Positions 1-64,000 of a stretch of 64,000 nt of DNA are shown here, in pieces. Source of the DNA: Anas platyrhynchos (Eukaryota; Chordata; Aves; Anseriformes; Anatidae). The translations under genes and the position numbers were made by a program. Numbering within the stretch: position 1 is the stretch's first letter; every line of letters begins with the position of its first letter. The DNA lies in assembly GCF_047663525.1 (NCBI RefSeq), contig NC_092592.1:24919001-24983000 (forward strand). The letters are read 5' to 3'. The notes beneath the pieces were generated by a model, which saw only the letters and a list, made by a program, of their open reading frames with translations, had not been told where the DNA came from and did not search any database.

Positions 1-3000
1 CAAAGAAATAAAAGTATCGAGGTGTAAACCATAAGATCCAATTTTATGCACATTGGTTTTTAACCAATTGGTTTTAACTCTTTCATCAGCATCTACACTG
101 AAAACTTCTGTCAATGTGCAATATTAACAAAGCAGAGCAGTATTCTCTTTTTCAAAGATAACTAGATGCTGGTTTGTAAAAACAATCAAACATCATCAAC
201 AACAAAAACAGTTTAAAAAAATTCCTATAGCTCTTACGTAATTGCCACTTGAAAGTCAAGGATAAAATATTTTACATATTGTTGAGTATTTTTCTGGGTA
301 ACCCTCCAAAGTTCATTCTAAATCAGTGACCAGAGTAAAATAAGAAAATATAAGTGATTGAAATGGATTAGAAAGAAGAGCAATCTGATTGTCATCCCCT
401 CATTTTGCAATGTCCAGGAAGACTCCTGAAGAAAAGACATAAAAAAAACATAAACTAAAAGCATCAGAAAAGTGTAAAATATTATAACTTTAAAAAGGCT
501 TAAAGTTATAATGTTCCTTCAATAGGTGCTTTTAAGAACTGAAGAGAAAAAAAATAAAATAATTTCTTGGCTAAAGGTAACATTTTTATTTACATATAAA
601 TAATAATTTATTTGATCATTTATTATTCAAACTACATACTCTTATTTCCAGTAAACCTACAGCATTCGATTACATTTTTTTTTTCTTGTTTATGTAACTG
701 TTCTCAAAAGTAAGTGTTACCTGTTCTGTCCTGAATTGGAAATACTATTGCCTTTCAATAACGAATTGATTTACCCATAATATTCCTCTGTCAGTTTACA
801 CTGAAGTCATTCTTTGATGTCATTTTGGTTCAAGAATGGATATAAATGTGCGTTATTAACACAAACCACACATCATTAAGCATTGCATGGAGGCTTCAGA
901 AATTCTAAGTGCTGGGCTTCTGCAGGCTGGCAGGAGCTGCTGTTACTTGGGTTCAGGAGAGGCGTGTGTCACAGTAGCCTCAGAGAATTAGGACACTACA
1001 AATAAGGCATGGCTTTTTGCTCCAGGACCAAAACGTAGTACTGAGCCATGTGTCTTTTTTTTTCCTGAATGAGAGAGAAACTATTAAAAAAAAAAAGCAT
1101 ATTTTAAATGACAGACTACTGAAGAGAAGGAATATGAAATATCCCCAAAAGGCCCAATTACAAGACAAGAGTAGTAAGTGCTCCCTGCCAGATGCAGCAC
1201 TTTGGTGTGTTTCAGTCTGTAAGTCTTGGAGCACCGGGAACATGCAACAGCACATGGCCACATTTGCAAAAGGATCTATAGTATAGCAGGGCCCTGTTAG
1301 CATCAATGCATGCTGAAGCAGCTGCTTCCTCTTCCTACCTCCTCTGCCTGCTGTAACATCCCAGCACAAACTACTACTCCTGCAGTCAACTGAGAACCTG
1401 GTCTGGCTAGAAAAAATAGAAGTCATAGCTTTTTGGGTAGGCAATTTTTCAGCAGGATTAGTTCCTGTATCCAGCATAACAACAGGAGTGAGGGCTGAGG
1501 GTGGACAAGCAGGTCTGCCCCTGAACAGCAGCCACAGTCCTAGCCTGTACCCACACCAGCTGCTACTGAGCAGGCAGAGCTGCATAACTTGTCCAGAGCT
1601 CACCTGAAACTGGTCCGCAGCCAGCATCCACACTCTGGAGATACAGCTGCATAGAGGAGATTAGCAAGGGTTGTAAAACCTGCTCAAGAAGTTGGACAAA
1701 TATTTTAGCAATTAACCTACGCTGAGCTCCATATTACTGCAGCTACACTGCTACCATTTTTTGGGATAGCTTGTAGCTTCACAATGCCTAAATTATACAG
1801 CAGTGACAGACCATTTAACTGCAGAGATAAATTATATGGGGGCAGTGCCTAACATAGGCTATGTTGTCATGATTTACAACAGCTGAGGATGTGCCCCCAG
1901 ATGTCAAGACAAAATAAAATTAAGTGTATGATTTTTTTCTACAAATATAGTAGCCTTGTAAACCAGAATTAAAATAAATAAGTAAATAAAATGAATAGAT
2001 AAATAAATAAATAGGGAAACAGAAATGTGTATATTATCTTAGGCTTACACAGTGAATTAAGTATATATTCTCCATACACCACTTAGATTCCCACTCTTCA
2101 TAAAAAGCCAGTATAAACTAAAATAATCCAAATAACAACAAGCAAAGAGTTCCCACATATGAAGAACTTCAATTAAGAATAAATAAAAAAAATCTAGGAT
2201 ATCAGCATCTATCAGGATTTGTAGGGTGTTAATGAGGAAAATGTTAACAAGGAATACCAAAACGAGAGTCTTGATGCTTTCCAGACTCCAGGATCACCTC
2301 AAAATCAGGATCAGTTTGCAATTTTCTGCTACTGCATTGCTAATAAGGGGGTCTTAAACTGAGATTATTGATCAAATCACGGAAGAACATAATGGTACAG
2401 GAGGTTACTATAATAAAAATTATTTAAGATTCTAAATATTGCCAAGAAGACCCAAGCACAATCTAAAATGAACATCTCCTGTATTTAAAGACTACAAAAA
2501 CAAAACAAAACAAAAAAACCACACACACACAACCTATGAAAAAGTCTTGATAGCTACACTCATTTTTGTGTGTAAGTCATGTCTAAGGTATTACATGAGA
2601 AGTTTTTGTTTCCAGCTAGCATTTAAATACATATCAAACACATAATAGAACAAGTCCCTAAAAAAATCCAAAAACATCATATGTGCTATTAACCACCTGC
2701 AGTGATTTTGATTATCTTAACATCATCCTTAATTCTGATCTTGGGAGAAAATAATGAAAAAGTGACTTTTCCAGAAACAAACAAAAAATGTCTATATACT
2801 TTTATAAGTGATCATGACACCAAATTACATGAGTTTACTTTGTAGATGTTTACAGAGCCACCCTATGTTTGACTTTTGAGAGAAGACTAATAGGTGTAGT
2901 AATAGGGACAGGGGTGGGGGTGTGGTGTGTACAAAAAAAACTTATGGTTAAACCAAAACAGGGGTCATGCCTAGGGCATTTTATCTGCCCTGCTTACACA

Positions 3001-3640
3001 CCCCTGGGGAATTACATCTCAACAGTTGATTCCCTGTTAATCAATTCACATTAGTGCCTGCCTTTTAGTTTTCACTTTGCTGAATTCCAGGAAAGTTCTT
3101 AAACCAAATGCATACTCTATTTATGCCCTATGCAGAACTGTTGCATTTTAACAAGAAATCACAGCAGATTTTATTTGCTCTAACAGCTGATAAGAGACAC
3201 CTTCGTAAGTAAAGATTCATAGACTGCAGACTCAACACAGAACAAAATCCAGTGGTCTGTTTATACAAGTCTGTAGGAATATGGGAGAAGAGAACCTTTA
3301 TGGATTTTTCTTCCCTCAACCTATTTTCTCTAGTTCCAGAGAAAGCCTGTTACACATTCTTCTTCCCTTTACTTCTTATTTACTATGTCTCAAAATTATG
3401 TGCCTGGCAAAGAGACCTCTACCACTTGCTATCATTCCATATTATTACAACAATTTACTATGCACAAGTTAGAAATATATGGGTTGGACGGGAGGGTAGG
3501 GCAGAGGTATGAGGACAGTAGAAATTGGAAACAGCTCATTCACAAAAACAGATCCAACTTCACATCCAAACACTTTAGACCTGTGTGAGATGGTTATGCT
3601 ACTCTCTAGCATACATGCAGATCTTCATACAGAGGATCTT
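1..3640. other. Intergenic DNA downstream of CYP26A1, no gene seen
   Basis: AT-rich non-coding sequence beyond the CYP26A1 3' end. I see no exon with paired splice sites and no RNA gene. It holds a degenerate TAAA-type simple repeat near 1970-2015, short A runs and a short CA run near 2520. A 217-codon minus-strand open frame (980-1633) has no recognisable domain and ends in a low-complexity F/S/L stretch read from A-rich DNA, so I treat it as chance. In mammals MYOF is the next gene on this side; nothing resembling it is visible here. Confidence 0.7.
1970..2015. repeat. Degenerate (TAAA)n simple repeat
   Basis: About 45 bases of interrupted AAAT/TAAA tetranucleotides with occasional G substitutions (TAAG, TAGA). 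It is an ordinary A-rich microsatellite in intergenic DNA. Confidence 0.8.
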
Positions 3641-3651
3641 CAAAAATAAAC

Positions 3652-3657
3652 TTTATT
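3652..3657 (-). other. CYP26A1: Candidate CYP26A1 polyadenylation signal
   Basis: This is the first AATAAA on the minus strand after the CYP26A1 stop codon (TTTATT on the plus strand). It would give a 3' UTR of roughly 430-460 bases, AT-rich throughout. The signal is seen; its use is inferred. Confidence 0.45.
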
Positions 3658-4089
3658 ATCAAACTTAAAATTCACACATTAAATGTAAGATCTAGACACA
3701 AATAATACTGAAAACATTCTCAAACAATAACCATTTCAGTAATTTGGATGAATAGCTAGTTACCATTGTTTCAAATTCCTTTGAGAATATTTAATACATA
3801 CATCATTGTGAAATGTCTTCAAACACTTATCTGGCCAGCTTTCAATAAGATTTTTAAATAGGGGAAAAATTATTTCTATAGAAATAACATTATCTAATTA
3901 TGAATCAGAGATCCATAATTGTAGTGCTTGGGGAAAAAAAATATCATAGCCATTTAAAATACTTAGAAGACATAAATAACTATTGTACATTTACAAGTTT
4001 AAATATTTAAAGGCCTTTGTTACTATAAAAATTACTATGTACATATTAGATGCTATATAGAAATTCATCCAGAGGCAAGTGTTGAACTC
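3658..4089 (-). other. CYP26A1: Probable CYP26A1 3' UTR
   Basis: AT-rich sequence between the stop codon and the first AATAAA on the coding strand. It contains several ATTTA-like stretches on the minus strand, which could shorten mRNA life; that is an inference. No other gene is visible. Confidence 0.45.
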
Positions 4090-4431
4090 TCAGATTTGGC
4101 CGCTGAAACCTATGAATTTGGTAGGCAGATTGTCCACAGGGTACACTATGGGTCCTGTTTTCATTGTAGGAGGTCCATTCAGCAGCTGCCAGTCACAGCT
4201 CCGAGCCAGCTCCACTATAAATATTTTTAGAAGGACTTTTGCGAACTCTTTGCCCACGCAGCTTCTCAAGCCCCCACCAAAAGGAATGAAACTGAACCTA
4301 GAGGAGTCCTCCGGAGACGGAGACATGAAGCGATCCGGATTAAATTCATCCTTGTTGGTAAAGAGATCTGCTACATCGTGGGTATCACAGATACTGTAAA
4401 TAACATTCCAGCCTTTTGGGATCTGGTAACC
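4090..4431 (-). CDS. CYP26A1: CYP26A1 exon 7 (terminal, haem-binding)
   Basis: It follows a TTGGTAG acceptor and encodes residues 381-493 plus the stop. It begins GYQIPKGW and carries the haem loop FGGGLRSCVG with the cysteine thiolate. The coding end is a conserved-looking FSGQI tail. It aligns with CYP26C1 exon 6 from its first residue. Confidence 0.96.
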   Translation of the reverse strand, partial: GYQIPKGWNVIYSICDTHDVADLFTNKDEFNPDRFMSPSPEDSSRFSFIPFGGGLRSCVGKEFAKVLLKIFIVELARSCDWQLLNGPPTMKTGPIVYPVDNLPTKFIGFSGQI

Positions 4432-6711
4432 CTACCAAAAGAAGACAGAGAAGACATGAAATGCCTTGCTGTGTTAAAATGTGCTGAAATATCAGTGTGG
4501 GACATGTTAGCACACCTCGCCTTCCCTCCTGGCTTCCTGCAGGTCACTGTGAGGTGGGTACGCTATGTCAGTGTGCTCATAATTTTGCAGGTGATTTGAG
4601 AAGCAAGCCCAAGCCCCACTTACATTCAGCTCAAGGGTCTTGAGTGCAATTCGAAATCCTCCGGGAACAGGAGGGCTCAGCCTGAGGGTCTCTTTGATGA
4701 CACAGCCGGTGTACTTCAGCTGCTCTAAGACCTCCATGTCCAACTGCTTCTCTTGGTTGGGACTGCATAGTAACCCCTAGAAAGGAAGATGCTACCATCA
4801 CATTTTTGGAAGAGGCTCCCGGCAGTGCAAAATGGCTGCCCCCCTGCTAGTGGCATTCTCCTGCCACCCCTACAAGTTGGGAACCTCCTCGGTCAGGGGG
4901 AGCCCTGTCTGGGACACCTTTCCTTGGGGGGGCTGCCTACCACCCACCCCTGTGAAATGCCTCAGGGGGAAGACACACACCTTCACCTGCAGCTCTTTCC
5001 TCACTTTCTGCAGGACATCGTGATGGAGCCCGAGGAAGGCAATCAGTGAAGTGGCAGCGCTAGCGGTGGTTTCATGGCCCCCAAACAGCAGCTCTGTAGC
5101 AGACTCTTTCAGTTCCTTATTGCACAGGACAGAGGAAGGATAAAACAGGCCCCAAACGTGCTGTCTTCACCAGACCCACCCCACTACTAATGCTGTAATT
5201 GCACCCAGGCTGGAGTCAAGGTGGGGGATGCTCACTATAGGCATGGCCTTGGTCCTGCACACCCCATCCAACAGCCTGGCTGCATCCTCCACCCAGAGGA
5301 CCCCAGTGCACTGCACAAGCTGGTTTATTGCCCAGGAAGGGGCAATACCTCCTGCTCTCTCCTTCTAGCCCCACAAGATAAGCATGCTGCTGACTGGGGA
5401 GACAAGCAGGTGGGAAGGGGATGGATCTGGTCCCAGGGAACCTCACCTGCATGTTGAGCTGCTCCCCGTTGCCCTGTGTGTGCTCCATCAGCAGCTGCAG
5501 TGCATCCTTGTAGCCACCCTCAGGCTCCTTGCGGGCCATCTTGGCACGGATGTTCTCCTCGATCTTGGCATGGATGATGTTGCGTGCCCGCAAGCCCTGG
5601 ATGGGCAGCAGGGGGGGGCAAGGTGGGCTTTGTGCTGTGCCACCATCCCTCCCACCCACTCCCCACTGGCACAGGGAGCGCTCCCAGCCGACGGGGAGCC
5701 TTACCCGGTAGAGCCCGCTGAAGGGCACGTCGATGGGCAGGGAGAAGAGGTTGCGGATCATCTCCTCGAAGGCCTCCACCAGCTGCTGCTCGCCATCGGG
5801 GCCAGCCTGGCGGGGCTGGAAGCCCAGCAGGATCCTCATGGCGATGCGAAACATGAGGCGCTTCACCTCGGGGTACACCAGGAGGCAGGGCCCAGCGGCA
5901 CCCAGCCACCGCGCCAGGCAGGCGCTCACCTCCTCCTGGATGACGGGCACGTAGTGCTGCAGGGCGTCCCGGGAGAAGGCCCGCATGATCACCTGCCCGG
6001 GGGGACGAGGAAGAGGAGGAGGAGGAGGAAGGGGCTCAGCCACCTTGCGCAGGGCAGCTGCCCCAGCTCCCCGCCCGCCGCCGGGGCCGTACCTTTTTGC
6101 GGTGCTTGTGCTGCCCGTTGTGGAGGTTGGAGAGGCAGCCCGAGCCCAGAATGGTGCGCACCGAGGCCGGCCACTGCACGGAGACCAGGCGGTGCTCGCC
6201 CAGCAGGATGTGCCGCACGTTCTCGGCGCCCATCACCCGCACCGTGGGCCGCCCGAAGAGGTGAGTCTTGTAGATGAAGCCGTATTTCCTGCGCTTCATC
6301 TGCAGGAATTTCCGCCGCTGGTGGACGGGAGGGGTGCGAGAATAAGTATATTGGAGAGGGAAAAAATAAATAAATAAAAATAAGGCGGGGCAGCGGCTCA
6401 TCCCCACCTGGGCACGGGAGCTCGGCAAAGCCGCTGCTCGCCCCCTTCCCTAGCAGCAGCAGCAGGACGAGGAGGAGGAGCCGGGGCGCTGCTCCGCTCC
6501 CCGCGGCATCGCCTCGCCTTACCTGCAGCACCATCTGCAGCGTCTCCCCGAAGAAGGGGAGCCCCATGGTGCCCGGGGGCAGCGGGAGCGGGCAACTGGG
6601 GTCGCGGCTGCTCACGCAATACAGGTCCCAGAGCTTGACGGCGGCCAAGAAGAGCAGCAGGGGCAGCAGGAAGGTGCACAGGGCGCTGGCGAGCAGGGCG
6701 GAGAAGCCCAT
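4090..6711 (-). CDS. CYP26A1: CYP26A1, all-trans retinoic acid hydroxylase (7 exons)
   Basis: An ER-anchored cytochrome P450 that 4- and 18-hydroxylates all-trans retinoic acid and so ends its signal. Joined exons: 6523-6711, 6093-6317, 5705-5992, 5447-5596, 4981-5115, 4624-4776, 4090-4431, giving 493 residues against 497 in human as I recall. Seen in the translation: an N-terminal hydrophobic anchor (about residues 5-30), a proline-rich hinge (PLPLPPGT, 41-48), the helix I oxygen-activation motif GGHETT (296-301), the helix K ExxR motif (E358-R361), and the haem loop FGGGLRSCVG (431-440) with Cys438 as iron ligand. The start ATG sits in a perfect GCCATGG context. All introns are GT..AG and phase 0. 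It lies 3.3 kb downstream of CYP26C1 on the same strand. The exon 5 donor is ambiguous by 6 bases (491 or 493 residues). Family identity is certain. Confidence 0.96.
4624..4776 (-). CDS. CYP26A1: CYP26A1 exon 6 (helix K)
   Basis: 51 codons between a TTTCTAG acceptor and a GTAAGT donor. It encodes GLLCSPNQEK onward, including the KETLR (ExxR) motif of helix K and the PPVPGG segment. Confidence 0.95.
4981..5115 (-). CDS. CYP26A1: CYP26A1 exon 5 (helix I)
   Basis: 45 codons starting ELKESATELL and containing the GGHETT oxygen-activation motif. Two overlapping donors are present: CAG/GTGAAG at 4986 and AAG/GTGTGT at 4980. The second adds Val-Lys and gives 45 codons, the length I recall for human exon 5, so I chose it. 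Ending at 4987 instead gives 43 codons in the same frame. The acceptor reads GCAATAAG. Confidence 0.88.
5447..5596 (-). CDS. CYP26A1: CYP26A1 exon 4
   Basis: 50 codons from GLRARNIIHA to EQLNMQ, between a CAG acceptor and a CAG/GTGAGG donor. It encodes the helix G-H region leading into helix I. Intron 4 upstream of exon 5 (5116-5446) is 331 bases and holds no other feature. Confidence 0.95.
5705..5992 (-). CDS. CYP26A1: CYP26A1 exon 3
   Basis: 96 codons from VIMRAFSRDA to PFSGLYR, with a GGGCAG acceptor and a CGG/GTAAGG donor. It covers the helix C to F region, including RLMFRIAMRILLG and NLFSLPIDVPFSG, which are strongly conserved in the family. Confidence 0.96.
6093..6317 (-). CDS. CYP26A1: CYP26A1 exon 2
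   Basis: 75 codons from RRKFLQMKRR to KHRKK, with a CACCAG acceptor and an AAG/GTACGG donor. It encodes the beta-1 sheet and helix B region (YGFIYKTHLFGRPTV). CYP26C1 exon 2 has exactly the same length. Confidence 0.96.
6523..6711 (-). CDS. CYP26A1: CYP26A1 exon 1 (membrane anchor)
   Basis: 63 codons from the ATG at 6711 to a CAG/GTAAGG donor. It encodes the hydrophobic ER anchor, the proline hinge and FFGETLQMVLQ. The ATG has a strong Kozak context and lies about 70 bases downstream of a TATA box. Confidence 0.96.
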
Positions 6712-6780
6712 GGCTGGGAAGCGAGTCCAGCCCGGCCCCCCGGGAGCTCCGAGTGCGCGGGCCGGGCTCGCCGCGGGCCG

Positions 6781-6789
6781 CCTTTTATA
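6781..6789 (-). promoter_or_regulatory. CYP26A1: CYP26A1 TATA box
   Basis: TATAAAAGG on the minus strand, about 70 bases upstream of the ATG. It predicts transcription start near 6750-6760 and a short 5' UTR of about 45 bases. Confidence 0.85.
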
Positions 6790-6832
6790 CCCTTCCCAGG
6801 TTGCTGCCCACCCTACCTTGGTCCGATAAATT

Positions 6833-6849
6833 AGTTCACCCAAAGTTCA
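6833..6849 (-). promoter_or_regulatory. CYP26A1: Proximal DR5 retinoic acid response element (R1)
   Basis: The plus strand reads AGTTCACCCAAAGTTCA: two AGTTCA half-sites separated by CCCAA, a perfect DR5. It lies about 45 bases upstream of the TATA box. As I recall, the same element with the same spacer occurs in the CYP26A1 promoters of mammals and fish, where RAR/RXR binding drives feedback induction by retinoic acid. A G-rich Sp1-type stretch (near 6873-6888) and an inverted CCAAT box (ATTGG, about 6863-6867) lie just upstream. Confidence 0.93.
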
Positions 6850-8130
6850 TCTTTAATTGCGGATTGGGGCCTGGCTCCTCCCCCCGAAATCTTTAACCGT
6901 TTGCTCGGCGCGGCGCATCCTGCCCGTCGCAGACAGCCGCCGGGGAAGGCAGGGAAGGGACGAGCGGTGCCGGTGGGAGCGGGCCGAGGGTCGCTGCCGA
7001 CAGCCGACGGCTGGGGCCGGTCGCCTCCTCCTCGGATTTATCGCCGATGCTCGCTGGAGCTCCGCAGGCTGCGCCTGGCACAGAAATGCCCCACTCCGGA
7101 GGCAGCTAGCCCCGGGCGCTGCCAGCCCGGCGCCGCCGCTCGCTGCCAGCTGCGGGGCTCTCTCGCCCGTCCTCTCGTCGCCGGCCGGGGACGGCGGGGG
7201 AGCGAGAAGCCAGAGCCGGGGAGAGCGGGGCCAGGGGGTGCCCCTGCCTGGGGCGCGGAGCTCCGGGCACAACCGCAGCGGAGCCGCCGCGTCGACGGAG
7301 GAGCCTCCTCCGCTGTCCTCTGCTTCACCTCGAAAGGGCCGGCTTGTGTTTCTGCCCGGCTGCGGAGGAAGGAGCGGCGGGCAGCAGTCCGTCTCGGCCT
7401 CCCGGTGCAGGTTCACCCGCGGGTCACCGAGGGAAAGGGAGGTGAGCGCGGAAAGGGAACACCCTGCCCTGCGCCCGGCTCCGCTGCCCGCCCTCGCCCG
7501 GGGCCGTCGGGGCTGCCGCGGCCGGGACCCCGCCTGCAGCCGCGGCACCGAGCCCGGCCGGGTCCCGCTCCCCTCCCGGAGCCGGTGGCAGGTCCCGGAG
7601 CCCGTTCGGCGGGAGGACAGCGGCGGGGCAGGGCTGGGGGAGCGCTGCGGTAGCGCCGGGTCCCGCTGCAGGATGCGCCGTCCGAGGGATGCGATCGCCG
7701 GTCCCTGCGGGGCTGCAGAGGGAGGGACGGAGCCACGGACCGCTCCGTTCCGCTGCTACCAATAAACTGCCGTGCCCGCTTTTTATGCTTTTTCCTTTTT
7801 TTTTTACCCTCCTTTCTTCCTCCCCGTTCCGTTTTTTTTTTTTTTTTTTTTTTTTTTCCCTACCACAAACTCAATAAACGCTGGAAGCTGTGCGTGTGTT
7901 TGTGCTGGGGGGATGAGGTGTCATTTTTAATTACTACTTTTCCGACAACCAACGCGTCGGACGGGACCCTCCCTTCAACTGCGATGGTTCGCGGCGCTGC
8001 CCGGTCCCCGCAGCCCCCGGCTCCGGAGGGAGCCCCCCGGGGGCATTTCCGCGGCACCCGGGGCCCGGCGGCGCTGCCCGGGAGCGGCGGCCGCGCCCTG
8101 ACCCGGCGCCCTCCCCTTGCCGGGCGCTGA
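6850..8130. other. CpG island upstream of CYP26A1
   Basis: Very GC-rich, CpG-dense sequence continuing from the CYP26A1 exons. Several long open frames on both strands (for example 6857-7765 plus) are rich in R, P, G and A, as expected from GC-rich DNA without stops, and have no recognisable domain. A run of 26 T ends near 7857. Plus-strand AATAAA motifs occur at about 7762 and 7873. Confidence 0.8.
7832..7857. repeat. Poly(T) tract
   Basis: 26 uninterrupted T on the plus strand within the island flank. It is a simple homopolymer with no flanking target-site duplication that I can see. Confidence 0.9.
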
Positions 8131-8144
8131 CCCGCTTGTGACCT
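8128..8144 (-). promoter_or_regulatory. CYP26A1: Distal DR5 retinoic acid response element (R2-like)
   Basis: The plus strand reads TGACCCGCTTGTGACCT, so the minus strand has AGGTCA, a 5-base spacer and GGGTCA: a perfect consensus DR5. It lies 1.4 kb upstream of the CYP26A1 ATG, at the edge of the CpG island. Mammalian CYP26A1 has a distal DR5 (R2) in the upstream region; this is the natural counterpart by position and type. Single half-sites follow at 8169-8174 (GGTTCA, minus) and 8193-8198 (AGTTCA, plus). Confidence 0.8.
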
Positions 8145-8460
8145 ACAACACGGACCGTGACATCTGCGTGAACCCGGCCGGCAACCGCGCCAAGTTCACT
8201 GTCTATCAAAATAACGAGATACGGTGGCCTGAGCACCGATAATTGCCGCAGGAAGGCTTTATTATCTCCCCAGCTGTGTATTCCGCAGCCACCGGCTCGA
8301 AAAGAATCAAATGGTAAAGAGTGAAAGGGATAATTAAAAACATCTTGGAAGGAGGTCAAGAAATTAACAGCCTAATATGAACAAACTTTGATTACAAGTA
8401 ACAATTATTACACTTCATTTGTAAATGCTCGTGTTTATCTGAAAACAAAATCAGTTTCAA
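8145..8460. promoter_or_regulatory. Putative distal enhancer next to the distal DR5
   Basis: A non-coding block with clustered motifs: nuclear-receptor half-sites at 8169-8174, 8193-8198 and 8353-8358 (AGGTCA), and a TCF/LEF-type CTTTGAT at 8386-8392. Clustering beside a perfect DR5 suggests an upstream retinoid-responsive module. Motifs are seen; enhancer activity is inferred. Confidence 0.4.
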
Positions 8461-8463
8461 GTC

Positions 8464-8488
8464 TTTTTTTTTTTTTTTTTTTTTTTTT
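8464..8488. repeat. Poly(T) tract
   Basis: 25 uninterrupted T between the distal DR5 region and the rest of the CYP26C1-CYP26A1 spacer. Confidence 0.9.
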
Positions 8489-8489
8489 A

Positions 8490-9298
8490 ACCAGATTCAC
8501 GTTACATTTTTCAGCGGGTGGCTGTGGGGCTCGTTAGTGCCCATGGCAATTTTTAAGTATGCTGCTGGGGGAGCCCCCCGCACTTCTGCACCTGGTACTG
8601 CTGGCCCAGCCCTGCCCACAGCAGGACCCTGCATCTCCCACGGGTCACGGCCACGCCAGCAGTGCCTGCTCATCAGAGTTAGTCATTGCCACTTGCAGCC
8701 ACCGCCTACTGATTTCACCTCTGATAGCCAGAGAGATTCACCTCTCAGGACAAGGTCAGGAGGGGCAGAGGCTCTGGTTCATGATGGGGTCGAGCTGCCA
8801 ACAGCACTTAACTCAGCACCGTGGTTCAACCTCTTCCAGATTTGACCTGTCACATTTGGGAGCCACATTTCTGACCCAGGTAGCACTGTGCTCACTGTGC
8901 AGCCCTGACGGCAAGAGGCAGCACATGCCCCACTGCAGTGCCCTAGTACAGACCTGGGCAGGGTGGGTTTTGGCCTGGTGCTAAAGTGGGATGTTTGGAG
9001 TGCAGCTGACAGCATGCACGTCATTTTACACAGGAGAGAAACACCCCGTGCCTCAGCAGTGCCTGGGAAGGTGCCCTCAGCCCCAGGGACCACCCATGGA
9101 TGAGCCCCTGGCTTGGCACTTCCCCAGCAGGGCCAGGCAGGAGGGGCACAGTTGTCACTTGGCCAGACAGTCATTGCAGGCCCATGCCCACTCTGCCACT
9201 GTGATGATGTCCCCTCTACCACATGAGTGACACAAGCAGGAACATGGGACATGCCACCATGAAGAAGGAATACTCAAGAAATGTCCATTTCCCAAATG
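8490..9298. other. Spacer between CYP26C1 3' end and CYP26A1 upstream region
   Basis: Moderately GC-rich unique sequence with no exon or RNA gene that I can support. It contains an imperfect DR5-like motif at 8776-8792, described in the findings. Confidence 0.6.
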
Positions 9299-9304
9299 TT
9301 TATT
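9299..9304 (-). other. CYP26C1: Candidate CYP26C1 polyadenylation signal
   Basis: This is the first AATAAA on the minus strand after the CYP26C1 stop. It implies a 3' UTR of about 700 bases (9280-10006), which includes a T-rich stretch (A18 or longer on the plus strand near 9902-9919). Confidence 0.4.
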
Positions 9305-10006
9305 CCCCATGGGTCTGGTCCCTCCCCTGCTTCAGGCCACTCCCTGACTGGAGAACACATCCTGCAGGGACCCTGCAGGGGGCTTCACGGCAGACCCCGA
9401 GCAGCAGCATGGTGCTTATGCTACTGCTACTATGATCTGGTGAACAAATGTCCTGTTTGTGCTGGCTCTAATGGGATGTGCAGGAAAGAGATGAAATATT
9501 TACAATAAAAAACATGTTACAAACTATTATTCTAGCTACAGCTGATGCTGTGGATTAGGCAGACCTGGTTTGTGTTTTCCTACAGAGCCCCCTCTTCTTC
9601 CCCCTTTTTACATTTTCAAAAAGCCCCGGTGTGCAGGATGTTCCTCCTGCCTCTCCTACAGCACACCCATGGAAGAAAGCCATGAGACAGAAAAGCTCTG
9701 GGAGCCTTAGCTATGTGCCTGGGGATTTTCTCACCAGGGACTTGTGTGTGGCAGGGGCTGGCTGGGCCCCCACAGGGCATGGTCCCTGCCGGCAGCTCCT
9801 GTTTTGCCCCTGGGGCTGGGGGTGAGGCTTGCCCTGGTGCTCAGGGCTGTCTGCGGGACTCTGTCTGCGGGACCCTACTCTGCAGGACATCAGGAGAGTT
9901 TAAAAAAAAAAAAAAAAAAAGAAGAAGACCTTTAGGGCCTTGCTCTGCAGTGACCCAGCCAGCCAAGGATCAGCACCACAGCTGGGGCTGGGGGCAGCAC
10001 CATGGC

Positions 10007-10366
10007 TTAGGCCTCACTGCTGCAGCCAGGCCGCAAGGGGTGGAAGTAGAGCTGCAGCCCGTCCACAGGGTGCACGATGGGCACGGTCTGCATGGCGGGG
10101 TAGGCGGGGGTGGCCAGCTCCCAACGGGCTGTGGTGACCAGCTCGATGGCCAGCAGCTTGAGGATGGCCTGTGCCAGCTCCTTGCCGATGCAGCTCCGCG
10201 CCCCACCACCGAAGGGGATGTAGTGGAAGCGGCTGACGGCCTCTGGCCGGGTGGCACTGAAGCGGTCAGGGTCGAAGCCACCAGGGGGGCTCTGGTAGAT
10301 GGCGGCTGTCTCATGCGTGTCACGGATGCTGTACATCACGCTCCAGCCCTTGGGGATCTGGTAGCC
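10007..10366 (-). CDS. CYP26C1: CYP26C1 exon 6 (terminal, haem-binding)
   Basis: 119 codons plus a TAA stop after a TCGCAG acceptor. It begins [10 protein letters not shown] and holds the haem loop [10 protein letters not shown]. The tail ends [10 protein letters not shown], longer than that of CYP26A1. Confidence 0.95.
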
Positions 10367-12181
10367 CTGCGAGGGCAGAGGAGAGGAACGTTAGGCACCT
10401 TGCGAACGGTGGCAGCCAGGGACAGCCCTCCCTCCCTTTCCTCTATGTGCAAAGCACTTACATCCAGCTCGAAAGTCTGCAGCGCTGTCCTGTAGCCTCC
10501 GGAGACTGGGGGCAGCACCCGCAGCACCTCCTTGATCACACAGTCCAGGTAGCGCAGGCGGCTCAGCTTCTCCAGGCTGATGTCCGAGGGGCAGTGACAG
10601 GCCTGGGGCTGGGGACTGCTCTGGGGTTGTGTGGGCTCTGACAGGGCTGGGGGCTGAGGGGAGAGGCCACTGCTGGGCTCTGCCTCCTCCAGGGGGCCTG
10701 AGCACTGGCTCTGGTCCTCATGAGTATCTCTGGCCACGGCGGGGAGCTGCTTCTTGCTGTCCCTGCCCTGCGTGGGCAGGGTGTCTGGGCTGGGTCCTGC
10801 AGGGCAGCACTGGCACTTTGGGTACAGCTCATGGGACATCAGCTCCTGCCTGATTTTTTTGATTGCTGAGGGGTGCTTTAGTAGCAGGAGGATGAGAGAG
10901 GTGCTGGCACTGGCCGTTGTGAAAAAAGCAGCAAATATGAGCTCAATGGCTGATTCCTGGGAGGGAAGGAATGTGACAAGTTTGAATGTCAGTCTAAGCT
11001 GGTTGTGATTGAATTGCCCGACTGTCCTCTCCCTTCACAGGCTCTGCCCCTGGGCAGAGGGTCCTCTCCCTGCCTCTGCCCCTGCTCTCCACAGACCTGC
11101 TCACCCTCTTCCCAGCTCTCCTCCCAAGATTTACAAACCCTAACAAGATTTTTAACACATATTTTATCATACAGTGACATTCACTTTAAGCATTATGGGT
11201 TTTACCTTCATCTGCCGATTCACTGTTGTGCCCAGCTTTTGCCTCTCTGGCCAGCAGGGGTTATGAGGCATGTTTATGTATAGATAACAGATGCACTAGC
11301 AGCTAAAATGGGCTGCATTTAATCCATCTCCAGTTATAACTGACCATTTACTTATGTGGAAGGTGACTCAAACCGACACTCAAGAGCAGGAAGTTAAGAG
11401 TTACCCACAGCTGGGTCTGGAAGGAGAAGCCAAAAGCATTGGAAAGGACACCTGATGTCTTAAGGTACCTGGAACAAAGTCTGGTAAGGTCAAGGGTCAT
11501 GTAACAAGAACCGGTCTTTGCTATTCTCCCCAGCACCATATATTGACTGAACTACAGGTTTTTGCCAGCGTAGCTCTCAAAGGCATCTTTCAGCTGAACT
11601 GAAGCCTCTGAAATAACAAGTCCCTACCGACCCCATCGCACCTCCTGCAGGCATCAGTAGGAACTTTTACATTCAAGATAGCAGACCCAGATGAAAATAA
11701 ATCTCTCAGTTCCACAGCTTGCAATTAAAAGCCACCACAGTACAATGTGAGACTCTGCATTTTGAAGCGGTGGCCCTTATGACTCTCTGCATCAACCTCT
11801 GATGGTGCTGCCACCCCAGCTGTGACACAGCTGCTTACTTTCTATCCCAGCTGTTACAATGCCAACATGAGCCATGACAGTGAGGCTGCACCCTCACACA
11901 GTCGGTTCTGTCCCTGTGCTGCAGCCCAGCTCCTCGTCCTGTGATGCAGGACCTACAGCATTGCTGCTCAGCCACCCAGCCAGTGACAGCATGGTTATAC
12001 AGGATGCTTTTTTCTATCCTTCCAAGGTTTAAAACTTTCTAAAAAAAGTAGTTTTGACAGAATGATATATTTGTAATATCCTTGATATTTCAAGGCTCTT
12101 TCTGAGTTCAGGTCACTAGTGCAAACCACAGCATATTTAGGAAAATTTCTGAGAAAATTTTCTTCCCAAATCATGCAAGGG

Positions 12182-12218
<37 letters not shown>

Positions 12219-15200
12219 CAAATTAGTAACTAGTGTCACAAGTTTTGCAGTGTCCCTCAGGGTTGAATATATCCATTAGTCTAGGACAGTTTTGAACTTT
12301 CTACCCAATTACACCTGCAATGGATAAGAGCTCTACAATAGCAGATAATAGGGCCATATTTGCAAGTATAGGCGTTTGATTTGCAAGTCATTTTGTTAAA
12401 TGTAGGCAAGATAGAAAGTTTTATAACTGTAAAGGTACCAGACTGCATATAAATATACTGTCACTTGAACCAGCTGGCCCTAGGTCACTCCATGCTATGT
12501 TTAACAACCCTTTATTCCTACTGTTACTGTCTCACTTGTGGTCAGAGCCAGAGACAGAATGAGAGATCGTGTAATTATCCTTGTGCAATATACATGTGAA
12601 TACTAACAGAGATTAATCAAGTCTTATCAATCACATTTTGAATCCGGAAAACATTTATAATAATTATATTATTATAAAAAATATTATAATAAATAATATA
12701 AAGAAATATAAAGAAGCCATTTTAAGAATATACGCTATTTCTAATTGTACTTGATAATCTCTGTAATGTCTTTCAAATACTTCAGAATTTAGAGATTACA
12801 TTTTTACAAAATACATACAAAACATTTGTCTTTAGATAACTCTCCTTAAATATCTAAATAAACACTAAAACTGCGTGTCCCTTACTTTTAAACTATATAC
12901 AGCTGCTGTACCCATACAAAACTGCTTCAAAACTTGTTACATAAATGCAGCGTCATGTGTTGTTGACCGACACAGAATGACCTGGACATATGAATGATGC
13001 AGCGCTAATGACAATTTTTTCCCAGGATCTCTGGCAAAGTACTTTTCACTGGGTTTTGTCTCAGTGAGGACTGCTGGGTTCATCCCTAAGTCACAGCGAC
13101 GAGTCATGTTGCATCACAGCAATCCACAAGCTACGTGATATAATTAATGAGGTGATAGGGAATGACCCAGAACTCATCGTTCCATCCCTGGGCCCATTTT
13201 GATGTACTGTCTCAGTGATTTCTGGGCTCCCAGCCCTGAGGAATACAGTGACATGATCTGCACGCCACACTGTGCTAGATGTCAGGGGTTGCCTGAGGAA
13301 CACACAACTAGCCCTATGTATATCCAAGACTTTATCTGGGAGGTTACCAAGTTCAGAGCCTGAGCACAGCTTTATAACCCTAAACACACACTAAGGCAGG
13401 CTGAAGCCAGGTGGCCACAAAGAGGAAGGCAAAAGAGGTGTTTGTTTCCTCTTTAAATACCAGCTCTGTTGCAATGCAAAGACACAACCCTATGAGACCA
13501 TCTGAGTAGTGCACCACCCACCACCTCTGTGCTGGCGTTAGCGCTAGGGGCTGTTTGCACACCTACCCACCCTGGCACCCACTCCAGACAAGGTTCCCAT
13601 CCTCCCCAGCACTTTTCACTCTGGAGGCAGATGAGCTGCTTTTCACACGTGCTGACACTGTGGCAAGCACACAGCTGAGCTCACTGGGCCCAGGCTGTCT
13701 TGCTCACACTGGGGATGGGCTCCTCCGGGTTGGCAAGAGGCGGGAGGGAGCCAGCAGCTCACAACGGTCCCTCCACACCGTCCTTGTCCCACCACAACTG
13801 TCCTTGCCCCAACACAGCCCTCCTTCTTTCTCCTACCCCTCAGCCCAAGCCTCTCACAGACACCCAGTCTGAAGGGTTCTGGTTACCTTCAGCTCCTGCA
13901 TGGTGAATTCTTTGCCATGCTCCTTGGCACTGTTTATTATGAAATCCAGAGCATCACTATGGTCTTCTGAGTTGGTTCTCTGCAGTTTTTCCTGTATAGC
14001 CTTCTCCATGAACTCATGTAGCATGTCCCGTGCTTTGATTCCCTGTGGGAGGCAGACACAGGTCAGGGGAGCCCTGGGAATGCCCCCCTCTCCGGAGAGA
14101 CCAGGGGACCCCTTCTGTGGTCGTCTTTAATCCCAGGATCTGTAACAGCAAAAATTGTTTAACCTGTTGCCCAGCCCCAAAGCCTCACAAGAGGTAGCAG
14201 CTCGGTGAGAACTGCTGCAAGTTCTTTCAGCTTTCTGTTGCTAATCAAATACAAGTCCTAGGAAACATTTGGAGAGGAAACAACAGCAGCAAGCCCACAG
14301 CACTGAATCCAGGGGGGCCTGCAGTGAACAAACTCACAGTCTTGTCAGGTCCAAAGGAAGCTTGTCCGACAGGGGGGGAAGCAGTAACTTAATAAAACTG
14401 AGTCCAGGAGGCAAGGCACATCCGACAGTAAAAAAACGAGTGGCTTTTCCAGATACATGTTAACCACACCCAGCTGATCTCCGGCTGTGTTGCACTCCTG
14501 TGCAGCAAAACATTAGGAAGACCTTCGTGAGCCAACTGAAAAGCAACCTGCTGCAAAGTGGGGATGGATGGAGTCACAGAGTGTGGATCTGTAGCAAGAG
14601 GCCTCCTGCAAAAGCCTGGATCGGATAGTTAGGATGACCAGAAGCTGGGAAGAAGATGCAAAGGATGAGAGTTGAGTTAGGAAGGACTGGACAAAGGAAA
14701 TGGGAAAGCAAGAGGAAAGACAAGAAGAGATAAAAGCAAGTTAAAGAGGTTGGTCTGGGGCCAGACAAGCTGTGGCTGACCTGAGACAGGATGGAAGCTG
14801 GAAGCTCACAGTGGTGTCAGCCTGCAGGACAAGGGGAACAAGAACTTTAATCTGGTGAGAAGAGCCACAGGGAAGATGGGGGAGAGCTGGGGCTGGCCGG
14901 GTAAGGTGATCTGGTGGGGCAGAGCTCCCAGTGGAAATAAGAGATTGAACAAGAAGAGGCGGAGAGTTGGGCTGGGTGAATGGCCCAAAGCCAGGGGAGG
15001 GACAGGGGATATGAGGGGTGGGACACAGGACCAAAACCTAGAGTGGGAGTGTGGGGAGGCAGGTAGAAAGGGGCAGGACAGCAGGGAAGAAATTGGGGGT
15101 TGTAAGAGGCAGAGGAGGCTGTCCCTCTGCCATGATCCCCTCCAGGACTCCTCACTGTCTGTCCGCTGCTGGGGGACAAGGGACCACAGACCGTAAGTGG

Positions 15201-16612
15201 ATCTCAAGTCCTCAGCCTGCCTGAGCTGCACAGGAAGGTCCCTGCTGTGTCCTTTTTCCTCATGCCCAAAGATGCCTCTGCCATGGGCGAGCATAAGTCC
15301 AGGTGGGATGAGATGGGACAGGACCAGGTGTGATGGACTAGCCAAAGCCAAAACTAGCAATGTATGTAGCAAGTGAGAAGAGGCGAGAGGCATGCTGGCA
15401 ACCTCCAGAGAAGGGATCTGACAAGCCGACAGCTGCATAGCAGCAGAAAACAGAGGTTCAGGGGAGCTGGAACTCATCCTGGAGAAAAGGCTCCAGCAAT
15501 GCACATGGCAGCCCTGCATTGTACTGGAGGCCATGCAGGGAGGTGCTGGAAGCAAATCAGGAGCAGGGCGAGCAAAACATCAGGCCCTCAGCCCGGCACA
15601 GGTGCTGCAGCAGTCTTGGCCCTTTGTGGGTCCCCTTGGCAGGCCTGGGGACAGGGGCTCTGTGTCGCCACAGCCTGGCCCCGGCCCCCACACAAGAGGG
15701 CACGGAGCAGGCGGCAGTACCTTGCGCAGCCCGCTGAAGGGTATGTTGAGGGGCAGGGAGAAGAGGTTCTCCACCAGCTGTTCAAAAGTTTTGGCCAGGT
15801 CCTTGAACTGCTTTTCCTCCAGGCGGAGTCCCAGCAGAATCCGAGCTGCAATGCGGAAAGTTAAGGTTTTAGCGGAGGAATAAACTGCGATGGAGCCCGG
15901 CTCCATGCACCAGCCCCGCAGCTCCCAGCTCACAACCTTCTGGATCCGCGGCAGGTAGCTCTCCAGGGCGGTGCGGCAGAACACTCTGGCCAGGATCTAG
16001 GAGCAGAAGGAGGGGGAAGAGAGGCAGGTGGTTAAAGCAGGGGACCCACGTGCCACCGAGGCCCACGCCTAGGCAGGAGGTGCCACCTGGGCCGCGTGCC
16101 CTGCGAGGCTCACCTTGCGGCGCTGGCGGTGCAGGTCGCCGATGGAGCCGAGCAGGGTGTGGGAGCCCAGGATGATCTGGGTGCTCTGGGGCCACTGTGC
16201 GCTGACCAGTGTGTGCTCGCCCAGCAGGATCTTGCGGATGTTCTCGGCACCCGTCACCCGCACCACCGGGCGGCCCAGCAGGTGGGTCTTGAAGACGTTG
16301 CCGTACCGCTCCCGCCGGGAGCTGTGGAAGCGGGAGCCCTGGGGACGAGCCATGGGTCAGCCCCGGGCTCCCAACCCTCCATCCCCACCCCGTCCCCGCA
16401 CCCGCCGCCCCGCGCCTCACCTGGAGCAGCCAGTGCAGGGTCTCCCCGAAGAAGGGCCAGCCCATGGAGCCCTTGGGCAAGGGCAGGGCGCTGGCGCGGT
16501 CCCTGCTGAGGCTCCAGCGCAGCGCCCACAGGTGCCTGCACAGGGCGAGCAGCAGCGCCAGAGCCGCCAGCGCCAGCGCCGCCGCCGCGGGCCAGGAGAG
16601 CCCCGCCGGCAT
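10007..16612 (-). CDS. CYP26C1: CYP26C1, retinoic acid hydroxylase (6 exons)
   Basis: Third member of the CYP26 retinoic acid-clearing P450 family; the family enzyme is known to accept all-trans and 9-cis retinoic acid. Joined exons: 16421-16612, 16114-16338, 15721-15996, 13887-14042, 10462-10956, 10007-10366, giving 567 residues against about 522 in human. Features: N-terminal hydrophobic anchor (about 8-30), hinge [15 protein letters not shown], helix I segment FAAFFTTAS (291-299, the A-A version also found in CYP26B1/C1 rather than GGHETT), helix K ExxR (E426-R429) and haem loop [10 protein letters not shown] (500-509) with Cys507. The start ATG at 16612 has A at -3. All introns are GT..AG and phase 0. 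The extra length lies in a P/S/Q-rich linker (about 323-412) between helix J and helix K. Identification as C1 rather than B1 rests on position next to CYP26A1 and on overall similarity. Confidence 0.95.
10462..10956 (-). CDS. CYP26C1: CYP26C1 exon 5 (helices I-K, long linker)
   Basis: 165 codons between a TCCCAG acceptor and a GTAAGT donor. It corresponds to CYP26A1 exons 5 and 6 joined, without the intron between them. Helix I (AAFFTTAS) is at the start and KEVLR of helix K near the end. Between them lie about 90 residues with a CQCC cluster, SP/PQ repeats and an acidic patch; in CYP26A1 the same span is about 25 residues. The frame is open throughout, and no internal GT..AG pair is needed. 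Confidence 0.92.
11487..11499 (+). promoter_or_regulatory. Perfect DR1 nuclear-receptor motif in CYP26C1 intron 4
   Basis: AGGTCA, one A, then GGGTCA. DR1 elements are bound by RXR heterodimers, HNF4 or COUP-TF. The motif is seen; binding here is untested. Confidence 0.45.
12182..12217. repeat. Poly(A) tract
   Basis: 36 uninterrupted A in CYP26C1 intron 4, among the longest homopolymers in the window. No processed transcript is recognisable before it. Confidence 0.9.
13887..14042 (-). CDS. CYP26C1: CYP26C1 exon 4
   Basis: 52 codons from [10 protein letters not shown] to FTMQELK, with a CCACAG acceptor and an AAG/GTAACC donor. Compared with CYP26A1 exon 4 it runs three codons further (ELK), so the intron position differs by 9 bases between the paralogues. 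Confidence 0.93.
14043..15720 (-). other. CYP26C1: CYP26C1 intron 3 (1.7 kb)
   Basis: Purine-rich on the plus strand in 14650-15100. A 249-codon minus-strand open frame (14806-15555) is rich in S, P and L, has no domain that I recognise and lies wholly inside the intron; I do not call it a gene. Confidence 0.75.
15721..15996 (-). CDS. CYP26C1: CYP26C1 exon 3
   Basis: 92 codons from [10 protein letters not shown] to PFSGLRK. The acceptor is CTCCTAG and the donor AAG/GTACTG, which lacks the usual G at +5 and is therefore weak. It contains [13 protein letters not shown] and [14 protein letters not shown]. Confidence 0.93.
16114..16338 (-). CDS. CYP26C1: CYP26C1 exon 2
   Basis: 75 codons from [10 protein letters not shown] to HRQRRK, between a CCCCAG acceptor and an AAG/GTGAGC donor. 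It carries [14 protein letters not shown] and [14 protein letters not shown]. Confidence 0.95.
16421..16612 (-). CDS. CYP26C1: CYP26C1 exon 1 (membrane anchor)
   Basis: 64 codons from the ATG at 16612 to a CAG/GTGAGG donor. A short Ala/Leu-rich anchor is followed by [20 protein letters not shown] and the conserved [14 protein letters not shown]. Confidence 0.94.
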
Positions 16613-16775
16613 CCTCCTGCGGGGGCCGCCCGGGGGCCGCCCGGTCCCTGCCCCGCCGCCAGGCGAGCACCGGGGGAGGCAGCGAGCGGCCGGGCGCTCC
16701 GCCGATGGGCCCCTGCCGGCTGCCGGCCCGCCCGGCCCCGCTCGCCTCCTGCTGCCGGTTCGCCCCTCGGCCACA

Positions 16776-16783
16776 TTTATATA
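16776..16783 (-). promoter_or_regulatory. CYP26C1: CYP26C1 TATA box
   Basis: TATATAAA on the minus strand, 164 bases upstream of the ATG, within a short AT-rich island in otherwise GC-rich DNA. It predicts a start site near 16750. Confidence 0.75.
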
Positions 16784-16819
16784 GATATTGGCCACTTGCG
16801 CCCGATCCACCTTCGGAGA

Positions 16820-16827
16820 TGACGTCT
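16820..16827 (+). promoter_or_regulatory. CRE/ATF-like site in the CYP26C1 promoter
   Basis: TGACGTCT at the centre of a near-palindrome (GGAGATGACGTCTCC), about 40 bases upstream of the TATA box. The motif is seen; its use is inferred. Confidence 0.4.
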
Positions 16828-17016
16828 CCGCTGCATATTTAAGCAGCGCGGCCAAGTGCGGTGATTGGAGCGGGAGAGCCGGGGGGATCGATCGAGGGGG
16901 CGCGGGGATGGCGGCGGAGGGCGAGCGGGGGCGGTCGGGGCAGCTCCCCCCGGGGACGGGGGCCCCCGGAGCCCCTCTCCCGCCTCCCGCCCGGCCCCGA
17001 GGGGCGCCCCCCCGAT

Positions 17017-17072
17017 GGCTTGGCTTGGCTCAGCTCGGCTCGGCTCGGCTCGGCACGGCACGGCTCGGCACG
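17017..17072. repeat. Pentanucleotide repeat, unit GGCTC/GGCTT/GGCAC
   Basis: About eleven near-perfect 5-base units (GGCTT, GGCTC, AGCTC, GGCAC). It lies about 250 bases upstream of the CYP26C1 TATA box. Confidence 0.9.
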
Positions 17073-17095
17073 TCGCCCCCCGGCCCCGATCCCAG

Positions 17096-17150
17096 CCATG
17101 GCCCCGGTCCCAGCCCCGGCCCCGGTCCCAGCCCCGGTCGCGGTCCCTGC
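17096..17150. repeat. C-rich minisatellite, CCCGGTCCCAGC-like unit
   Basis: About four degenerate copies of a 12-base unit. On the minus strand the G runs could form a G-quadruplex. Confidence 0.7.
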
Positions 17151-17250
17151 CCGCCCCGCGCCCGGCCGCCCCGAGGTAAATCAGCAACGAAGCCGGGACC
17201 CGGGCAGGTCCCAGCGAAACGCGGTCCTGAGGCGCGTTTTAAGGCGTGAA

Positions 17251-18277
17251 ATTAAACACGAACACGGGTAAGGTTTATATTACTGTATTTAGACCGTCAA
17301 TAACTTAAAAATACAGCGAAATGTACAGTATTTTTTACACGTTCCATTTGGTTTGTATTTGCTAGACATTCTCTTCGTGTCTAAAATAGCCAGGAGGGGA
17401 CGGTGCAAAGAGACCGGCTGTGGGACAAACGCTAAATAGCGTAAATAGCTAGGATGGGGCTGGCTCTAGGAAGCGCATTCTGACAAACAGATGCGGCACG
17501 AAACCAACAGTGGCAAGTCTGCTCCTTACTGCAGCCTGGGGAAAGAACCCGGGGTCTTAAAAAAGTACAGTTAGAAATGGTAACCCTGAGGAACAGAAAC
17601 AAAAAAAGTCACATCATAAAGAACTCAAATGGTTATTTACATTCACAAACTCAAGATTAAACCCTTTCGGAGAATAAAGCCTGTAAGTCCTAACGCTAAA
17701 TAAATATCAAGTCTAATTCTCAGGTAGTTTTCAAAGGTACTAAAAATCAGAAGATTTTTTCATACCTCCAGACTACAAAATGTGGTATACAAAATTATGT
17801 CCAATCACGTTAAGGCTAGTATACATTTAATGCAGGAAAATGACAGGCAGTATCTGAAATGCAAGTATTAACGCCGAAAAAAAAACCCAAACATTTAATT
17901 AGGAGTCATCCTGAAAACAGCAACTAAAGGATCATTTCTCAAACAATTTCTACCCAGAGCAAAATTTTTAACATCTTGTCTACAGACATTTAAATAATGT
18001 ATTTACAGTTCAGCTGTTCCATGTACAATGCGACTGAGCTGGTTTTTATTGTACAGTCTCATTTTTCACCATTTGTTTACAATATATAAAATAGTATTCG
18101 ATCCATTAAAAATACGTACAAAGAACTGTTTACTGAGGAATCTGTATACAACCAATCTACTGCATTTTTCCTTTTCTTGGCCAAACAAATGTCCTAATTG
18201 ATACCACTCTTTGCTTAGTAGAAATAGTGGCTAAGAAATACCTCTTGGCATGATGAGATACAGTTGATTTAGCAGGC
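17251..18277 (-). other. EXOC6 3' UTR and EXOC6-CYP26C1 spacer
   Basis: AT-rich sequence between the EXOC6 stop codon and the CYP26C1 CpG island. The first minus-strand AATAAA is at 18045-18050. If it is not the only site, the UTR could extend to the sharp composition change near 17260. No other gene is seen. Confidence 0.55.
18045..18050 (-). other. EXOC6: Candidate EXOC6 polyadenylation signal
   Basis: AATAAA on the coding strand 228 bases after the stop codon. Confidence 0.45.
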
Positions 18278-18410
18278 CTATGTGTGCTGGGACATACCAT
18301 TCACTAAACTCCTAAGTTGCTTTACTACAGTCTCTATTAGCTTCTGCTTGTCACGATCATTCTTCCTGAACTGAGCAAAAATGTTGTTCTTTTTGCTAGA
18401 GTCTCTCATT
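18278..18410 (-). CDS. EXOC6: EXOC6 last exon
   Basis: One base completing a Lys codon, then 43 codons (MRDSSKKNNIFAQFRKNDRD onward) and a TAG stop. The acceptor is TTTCTCCAG. It is Lys/Arg-rich and ends GMSQHT. Confidence 0.94.
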
Positions 18411-21400
18411 CTGGAGAAATAAAAAGCAAAAGATACAAACACATTGGAAACAGTTTGAAAAGTAAAAATCCATCTACTTCATTAGGTTTACTTCTATTTC
18501 TCTTTTGATCTTTGTGCTAATAAGAACCAAAAGGTTACAAAACCTGTGGTCTTAAGTTAAACTTCCACCATACAAAAGTAATTTCAACAAATATTACTTC
18601 ACAAATTGCATGTAAGTACTAAGCAAATATATTTTTATCAAGTATCATTTTAGCAAGAAACAGAGTCTACCAATTGCGTTAGAAGGGAAGCAAAACAAAA
18701 TTTGTACAAATCATTTGGCTCCAGGTTAAGTTCAGACTCAGTGAACGGGAGTCCTTTAGTTATCATCAAATTACCTGATACTGCTATTGTTAATCTCCAG
18801 CATCAAAGGAGTTTAAAATGAAATTTGTGAAATAAAATAAATTGAAACAACAATACTTTGTAACAATAGAGGTGATACGTACCCTCTGTGAACCCTGCAA
18901 AACACACATTCGCGGCAGGCCAGAGAGGAAAGAAAACACCATTAGAAAATGCCTTTGCATCCCAGCGCGCGGATCCAGCTGTATAAAACAGGCTGATGCT
19001 CGGCTGGTGGAACCGCGCCGTCCCTTGCCCCAGCCCACTCGCGGGGCGGCTGAAAGCTCGCCCTGACTCCACAACAGTGACAGCTCCCGCATTTCTTGCC
19101 CATGCAGCAGCAGCTTGGGAAGCCGTGGCTCCGACCAGCGCTCAGGCTCAGCCAGCAGCTCTGCAGGGTCCTAAGCATTGGGCAAGCACAGCCGTGGGCT
19201 TTCAGATGCTGGGGAGGGTGGCCCCGGCCCCAGCCCCAACCTCACAGCCCCACACTTACTTCTCCAGCAGCGTGAGGGCTGTGCTCGGGTTGACCCGCAG
19301 GTATTTGGAGGTGGCCTGCCCGTAGTCAGCCAGGTAGGTGGACCAGTCCCACACCATGAAGAGGTCCAGGAGCTGTGGGGGAAACGGCAGGTGAAGGAAG
19401 CCAGTACGTAGCTGCAGCCTGAAGCCCCTGCTCTGTGGGCAGGAGGCACCGGGCTGGGCCCTGGAACCCCTGCATCCCACACTGTTTTCTCTCCTGAGTG
19501 CCTTTCCCTCTCCCTCTCTGTGTCGGGAGGCAGCTGTGCAGGGTCAGCCCTGGGAGGGGATGCTCGTGGCTTCCCTCTCTGGTGGTCTGGGGGCTCGATA
19601 CACCATGGGCAGGTAGAAGGGGACACTCGCGGCTGGTGGTGCTCTCAGTACTTTAAGCCAGGGGGGCAGGTAGTCTCAATTAAGTGAATTAAACAACCCC
19701 TGGTGGACTCTCCATGGTGACTGATCTCCATGACTCAGCCCTGAGTGCTGGGCACACTTCTGGCTCAAACAAACTCAAGACACTTAAACTGGGGGGTGGG
19801 GTGCGTGTGTGTCAAAAAACCTCCAAGCACAGCCCCAGGTCTGGCTGCAGTTTCAGATTGGGCCTTTCATTCACGATCTTGGAGCTGCCATTCAGCACAG
19901 CAGCTCACTTTTATGAGCAGACACAATGCCTCACCTCTAGCAGCCCTCAAAGCCAAATCACCCCTCAGCCAGCCCAAACCCCTGACTCCCCCAGGACAGT
20001 CGTGAGACAAGCAGGCCAGGCACTGATGGGTGCAGGCAGCCCCGCTCAGTGGAGCCTTTCCCACAGCTATCCGCGGGCTGGGCCGGGCCCCGTTCCCAGA
20101 AACATCAACAGTAGGACACCCCCAAGCTTTCCCCCCTGTGTCTGGTGCCCCGCCTCATCCTGCTGGTGCTGAGGGCTAATGTGGGCTTGTTCTCAGGCTG
20201 CCCTGTGTTAGCCAAAGCTGCTGCTACAACGAGCGAGGGGAGCCATTAGCAGCGCTATGTCCCAGCTCCAGGGGCCCAGGGTGGCTCTGCTGAGCTGGGG
20301 CTTTAGGGCAGCCCAGAGCCCCTGCTCGCCCGGAGTTGGTGCCTGGAACAGTGAGGTGGAAAAGGACTGCCTGTGACAAAACCACTCTAAGAAACCTAAC
20401 AGACTATTGTGGGTTGTATCATTTCACTGTTTAAATAAAGAATCCTTGCCACTTCAAACATTTGCTTCTGCTGCCTCTAAGCCAAACCAGAACTGTTACA
20501 GCAAGGACACACTCTGCAGCTACAAATTTACATGGTTTCTGTGTTCCCTTTCTAACCCCCCTCTTATGTTCTTTTCAAATAAAGCATCTAATTTAAATTA
20601 ATTACTTTATAATTAATTAATCCTCCCATATATGTAATAAAATCTTTTATGAACACGCAGTAACATTTCCTGGCTTTATAACAGACTTCTGACATAATTA
20701 CTGCTCAGTCCTTCCAAAGTCCACCAAAGACCATTAAAAACCTCAATGACACCCCTAGCTTTACATTTTCATACCCCAATTGGGTGAAAAGCATATAAAA
20801 GGCAAGGAGCCCATTTCATTTTCTATTGACTACACATCCATGATAACTGTCAAGGTCAAATACAAGCAGTTCTTTCTCATAAAGTCCTTTCTCAGGATGA
20901 TCACCATCAATTCTCCTATTGATCTGGAGAGAAGAGAATATGCCTTCAGTCACTAAGCAAACAGACTTGGCCTGAGCTATCACACTCTGATAACTCAGGA
21001 ATTAGTGGCATTTGTGAAACCCATGGCCTCGCTGCTTCATGTTACTCACCACTTATTACCTGTGTTACACCAGTCAGTAGCGCCCAGCCACAGAGGCTGT
21101 GTACTATATTCCAAAGCATGATCAAAAGAGCATAAAGTAGGACAATCAGATGTGCAACACAAGCTGGAGGGACAAAGCTGACAGCCACAGGAACAAAGAC
21201 CATGTAATCTGGAGACTTCATGTTCCCTCTCTCTCACAGAGAAGCAAATGGAATGTATTAATAAATTACTACCAACTACAATGCCAATTGCTCCACATGG
21301 GAGAATACCAATGTTCTCAGCAAATCAAAGGTGAAAGATTTCATTTCTTAATCCCATTGGAACATTGATACTGATTGTGGATACATTCTAAACAAATTTT

Positions 21401-24400
21401 TCGGTGTCCCTTCAGCAACAAAGCCACCGATCACTGATAGTGTTGTCAAGTTCAAAGAAACTTTCTTGTCAATTTTGCATGAGTGATTTTCATATCACAC
21501 TTCCAGCATCTCAATCAGCCATCGGATTGTCTTGTGGCTCTGGGACATCTTAGTGCTACTGATGGTGGGGGTGGAAGATTAGACCTAATTTGTCACCTGA
21601 TCAAACACAGATAGGCATGTAGGGCTCTAAACAGCCCATGCAGTCTGCTGCTTTTCAACTCCTGAGGTAAAACAATGTCCTGAGAGAATATGAAGCACAT
21701 TCTGTGTGCTCCAAGGCAGTCCTGGCTCTGAAGAGTGAGCACTGAAAACACTATCAGCAAGGGGGATGTGCCCAGCACTTACACAGCTCCCTCTTTTCTC
21801 CGCACTTGGTCAGAGCTGCACACAACCAGCCTCATGCTAGTAAGTCTTCTAAGTTAAAGCAGCTGTCATGACATGTGGCAGGCCACGTGAAGGACCAGGG
21901 ACATGCAATCAATTGACACATGCTATCCTATCATAACTCCCTTCCCTCCTGCACACGTTTAGGGGCTACATCACGACAAATGTGCCCCGTTGCTGCAGTA
22001 AATGTGACAGAGGACCGCAGACATTGCTGAAGATTGGACTGCTGCTGTGCACAATTACATACTGTGTGTTTTGTCCCCCTCACAGCTGCAGTTCTGCACT
22101 GCAGCATATTGCTGTGCGTAATGGGCTTTGACAGCATGTACTGTACACTGTGGGTGGGCAAGAGCTGCCTGGTGTGCAGCTCCTCGGATCTGTGTCCTGG
22201 CCATTCATATCACCTGCATCTGGCTTGGCACTTGGCAGACGTACAGTCAGCGCAGGCACTTTGCGAGGGGACTGTGCTGGCAAGCAGCCACCAGCAGCCA
22301 GGACTGTCTAGCAGAAATGATAGTTCCTGGATCACCACACGTATGGGAAATAACTTCAGTCCTCACATACGCTTCCCTCTAGTGCCGTCACAAATTTATC
22401 TTCAATCCTCCAGCCATGCTGCAGAGGCATCAACTCCACAGTCTGCTTCAACTTCTGCTGCTTTGCTCATTTACACTGTCTTCTACTATAAAAAATGTGT
22501 GCCTTATATAAAGAATCTTTCTTTTAGATAAAAACAGAAAGACCTCTATTAAGCTGTGACTATCTTGATCACAGGCATATGATCTGGAAAACAGTCCATC
22601 CATTCAAAGATACAGACAAATATTTGGACTACTACATATAGTTTGAACACAATGAAACATTGGCCTACCTAATTCTTTGGTAGGTGAATATGATTCTAGT
22701 AAAGGATAAAGATATCTTGAACTTTATGTACAAAGACTCTTGAAAATAAAAGAAGAACAAGAAGATGCAAAAAAACTAAAAATCTTTTTTTTTTTTTAAT
22801 TCATGCAAACAAATAGCTACACTAAATTTATCAAGAAAACTAACACATGGCCAACTCTTCAATAGAGAATTAAAAAAAAAAAACACGCAAGTTTTTCCCT
22901 ATATTTTAACAGCCTTTGGTAATATTACACAGTATTCAAGGTGAAGATATAATGGAAATATTTTGTGGATTTGGCTTGACATGCTGATGTAACTCATACT
23001 ACAGAGACGTAATATGAGGGGTATGCTAAATTCCACTGAAATAAAAGAAGGTTGTAAATTTCTGAGGTTTTAAATATTGTGATTACTACTCATGTGGAAA
23101 AATAACAATTGTATCAAGGGCAAGTCTAATTGTATAAATATTAGTTTTGCCAAAAAACATATCAGCTACAATAAAACAAAACATTTTGGGGATATAAATT
23201 CAGGTGAGCTTGTTGCATGTTTTCTCAGTTGTAAGGTATAAGGTACAGGAGAATTTGCTGGTGCAGTGATAGCCCTTATTGTGGCAACTAAAATCAACTT
23301 GTTAGAGGCCAAATTAAAGCAGCATTTCCCCACTGCTGTTCTACCCACTAAGGTTGTTACTACTGTCACAAGAAATGAAAACATGATGTACTAGCTAGCA
23401 AGGAATAGTTCACAGTGACATGCACTGTATTAAGAGAAATACACGGACAGAGCAAATCCTGGCAATAAATATATTCCTGCCTTAAAAACTAGACAAAGTC
23501 TATAGCATAGCACATCACATTTGCACTGCTGGCTGCTATTTCTTCAGTTAGAATGTGCATTTATTGTATTTAAATTACAATAGAAAAAATGTTTATTTTG
23601 TACATGTATCTTTCCAAACTTAATGTGTCCAGGAAATACTTCAAACTGGACAGAAATCTTTCCCTTTACCCTCAGAGTCTGGAAGCAGTGCAACCCATTA
23701 GCTGTTAGAAAGCCAACCCAAGGAGCCACCTGATTGTTCCTGCATAGCATACTTACTCTGCTATGCAGAACAATTGTGCACTTGCACTCTCTTTATCCCA
23801 TAACAACCATGGAAGATAAGAGTAAGCTAAGACAGGCAATGTTATACCTGAGAATTTTATAATGAAGCAGAATATGTTTCCGTAGGAGCAGGGGAACTGA
23901 TTTTCAAGCCCTTCTGACAGGGAACAACTAACAAGAGTTTGCAGAGAAGTGTGTGTGTGAATCTTTACCAAGAAAGAAAGGAACATGAGAAAAGCTCTAC
24001 CCTCTCCAGTAGACCAGATGGAGTGTCCAATAGACTGTCCGCTTACTGACACTGACAAGGTAGATAAAGCTTGAGTGTCTTGTTGCTGTGTTATATTTGC
24101 ATTTTGAGTGATACCCTAAAATACTTGGATTTTCTAACTTTCTGTACATGCCTATGTATTTCCTAAATACCTTTTGCATGTCTAATGTAAGCTTTCTCTG
24201 CTTGAAATATACACCACTTGGGAAAAAAAGGTGTTTAAATATACTTACATACATAAAGCACTCTAGTGCTTTATGTAAGTATACATAAAGGCTGTTCCCT
24301 TTCTACTCTCTTACATCATGCAGATAAAATTGCTATTTTTAATCGTAAAAGTTTCATTTTAAACACAATGATATTATTGTAAGACATACTAAACTACTTT

Positions 24401-25639
24401 TCAGTCAAAATAAGTCCCACTTCAAGGACTTGATAGCTAATGTGGTTTTTTTGTTGTTGTTTTTGACACAATGCATTACGATACTGATGCCACGGGTATA
24501 AGAACATCTTGAGATTTCAGGGAAAATTTTAGGATTTTAAGATTCTGTTTCAAATGGGGCACTTGCATCTATTCTTCAAGAACTCTTGCCTTCTCCCCCA
24601 TCTAAGTGATATGGCCATGTTTGCGTAGAAATTAATGGTAATCATGTCTTAGTAAAGCTTTGCCTTAATATTACCTTAAGTCCTGAGTATCTCATCTGTG
24701 TTCCTGTATTTAGGCCATCTTGTAATTACTTGAGAATGTTATGCACTGAAAACTGTTGGAATCAACCATCCGGCCCTTTCAATGCTGTTTGAACCTCTGT
24801 CACATCCTTGGCTATCATACAGATGCCCTTTCCTTTTTACTTTCAGGCAACTGTCAGGAATAATCTTGGGAGAGAATGCAACTTTGGGAACTAGCTGTCC
24901 ACAGAGTCAACATTGACACAAGACAACGAAAGGGGCTTTGCAGAAAGAAATGGGGTCAGTGTCTGTTCGCATTTTTCTAGTATAACCAACACTATTGGTG
25001 ATGTCTAATTTAAAAGTATCAAGGTAGCTTAGTACAAGGCAGAATGGTGCTGTTATCTCTTCTGATCAAGAGTGTCAGCAAAAAGCTTTGGTTGTCCAAG
25101 TAGGCACCGGTGATTCAGCAGCTGGAGATAAACATGAGAAGTTGTGCACTCAGCATCCTGCTTACCTTCCTGTGAATCCCAATATTCCATCAAAAGAAAA
25201 GTAATTCTTATAACATATAATTCTTGGTTATGTCCTTCTGGGCCCCCTCTCCTTGCTCAAAAGCAGAATATTTCTAATGCTAAACAGTTTATTAACCCCT
25301 AATCACCCTGTTACTTCTGAATTTGATTGCATGTGTAATTACCTTTTGTCAGGTACAATTTGCCTGATAAACATGTCAGAACACTTGCTGCTTCGTCTGT
25401 TGAAACAGATAAATGCTGTCTTTCCACAGCCTTGGGGCATAATTAACAGGGGGAAAAAAAAGCAGTTATAAAAACACACAGAAGCTGATTCACTCCGGCA
25501 GGAGCTCCCAGCAGGCCGCAGCCAAGGCCTATTTCGTGGCCGCTCCGCTTGCCTGAGCGCTCATTGAGTTCAGCCTGCTGTGACAGGGCAACGGGGGCAG
25601 CCCTGAAAAATGGGGATTTAAAGCACGATTCCACATGAA

Positions 25640-25673
<34 letters not shown>

Positions 25674-28600
25674 TGATGCCCATTTCAGGTCAGAACAAAA
25701 AACAAAAAACCCAAAGTGAAGCCGCAGATACTGATATTGGGCCTTGTCTGCATTACATGTTACACGGTCACGTAGACTTCTGGGATGGGACCAGTAAAGG
25801 AAAAATCAAAAGCGGATCCAAACAAAATTCAGGAAAAGCAAGGAGGGCAGGAATTTTTTTTTCCCAACATCTTTGTGGCATCCGTGGACTCTGTTGATCC
25901 CTATAGTGTTTGCAGGTTATGCACCCACACACTATGGGGAATGCAAAAAAAGAAATCCTTACCTGACCTCTGGATAACCCAAACAGGAGATTAGCCCATT
26001 TCCAAGCAAAGCAGGTTGTCACACTGTTAGGCCAATTGCTTCTATTGACACTTTGCATAAACATCTTACACAGGGTGATCAGAAAGGACTGTTATGCCAT
26101 TAACGCTCTTTTTATTTTTTTATACCTAAGCCTTACAGAATAAAGGCCTTTCTGAGTAAGGGATAACAAAAGGGTCAAAAGGTCACAAACATTCTTTTAA
26201 GTAGGTAAAAATCTGGGAAGTTTAGATTCGTTGAAAAGTGCAAATTGGAACTTTCCTGAATCCTGCGGCATTCCAGCACAGACAGCTTTCTCTAATTTTA
26301 CTTCTATCACATTCATTAATCTACCTAATTGTGCATTTTAACTTTTACTTATAAATAAGCAAAAGCTCAAATCTTAATTTTAGGAAATAGCAAACTGTCT
26401 AATCTTCTCAGCTTATCTCTGATCTAAACAGATTTAGACATTGCCATTGAAATCCTCACGGGGAACAGCGTGAAAATATAGTGAATTTTGCTTGAAGTGG
26501 TACAGCTGAACAGTCTCCTACATACAGTTTTCACCTATAATTTACACCGCCTGTGGTTTGCATTGTCTACAGAAAAATATTCTATATTTTCCTTTGTTTT
26601 CTTTTTACTTTGATCAGAGATGGAAACAATCTCCCTTTAATAGTATAAAAGCCACCTGCTGGGCATTGCAGACTACAGCTAATTGGTAAATTCTTTGAAA
26701 TTTAGATATAATGGATTTTGACCTCTTTAATTAAAAAAATCCCAAAGCCTAGGACACTGCTGAGCTCTGCTAGGAAAGGATTGATGCTAACCATATACAA
26801 CTACAAGCTATTACAAATCTTTTTTCTATTTTTTTATTTTTTAAGACAGAAAACCAAAATAATATTACAATTTTTTCCTTGAGGATGCACAGCTAGAAAA
26901 AAATCACTGTGACTGCTATCTATGTACCATTTAAATTTTTTTAGATAAAATAATAACAAGTATACTAATAATACTATTATTAGTATTTGTGTTGGAATTG
27001 GGAGCTAAATTGCCCCAAAGATGAATGGGACTTTTTCGTTTTAAAGACAGCAAACTCACAGAAGCCATTCACAACCATCTCCTCAAAATTCCCCCCCCAA
27101 AGAGCTCATATTGTACTTACAGGCACCTTCTATTCAGAAGAACAAATGAGTTTGCTGACCAAAGAGGAAGCATGTCAACCAAAATTGTTATTTCGTAACT
27201 TCTGACATAGTATTAACCTTTCAATGGAGCTATAATCTCATCTGCTTGTGAACTCTAAGGCAACACTGTCTTCCTTTTGTTAAAACACTTATTTATACTC
27301 TGCCCAGTGTAATGGGGCCATGGCTATGACAGGGACTCAGTCTGCAGTAAGACAGCTACAAAACAAAGTTGTTTTTTTGTCTCCATTTCATGCACAAGTA
27401 CACACAAATATACATTAAACGGGTATACACTTATTTCCAATGAATTAATAAACAACCCTGCATGAATAGTAAGGTAACATCCCCATTAGTTCACAAAATG
27501 TTAGCTCCCTGTTTGTAAAAGCATGCGCTCCACAAAAACTCTTACTAGAGTGGAACTAAAATGTTAAGGACCAGAATCAGAACTGGACAAAGACAAAGCT
27601 TGTTCACTCTAAACATTTCCTGGTTGCAAAGGAACAACAGAAGTATTTTAAACATAGGTATCTAAACCTGGCTTACAAGGAAAAAAAAAAAAAAAGACAG
27701 CATTTGCTAACTGTAGAATAACACTGCACCAACGGAATGCAATTATCACTTCATCAGTTGGTGTTCTTTACTGCTGACAAATATCTTGTTAGCCTGGTTA
27801 GCAAGTCTGCCTGCCACTTGCCAAAATATTTTGTTTTATTTACTCCTGGTGACTAATTTTGTGAACGTGGTGAATTTTAAAATCCCCCCCTACTGATCAC
27901 ATAACTGGAATAACACACTTTGGTTTTGTATTTCAAAGTGTAAATTGATCTCTTGATCTGTGAATGTCTCCCTATAGTTTATGCTACCTTTTTTTCTGGA
28001 TTGGTAGAGCAAATGCATTTTCAAAGTGATGGTATGGGGATTTAGCTATGCAATTCCCATTAGTGTCAATGGGGGTCGCAGGCTAAATTCCTAGGCAATG
28101 CTTTGAAAACTGAGCCCCGGATTTTCAAAGGAAGGATAGTTTGTGTTAGAAAGGCAGTTTCTCTAAGTTTTTAAGCCACTGCATTAAAACGCTCCTTTTT
28201 TTAAATTATTTTTTATTTTTTAAGCACTATGCATGTACAAATTGTGTTTAAACTGGGGACATTTAAATGTTTACAAGAATGAAACAGTTTTATATTTAAA
28301 TGCTTACATCTGTTTCGAATTTATAAGTGAAAATCATATCTGTCACTATCTTGAATGTTGGGTTACAATCTTTAACACATGTGCGTAACATGTAAACTCA
28401 GCGGTTATGACAGCCAAACCGCTGGGAATTGTTGTTATGCTAAGAAAAAATGAGAACTTACTTGTTTTCAAATATATTCTTTACAACCTAAGTTCTCCCA
28501 AAGGGCAGAATACTTTCCTAAAATCTAGACCTTCAGGTACACTCTGACAGATGCCTGATCTTGTTATGTACATGAATATTTTTTGGCACTTGAAATGAAC

Positions 28601-31600
28601 ATAGTCCTGCCTGCAAAATAAAATGCACACTGTTGAGGACATGTGAACAAGCTTGTTGCTGTTATCATGACCAAAACAAACACCAAGACTTCAAGCAACC
28701 AAAGATGTAACTTCCCAAGAAAGTCACTCAAGTACAGTCACTGAGGCAAATATAAATAGCTAAGTCCCAAGCAATATAGAATGCAGCAACAAGTAATAGA
28801 TATTCAAAGAAGACTCGTTTGATTACAGTGTGAATGTTTATTATGAAGTGAGTTCTTCTTCATCATTAACGAATAAACTGGACTAGTAGCAAAAGAACTG
28901 TCTTTTGAGCCCAGAAACAGGCAAGTGTTTGAAAAGCAGAAGCCTGGCAGACAGTCAGGCTCCAGAGGGCACGGGCTCTGGCCAAATTGCTCCTGTCAAG
29001 CCCATCAGCCTGTACACGCAGTGCCTTTAGACAAAGCATAAAACTATGTCAGTGGTAAAATTTGTGTGGATTAAAAATTGCGTATTATGCAATATTTGGG
29101 TCCTTCACCAATTTTTTTTTGTTTTTGAGCTCCTGACGCTAAGGCGTACTCCTACCAGTAGCACGCAGGGAGCAACAAGTGCAGCCCCCAAAACAGCGCT
29201 TCAGCCTCTGATGTGAACGGGACTTTGAAAATATAATTTCAGTTGTTAGAATCGTGAAGTCTTTGATATATCACAGTTAAATTTAAAGCTGTCATTTTCA
29301 TTTTTCTTTTTTCATTTTTAAACACAGACAGGTGTGTAAGTAGTGCTTGAACAAGAAAACTTACCACAAACACTAGTAACTGACAAGGGAGTTTTTGCAG
29401 CACAGTTTATTTAAACTTAAATTATCAATAAACAGTTTTTTTAAATGCATGAGACTTATAACAGGCTTGCTTTCAACTATTTGGTTACCTATGAAATAAG
29501 GCCTTAAATGGCATGTTACTTGGCACAGTACCTTAAACGCATTTCTTGAGGACTTAAGCTATAATTTATCTCAGTTGTTCCTGTACAAATACATTTGAGG
29601 TATATTCAAAAATTTTAAAATCAAATGTCAAAGTTAACTAATTTAGAAACAGCAGGACTAGTTAAAATAATCTAACGGTGTAACTGGAATAAAACTTACA
29701 AACAAAACATCCTCCACAATGTGTTGTGGAAGTGAAGACACTTGTCCTATCTGTCACATTTAAAATTTAGCAGTAGCCATGTGAGTAACCCTAGATGTTG
29801 ACAATCTCACCAAACATCAGGATACATATTGTACCATGGGAAGTCATTTCCTGACAACTGCTGTTTTGAACTAACTAATCCAAACTGTCCTTGCATACCT
29901 ATACACCTAATGCAAAAAGTCAGGCTGTTGTACTCTGGAACTAAACATCTGTAGTGGTCTGTCCAAGTATAATTGTACCTTCATGTTTAAATTTCAGTTT
30001 GATTACTTCTAGGGTTGAAGGAAGGAGTTACAGAAACACAGTCTTGGCCCACCAATGTAAATGGATGCCTACAAGTAGACAAGTAAGCATGACACAGAGT
30101 CATGGCATCAGGCTTGCATTCACAAGGATGCAAAGATGAACCATGTTCGCCCTTTGTATGAAGTTGCAGCTTGCAAAACTGACCCAGGAAGCAGCTAACC
30201 TAGCTACTGAGAGTTAGCTATTTAGTGTCAGGATGAAATATTTCCTTTTCCTAGCTGTCAAGTTATTCCTTGCCATATTCACACTCAGACCAAAACACTA
30301 GATTGAATAACATATCTCAGGAAAATACTGAAATTACATTGTTAAAGAGACTGAGGCTTTCAACATTACAGGAGGATATACATCAGGTCTATAAAGTTTA
30401 TGAGCATCTTCCTGGCTGTGCAGCACATGGTCTCCACAGAGTTCAGTGATCTCCAGTGTGTACTGAAACACATCACCTCCAAAAAGGTAACTGCAGCTTT
30501 TATAGCAGGTACGGACAAATTGTTTTAATGCAACAGTTTTAGTAATTTTTGAATCTATAATTTGTTTAATTTTAAGATGTGCACAGTTCTTGAAAAGCAA
30601 CAAAACTAAATTTAAAAATCATAGTGCTCAGGACTCTTCTCTTGGCCACCTGGCCAACAAAGCCTCCAGCGTTTCACATCCAAATTAATGTAATATTCCT
30701 CTGAGGCTGTATTTGCTCTGCCTTTGGTCACTTTCAATGACTCTGTCTCAGAGCACCACCACCATACCATCCATGTTACATAAGGTCTACACTTCAGTTT
30801 TAAAGAACGTGTATAGCATACTAATGGTATTTGTAAGTGTAAAAAAATAATTATCAGCAGTAGCACAAGTAAGTTTCAACCAGAACCGAAATCTAAGGCA
30901 TAACAGACAATAAACCAGCATCTTTTTTGTTTGCATCCAGGAACAAACAAAAATCCAATGCAATCCATAAGGTACAGACGCTTACAGATGTGCTCACCAT
31001 GACTTTACTGTAAACAGATAATTATTTCTTCCAAAGTAGTGCATTCAGAGTATGCTTGCATACCCACCCTTCACAGCAGATGAAGTTACATCCCTTAGGG
31101 AAAGCTATACTAGACCTGGGAACCACTGGACAAGGAATTCCACAAGCAGTAGCTCAGGAATGTAAATATAGACAAGTTAAAAGCAAAGCCAAAATCACTT
31201 GACTAAAGTTTCCTATTCTTTCCTGGACAACCTTCACTTTCTTCTCCAGCTACCACAAGTAGTTTACTTCCACATTTATATCTGTCAGATGACTCAAAAT
31301 ATTTTGCAAACACTGCTGCCTATATAAAATCTTGGTATTTGTTTTTTTTGTTTGTTTTTCTTGTCTAGATAACTTGGTTTAGCAAAGGTCTCTGAGCCTA
31401 GTAAGTTGCAGTAACAAGAAACCTGGATAACTCAGAATTTGTTTTTGTTGGCTTTTGAAAAAGATCTTTCTTTTCCTGTTGTTATATTTACAAATGTTTT
31501 AGGAAAACCCCTGTCTGCTCAATGTCAATACCCAATTATTACTTCATTTCTAAGAAACACATCTTCCAGAAATTATTCTTAGAAGTTGATCCTTTTCCTT

Positions 31601-34600
31601 TTCTCATCAATTCTCCGGTGACAACATTTTCTGAAAATTTTTAATCTTAAAAGTTATTTTTACAATTGCTCCAGAAGAGAGAAAATCTCCAAACTATACA
31701 CAGTATGTAATTTGTAACAATTACTCTTCATACATTAGCCCCAATAGATCCCAATACACGTGGAACCTTGCTGGGCAGTGATGGCACAATTCAGTCTCTA
31801 ATGCCTCCTGCCATCTGAAAAACTCTTCCCCTGATCTTACTTGCTACTTTGAAATGTTATCCCTTTCTGGTCAGTAATCCTGTGCTAGATTCTTTTGCTT
31901 CTTAAATGAACATTATTCTCACCCTTTATTGACTGACTGCATCTATTATCACATGTAAGCAGTGTTAATCCTCTAGTAATTAACACCCTTATTAAAGTAA
32001 TTTTAACCCAAAGAAGTTTAAATCGCATTATTGGTTTTATTTAATTAAGCTATGGAGACTGTTTTACACTGTCATTTGAGTTTTCAGCTTGCCTTTTCCA
32101 ACCTACCAGTTAGGCAGCTTTCCTCCATTGCCTGCCTATTTCCATTCAGGAATTATTCTGCATTACTCTGTTTCACTAGGAACTTTTTTAAAGTGTCCTC
32201 TGTGTGAATGGATGCAAGACTTTGGCACTATACTGAACAGATAACCTTCCCCCGAACTATCATCTGGATATGTGTTTCAATGACATTAGCAAAATTAGGA
32301 TCAAATCTGTACTTCCATAGGACTCAATATCCTGTCAGAGCTTAAAATGAGCAAGCAACTTTTACTGTCCTCATACATGTTGAGTAAGGTAAAGTAAGGC
32401 AATTTTTAAAACTGCATTTTTTTGTGCATCTACCGCATGTTCCTGTCTATGGGAAAGCCTCTGAAGGCCTATGTGCTCTTACGGATCTCAGGTAAGCTGC
32501 TCAATTGACATGTTTGACACAGGGTCAAAAGATGAAAACTGTCTTCTGGTTTAACTGCATCATGTTACACTGTGCACTCTGGAAGAGCTTGGGCTAATTG
32601 TGTGTCCTCCTGGAACGATTTCCTGGAGGCTTGCCACTGAAACCAGGAAAGCTGATGTTCTCTGGGGAATAAGACTACCTGATGGCTTCATGGGCTTTAT
32701 ACACCATTAACTGTGTACTGAAAGTCCTTTCTTTCCTTTGGGTAAAAACACCTCTTCAAACTTCTACTGTTAAAAAAAAAAAACACATAACAAAACAAAA
32801 CAAAACACTGTTCTTAATGGGTCTCAGTATAAAACCATAGAAAATGATAAACACAGAAAGAAAAAAGAATAACAACAAAGTGCATTTGTAGGCAGGAACT
32901 TATTCTCATTTTTTTCCTCTTGTCCTTCAACCAATATCTTTAAATTCTCCCTCCCCCCCTCATCCCCTCAATCATCTACTGCTTTCATCTACTTATCTTC
33001 TGACATTTCATGTTCTCCCCCATTTCTTCACATTTCTGGTCTTATTCATTCTCCCCCCACCCAGCACTTCCTGTCATTGTGCATTGCGGGGTTTTTTAAG
33101 TTGTGCTGTTCCTTCACTAATAACAATCTAGGGGACGCCCTCTCCAAGAGGGCTTTTTTTTTTTTTTTTTTAAAGGTTCCAAAACACTTTTTCAATATTA
33201 TTTAAAACAGTGCACCTTGTAAGATGACAAATTGTTTCAAACCAGACACACCTACAAGAAACATGCATTAAAATGGTAGAAGCCACTACGATATCAAACT
33301 GTGCCTAAGAACCCAGTGCTTCAAATTGCTTATACTGCAATTAGTTCACAACATCTAGAAATCAGTTACCTAATTAACCGTATGAAATTCATTTATTTAT
33401 TTTGTCATCCTATTAAGTATCTCTTGACTAACAAAAAGAAAATATGAGGGTGGTCAGTTTTCTTCTCCCAGCTTTCACTGACTGTCTGGAGGTAGTCAAA
33501 CAGCCAGGAAAATACTGTTTTATTTATATTTTGGAAGTGCCAAAACACCCAGCTGAGCATCAGTGTCACACTATGGTATATATTGTACAAACACATTTGA
33601 AGATATAACCTTTTGTTCTATGACACTGTGGTTCAAATGAATATACATTCATTTCCAAACATATGGAAAGCTATGTTCCAAATGAATATGCTACATCTAT
33701 GCAATCTTGCATCTATGCAAACTTTGGAAGCCTTTTACTTATGAAGGTATTTTGTGCTTAAAAACAAAAACCAAACCAAACCAGAACAATTCCTCAATTC
33801 CTTCCCCAATTCCTTGTTGTAAAAGATTTCCTTGATTTTTCAGAATTTTACATTGCCCGTATAGCGATGGCCAAGGAATTGATGTAGAATTGATTAACTT
33901 TCTTTTTCACAGAATAAATTGTAGCAAAAGAAAAAGAGGGGGTGGGGGGGGGTATTCTGCCTGCTGCCTGTGCTTGACAGATAATTTATAGAAGGAATGG
34001 AATCTAAATATGTTGATAGATGCAACTGAAAAAATAGTGAAGGCAACTCTTCAGGGTTAAGGGGTTAGTAGTCTAGCCCAATATATAGTACTACATATCT
34101 GTGATACTACCTGCTTAGCTAAGGCTGGAGGATGTTAAGGAGTTTGGGAGCAGAAATTATTGAATCCACTGAAGCAGCTAGGAGCCCCACAGCTCCCTGA
34201 TGGGTGACTAGGGCTCATAGATGTTAAAAGAATACAAATAACAAGTAATTTGAAGGAAAACAACAGTTTTCTTCTCTTGTGTTGTTCAATTAACAATGCT
34301 CCTTCATTAGTCATAGGAACCAAATACCACACACAGGATTCAGAGGAAGTCCTGTGGAGGTGTGGGGCTCAAAAACTGAACTCCATCCATCAGCTCAGAA
34401 AGGCTCAGACACAAAGGCAGGGATCCTGCAGTAACTGGCTGTCAGCAGGAAGACAACAGCTTGATATAACGTATTCCTAAACTTCAGGAAAGTCAGGCAC
34501 CCAAATCTTCCTGTAAGCAAAGCCTTCAGTTATGTCATTTCCTATGGGATTAAGATAAAGGCAAGAATCAGCTGGGGAGCAAAACTGCCAGCAGAAAACT

Positions 34601-36701
34601 CAGAAACTCCTCATTCTACTAAATAACTTCCACTGAATAGGATATATATCAGTGACTCAAAGAAAGTGAATGTAGGAGTTAATAAATATAATAGGCAAAT
34701 GGATCAATTTCTTCTAATTCAACCACGATATTTGTTAATTGAGAAATTATTTGAAAGTCAACCCAGTTGCAACTTTCTAGTACAAGGTACTTCTGCAGAA
34801 GAATGGAAATGTTTCCAGATAAGAAACACCTTATTTTGTGCTTTCTTTCATAACGTCCTGGAGATACTGCAAATTAAAACTTTACTGCTTCATAAATAGT
34901 TTTCCAGACACATAGCATGCCATTTATTGAAGAAATCTAGTATTCCATTTGAGAAAACTGAGACCATTATGCCATTATGGAGAGGGCATAACTGGTATAT
35001 GCACTTCAACTACTAAGGATATGGTTTTAATGCCATTTACATTATTATATCTTGCAGAGAATTCCGGTGTAACTAAGAGATGAACTTTCTTGGAGAGAGA
35101 GGCTTTCCACAGATACGGAGTTTTCATCATAACAACCTTGTAGTTTTTGAGTGAATTAATTGACTCCTCCTAAACCTTGTCTTCTGATCGTTCTGATGAC
35201 TAGAAAAGCTGAAAGCCGATTAATTGTGAAAGTTGGTAGTCTTCAGAAAGTGACTGAGATATGCCCACCTAAAGAGTCTTGACAGGAGCTTTTGCCCTTT
35301 TTAAATTTTATTTATGTAATATCCACTTTGATCAGCCTCTCCAGTGAAGTTTTTATTGATTTCTATGATGGTTGCATTTAGAAGCTCCAGTGCACTGCTG
35401 TAAGAAGTCAAATGTTTCATCTGCATATGATAAATGAGATCAACAAAAAACACTTCCTGTCTCAATTCTAAAAACTATAAATTCACTCAACAACAACAAC
35501 CCCCACTTGTTCAAGAAAAGCTCATGATCTTATGCAAAGGTGTTATCTGCAGGTCTCTACACCAAGCTTCATTAATTCTGTCTTTTTCTAAATACACAGT
35601 GCCAATTGCTTAGCAGCTCAACTAATTCTTGCATATTTCTGGTTCAACAAGTGGAGAACTACGAGAATTGTATCCCTTAAATGAACTAGCATAAAGAAAC
35701 AACAAGAAATGTTTTTATTTTTGATAACTTCCACAGTTACATGTACCTACAGTATTCTTTACTGTCAGTTAGGAGATGCCATTCATTTTAAACATTATAG
35801 CCATCACCATGAAGTCTTCTGTATATAACCTTTTGTATTTTCCTCTGGAGAAACTGTTACGGTTTTTGCTAGTGGCAGAATAATGTATCATGTAGGCAAA
35901 TGACTATATGTATTTTGTTTTAGTTAGGTAAGCTATTGATAGGGCTACTGAAGTAACAGTATTTGTATACTGAGTTTTTTTTAATCTGTTTTTCAGTTAT
36001 GTCCCCTCATTGTCAATAATCCAGGATCTAGAATGAAAACTTGGTGCGATATCACCATGTTACTTGCACTTCTCTGATGAAAAAGGGGCATTCAGAAGCT
36101 GACCTGGATACAGACTGTTTTACACTGAATTTGATAAATGATTCAATGTCCCAAAGAACACAGATCTAATAACTGGCACATGTCTCTTAGTTCCTGGCAG
36201 TACTGGGTAAGAACACCTACTGCCAGGAAATGACTGACATGCCATCCTGCTTTGATTCTGAAAATCCTTATCAAGATAGTGTATTCAAAGCCATGCCTAG
36301 TTTTGACCATCCCCACTGCTAATTACCATGCATTTGTTTCCAAAGCTTCCTAATTCTTACCAGCTGGCAAATATAAATCCCACCTAAGTAATGAGCTGGT
36401 TTCTGTGTACAGAGCACTGATTGAGATCTTCCTCATGAATTTCTACACACACATCTTGTGATCTGAGCCTACCACGATTACCTACTGGCTTTACAGAATC
36501 TAGGTGAAAAGGACAGATCAAAACCAGGAGTTTCCACTGGGGAATATAAGTGCATACAAGCAGATTGTCATGTTTGTGAGAAGAATTCCCATTTATTTGT
36601 AAGACTACAGTACTCAGAGAAGACATTGTGTACTCCCTGCAAGCTGGATAGCACACATTTACCATACAGTCATACTTGTAACTGTGTTATTTTGAACACA
36701 G

Positions 36702-36738
<37 letters not shown>

Positions 36739-39700
36739 TGTTACCCCAATATAACACAAACTGGTGAGAAATTGAGCCTTTCAGTGTCTCTGTTCTGCTC
36801 ATTGCGTGGCTCAAGACCTCCTCCTGCTTTAGTGTGGAGTCAATTTATGGAAAGGGGGACGGTCAGCAAGGGAGTTGCTTCCTTCCCCAGCAAAGTGAAG
36901 ATTTGTGACCTGAAATCCAGAGAGGTGCAACTCCTGTTTTGTTGCTGTCTGAAATCTAAGCTCTTTTCTTTAGCTGAACAAGCAGCATTGCACTGAAAAC
37001 TCAGAGAAGCGCAAATCCCATTACATCGCACCCCGAGGCTGGGCTTCATGTTACAGATGTAACATGCTCCTCTGCTTGTTCGGAGAAGCTGGAGAATGGG
37101 TGGGGGGAGAAAGGGATCAGTAAGCATTGTGAAAGAGCCTCTGTGAAGATGAAAGTCTCAACAATCATTTCCCTCAGGAAGGGAAAGATGAAATATTCTA
37201 TAATACCTGCTAATTAAAAATTCAAACTGCTGTCTTATAAAAAGAGAAGCTTACTTTTACCTTTAAACTCCTAAGTTTTTAAGACTTACTTCTAAACATA
37301 CTGTTAGGGATTTCTTCCTCTTGGAAAACCCTGATGGTCCTTCTGGTCAAGACTCTTTCATGAAGCAGGGACTAGGAGTACCTGACTCCTTTCAACGCCT
37401 AGGCACTGCATGGACTGGCAGATTGTGCAGGATGCCTTTAGAGCCCGTGGCATTCAAGAATCATGTTAGAGCATTTTGGCAACAGCCTACAACTTATTCT
37501 CTGATGTCTACTTGAGAGCATTTTCCTTACAGATGGCAGGGAGCTTTGGCACGCTGTACGCTGGGGGAATCAGAGAGAAGCCAGAGCTGAAATGCAGAGC
37601 TGTACTACTACAAGAAATTAAATCAAATTAAACACTGCAAACAAAACAGTGGAGAAGACCAAGCTGTCAGTCTGCTTTTAGTGGCAGACACCTCAGTGGC
37701 TGGGATTGAACTCCAGCGATCTGTTTCACAGTTTCTACCTATGAGTTGCTACTGAGTTATCAGGACAGTAACATCTCTCAGTGATGAATGAGAAACAAAG
37801 GTGTGCAGCAGAAGAAGGACAATATTAAGATACAAAATTTTCTCTTTGAAATAAATTTACATCTGCTGCATGCAACACCACATTTCAGAAGGTTAGCAAT
37901 ATTTCTCATCAACAGTACACCAGAAAATGTATTACAAATTAAGTGGAAAAGCAACCCAAGAAACTAGCAATCCAGTTTCCATTATGCTTTGGAATCAGAG
38001 GGAAATACTATATTTTTAAATATCCAATATATTTTTTTAAAATTAATACATATTGTATATTAACAATAACTTGGGCTATTGGAAACGCTTATACACATGC
38101 TTATTTATACACAACACAAACAGAAGACTAAGAAAAATGTATGTGCTAATGCTTCCATGGTACATTATTCTGTATATTGATTGCATTGATTGTATTACAG
38201 CTTTATATATAATTACTGTCTAATTCTATCAAAATGTTAACAGAAATTGCTACAAAAGATTGAGTATTTTCTCTCATTACCTCTCCTGAATTTATGGACC
38301 CTATCATTCACAGTCTTTAAACAGTTTCACAGACTGTAAACTCTGTATTACCACATGGGTGGAGATATTGCTGTGGTGGTCACTTAACTTGGCGATTACC
38401 AACAGCACATCGTTCTGCTTCACTTCAGAATGCTGTCCCTGTCACAGGACCAGCACTAAGGGCAACTGGAGGATATTAAAATCATATGCTTAAGTGCCAA
38501 AAGAACACAGATGAGTCAGTTCTCTTCACCCCTGCCAAAATAAGAAAATTCCACAATCATCAAACTAGATGAGTACTTGTCTGAGATTAGACAGAAGAGG
38601 AAGAAGGCCTGTTTGATTCTGGAGTAGTGCTCATGGCAGAGAGAAACACTACAGATCACCTGTGAAGTCTAAGGTAAAAAAAAAAAAAGTCAAACTAAAT
38701 TGGCAGCCTAAATTGCAAGTCTGCAGGCAATAATTTTATTTCAAGAATAAGCATTTATTACCTCCCAATTGGTTAAGAAGCATGAAATTTGCCCTGGGAA
38801 ATCAACTATCGACACAATACAGCAGGACCTCTAAGGCTACCATTAGGTTATCATTATTGTCTACTACACACTACACTGGTTCTGCAAAGAATAAAAGCAC
38901 ACATTGTAACATTCAGGTCTTTTCCTCACAGCCTTTAACTGTCTAGGACATTCAGGAAACTGCCTCACATTACAGAACATGCTTAGAAATTCCTAGTGTT
39001 TAGACACTAAAGAACAGATCATAACCGGGACAAAAGTAATTCATGTAGGAGGCTGAACTTCCTTGGAGACTAAATCAAGTAGGACAAACTAAGACCTGTT
39101 CACTTTTGAAGTTTAATTCCAATTGACCTAAGATTTGAAATGGTAATGAATTCCCCAAAGTTCATTTCACCTCACGTTGGGCCAATACATTATTTACCCA
39201 GGCTCCCTATATAGTCAGTAGCGAGAGCTTATCTTCAGAGAGCAAGGCACGTCAGCTGAGAGATGGGTCATCTTCAAGAGATGCCAAAGACCAGTTTCTT
39301 TATAGAGTCACATGCCGCTTTGATAATTGCCTTGGTGAGCTGGCTTGTACCTCAGTGGTGTTAAGTGGGGTGAAAGGGTGCACCCAAGTATGAACTCAGG
39401 TCATATGGTAAGACATGTGGCAGGAGACATGATACAATTACAGCAGCCATACAGCACCATGAATTTATCCCAATTTTCTTAACAGCTGCTGGCTGCTTTA
39501 GTACCTGCTAAACTAGCTAGAGCTGCAAGTTTCTAGATGGTCATGGCCACGTGATTCTTAACTAGTACAGGGAATTGTACATTGGTATTCTCCCTGTACT
39601 GAAATTCAGGTAACTAGGAAATTGCTGTATGTTATTCTATGGTTCTACAGCCACTGCCTGTATTCCCAAGTCTGAACTACAAACCCATCTTACCAGCAGA

Positions 39701-42700
39701 GGGATGACACTACATAGCTACATATATCCTTTGGCTGCCATGCAAAAATTTGCAGTGATGCAAAAGCCAACCATGTTCTTGGCTACGCTCATTACATACC
39801 AGTCAGCATGAAGCAAATATAATGGACTCTGCCGTTTGAAGTAATTCACTTGAACTGAGCAGAGAGTCTGAATATAAACTTATCCTGGATTCGTTTTTTC
39901 TAGATTACTTCATGTGATATAGAAGCTTTCAAGCTCTTCAGAAATTGTGTCCACCCAACATTTTTTGTTTTGCCTGCCAAAAACATATAGCAGAGCACAG
40001 TCAAAACATAAAAATTAGTAAGAAGTCTATGCACATAAAAGTCTTCCTCTTGGCAGCAGAAAACAGAATTGCAAATAAATGCACCATGTGTGATTAGCCA
40101 ACTCCAACAGGTACATCATATATGTAAGATGCTGAGATACTATAATTATGGGAATAGAGTAAAAATCTTTATTTACTAGTGTTTCTACAGATTACTAAGC
40201 TTCTTTAAGGAGTATGTTAAGTATTACAAGAGCATAAAAGGGGATAATATAAAGAGAAAGAGGTGGCTCATTAAAGGGGACACTAAGTGATTGCCCCTTC
40301 ATCCTTCCCAGATTCTTACAGCTTTCTGCTACTGTTCTCACTTAGAACTGTTCTCTTCTTAGAAGCAATTCTCTCTCACATAAACTGTTTTTGTTGGCTC
40401 TTCTGTATTTGTGGGAGGAAAAAGGAAGGAACTGGGATGGCAGAGAAAAACATACTGTTCATACACTGCCTCTAGGAACCATTGGGATGAAAATACCTAT
40501 GTCAATTCTTTTCAAAGCTGCTTCTCTCCCTGTGGTACATCCAAGTGCAGCTCTTCCCTCTTTTTCTTCCAAGCTAGTGGTTCCTCGTAAGCCACTTTAG
40601 TTCTTTCAGAAAATGTGCTACAATATTCTACCACCCAATCCTCATTAATCTTACACATTGTCCTGGTACAACACAGAGAGAGTAAGCTGTTGTTGAGATA
40701 ACTGGCTTCCATTAGCAAGCATGTGATTGGCAGGACGATAAAGTCTTTTCCCTTGCAGGTCAGCTGCTTTTTAAGAAGAGGGCAATCCTGCTGATCCATC
40801 TTTTAGCTACAGTCTCTCACTGAGTCCCAAATCTCCTGCCTTTTAGCTTTGATACGGTTCAAGCTTTCCCCCTTGTATCAGCCCCTACCTGTCATCAGCT
40901 CCTCTGTACCAAACAGCCAGTATCAGGAGTTTGACCTCAGGGCACAGTCCGGGTGGGCAGGTAAAACCTGACCACTGGACCTACTTCCTTATCTTTCATA
41001 TCCTGCAATTCATGAAGAAGTATCAAATTCAAACTAAAAAACAGAAGCATGACCTTTTATAAGAACTTTCTGAAAAAGGCTCTGTTGCCTTTCTAAGTAT
41101 TCTTGAAAAGAACTGTCATCCACCCTATTAAGATAGAAATGGATCACAAATAAGGAAGAGAGGAAAAACACTGCAAATCCATACTAAATGGTAAGCATTA
41201 TTTTTAATGTGTTCTTGCAATATGTATGCACTTCTGGCAGGGCATGAAAATATATAGTAAAAACAACAAAAAAGCAAATATAGTAGATCACGCACAAGCT
41301 CACATTACAACCTGGTACAGAGAGTTGCCCAGACTTTAGCTATTTACAAGTTATCTGAAATCAATTAGATTCCCATGGCATACAGAGCATTCTCTATAAA
41401 GTGTTACTTGCATCAAGAAAATTCTAAATATAAGTTGCTAACATAAACTGACTGCTATCATAAGCAACATAATCCTTATTTACGTGACATGCTCAGCAGC
41501 TGGTACTTTAAACACACAAAAATATTATTTATTTCCTGTAGCAAGTATGTACACACCCTGCCCTCCTGCATAGTTGGAAATCACGTTTTCCTTGAAACAA
41601 ACATAGGCTCCACAAGGATTTATAGCACTCAGGTGGATGAAAGAAATGATGCCAAAAATCTCTCAACATCCTTTCCCTTCAACTAAATTGTTATCGTACA
41701 AATTGGAAGATGTTTAGTCAATTCTAACACTGGCAGTAAAGGGAGAATAAAACAGAATCCCAACAAAGGTGGCTGCTAGTCAAGGCAAGACTTGTAGTAT
41801 TTTAAATCCGGCAAAGCACATCTTTACATATTGAATTTTGGAACTCTATAGTTAGCACATTAATGAATCTTATGGCCACAATCCTGTATCCTCCTCATGT
41901 AGACCAGGCTTATCCTATTGTAGATATCGTTCATTATATTATATTGCTGTGGGAATATAACATACAACTCTAACTTTGAACTTTCTCATTTAAAATACAG
42001 TTTAATTAAATCCTTTCTACTAGGAGAAACTGGAATGCTGTTGCTACAGGAATTTTCCATTCTGAAATGCCTTTTAATTATCTTACTCTGAAAAAAACAT
42101 ACTAAACCATCAAAAGCAAAAATATTCTTGCTATATAAATAATTTGATACTTTATTCTTTCTGCATTTCTCTTCTTTTCTGATGACTTTGGCAGACTCCT
42201 AATGGTGTTATGTGATTGCTATCGTTGGATATAGTGTCAGATTTTAGAGAGCAGGGCACAGAAATAACTACATGAAATTAAGATAAGTAGATTTCAGTCC
42301 AGAAAAACCTTCCTTTTGGCAAGAACTGTGGAGAAGTGCTTCCAATATTAGGGCATTTAAAATTATATTTTATATAGAGTAAAGATCGGAAGAACGGAAT
42401 AAATCTGTTTTCTAACTGTTTAAAATAAATTTATGTAACAAGTTAAGGAAAATAAATGCTAGATAACACGGTGCCCAATTCTACTCTCCAGGGAGCAACT
42501 TTCTAGAAAGGAGCAATTGCTCAAAATGAAATCAGGGTAACAGCACAACACAGTAACATGTATACTCTTGGGGAAAAAAAAAAAAAAAAAAAAAAAGCAT
42601 CACAGGATCTTTACAAAGTTGTTTGGACCAAATTTTAATGTTATATACATGCAATAGTACCACCAGTAGCACAGTGCCCCCTAACATCACACTGGAGAAA

Positions 42701-45700
42701 ACTTTTATACTAAGCTACAGGGAATAGTGCCACTAATAATACTTCAAATAACTGCTTTTCAAAACTAATTACATGGGAATTCTAAAGCATGAAAGGTTCT
42801 TGAATTTAATAACTCCAGCACTGGTCAAAAGGGGAAATTAGTAGGATAAAAAACAACAACTAGTGTCTTACTTGTCTGAGGTCGATGAAAGCTAACTGCA
42901 GGGTGTCTCCCTGGAATCCTGGCACAGGCTCAGAACTAGCAAACACTGCAAGGAAAGGTTAAAAATATTATGGATGCAGATTTTATATTGTTTGAAATCT
43001 AACAGAAAATCAATACATGCATTATAAATGCTAGCTAGCATGAAAATGAAACTAGCTTGAAACAATCACATTACAACTAATTAACCCACCCTGTTTTAAA
43101 ACAAACAAGCCAACAAACAAAACCTTCCAGGAAAAATACCTTTAGGAGTACATTTACGAATTCAGCTTAAAATTCTAAACCAGTAATAATGTTACAAGCG
43201 TGAAACCCAACACATTTACATTTTCAGCCTGAGGTAAACGATTACTGAAGTATTTTGAAATAATACCAATTCCATGGCTGTCAACATATTTTTAAACACC
43301 TGCTTTTGTTATAGCATCCGCTCTATAAAACCCCACCTCTAGCCAAATAGCAATAAAAGACAGACACTAAGGTGGGAGTTAGTTTAATGTGCAGATGACA
43401 GGTGGAAAGCTCAAAGTGCTACAGTCTGAACATAATTGAAATGCCTGTTCATGCCTTTTAGCTAGCTTATTGATCAAGAATTTCTGTTCTTTTGGAACCC
43501 CAAAATAGACTCAAAATAGGAAGGCAAAGCTATCTTCAAAATACAGAAAACAGTAAAATATTAACAAAACAAGTTAGCTACTCATTTAAGTTGGGAAATT
43601 ATCAATAATTGTAAACAATTTTTTAAAAGATTTTTTTTTTTATTTCATGTACAATTTGATGACAACTAAAGAAACTAAAACCATCTACAAAGGCAGAGAA
43701 ATGTCACAGATTTCTGTTACTATTAGGCAAAAACAATTACACTGAAAATTCATTAAAACTATAAATCTCCAATACAATATATCATAGTTGAACTATCAAC
43801 CAGGAAATATTAGGAAGCAATGATGCAAACTTAAAAAATTGTACTACGGAGAAGGCCAGCACATCCAGGAAAGAGAAGACAACAAGTTTTCCAGCAGCCC
43901 TTTGTCCACATCACAGAGCACCATTAAATCAAGACTTGAGCAATTTCTCACTTTCTTCTTTGAAAAACACATGAACGCAAGCTCAGCAAAATGTCATAGA
44001 CATTTCAGATAATTTCAGGTTGTACTCAAAAGCAGCACTTACTACTGCTGGGATGCAATATGCCCACGTGTCCAAATGAATCTATTTCCAGACACTGTCT
44101 CTTAAATGTAAAGGGGGGAGTAAATAAAATAGAATACATGATGACAACACTTTAAGAAGTAGATCAGGTGCAGTGGAGCACACAGTACATAATCAATAGA
44201 GTCTATTACACAATCAGAGAACTTACTCGTGGACTCAGTCGAGCCCTCCAGACAGCAGCACTGCAGAAGCCTAATAACCAAACTCTAGGAAGTCATTAAT
44301 TGCATAAAAAAGATGGAAAGGAAACTATCATTGATTTACTGTTTCACATAATATAAGAAATAATGGGCAATTCAATAAATCAGCAGAATTATGCAAACCA
44401 AAATAGATTACTTGTTTATATAACACAATACAATTAATTATAGGACTCATTCTTGTGCCAAGTGGTGAATGGCAGAAGTATAAATGAGGCAGAAAATATA
44501 AAGGTAAAAAAAAACAACAACCCCCCCACACAACAAACAAACAACATGAAATACAGGCTCTTCAACAGTGATAAAACAACAGTCTGAATTCAGCTGTTCA
44601 TTAAATCCCTAAGCTACAGAAGATGGATCTGCAATGGCAAGGACCACTCAATATACAGCCCAGTGTTTTACACTCTTCTCTAAATACCTGTCACTGACCA
44701 CCACTGGAGACAGGACACTTGGCTAAAGGAAGGTTTAGCCTCACTAGGTAGTTCTCATGCTCTTGCCCCAGTCACACATTTATAACAGACATTTGCAGAA
44801 AAACCCATTGCCTCACTTCTTCACTCAAGTAAGATATCCTTTAAAAGAGTTTAAGTGAATTTTTCTTAGGCTCTTCAGTTTGTGCACTTAACAAAATAGA
44901 TACTGCTCATCAGGTTAACATCGTCTGGAAATTATCCTAATGCATTTAATAATGCAGTATTAGTTTGCTTCCCTGCAAAGCACCTATTGCTGTGGCAGCT
45001 ATAGTACAAGGAGCACACAAGGTACCAAACTGAATTATTGTATATGCTCCTTTCTCTTTAACTACAATTTCCTTTTATAAATAAATTTACAACACTGGGG
45101 ACATTTACCATAGCATAAGAATTTATTCTCACATTTTGGTCATTTTTGACAGGTGCCTACAGTAGGATTTGTTTCATTATTACAATTTCATGAGTTCAAA
45201 GGGCAAAAAGATAATCCACTTATGGTAATGGTCAGACAGTTCAACCCCCTCAGCTCAGGGCTTTTAAGTTTTGCTAACAATTTTACAAAGCTAATTAAAT
45301 GTTTTCTGCTGCACAGCATTTTAGGAAGATATTATAAGAACAGGATTAACATTCTTAATGTCTGTGTCCTAGGGGTCCCTTTCCAGATAGTAATGAAACA
45401 TTGTCACATAAACGTCTTTTAAAATATTCACCCCCTACATTCATTCTAGGCTTAAAGAGGATTTGGAAGGATAGGGGGCTACTTGGTTGTTTATTTTAGT
45501 ATGCATAAGGAAATTCAGGAATTTTATAATACCTGAGAGTGAAAATGCAAAGATTACCATAAAACTATCACATAAAAGGGCAAATAACTAACTGCTCAGT
45601 AGTTTGAATCAAAAACCTCAGTGTTTTCAGGAAAAAAAAAACACAACTGAAAATAGGCATTAGATGACTGGTGTTCAAAAGGTTTTTATTAACATCTTTT

Positions 45701-48700
45701 CCTGCACTTCATTAATACTGTGTAGTTCTTTTTTGTGTATAAAATACAGGATCTTTGGCAGAATGTATTGGGTATACCCAATCTCATTACTATTAAGCAC
45801 AAAAATGTGCTTCCTGTAACAGCCAGGTTGGTAATTTACAGGAGGTAGGATCCAATGAAAACAACATGTAACAACACCACAATGAGCTCTGAGGTAACAC
45901 ATACATAAGAATGATAAATATAAATATTGGAAAGATGACTTCATTTTCTTTCGAGTACTTCATTTTGGTCCTTTCATTACATTTTGTATACAGGATGTAT
46001 GTGAACTGATATATATGTGTGTTGATGGTTATCTTAAGAAAAAGCTTGGCATCTGCTAAAACGGAATTAAAGACATCTGTAGGTTGCATTGAATTTCTAT
46101 GCAATTCTAGATTTATTAACCAGTCTCTTCATTTTATTCTCTCAAAACCCAGACTTTAGATACATACAATCTGTGTGTGCCTGTGCTTGTCTGGGAATTC
46201 AGTACTCACTTATTTATTTTCTGACAGATAGCTGTAGTTCAATTGCAAAAATTACAATCGGCGTCCAAATTTTGGATTAAAAGCTAAATTAGGGCAGCCT
46301 TTCCTTTAGCTTCATAGCATCAATTCTCGATTCAAAGGCAGGACAGCAAAGCTGTAGATGTATTTTGGAATGAGGAGCAGAAAGCCAGGTGACCATCACA
46401 GTAGCCTTTAGCCACTTCGCAGCCCTGCTGGAGGCTCCAGCTGTTCAAACACGCCTGGAGGGGAGCCTTGCTGAGGGAGCTGCCAGCTGGCAGGGCAGCA
46501 GCCCCCAGCGCTGCCCAGGACTTGCAGCTTACCCTGAGTCCTGTGCTGCCATATGAGGCCATGGGATGAAGGATGGTCTCAAGTGAGCCAAGTTAACCTG
46601 ACTTCCCAGAAGGGAGACAAGGCAGGTAAAGCAAGGGGCCTCCTCAACAGAGAGTACATGGGTCAAGATTCTCTCTTGCTCTTGGACACTGCAGCTCTCA
46701 ACACAGTGTGTGACAAAGGAGGGACTGGCAGGAATCCCCAGGTGGGACTGGTCAGGAAGTTACATTACAATTTGCTTTGTGCTAGTTCTCTGCTAGCTGA
46801 TGCTGTTTGAGGATTTCTTTCACCCTCACCTATTGTCATGGCTCAAAACCTTTCCATCCTCGCACAGATTCACAGCTGGATGAAGAAGGTTGACTACTCA
46901 ACTGTACCTCCTTCTGCCAGTTAGTCCTGTCTCACAATTCCATTACTTTAAAACAGACATAAATTACAAAAGTTAACAATAACTTTTCCAGCAATCAGAA
47001 TTTCTAATCAGTTCTACTTAACTAATAAAATGCTGATGTAAGATATCTAGATCTGGATGGTGTTCTAAATTAAAGCACTATGACCACTTAACCTTAAAGT
47101 GTAAACTTTAAGGATTAAAACAAACAGAAGTCTAAATTAGTATTCATATGTCAGCTTCACCCCAAAAAGATTTTTTTTCTGTGAAAGTTGAAAAAAAGTA
47201 TAAAATATTTGTACCAAGAAAGAGACACATACTTTTGTATGGTTGGATCTCTTCAGCAAAACAACTTGCTGATAGTGGAGCTATAAATCATTTTGACTGA
47301 ACAAGAGAAAAATATACAATAACTAATACATTTTACATAAAAACCTCATAATGTAAAATGTATTAAGTGGCTTACAGCATGTAAATGTATTAAATGTATT
47401 AAGTGGCTTACAGAATTTTACCAGTACTTTTCTGTGAAGATCAGAAAGATACAACTACAATTGCAGTTCAAAAGTACTGAAGATCAGAAGCTTGTTCGCA
47501 GTGAATTTTTGATTCCCGAACACAACTAGTACACATTTCCAAAGTCAACTCCATCACTGAAAAGCCTGTGTGCTATTATTTACAACTTGCTTCTCATAAA
47601 GTGAGATACAGAAACCCACACCTGAATTTCATCTTGAAGAAATGGCAAATGCCTCTCCTCACCTTTCCTCCTTGGGACACTGAAATGCAATGTGCAAACA
47701 AAAGGCCATTCTCCAGCTTTTGTTCAATGGAGCCTAGTACATGCTATTTTCCTGAATACTGCTATAAGAAACCCAGTCATCATAGCAGAAGATCGTAATT
47801 GAGAAAGAAAGGCGTAAAAACCAAAGGTGGAACACTGTTCTACATTACAAAATAGGTAGTGAAAGTGGAAAATATTACAATTAAAACAGGACATCCTGAA
47901 ATCAAACTTAAAGCTTTTGGAATGTTTGGAAGGAACACATGAAACTGAAGAACAGAACAAGATGACCATCAGTATTCTTTTTTAAAAACATAAGACCACC
48001 TGATCTTATTCTCAAGGAAAAGTATCAGGTACTCCCAGATTTTCTGTTCTGCTTCTTAGAGTTAGGTACTTTGCACTAAAATACAGCACAGGATAACAAA
48101 ATCTCAGCGTTCACAAGATATCCTCTTGTGAACCCCTTCCACCTCCATTTCTTGGAATTCCACTCATCATTCTACCTGGTTGCTATGACTCAAGAACTTC
48201 AGCACTTACTGACTTAACAGCTCATTAACAGACTGTTGGGCTGTTTGTTGGGCTGCTGATTGCTTTTTCTGACTAGTAATCACATTTTCCTGTTTTTATT
48301 TAGGTCTCCTCCATTTCATACTAGAAAGTATTAAAATAAAAATGCAACGTTAAAAATTAGAATAAATAAGTAGAATATCGCCAACAATGTTTTGAAATGC
48401 ATCTTCAAATAATCATAACTTTCTATGTTTCACATAACTTATTCATTCAGAATGCACCCTGTCTATATTGAAAGTGTCATATCCATGTGTAAAATACAGT
48501 AGAAAATTACCCAACATTTGTGAATTATTTGCACACCCTAAGCACTAATTGAAATGTCATTGTTGTATCCATTACACCCAAAGTGTCAAAGAATAAAGCT
48601 GGGGGAGGGTGATGAGCAAGAACATAAATCACAGGCGTCTCAGCCAGGCCTGGAATGTGCCTGTGACAGACCTTATGAATGAACTGCAACAGCAAAGCAG

Positions 48701-51700
48701 ACTCTGAACATCATCTTGCGACAGTCCCTTACAGATTGTAAGGCATCATTTGCTGCAACATACTATTCTGCCAAGCTGCCATCTTTAAGCTACTCAAAAG
48801 GTTTCTGTGCAAAACCATTTTTTTCTAACAAGCTTTAAAAGCGTAAAAAGAATTGAAGTTTATTCTATTTGCAGTTGTACATATTTCAGACACTAGAAAA
48901 AATAACATGGTGGCAACAAGCTTTCTCTGCTGTTATACTATTAGTTCAGAAGGCAGATAACTGTGTAGTGGATGCACCAATTTGACTTGTCTAGATAAAT
49001 GATTATGGTATCAGTATTATCAATGTTATGAAATTTGTTTTGCAGCTGGGATTTTTTTTTTTAAACCAAGAAACCACACAAATGTGCATACATACCCCTA
49101 TTCACCTACTTGAAAAGAACTCTATCAAATTTGCAATACAAAAATATATAAATTTGTACTAAAAATGACAAAATATCTGCATACCTCTATTTGGCCAACT
49201 TGTGCAATCATGAGACAAACTTTAACATCACAAATACCTTTTTTTTCAAAACAGACTCTGATAATCCTGTCAGGTCCTCTCATTGCACTGAAAGGCCTCA
49301 AGGCTGCACAAGTAAGAACTGTCAGAAAGATGCCTGCCTTGTTGTGGAGTTTAGATGGAATGCACAAACAGGGCAAGAGGAGGAAAGAAACACTTGAAGT
49401 GAAAAAGTCACAAATGCCCTTTAACTCTATTCCCACAAGAATCCTTTATGATGCTCACTAAATTACTTGAAAACAGATTTCCAGTTTCCCATGGTGGCTG
49501 CTAATTGAGTAGTCATCAGTTTTCTCATATGCCCACACTAAACACACCCGAGGATTTGCAAAACTGCCACTTTTTAAAGCAGTCATCAAAATCATTGAGG
49601 TCTCTGCTTCAATCATATGAGGAATGATATTTTAGAAATAAATAAATAAACAGGAAAAAAAAAAAAAAGAGTATAAGAAACTAAAGATATGAATTTTAAA
49701 AAGCCCTAGTCAGCCTTTTTGTTGCATCTCAGTCACAACCATAAAAACCTATTCATAACCTATTCAGTCATCGACCATAAAACCTATTCATATCACAACG
49801 TTATGAAAGTAACTTCCTTAATACAGAGTATGAGCTCACCCTACGGTGGCGAGTTCCATGTAAAACATGATAAAATTAATCCTGCCTTCAGTGCTGGATT
49901 CAACCAGTTTTATGACGTAATTCTGTATTTTGAATAGTGAGAATAAAACAATGTCTGACATCTATTAAATGAGTACTACTACTCTAGTGAGTACCCCTAC
50001 TTACAGTGAGTAAGGCAATAGTTTTAGGAGAGACAAAACCTATGTAACAACACAAATAGAACTTGTATTGTAATAAATACTCCCCGGAGGGAAAACTAAA
50101 TTTCACAGACTTTTGACCTTTTGGTGCACAACTATAAGACCATAATATTTATATAGTGATTTGGGGCAATTCTGTGCTAGGCTATGGTCTGTTTATGGGA
50201 TGTACTCATTATGATGCCATTAACAGTAACAACAGATGGACGTTTCAATCAGATACTAAAGTTTTAAAAATATATATATATAAATTTTCCCAGAAATGTT
50301 AACATAATTAATCATAAATACTTTTACAGGAGGCTGTAATGCAATAACATTAAAAGTAAAAAAAAAGACAGTTTTAGTAGATAATGGAAAAAGATCACTA
50401 TATAGCTTACGTTAAAGATTTTTTTTGCAACGCTAAGACAGATATAGATAGGAATATGGAGATATCTACTTACATTCACACTGTATCACATCTAAATTAA
50501 ACTGCTGAATTGCTCCCATGCTTATTTGTTTTAATTCACTGTCCAGTAGCATCTGCATTAGGGATGTTGAAAGATGCTGGCAGGCTGACATGCAAGCTGT
50601 CTGTGCCACTTTTCCCTAGTAGAAAGAGCAACAGGTTTTAAGATAGAAACAAATGTTATGTCAGTAAAGAACGTCTTATCTGATTTGAATTTATTATACA
50701 GCCAAAGTCTTAATGATGCAGGACTTAGGTTAGAAGAGGAATGATCACACTTCTTGTTATTTCTTTGGCCCATTAGCTTCATTTCTATTAAATCAATTAG
50801 GGAGCTAAATTAAATGTATGTTAAACAATCAAACAATCACTGATACTTCTTGCAGAAATCCAACAGTCTTCAAGAATACAAAGACATTTCCCAACATGGA
50901 AGAGCATAATAACAATGTAAGCTGCAGAAGCATGAGCGTGGATTTTTTTTTTTTAACCCAAACAAAATGAAAGCAGGAATGTAAATCGACATGCCACATA
51001 TTCTTAACAACAGTCATAAATAAATAAATAAATAAATGTGTGTATATATATAAACCAAAACCATTGCTTTCAGTTGGGGCATTTCTCATTACAGCTTGCG
51101 CCACTTAATTACTTGAATTCCATCTCAAAGGTTGTTGCTAAATTATTTTAAATATTCATGCTTATCCATCATCTTTCAGGTGCTTAATAAATCAGTGCTG
51201 TCTGTAATCAACAACTTGCAAAATGAAATGCAGCCCTCTGCTGTACAAAATAGAAATAATTCCCTAATCACAGTTTACCAAGTAAAGTTTTTTCATCTTT
51301 TTACAATGTATATGTAATTGAGACAAATAATTTTCCAAACCAGAGACCAATAAAACAAATCCCCCAAATCAGATGTTAATTTGATAAATCACTAACAATT
51401 TCATACAGAAAATCAGAAAAATATAGAAGTTCTACCAGAGAAGAAAAATCAGTTAAGACCAGATACCTGATTAGATGGCAACATTCTATTCATAGCACTG
51501 CGATCTTTAAGAGCAGACACCTTGGTTTTCAAATGCAATTATATGAATTTCTGTCTCTGTAGTTTCATGTATTTAAACCACGCTTTTCAATTGACATATG
51601 TTACGGTATATATGGAACCAAAAGTAACTATTAACATGTTTATATGAAAGAAATCATAATTATGTAATCCACCTACTGGACTACAAACCACTACTGTTTT

Positions 51701-54700
51701 ACTTATATCCATCAGCAAAGTGATGACACCTATTCTCTAAAGCAATGGTTCCCCAACTGTTTTCTGCAAGGTCAGGATGATCAATTCACTACTGACTCAG
51801 AGAAACACATATAAGCAATGAAAAATGGGAAGGACTGACAGCAGTTCACTTTTCCAGAAGTTTGGAAAGTTCTGCTCTAACATCTGAAGAGCCCGATCTT
51901 TCCCTTAACAAGACAACCTGTACATAGCATTGTATATTCATGTACATGTATACATATTGTAGAAAGCACATTTCTCCATAAACATTGTGTACTTTAAAAA
52001 TCCATGCTTTGTTAAAGCATAATAAAATGTAGACAATACAATGTAAAATGTTCATTCTCTTCATATGTCAAACAGAAACATTAAAGGGCTTTTGCTAATA
52101 CCTCTTTGGCATTAAGACACCTTGAACTGTTAGGAGCTTTATATCTAAAATGAGATGTCAGTTTCTTAATTGAACATCTCAGAAAAGCAAATAACATTTT
52201 TGACCAAAATAGATGAACTGACAACAAAGAATGTAAGAAACAATGCAAGAACAGCATGCTTAAAAGTCTCCCAAACCCAATGTTAATTACACTGGGAGAC
52301 ATGCAGCTCTATTCCCCAAGCAGAACAATATCAATATGAATGGAAAAAAAAAAAAAAAAAAAAGACCAAAAAAATGGGGGGGGAAGAGGGGAGGAGAGAA
52401 AAAGGGGGTGAAGAGGGGAATTAATGGGCCACAGTTCATTTAATTACAATGTAGTAGGTTTGAAATACTTAATGGAAATGTCATTTTGATTTAATGGAAC
52501 AACTAGTGCATCTCCGTTTAATGTACTGCTCCATCAAATCAGCTCCATGTCCTATTTATGCTGCCACTATAATGTAATAAAAGTTCAACCAGATTGATAG
52601 GTTGTCAAGAAAAAAATTAACATTTAATTTGTTTTATATGCAAATGATGTTTACTCCCTCCCCTGTTATTATAAGTAAAAGACAGAATTTTATCTTTCTG
52701 ACAAACATCTGTAGGTAGTTTCTACAATCTGGCAAATATCAATAGTACTGGAGCACAAGAAATAATGGTTACAATACAGAAATGACATGGTAAAAGTCAC
52801 TTGGACTTTAAAGAAGTATCAATACATGAACATTTAATGCTTCTTTTAAATTTTCATAAGATGGAAACATCCTAACATTTAAACTATTTCCAACTATGCA
52901 ACTTGAACTACAGGCTTATTGTTCACAAGGTATATCAACAAATAATAGAAGTTTACTATGCATAGTTTATACTTGATGTATCACTTGATTTTTGTAAGAC
53001 TAGAGGAAAAAATGAAGCTAAACATATCAACCTAAATGCTGAATTTTAACTCAGAAAAATACAGATTTTACTGTTATCCTCCTCAAAATTCAGGGCTTCC
53101 CAGCGCAAAATATGCTGGATGTACAACATACCAAAAATAATTAAATTCAAATTTGGTTGACAAATGAGTTCCAGTTAAAATCTCTTTCCAAATTTCCATC
53201 ATTCCCCAATTAATTAATTACTTGCCATTTTTCATAATGCATTCATTTTCATAATGCAGGAAATTTAATGATCTATGAACATAAAAAGAACATGTTTCTT
53301 TTCCAAAATGAAACAAATCTCAGTTTTAAAACATTCATAATTTTTATCTTTTTAAGAGGGGGTGGCTGTGGCTACTGTATGAAGCAATTAAATACCTATA
53401 TTCAGTAGCATGCAGAGATTCAGGATGCTTCTCACATTCGTTCCAGTTTTGCCTCCCATTTGGGAAACACTACTATTATCTCTGCTCTGCCTATGTTAAT
53501 TGCTGCTATCTACAAAACCTATTCTTCCACTCAACCAATGTAAAGTTTAAGAAACAAGGACCCTATTCTATAAGCAAAAACACCTGCGAACAGTATTAAA
53601 GGCAACTGTTTTTTAACCCCATCTTCACATTTTGCTGAAATACAAGTTTGTAAAAAGAGAAACCCCTTAGACAAACTGCTTATATTTCAAAGGAGCATGT
53701 AAAGAGAATCTGCTGACATATTAAATCCTTTTTTATAGGACCCAAAAGCTTTTCTCCTAAGAACAATTGCAGTAAAGAGACATTTGGCTCCTAGGAAATT
53801 CCCAAAGGGTCAGCCATATGCATCCTTCCATGGCACCTTCATGGTGCTGCTTTCTAAGACCCACGCTAGCCGTCTCAAAAGCAGCTTTCATCATTCACTA
53901 TGGTGTCAGTCAATATGATTTATGGACTGCATTCAACAAAGTCAAAGCATATAGAATGAGAAATATGACTACAATCTGCTAATTTGTTTTGTATTGAGCC
54001 AGTTACGAGTCAAAGACCTGATGTCAGGCTGAGACCAGCAACACAATTAACCGTCCAGTGACAGATTCATCCATCCTCCCTGCCAGGCTGTGCCAATCAA
54101 AGACAGCATGAAGCGGCATTTGGAGAAATCAGGGAAAAAACCACCATTCACTAAGTAGCCTGTGAAGGCTTTTGATTGACAGTTTTTGAATATAGCTGCA
54201 GAAAACCACCACCCCTTCACCCTCACTGCAAGCTGTGAAATTGGGCTTTTGCTGTCAATCACAGAAACAATAAAATAACACAAACTGCCATCCTCAGCAT
54301 AAAAGGAGATAACAAAACTTATCTGTTAAAACTAAGAAGTTAAGCTTAGGAATTAATTTAACATTATGAAATGACAAATAATTAAAAAAAGACTTTCTGA
54401 AACTGGAAAAAAAAAAAAAACAAAAAAAAAAAAAAACAAAAAAAAAACAACACCCAATCCTTAAACATACAGATTTCATCAGTTATAATAACTGGTAAGT
54501 GCATAGATTTTGTACTCTTTGCTTTATCTGCTTCTTTGCTGCTTATAGCAGCCCACACATTGCATATGCATATGATAACAGTTGGACTTGATGATCTTAA
54601 AGGTCTTTCCCAAACTAAATGATTCTATGATTCTAATAACTAAAGCAAGAATAAAATACAATTTTTGAACTATTGATAAAAAAAAAAGTATATTCAAAAT

Positions 54701-57700
54701 CACAAATAGAGTTTAAGACTCAATTTTACTTCCAATCTCCACATTCTAATGAAAACAGTCAAAAAATACCTAATTGAAAGTAATTTGTAATTTTAACTTT
54801 TCACTGGTCATTCATTTTCTCTTTCAGAGTTGTCCAATACTAACTTTGTACTGACAAAGCATGTAAATTGTGTCTGGAATAAAAGTTCAGATAATTCTAA
54901 ACTTCAGTTAAAAACCTTTATATACCCTCTATAATTTCAAATTAACTTATCTAAAACAAGAGGTATGATTACTCATGCCTCATTTAGCTGTTTACTTCCA
55001 ACACTAGTTTAGGCCCATTGGTTTTTTTTGTTTTTTGTTTTTTGTTTTTTTTCCCCCTGTCTGAGCCAGGAAAGGGTTTGTCTCCTCTTTTCCTATTCTC
55101 AGAAGAACTCTGCCTAATACAGTTTTTTACTGCAGTGATGATGAGACAGGTGGAATTTCCCACAATCTACTAAAGCAAGTGTGTAAAGTTAGGAAAAAAA
55201 GATCATAAGCTACTCACTGAACTGAGGTTTCTTTGATTAGTGAAATGTGTACTACGTCTTTCAATAAAGCCAGCTAAACTTTTCCTGACAGGGAAGGTGG
55301 CACAGGAACTAGCTTTAAAGAAGCTGCTGTATGGAACCCACATCCTCTCTATTATTTGGAGTGGTAAATTAACTGGAAAGAGATGAGAACAGCCCTAGAG
55401 GCACAGACAGAAAGACTAAAATAAAACCATAGCTGGAATTCACTCTTACTGGGTCACATACTAAAACTGCTTCAGCAGTGACTCCCAGCCACAGCACTTC
55501 AGCTCCAGTGTCCCAGCCTCTGTAAGACAAGGAGGCAAGTTCCTCAAGGCACTGCTGACTTTCTAATGAGATCACCAATCTTAAGACCATCCCATCAGAA
55601 ATAAAGGAGAACTGAGCACACTACTAAGGACCTTTAATGTTGGAAATTGATACTTAATTTCTAACAACTTTCCTTAAAGCACACTCTTTTGCTGACACTG
55701 TAGAGGAAGCATGCTAGTTGGTGCGATAGGCTCTATCCAGGCTGAGTAACTGAATTAAGCTTTGGTTTTATCTGATGTAAAATACCAGGATAAATTTAGG
55801 TGCAAACTAAAAATCCTGAGAAAACATTATAACTATCCAAAATTAAAAGGAAAAAAAGCAAACGTAATATAATTTTATGTACATCCAACGTATTTTTTTG
55901 GCAGTCAGGAACAGGATTTGCTACTTAATGTATGCTAGTCAGCTTTAAAGACATTCTCTACACACTCTAACACAAGGTACTTTGGATCCACTTCCAACTT
56001 CCTTGGAAATCAGGACTCCAAGATTCCCTCTACTGTTTTTGGCATCTAGTCTAAGAGTGCAGTCCTGTTAGAAAATAGTCCAGATGTCTGGCTACCATTG
56101 ATAAAACATTCTAATCCACACCACACACAAATATTATAACTGAAGCTTTCTAACGCTACTCTTGAAAATTACTGAAAAATACAGCAAGGAGTCCTAGACA
56201 ATAACACTGGTACTACCGTTGTTTTTTTTTTGTTTGTTCGTTTGTTTTTTTTTCCCTTTTGACTGGTATGTTTTATTTTACTTCTAAATTGTTTTAACAT
56301 AAATTGAAGGTTTTAATTAATAGAATAAAATGACTGCTTCGTATTTGCCCACCTCTTACACATGTATTTGAAGTGTATGCTTTACTGAATGCAGAGAATA
56401 GATCTGTGGAACAGTTAGATACTGAGTTTCAAAGCTTTTGCTCCAGTCTTTATCCTTAATCTAAAACACACAATGTCTTGAGTTAATTATTTCTTCCCTG
56501 AGGAGATGTAATTTTAACTGTAAAAATATGAATCCCCACACTGTGTATGGTAATGCCTTATACATTTATTTACTTAAATAGTGAATGGCACAGTGTACAT
56601 TTGTTCAATTAAGCAGCATACAGCAATAAGATTCAAACACATCAGAGCTGATAAACCAGAACTCTATATTCACAGAAAACTACTAAAAGTAACTATATGA
56701 ATTTCAACATTTTCATTATAATTAAAATGCTTATGCCAAATGAATTGATGACTTAAAAATAATCAGAACTTGGAGGAATTTTTAAATGTAATTCATCATC
56801 TTCTAAACAAATATATATTTGGGCATACACATTCCCTTGACCTCTGATAGATGTAGCAGAGGAACAATGGAACTTTCACTGATTCTTTATTTTGTTTTGT
56901 CACTCCACCTCTATTCTGTATGCATGCCTTATAGCTGCATTTTGATACCTGACCTCACTTCCAAAAGGTTTCAGCCTCCTCTAAATGATCTCATTTGGGA
57001 TGCAATGCACACCCCACCACCCTTCTGCAAGGTTTTTAGGGCTCCTGCCCCTCAAGTGCATGAAAACTCAGCATTAGTCGTTAACCTGATTCCTGCATGC
57101 AGTCACACAAGGTACACAGCAAGTCATCAGCAAAACAGAAAGATCTTTTTATTAAATGATTAAAAATTGAAGCAATAAGCCTGCAGGCAGTTCATAGTTT
57201 TTCAGTTCACATGCTTTTTCTTCATCTTTCATCTACTTACCGACATAGCTGCATGGTCATTGTTGTTATTCTGAGAAGGAAACCAGTAAGGCAATCAAAA
57301 CAAAAAAATTAAGATGTACTGTCAACATCAAAAAAAAAAAAAAAAAAGAATAAAAAATTGGTAGTAATAAAAGGTAAGGAAAAGTTTCAAAAAATAACAA
57401 TTATATCTACATAATCATTTTTTCTTAAAAAAAAAAAAAGAAAAAAAAGGAACTTTTATAGTATTTTGTCAAGGCCCAACAAAGAGATTAAGAGATTATA
57501 ATTGAAGTAATAATAACCCAATAATAAAATGTTTTTCTGTAATAAGGACAAGTATGCCAAAATATCAAATTAGCAATCCTTCAAATTAGGAAACATCTGT
57601 TGATATGCCTTTCCAGAAAGTTTTCATTACCACAAATAATCAATTCCAAAATACTTTGGTTTTAAAATAAATGCCATGCTTACTGTCTTGGCCTATAGAG

Positions 57701-60374
57701 ACTATCTGTACATTATTAATGTATTTCACACAAAATTTAGAATGGCTTAGGACAGTATTAATCTAAATGTAACACAATGTATTAATATTTTTTTGACATA
57801 AAGCAAAAGGTACTATAACTGGAAGATTAAATAAATGTATTTTCTTTCCCCAAACTGACACTAAAGCACAGTGCATAAATACAGAGAAGAAAAACTATGA
57901 TATAAAACTTGAAAGAAAAAACATTTGGAGATGTAAGACGTTTCTAGCAATTCCATGTGTCTACATTTCTACAGAAATAATTCTGTATAGACCCATGTGG
58001 GAGCACAAAAGGAGACATCCCCATGTGTTTACACAGCTTACACATACATCTAAAATAAGACAGGACTCTAATGGCAGGAATTTGACAACAGCCAAACAAT
58101 TGTTAAAGAACATAGCCTAACACTTTTACAGTAAGACTAGATTTTGAAACAGTATCAAAGAGAATGTGTGTAACCCGTGAATGAGACTATGGAGAATGAA
58201 TGCAGCAAAGTAGTGCCCTAAGCCCTAGCACTATAGCACAATTGGATCCACTATGGTAGTAAGAGAAGAGGTTCCTCTCTACTTGTCCCACTCTTTTCTT
58301 TAGTAAAATTACAACCAGTGGTCAGAACTTTTGTTCTTTGATTTCTGATTACAGGCATGGTTCTGAAGAACTATTTTGCTGTTTCTGCCAGCAATACAAA
58401 AATTGTTATAGAAATGACACTGTGACATCCTTATTCTGTTAATGAAAATGAATACTAAAATTATTCTAAATTTTAACTGTGCCATATGCTAATCTAGTTT
58501 TGCCTATGACTCCACAGCACTTAATGTTTTCCTGAATTATGGAACCTACTTCTGAGCTTGCCACAGAAAATATCTTTAATGAAAATAACTTACTACTATG
58601 TATCTAATTAGAATCACCAAAATTAAACTGTATGCACATTTTCATATAATCTTCACAGCTCATGCACAACAACATTTATAGGACTGTATTTTTCTACAAT
58701 CTGCCAAGCCAGAACAGTAAGTGATGCACGGTATAAGTCAAGTTAGAAGAACCCTCTTGCCAGAGCAGACTAGTCAATTGTACAGCCCCAGCCTGTTACC
58801 TGGCCAGAGTTCGAAATTATAGAATAACCTCCTCATAGGAACTAGTTTTCTCAAAAGTTTGGCTTGTGTCCCCAGGCGCTTATTTATATTCCCTTCATGC
58901 TTTTCAGGTCCTAATACCATAGTAGCATCTTCACAACCCTCCTAACAAACTATCTCATTCAAGGAAACCACATTTTCATTTCAGCTCATAGAAGAACATT
59001 ATTTCTGTCTGGGCCCCATTTTAGAACAGGTATATCACAACATACAGTCATGATAAACCTCTTTTCATCTTTCTCTAGAAGCTGTACATCATTGTTCACA
59101 GCTGCTATATGCACGTGGCCATTGAGGAGCAATGCCATTTGTTCAAAGAGTGACAAAAAGTGATGGTGAAATTAACTAACAAACATGCTCTTCTTTATTA
59201 AAAAAAATGCTTGACTTACTTGGCATGAAAGCACATGCCTCATACTTCCATTCACATAAACATTATGTGATACATTTTGAGTTGGTTATATCTTTGAGTA
59301 ATTAAAAAAAATAGACTAAAGAATCACAACCACTTAACATGATTTAGAAGACCTGAGAAGCCTGCTACGCCAGCAACTTCAAACTTTGCTGCGCACATAA
59401 ATAAATTATCTTTTATTTCCACTCTGGAGCCTCAAAACATTCTATGCATTGAGAACTAATTCCTGATAGGCACTGCATGTGGGTAAAGCAATCAGACATC
59501 AGTGTGACGGCAGCAACCAAGGACAAGCTGACAAAAAGCAGATGCAGTTCGAAAGACTTACTGAAGTTATTCCATACTTACAAAGGTATAAACTATTATG
59601 ATGATAACTCAAATTAGAAATTGTCTTTTTTATCTTAAAGCAAGGGGAAATCAGACAACAGAATATAACAATGAGCACACAAAACAGGTTGCCAATGCCC
59701 TTTTACCTAGAACAAAGTGACAAAGAATATATTTGAATAAGAACAAGGACTTGGTTCAAGGAAGCTCGTTTAACAAGAATCAAATGACTATTTAACTAAA
59801 AACAACTTTGGAGAACCAGAGTATTCTGCACAATTGCAGGACTTACACCAATTCGGTGTCCTTTAAATCAATGAATGTGTATATGGAACTGTACACAGAA
59901 GGCCATTTGAGGGCTAGCCCACTCTAGAAAACCACCTATTTACGAATTGTTTTGTAAATTAGCTGTTGTTACAATTATTACTAAAGTATTCAAAAGCATT
60001 TTTCTAATTATTATGATAGATAAGCATCATCAACATAGTGAAACATCTGAAAACACGTCTGTATTGAAAATACTGGAAAATTAATCTGCTAGCATGTATG
60101 CAATTCAAAAATCACATATTTGTTCAAAACGTCAGTATTTTAAAATAAAATAAAGCTACAATGGCTTGAAATTAAACGTATTTTCAACACTTACAGGTAA
60201 ATGAGTAAAAACTTGAAATGTGCTTCTTAAAAAGTTAATAAGGTCCATTAAGTATCCACTGGCTCTTCCATCTGATTCAGACATTGTCCAATCATAGTCA
60301 GCAATTTGAATAAATTCATCTATTTTTTGGTTAAGTTTCATATATATTTCTCCTTCTGCAGCATGCCTTGCATC
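18278..60374 (-). CDS. EXOC6: EXOC6 (exocyst subunit Sec15A), C-terminal part
   Basis: Sec15 is the exocyst subunit that links the tethering complex to Rab11-type GTPases on secretory vesicles. Five constitutive exons lie here: 60195-60374, 50474-50615, 42872-42945, 19260-19372 and 18278-18410. Joined, they encode the last 213 residues (human protein about 804), from DARHAAEGE to a QHT terminus. The frame is open across every junction, with phases 0, 1, 0 and 2, and each intron is GT..AG. The segment belongs to the helical C-terminal domain that in fly Sec15 carries Rab binding. The upstream exons, starting with the one encoding the part before DARHAAEGE, must lie beyond 64000. Assignment to EXOC6 rather than EXOC6B follows from sequence recall and from its position next to CYP26C1/CYP26A1. 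A 30-base candidate microexon lies between the first two exons. Confidence 0.94.
18411..19259 (-). other. EXOC6: EXOC6 last intron (849 bases)
   Basis: Donor GTAAGT, acceptor CTCCAG. Nothing else is recognisable in it. Confidence 0.85.
19260..19372 (-). CDS. EXOC6: EXOC6 penultimate exon
   Basis: 37 codons plus two bases: LLDLFMVWDWSTYLADYGQA followed by TSKYLRVNPSTALTLLE. The acceptor is CCCACAG and the donor GAGAA/GTAAGT. It is nearly identical to the human segment as I recall it. Confidence 0.95.
24241..24282. repeat. Short inverted repeat (stem-loop)
   Basis: Arms ATACTTACATAAAGCACT and its complement meet almost directly (CT loop), with a 4-base ACAT insertion in the left arm. Confidence 0.7.
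25643..25671. repeat. Poly(A) tract after a GC-rich islet
   Basis: 29 uninterrupted A immediately after a GC-rich stretch of about 140 bases. It could be the tail of a retroposed sequence, but I recognise no parent and no target-site duplication. Confidence 0.85.
26172..26185 (+). promoter_or_regulatory. Perfect DR2 nuclear-receptor motif in EXOC6 intron
   Basis: GGGTCA, AA, AGGTCA. DR2 is one of the spacings bound by RAR/RXR. It lies about 9.5 kb upstream of the CYP26C1 start. The motif is seen; its function is inferred. Confidence 0.4.
33137..33171 (+). repeat. GC hairpin followed by T18
   Basis: GCCCTCT and AGAGGGC form a perfect 7-bp stem with a CCA loop, directly followed by 18 T. It resembles the end of an RNA polymerase III transcript or a bacterial terminator, but no matching RNA is recognised upstream. 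Confidence 0.6.
36705..36735. repeat. (TA)n microsatellite
   Basis: About 15 uninterrupted TA units in an EXOC6 intron; probably length-variable. Confidence 0.95.
42574..42596. repeat. Poly(A) tract
   Basis: 23 uninterrupted A, about 280 bases downstream (in gene direction) of the EXOC6 exon at 42872-42945. Confidence 0.9.
42872..42945 (-). CDS. EXOC6: EXOC6 exon (FASSEPVPGF segment)
   Basis: 74 bases: two bases completing a Leu codon, then FASSEPVPGFQGDTLQLAFI and DLRQ. The acceptor is CCTTGCAG and the donor CAA/GTAAGA. The phases match both neighbouring exons exactly. Confidence 0.94.
42946..50473 (-). other. EXOC6: EXOC6 intron, 7.5 kb
   Basis: AT-rich intron. It contains a GC-rich islet at about 46380-46760, an imperfect tandem duplication at 47357-47413 and an exon-like 34-base segment at 44227-44260 bounded by a CTGCAG acceptor and a GTAAGT donor. 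No supported coding exon. Confidence 0.8.
47357..47413. repeat. Tandem duplication of a 36-base unit
   Basis: A 21-base segment (ATGTATTAAGTGGCTTACAG core) occurs twice, 36 bases apart; a local duplication with no coding role. Confidence 0.8.
50474..50615 (-). CDS. EXOC6: EXOC6 exon (GKVAQTACMS segment)
   Basis: 47 codons plus one base: GKVAQTACMSACQHLSTSLM onward to NLDVIQCE. The acceptor is TTCTACTAG and the donor GAAT/GTAAGT. The residues match the Sec15 C-terminal domain. Confidence 0.95.
52344..52363. repeat. Poly(A) tract followed by G-rich purine stretch
   Basis: 20 uninterrupted A, then a purine-rich region to about 52420 with several G runs. Confidence 0.85.
54574..54635 (+). mobile_element. 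CR1 LINE 3' end fragment
   Basis: The sequence GTTGGACTTGATGATCTTAA, then AGGTCTTTCCCAAACTAAAT and a terminal ATTCTATGATTCTA, matches the 3' end of chicken repeat 1, whose copies end in short ATTCTATGA-type repeats. Only about 60 bases remain, as is typical of 5'-truncated avian CR1. No coding part survives. It is the one clear interspersed repeat in the window. Confidence 0.88.
57241..57270 (-). CDS. EXOC6: Candidate alternative EXOC6 microexon (30 nt)
   Basis: A 30-base, phase 0 segment encoding NNNNDHAAMS, with a long pyrimidine-rich tract ending TTTCCTTCTCAG before it and a consensus GTAAGT donor after it. It lies between the exon ending THLP (phase 0) and the exon starting GKVAQ (phase 0), so inclusion adds ten residues without a frame change. 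It is not in the standard human protein as I recall, so I take it as an alternatively included microexon. A TTGCC sits about 18 bases before the acceptor; UGC-containing motifs there are typical of SRRM4-dependent neuronal microexons. Splice sites and frame are seen; use is inferred. Confidence 0.65.
57271..60194 (-). other. EXOC6: EXOC6 intron, 2.9 kb
   Basis: AT-rich intron upstream (in gene direction) of the candidate microexon, with donor GTAAGT after THLP. A-rich tracts near 57330-57350 and 57428-57450. Nothing else recognised. Confidence 0.8.
60195..60374 (-). CDS. EXOC6: EXOC6 exon (DARHAAEGE to THLP)
   Basis: 60 codons, phase 0 at both ends: DARHAAEGEIYMKLNQKIDE onward through YDWTMSESDGRASGYLMDLI to FTHLP. 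The acceptor is TTTTCAG and the donor CCT/GTAAGT. This is the most 5' EXOC6 exon in the window. Confidence 0.95.
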
Positions 60375-61160
60375 CTGAAAACAAATAAATAGTGCACAAT
60401 TGTCAGAATTCTAAAATACTACTAGGACATAAATAGTTCTCATCAGTTAAACTTAAGTCTTGTGTTTTTCTCTGATACAAGGTTTACCTACCCTATGTAA
60501 AAAAGAGAATAACAAAAGAACGTAGTTATTTTATCTGTTATGGCGGGAGGTCCGGCAATCATAGGATTTTTATGTAATTAATTTAATGCTGTATATCTGA
60601 AGAATACACATCATTTTTCACCCTCCCATACATATCCTGATCATAACACACTGATGCAGAGCACTCCGCTACTTCCTCATGCTCCTTTTTGTTCTGCCAC
60701 TATCTAGATCCTGCTTTTGTGCCAGTCAACGTAGAAATGATCTGATCAGAGATAACATCTAGCATTTACTGTGAAGCAAGATTATGATGCTATCTGCCTG
60801 ATTTGTTTAGGACAGATCCTCATAGAAGCAATGGGATCTACCTACAGATGCTTGATAAAGTGTATCTTGCTAGAAAGGAATGCTTTTGCCAGACTGGAAT
60901 TTAATGATACTGGAAAAATTCCATACTGTGATTCAAGCTCAAGATGAAACTTTCTTCAGTGATCTTGAGAAACAAATCAATAAAGAGGTTTAATTTTAAA
61001 TGAACTGGTCAGTTGCTGAGGGTTTTTAGAGAGGAAAAATAGGTTGGGTACACTGGAGCAACATAGAAGTGGATAAAATTCCCATTTCAAGTTTCCTCTA
61101 AGATAAACCAGCCTAAAATCATGGCAGTGCAGACAAGGTGTAAATAAGAAAATAAAAAGG

Positions 61161-61184
61161 AAAAAAAAAAAAAAAAAAAAAAAA
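61161..61184. repeat. Poly(A) tract
   Basis: 24 uninterrupted A within a longer A-rich stretch. Confidence 0.9.
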
Positions 61185-62430
61185 GGAAAAATCAAAAGGC
61201 CCCGAGCCTAAACGTGGCACCAAAGGTGTGCACCAAATTCAATTTTCTGCCAGGCTCCAGGCTGTGAGGCATTTCAGGAGGAAGTGAGCAAGTATATGGT
61301 CCTGCCGTGTAACAATATCAAGGTATGGTTCACTAAAAATGGCACTTTAATGCCAAACCAACTTGTAAAATCTTCCACTAAACAGCTCTCCTCTAACACA
61401 TATGAAAATGTCTCAAAGTACGTTGATATTCACAGTTTTGTAGATGGCTATTAATGTAACAGCTTCAATTAAAGTTAATTCTTTGTTCAAAGTTTCTAAT
61501 TAATGATGTTTCAACAGTCTATAAGAACAAGGCTAGCAAATACATCTGCTTAAATTTAGTGAGATTACTTGGTTTATAAAACAAACAAAACCCAAGTCAT
61601 TTATGGAGCGGCTGTATCATCTTCAACAGTTAACTGGTTCTACTAAATGGCAACAACAAGACCAGCCCATTGGTTTTTGTTTCTGGAAGCCTGGTTTTGG
61701 CTACTTTATTTTGCTTTGGTTATTGGGTTACAACAGCAGCACTGTGCTGCCAACACTTTAAGCAAGGAATGTTGCACACTGTTCCCTGAGAAAACTGTGA
61801 ACAGATTAGAAACCCAGAAATTACTTCTGAGAAGCAGCACTGTGAATCCCATGCACGATAAAGAGTGAATTAGCAGTAGGAGATGACTCCAAGAAGCAGA
61901 TGCAGAGGAAGTATTCCATCTCTTAACTTGATGACAGAATTGCATCAAAAACTGCTTTCAAGAGACAAAGAAATATAATGGTATCCACATTTGCAGTCAG
62001 TCATCCAAAGCTGGAAAGTGTAGCTGTAAATACTGAAAGCTACACAATTGTTTAATTTGATAAAAATAAACTAGCATTTTTTTATTATTATTTCCTTCTA
62101 GCACCATTAAACAATGCTTGGAGAATTTGAATGGCATTTTAAAATGACATCTTATATACAATAATAACATGGGAAAAACAGTTCTCTAATATAGTAGCAA
62201 TGAAATAGGTCTGAGGGTTTCTATTAAAAAAGTACAGTGTAGATGTATTTGTAAGATCATCTCATGGAATGTAAATCTGATCAACACTGCTAATAAAAGG
62301 AAATTTTTGATCACTCAAGAAAGAATGGATGTGACATGATTTGCTACCAGGAGATGAATTTAATAACTGTATAGCATACCAAACTCCATGAGGTCCTAGC
62401 TGGGGAACCACATGTAGTTTTTCATTAAGA

Positions 62431-62508
62431 TAGAAAGGGAAGAAAAAGGAAAGAGATAGGAGAGAAAAAAGGGGAGAAAAGGGAAAGAGATAGGAGAGAA
62501 AACAGAAA
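62431..62508. repeat. Polypurine tract with internal duplication
   Basis: About 78 bases almost purely A and G on the plus strand; GGAAAGAGATAGGAGAGAAA occurs twice about 33 bases apart. Confidence 0.8.
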
Positions 62509-64000
62509 AAATGTCTTATGTTTGTCACTGTTCACTCTGTACTTTGCCACAGTGCCTAGGCCCTATGCTCACTAAATACATATATAATATTCTGTGATTC
62601 TCTCTAATGAAACTTAAATAGTTTTAAGTAGAGTTAGCATAACTTATAGCATAAGCAATCAGCACAAAATGTAATGCAAACTTTAAACTGCATTTATCAG
62701 ATGAAATTCAAAGACAAAGAACATTTTACCTTTCAATGAAATTAGACTATGGCTGCATTAAGCATTTTGCTTTGACTGTTAAAAAGAGCTTGAGATGACC
62801 TTATAAGAAAATATCCATATACACACAAATTAAAATATACACATACACTACTGGTATATAACAAAAGAACTACTCAGCCTATACCTACAACATAGGTCAA
62901 AATTTAGTAAAACCATACTAGCAGGACAATGGTAACCTAGCTACAGCTACTAAGTCAGAACCCTTCTGCCTTGCCTTGTTCATTAAACCCTTTGAAAAAA
63001 AAAAAAAAGTTAATGGAAAAATTATTGGATGTCAACTGGAAATACGAACTGCATGGCAATGTTGGTGTCACCTCACCCACCTTTAAAATGTATGCCAGAG
63101 GAGATACTATAGTAGGATAGGGTACATATTGTACCAAGAGAAAAAAAAGAAATAGGTGCAGAAAACAGAACTACTCTAAATAGCATTAATTCTCCTTATC
63201 CCATCTTTAAAAAACAACACATACACATTAAAGTTTAAGTTACAGCTGCTTTTTTATGTTTTTTTTTTTTGTTTGTTTGTTTGTTTTGTTTTATTTTTAA
63301 ATGTTTTATTTCCCCTCCAAAAATTTCTACATAAAAGTCCCAAGTGACTGAGAAGGTAATGCACTGGCTGAACAAGGTGACTAACGAATGCACTAACTGG
63401 ACAAGGTGACTTATAGAGGATTATTCTTCTGTAGGAATCTTTTCTTCAGAAAGAAACCCGTAAGTCCATCCATCCCTCCTGACGCACACACATTTGCTTC
63501 TATTCTAAACCAAAAAAGCTACATGGATAGACAATCATATATAGATTTGCTTTCTGAATATACAATACCGAATATAATCTCAACCACGCGGTCATGTAGA
63601 TATGTGTTTTGGAATAAATGTTCTTCAATTTGTTCCCCTTCCTACTTAGAACAGTTCTTACTATTTAAAGATAAAAAAAATACTACAGCTTCTTTGTAGA
63701 TAATTACACGTTAACATAATTACCTATATTTACCCCTACATATTCTATTTTAATGACCATTACTGCACATATAAATTTAAAGGACATATAAATGAAATAT
63801 GAATTCTAAAAAGAATTGAATAATTTATGCTATGTATAACATTCTTAATACTGCTTTTATATTATCATTACACAGACTGAAAATATACTACAAATATTTC
63901 TATTGTAGAATAAAAACAACCAAATATTACAAACATTTCAGATTACAGTTGCTGTTTTTGCCTGATTCCATTCAGAAATGGAAGATGTTACATTGCTTGG

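Follow-up and report, generated by a model that had tools for sequence, protein, structure and literature searches.

The locus raises the question of whether a 30-nt segment in a long intron is a regulated microexon of the host gene, which we take to be EXOC6. Sec15/EXOC6 is the subunit by which the exocyst is believed to take up contact with the Rabs of vesicles, and the regulated microexons of vertebrates are 3-30 nt long and controlled by Srrm3/4, Rbfox and PTB. The window (the whole stretch of 64,000 nt of Anas platyrhynchos DNA that was analysed) was examined for the frame and splice sites of the segment, for its flanking motifs, and for its place in the Sec15 protein. The coordinates of the features are as in Table 1.

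Table 1. Candidate segment, flanking motifs and neighbouring EXOC6 exons, with positions in the window.
Feature	Position	Strand	Basis
Exon A of EXOC6, upstream; last residues ..FTHLP, phase 0	60195..60374	-	Sec15_C; 2a2f
T-rich region with acceptor CAG, branch-like YTNAY sites, TGC and a long T run from -77	57271..57349	-	sequence counts
Candidate 30-nt microexon, NNNNDHAAMS, phase 0/0	57241..57270	-	sequence; splice-matrix scores
Donor GTAAGT of the candidate	57235..57240	-	sequence and matrix score
GCATG, Rbfox-type motif, +27	57210..57214	-	motif scan
TGCATG, Rbfox-type motif, +140 (GCATG +141)	57096..57101	-	motif scan
ACTAAT, Quaking-type motif, +163	57073..57078	-	motif scan; 2 ACTAAY in the whole 9.6-kb intron
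Exon C of EXOC6, downstream; first residues GKVAQ.., phase 0 at start	50474..50615	-	Sec15_C; 2a2f

Candidate segment and its splice sites

The candidate segment is stop-free and is bounded on the minus strand by TTCTCAG on the acceptor side and GTAAGT on the donor side, with TTTCCTTCTCAG directly before it and GTAAGTAGATG directly after it. Its host intron is 9,579 nt long, of phase 0, and is located between exons A and C of EXOC6. Re-reading of the DNA reproduced exactly the sequence, coordinates, frame, NNNNDHAAMS peptide and flanking exon ends given in the initial annotation, and the location between two phase 0 exons was likewise correct (..FTHLP^GKVAQ.., phase 0 on both sides). Since the intron is of phase 0 on both sides, inclusion adds exactly ten residues. 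In size and frame the candidate resembled a microexon, with a length within 3-30 nt and divisible by three, no stop and phase-matched neighbours.

Splice sites were scored with simple weight matrices. On this scale the candidate obtained 6.25 bits for the acceptor and 4.82 bits for the donor, compared with 5.95 and 2.75 bits for the acceptor and donor of exon A and 6.75 bits for the acceptor of exon C. Both sites of the candidate scored about as high as, or higher than, their counterparts in exon A and looked functional. They had been described as excellent; the good consensus was evident at these scores while the wording was somewhat strong. The donor of exon A itself (60189-60200, minus strand; ..CCT^GTAAGT) was weak on the exonic side, with its 2.75 bits against the 4.82 bits of the candidate.

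Splice-site strength and flanking context against chance

Every AG..GT pair of 3-51 nt that was in frame and free of stops was ranked by splice-site strength. The candidate ranked third of 2,856 pairs on the sense strand and, by strength alone, fifth among the pairs on both strands of the window. Across the two strands of the window, five pairs using four different acceptors, candidate included, had a summed score of at least 11 bits, and the other four pairs (at three acceptors) were counted against a genuine microexon. Among simulated versions of the host intron, a pair of equal strength (≥11 bits) was seen in 4% of 200 dinucleotide shuffles and in 5.3% of the Markov runs, both for the 300 of third order and for the 300 of fifth order. 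Since 4-5% of simulated introns match the candidate and the window holds several introns, its splice strength by itself was unimpressive and not beyond chance. The comparable pairs in the real-sequence and simulated controls rule out splice-site strength as proof of an exon.

These counts, together with the presence of several introns and 23 GTAAGT on the sense strand of the window, favour a decoy pseudo-exon, in which a T-rich stretch gave rise to a chance acceptor with a GTAAGT 30 nt further on, and which would never or hardly ever be spliced. The window's top in-frame pair (4543-4590, plus strand, 48 nt, 13.72 bits) lies on the strand opposite to that of the genes and illustrates the strength that a decoy can reach. 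A further strong in-frame pair of 9 nt encoding TSQ (38660-38668, minus strand, 12.04 bits) was observed in a later EXOC6 intron; it had no GCATG in +7..+156 and is probably a decoy.

When both sites had to score at least 4.5 bits, a threshold chosen afterwards, no in-frame pair on either strand of the window other than the candidate qualified, which was counted for a genuine microexon. Pairs of this kind were present in 3.7% and 3.3% of the runs of simulated introns, and in 0.3% and 0.7% when a GCATG was also required.

Upstream of the candidate AG, the T content over 98 nt was 61%, a value matched or exceeded at 0.18% of 4,367 sense AGs. No AG was present from -48 to -3 of the acceptor, and branch-like YTNAY sites placed their A at -17, -25, -39 and -52. 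A UGC close upstream is a feature of Srrm4-type microexons (the UGC-SRRM4 pairing), and a nearby UGC had been proposed as a cue for this candidate. A TGC was indeed found at -23, yet 2125 of 4369 sense AGs (49%) carry one in -40..-3 and the UGC, being uninformative, was not taken as evidence for a microexon.

Downstream, exons activated by Rbfox have (T)GCATG within about 200 nt; the motif-factor pairs concerned here are GCATG with Rbfox and ACUAAY with Quaking. The candidate had such Rbfox-type motifs at +27 and +140/141. At least one GCATG in +7..+156 was found for 16 of 119 sense GTRAG donors, and two for only 2 of the 119, candidate included. Among the 15 pairs of at least 8 bits, the candidate alone had a GCATG in this interval. 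The share of simulated introns with a pair of at least 11 bits and a downstream GCATG was 0.7% at third and 1.3% at fifth order, the GCATG criterion having been picked after the site was seen. The case for a real exon is strongest in its context, with T-richness before the acceptor and a pair of GCATG after the donor. These are stronger cues than the UGC on which the initial annotation had leaned, although its reading of a well-formed candidate was reasonable and in part supported.

For a genuine microexon were thus counted the in-frame and stop-free sequence, phase 0 on both sides, the pair of downstream GCATG and an upstream T content within the highest 0.18%. Upstream T content and downstream GCATG, and the low frequency of equal pairs with GCATG in simulated introns (0.7-1.3%), argue against a decoy, with the reservation that all of these context criteria were post hoc and that T-richness overlaps with the acceptor score. 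Overall, the sequence gives the candidate an even chance of being a genuine 30-nt microexon of EXOC6 that is alternative and skipped in most cases, and the decoy was considered a serious rival with a probability somewhat under one half; both weights were set by judgement and not by calculation. Splicing noise, with very low inclusion in many tissues and neither regulation nor function, would share the same splice sites and could arise in so long an intron (9,579 nt), but it gives no reason to expect a multiple of three in length, neighbours of matching phase or the lack of a stop (weak arguments at 30 nt), and was considered very improbable.

Relatives, RNA structure and neighbouring genes

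A degenerate pattern of the NNNNDHAAMS peptide gave no exact match in the viral and genome contigs searched, and vertebrate EXOC6 was not found in either contig collection. The search with the exon protein produced 18 pattern stretches in the viral contigs, none of which was confirmed as a relative, and 36 in the genome contigs, of which one (L001) was confirmed. The latter was judged a chance match, being located in a spirochaete MAG in a frame opposite a long ORF that by eye resembles an ABC transporter ATPase. The literature searches brought up no description of a microexon in EXOC6, and this was counted against a genuine one. In the part of PMC7017197 that was available, the single use of the word "microexon" denotes a program option.

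Folding of the RNA of 57120-57360 (minus strand) showed that 200 of 200 dinucleotide shuffles were at least as well folded (z +2.38), and a hairpin around the candidate is accordingly not proposed; the low structure probably comes from the T and A runs. No Rfam match at gathering score was obtained within the window. A repeat origin was also rejected, as 57600-56900 and its surroundings matched elsewhere in the window only as 23-35 nt pieces of T or A runs among the matches listed, and the tandem repeats within 50600-60400 lie away from the candidate.

Two cytochrome P450 genes (4090-6780 and 10007-16480, minus strand) were located downstream of EXOC6, and one ORF of each matched Pfam p450. 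The NCBIfam search of two P450 pieces gave only matches far below the cut-off. The two genes are presumably CYP26A1 and CYP26C1, the usual neighbours of EXOC6 in vertebrates.

Place in Sec15 and putative control

Joined together, exons A and C matched Pfam Sec15_C (E 1.2e-35). That the insertion would fall into the C-terminal half of Sec15A, as had been proposed, agreed with the match of both neighbouring exons to this domain. The joined exons also aligned with the solved Drosophila Sec15 chain 2a2f (E 2.4e-23) with no gap at the junction, as the skipping form would align, and this was counted against a genuine microexon. Yeast Sec15 (5yfp_F) gave a weak match (E 0.029) in which one additional residue precedes the junction by a few positions.

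AF2, run on the single sequence of exon A by itself, predicted a helix at residues 39-57 of 60, with a mean pLDDT of 71.8 and a value of 65 over the last ten residues. The insertion point is three residues past the predicted end of the helix (at moderate confidence), which was counted for a genuine microexon. Since this helix ends at residue 57 of 60, the ten residues would probably extend a loop, and such an insertion in the C-terminal domain of Sec15 would be the likeliest effect of a working microexon. Drosophila Sec15 is said, in the title of a 2005 paper by Wu et al. that PMC2635961 cites, to bind Rab11; any effect of NNNNDHAAMS on Rab binding is an inference.

If the candidate is a working microexon, the motifs point to an Rbfox/PTB-type switch as its likeliest control. 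The small size of the exon and polypyrimidine-tract-binding proteins on the T-rich region would lead to skipping in most cells. Where Rbfox is abundant, as in neurons and muscle, its binding to the GCATG at +27 and the TGCATG at +140 would promote use of the GTAAGT donor and inclusion. NNNNDHAAMS would then follow closely on a helix in the C-terminal domain of Sec15 and form a longer polar loop, which might affect how the protein contacts Rab GTPases or its partners in the exocyst. For a real exon, control by Rbfox was considered the most likely, with a better than even chance, control by Srrm3/4 less likely than that by Rbfox, and control by Quaking in glia possible.

The paralogue offers a partial parallel, which was counted for a genuine microexon. 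According to the part of the ASCOT report that was available (PMC6952364), mouse Exoc6b has an oligodendrocyte-selective exon, and the present locus is similar in being a paralogous gene with a putative alternative exon and a Quaking-type ACTAAT at +163. The position, length and sequence of the mouse exon do not appear in that part of the report, so the case goes no further than cell-type-specific splicing of the paralogue and does not establish that the two exons are homologous. Separately, the ACTAAT at 57073-57078 may bear on this glial exon (PMC6952364, in part).

Compared with the regulated microexons of vertebrates, the candidate is alike in its 30 nt divisible by three, lack of a stop, phase 0/0, T-rich upstream region and downstream GCATG. 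It differs in that its UGC is no more than background and in that it is known from sequence alone. If working, it would be a further case of this known class and not a new class. The full reading, in which an undescribed PTB-repressed and Rbfox-activated microexon adds a polar Sec15 loop that switches exocyst-Rab coupling in excitable cells or glia and has a counterpart in EXOC6B, appears improbable on the present sequence. Should the candidate not be real, it would illustrate well the frequency with which T-rich introns give rise to strong pseudo-microexons that are in frame. If it is real, it would provide a simple cell-type switch on the presumed Rab-receiving subunit of the exocyst.
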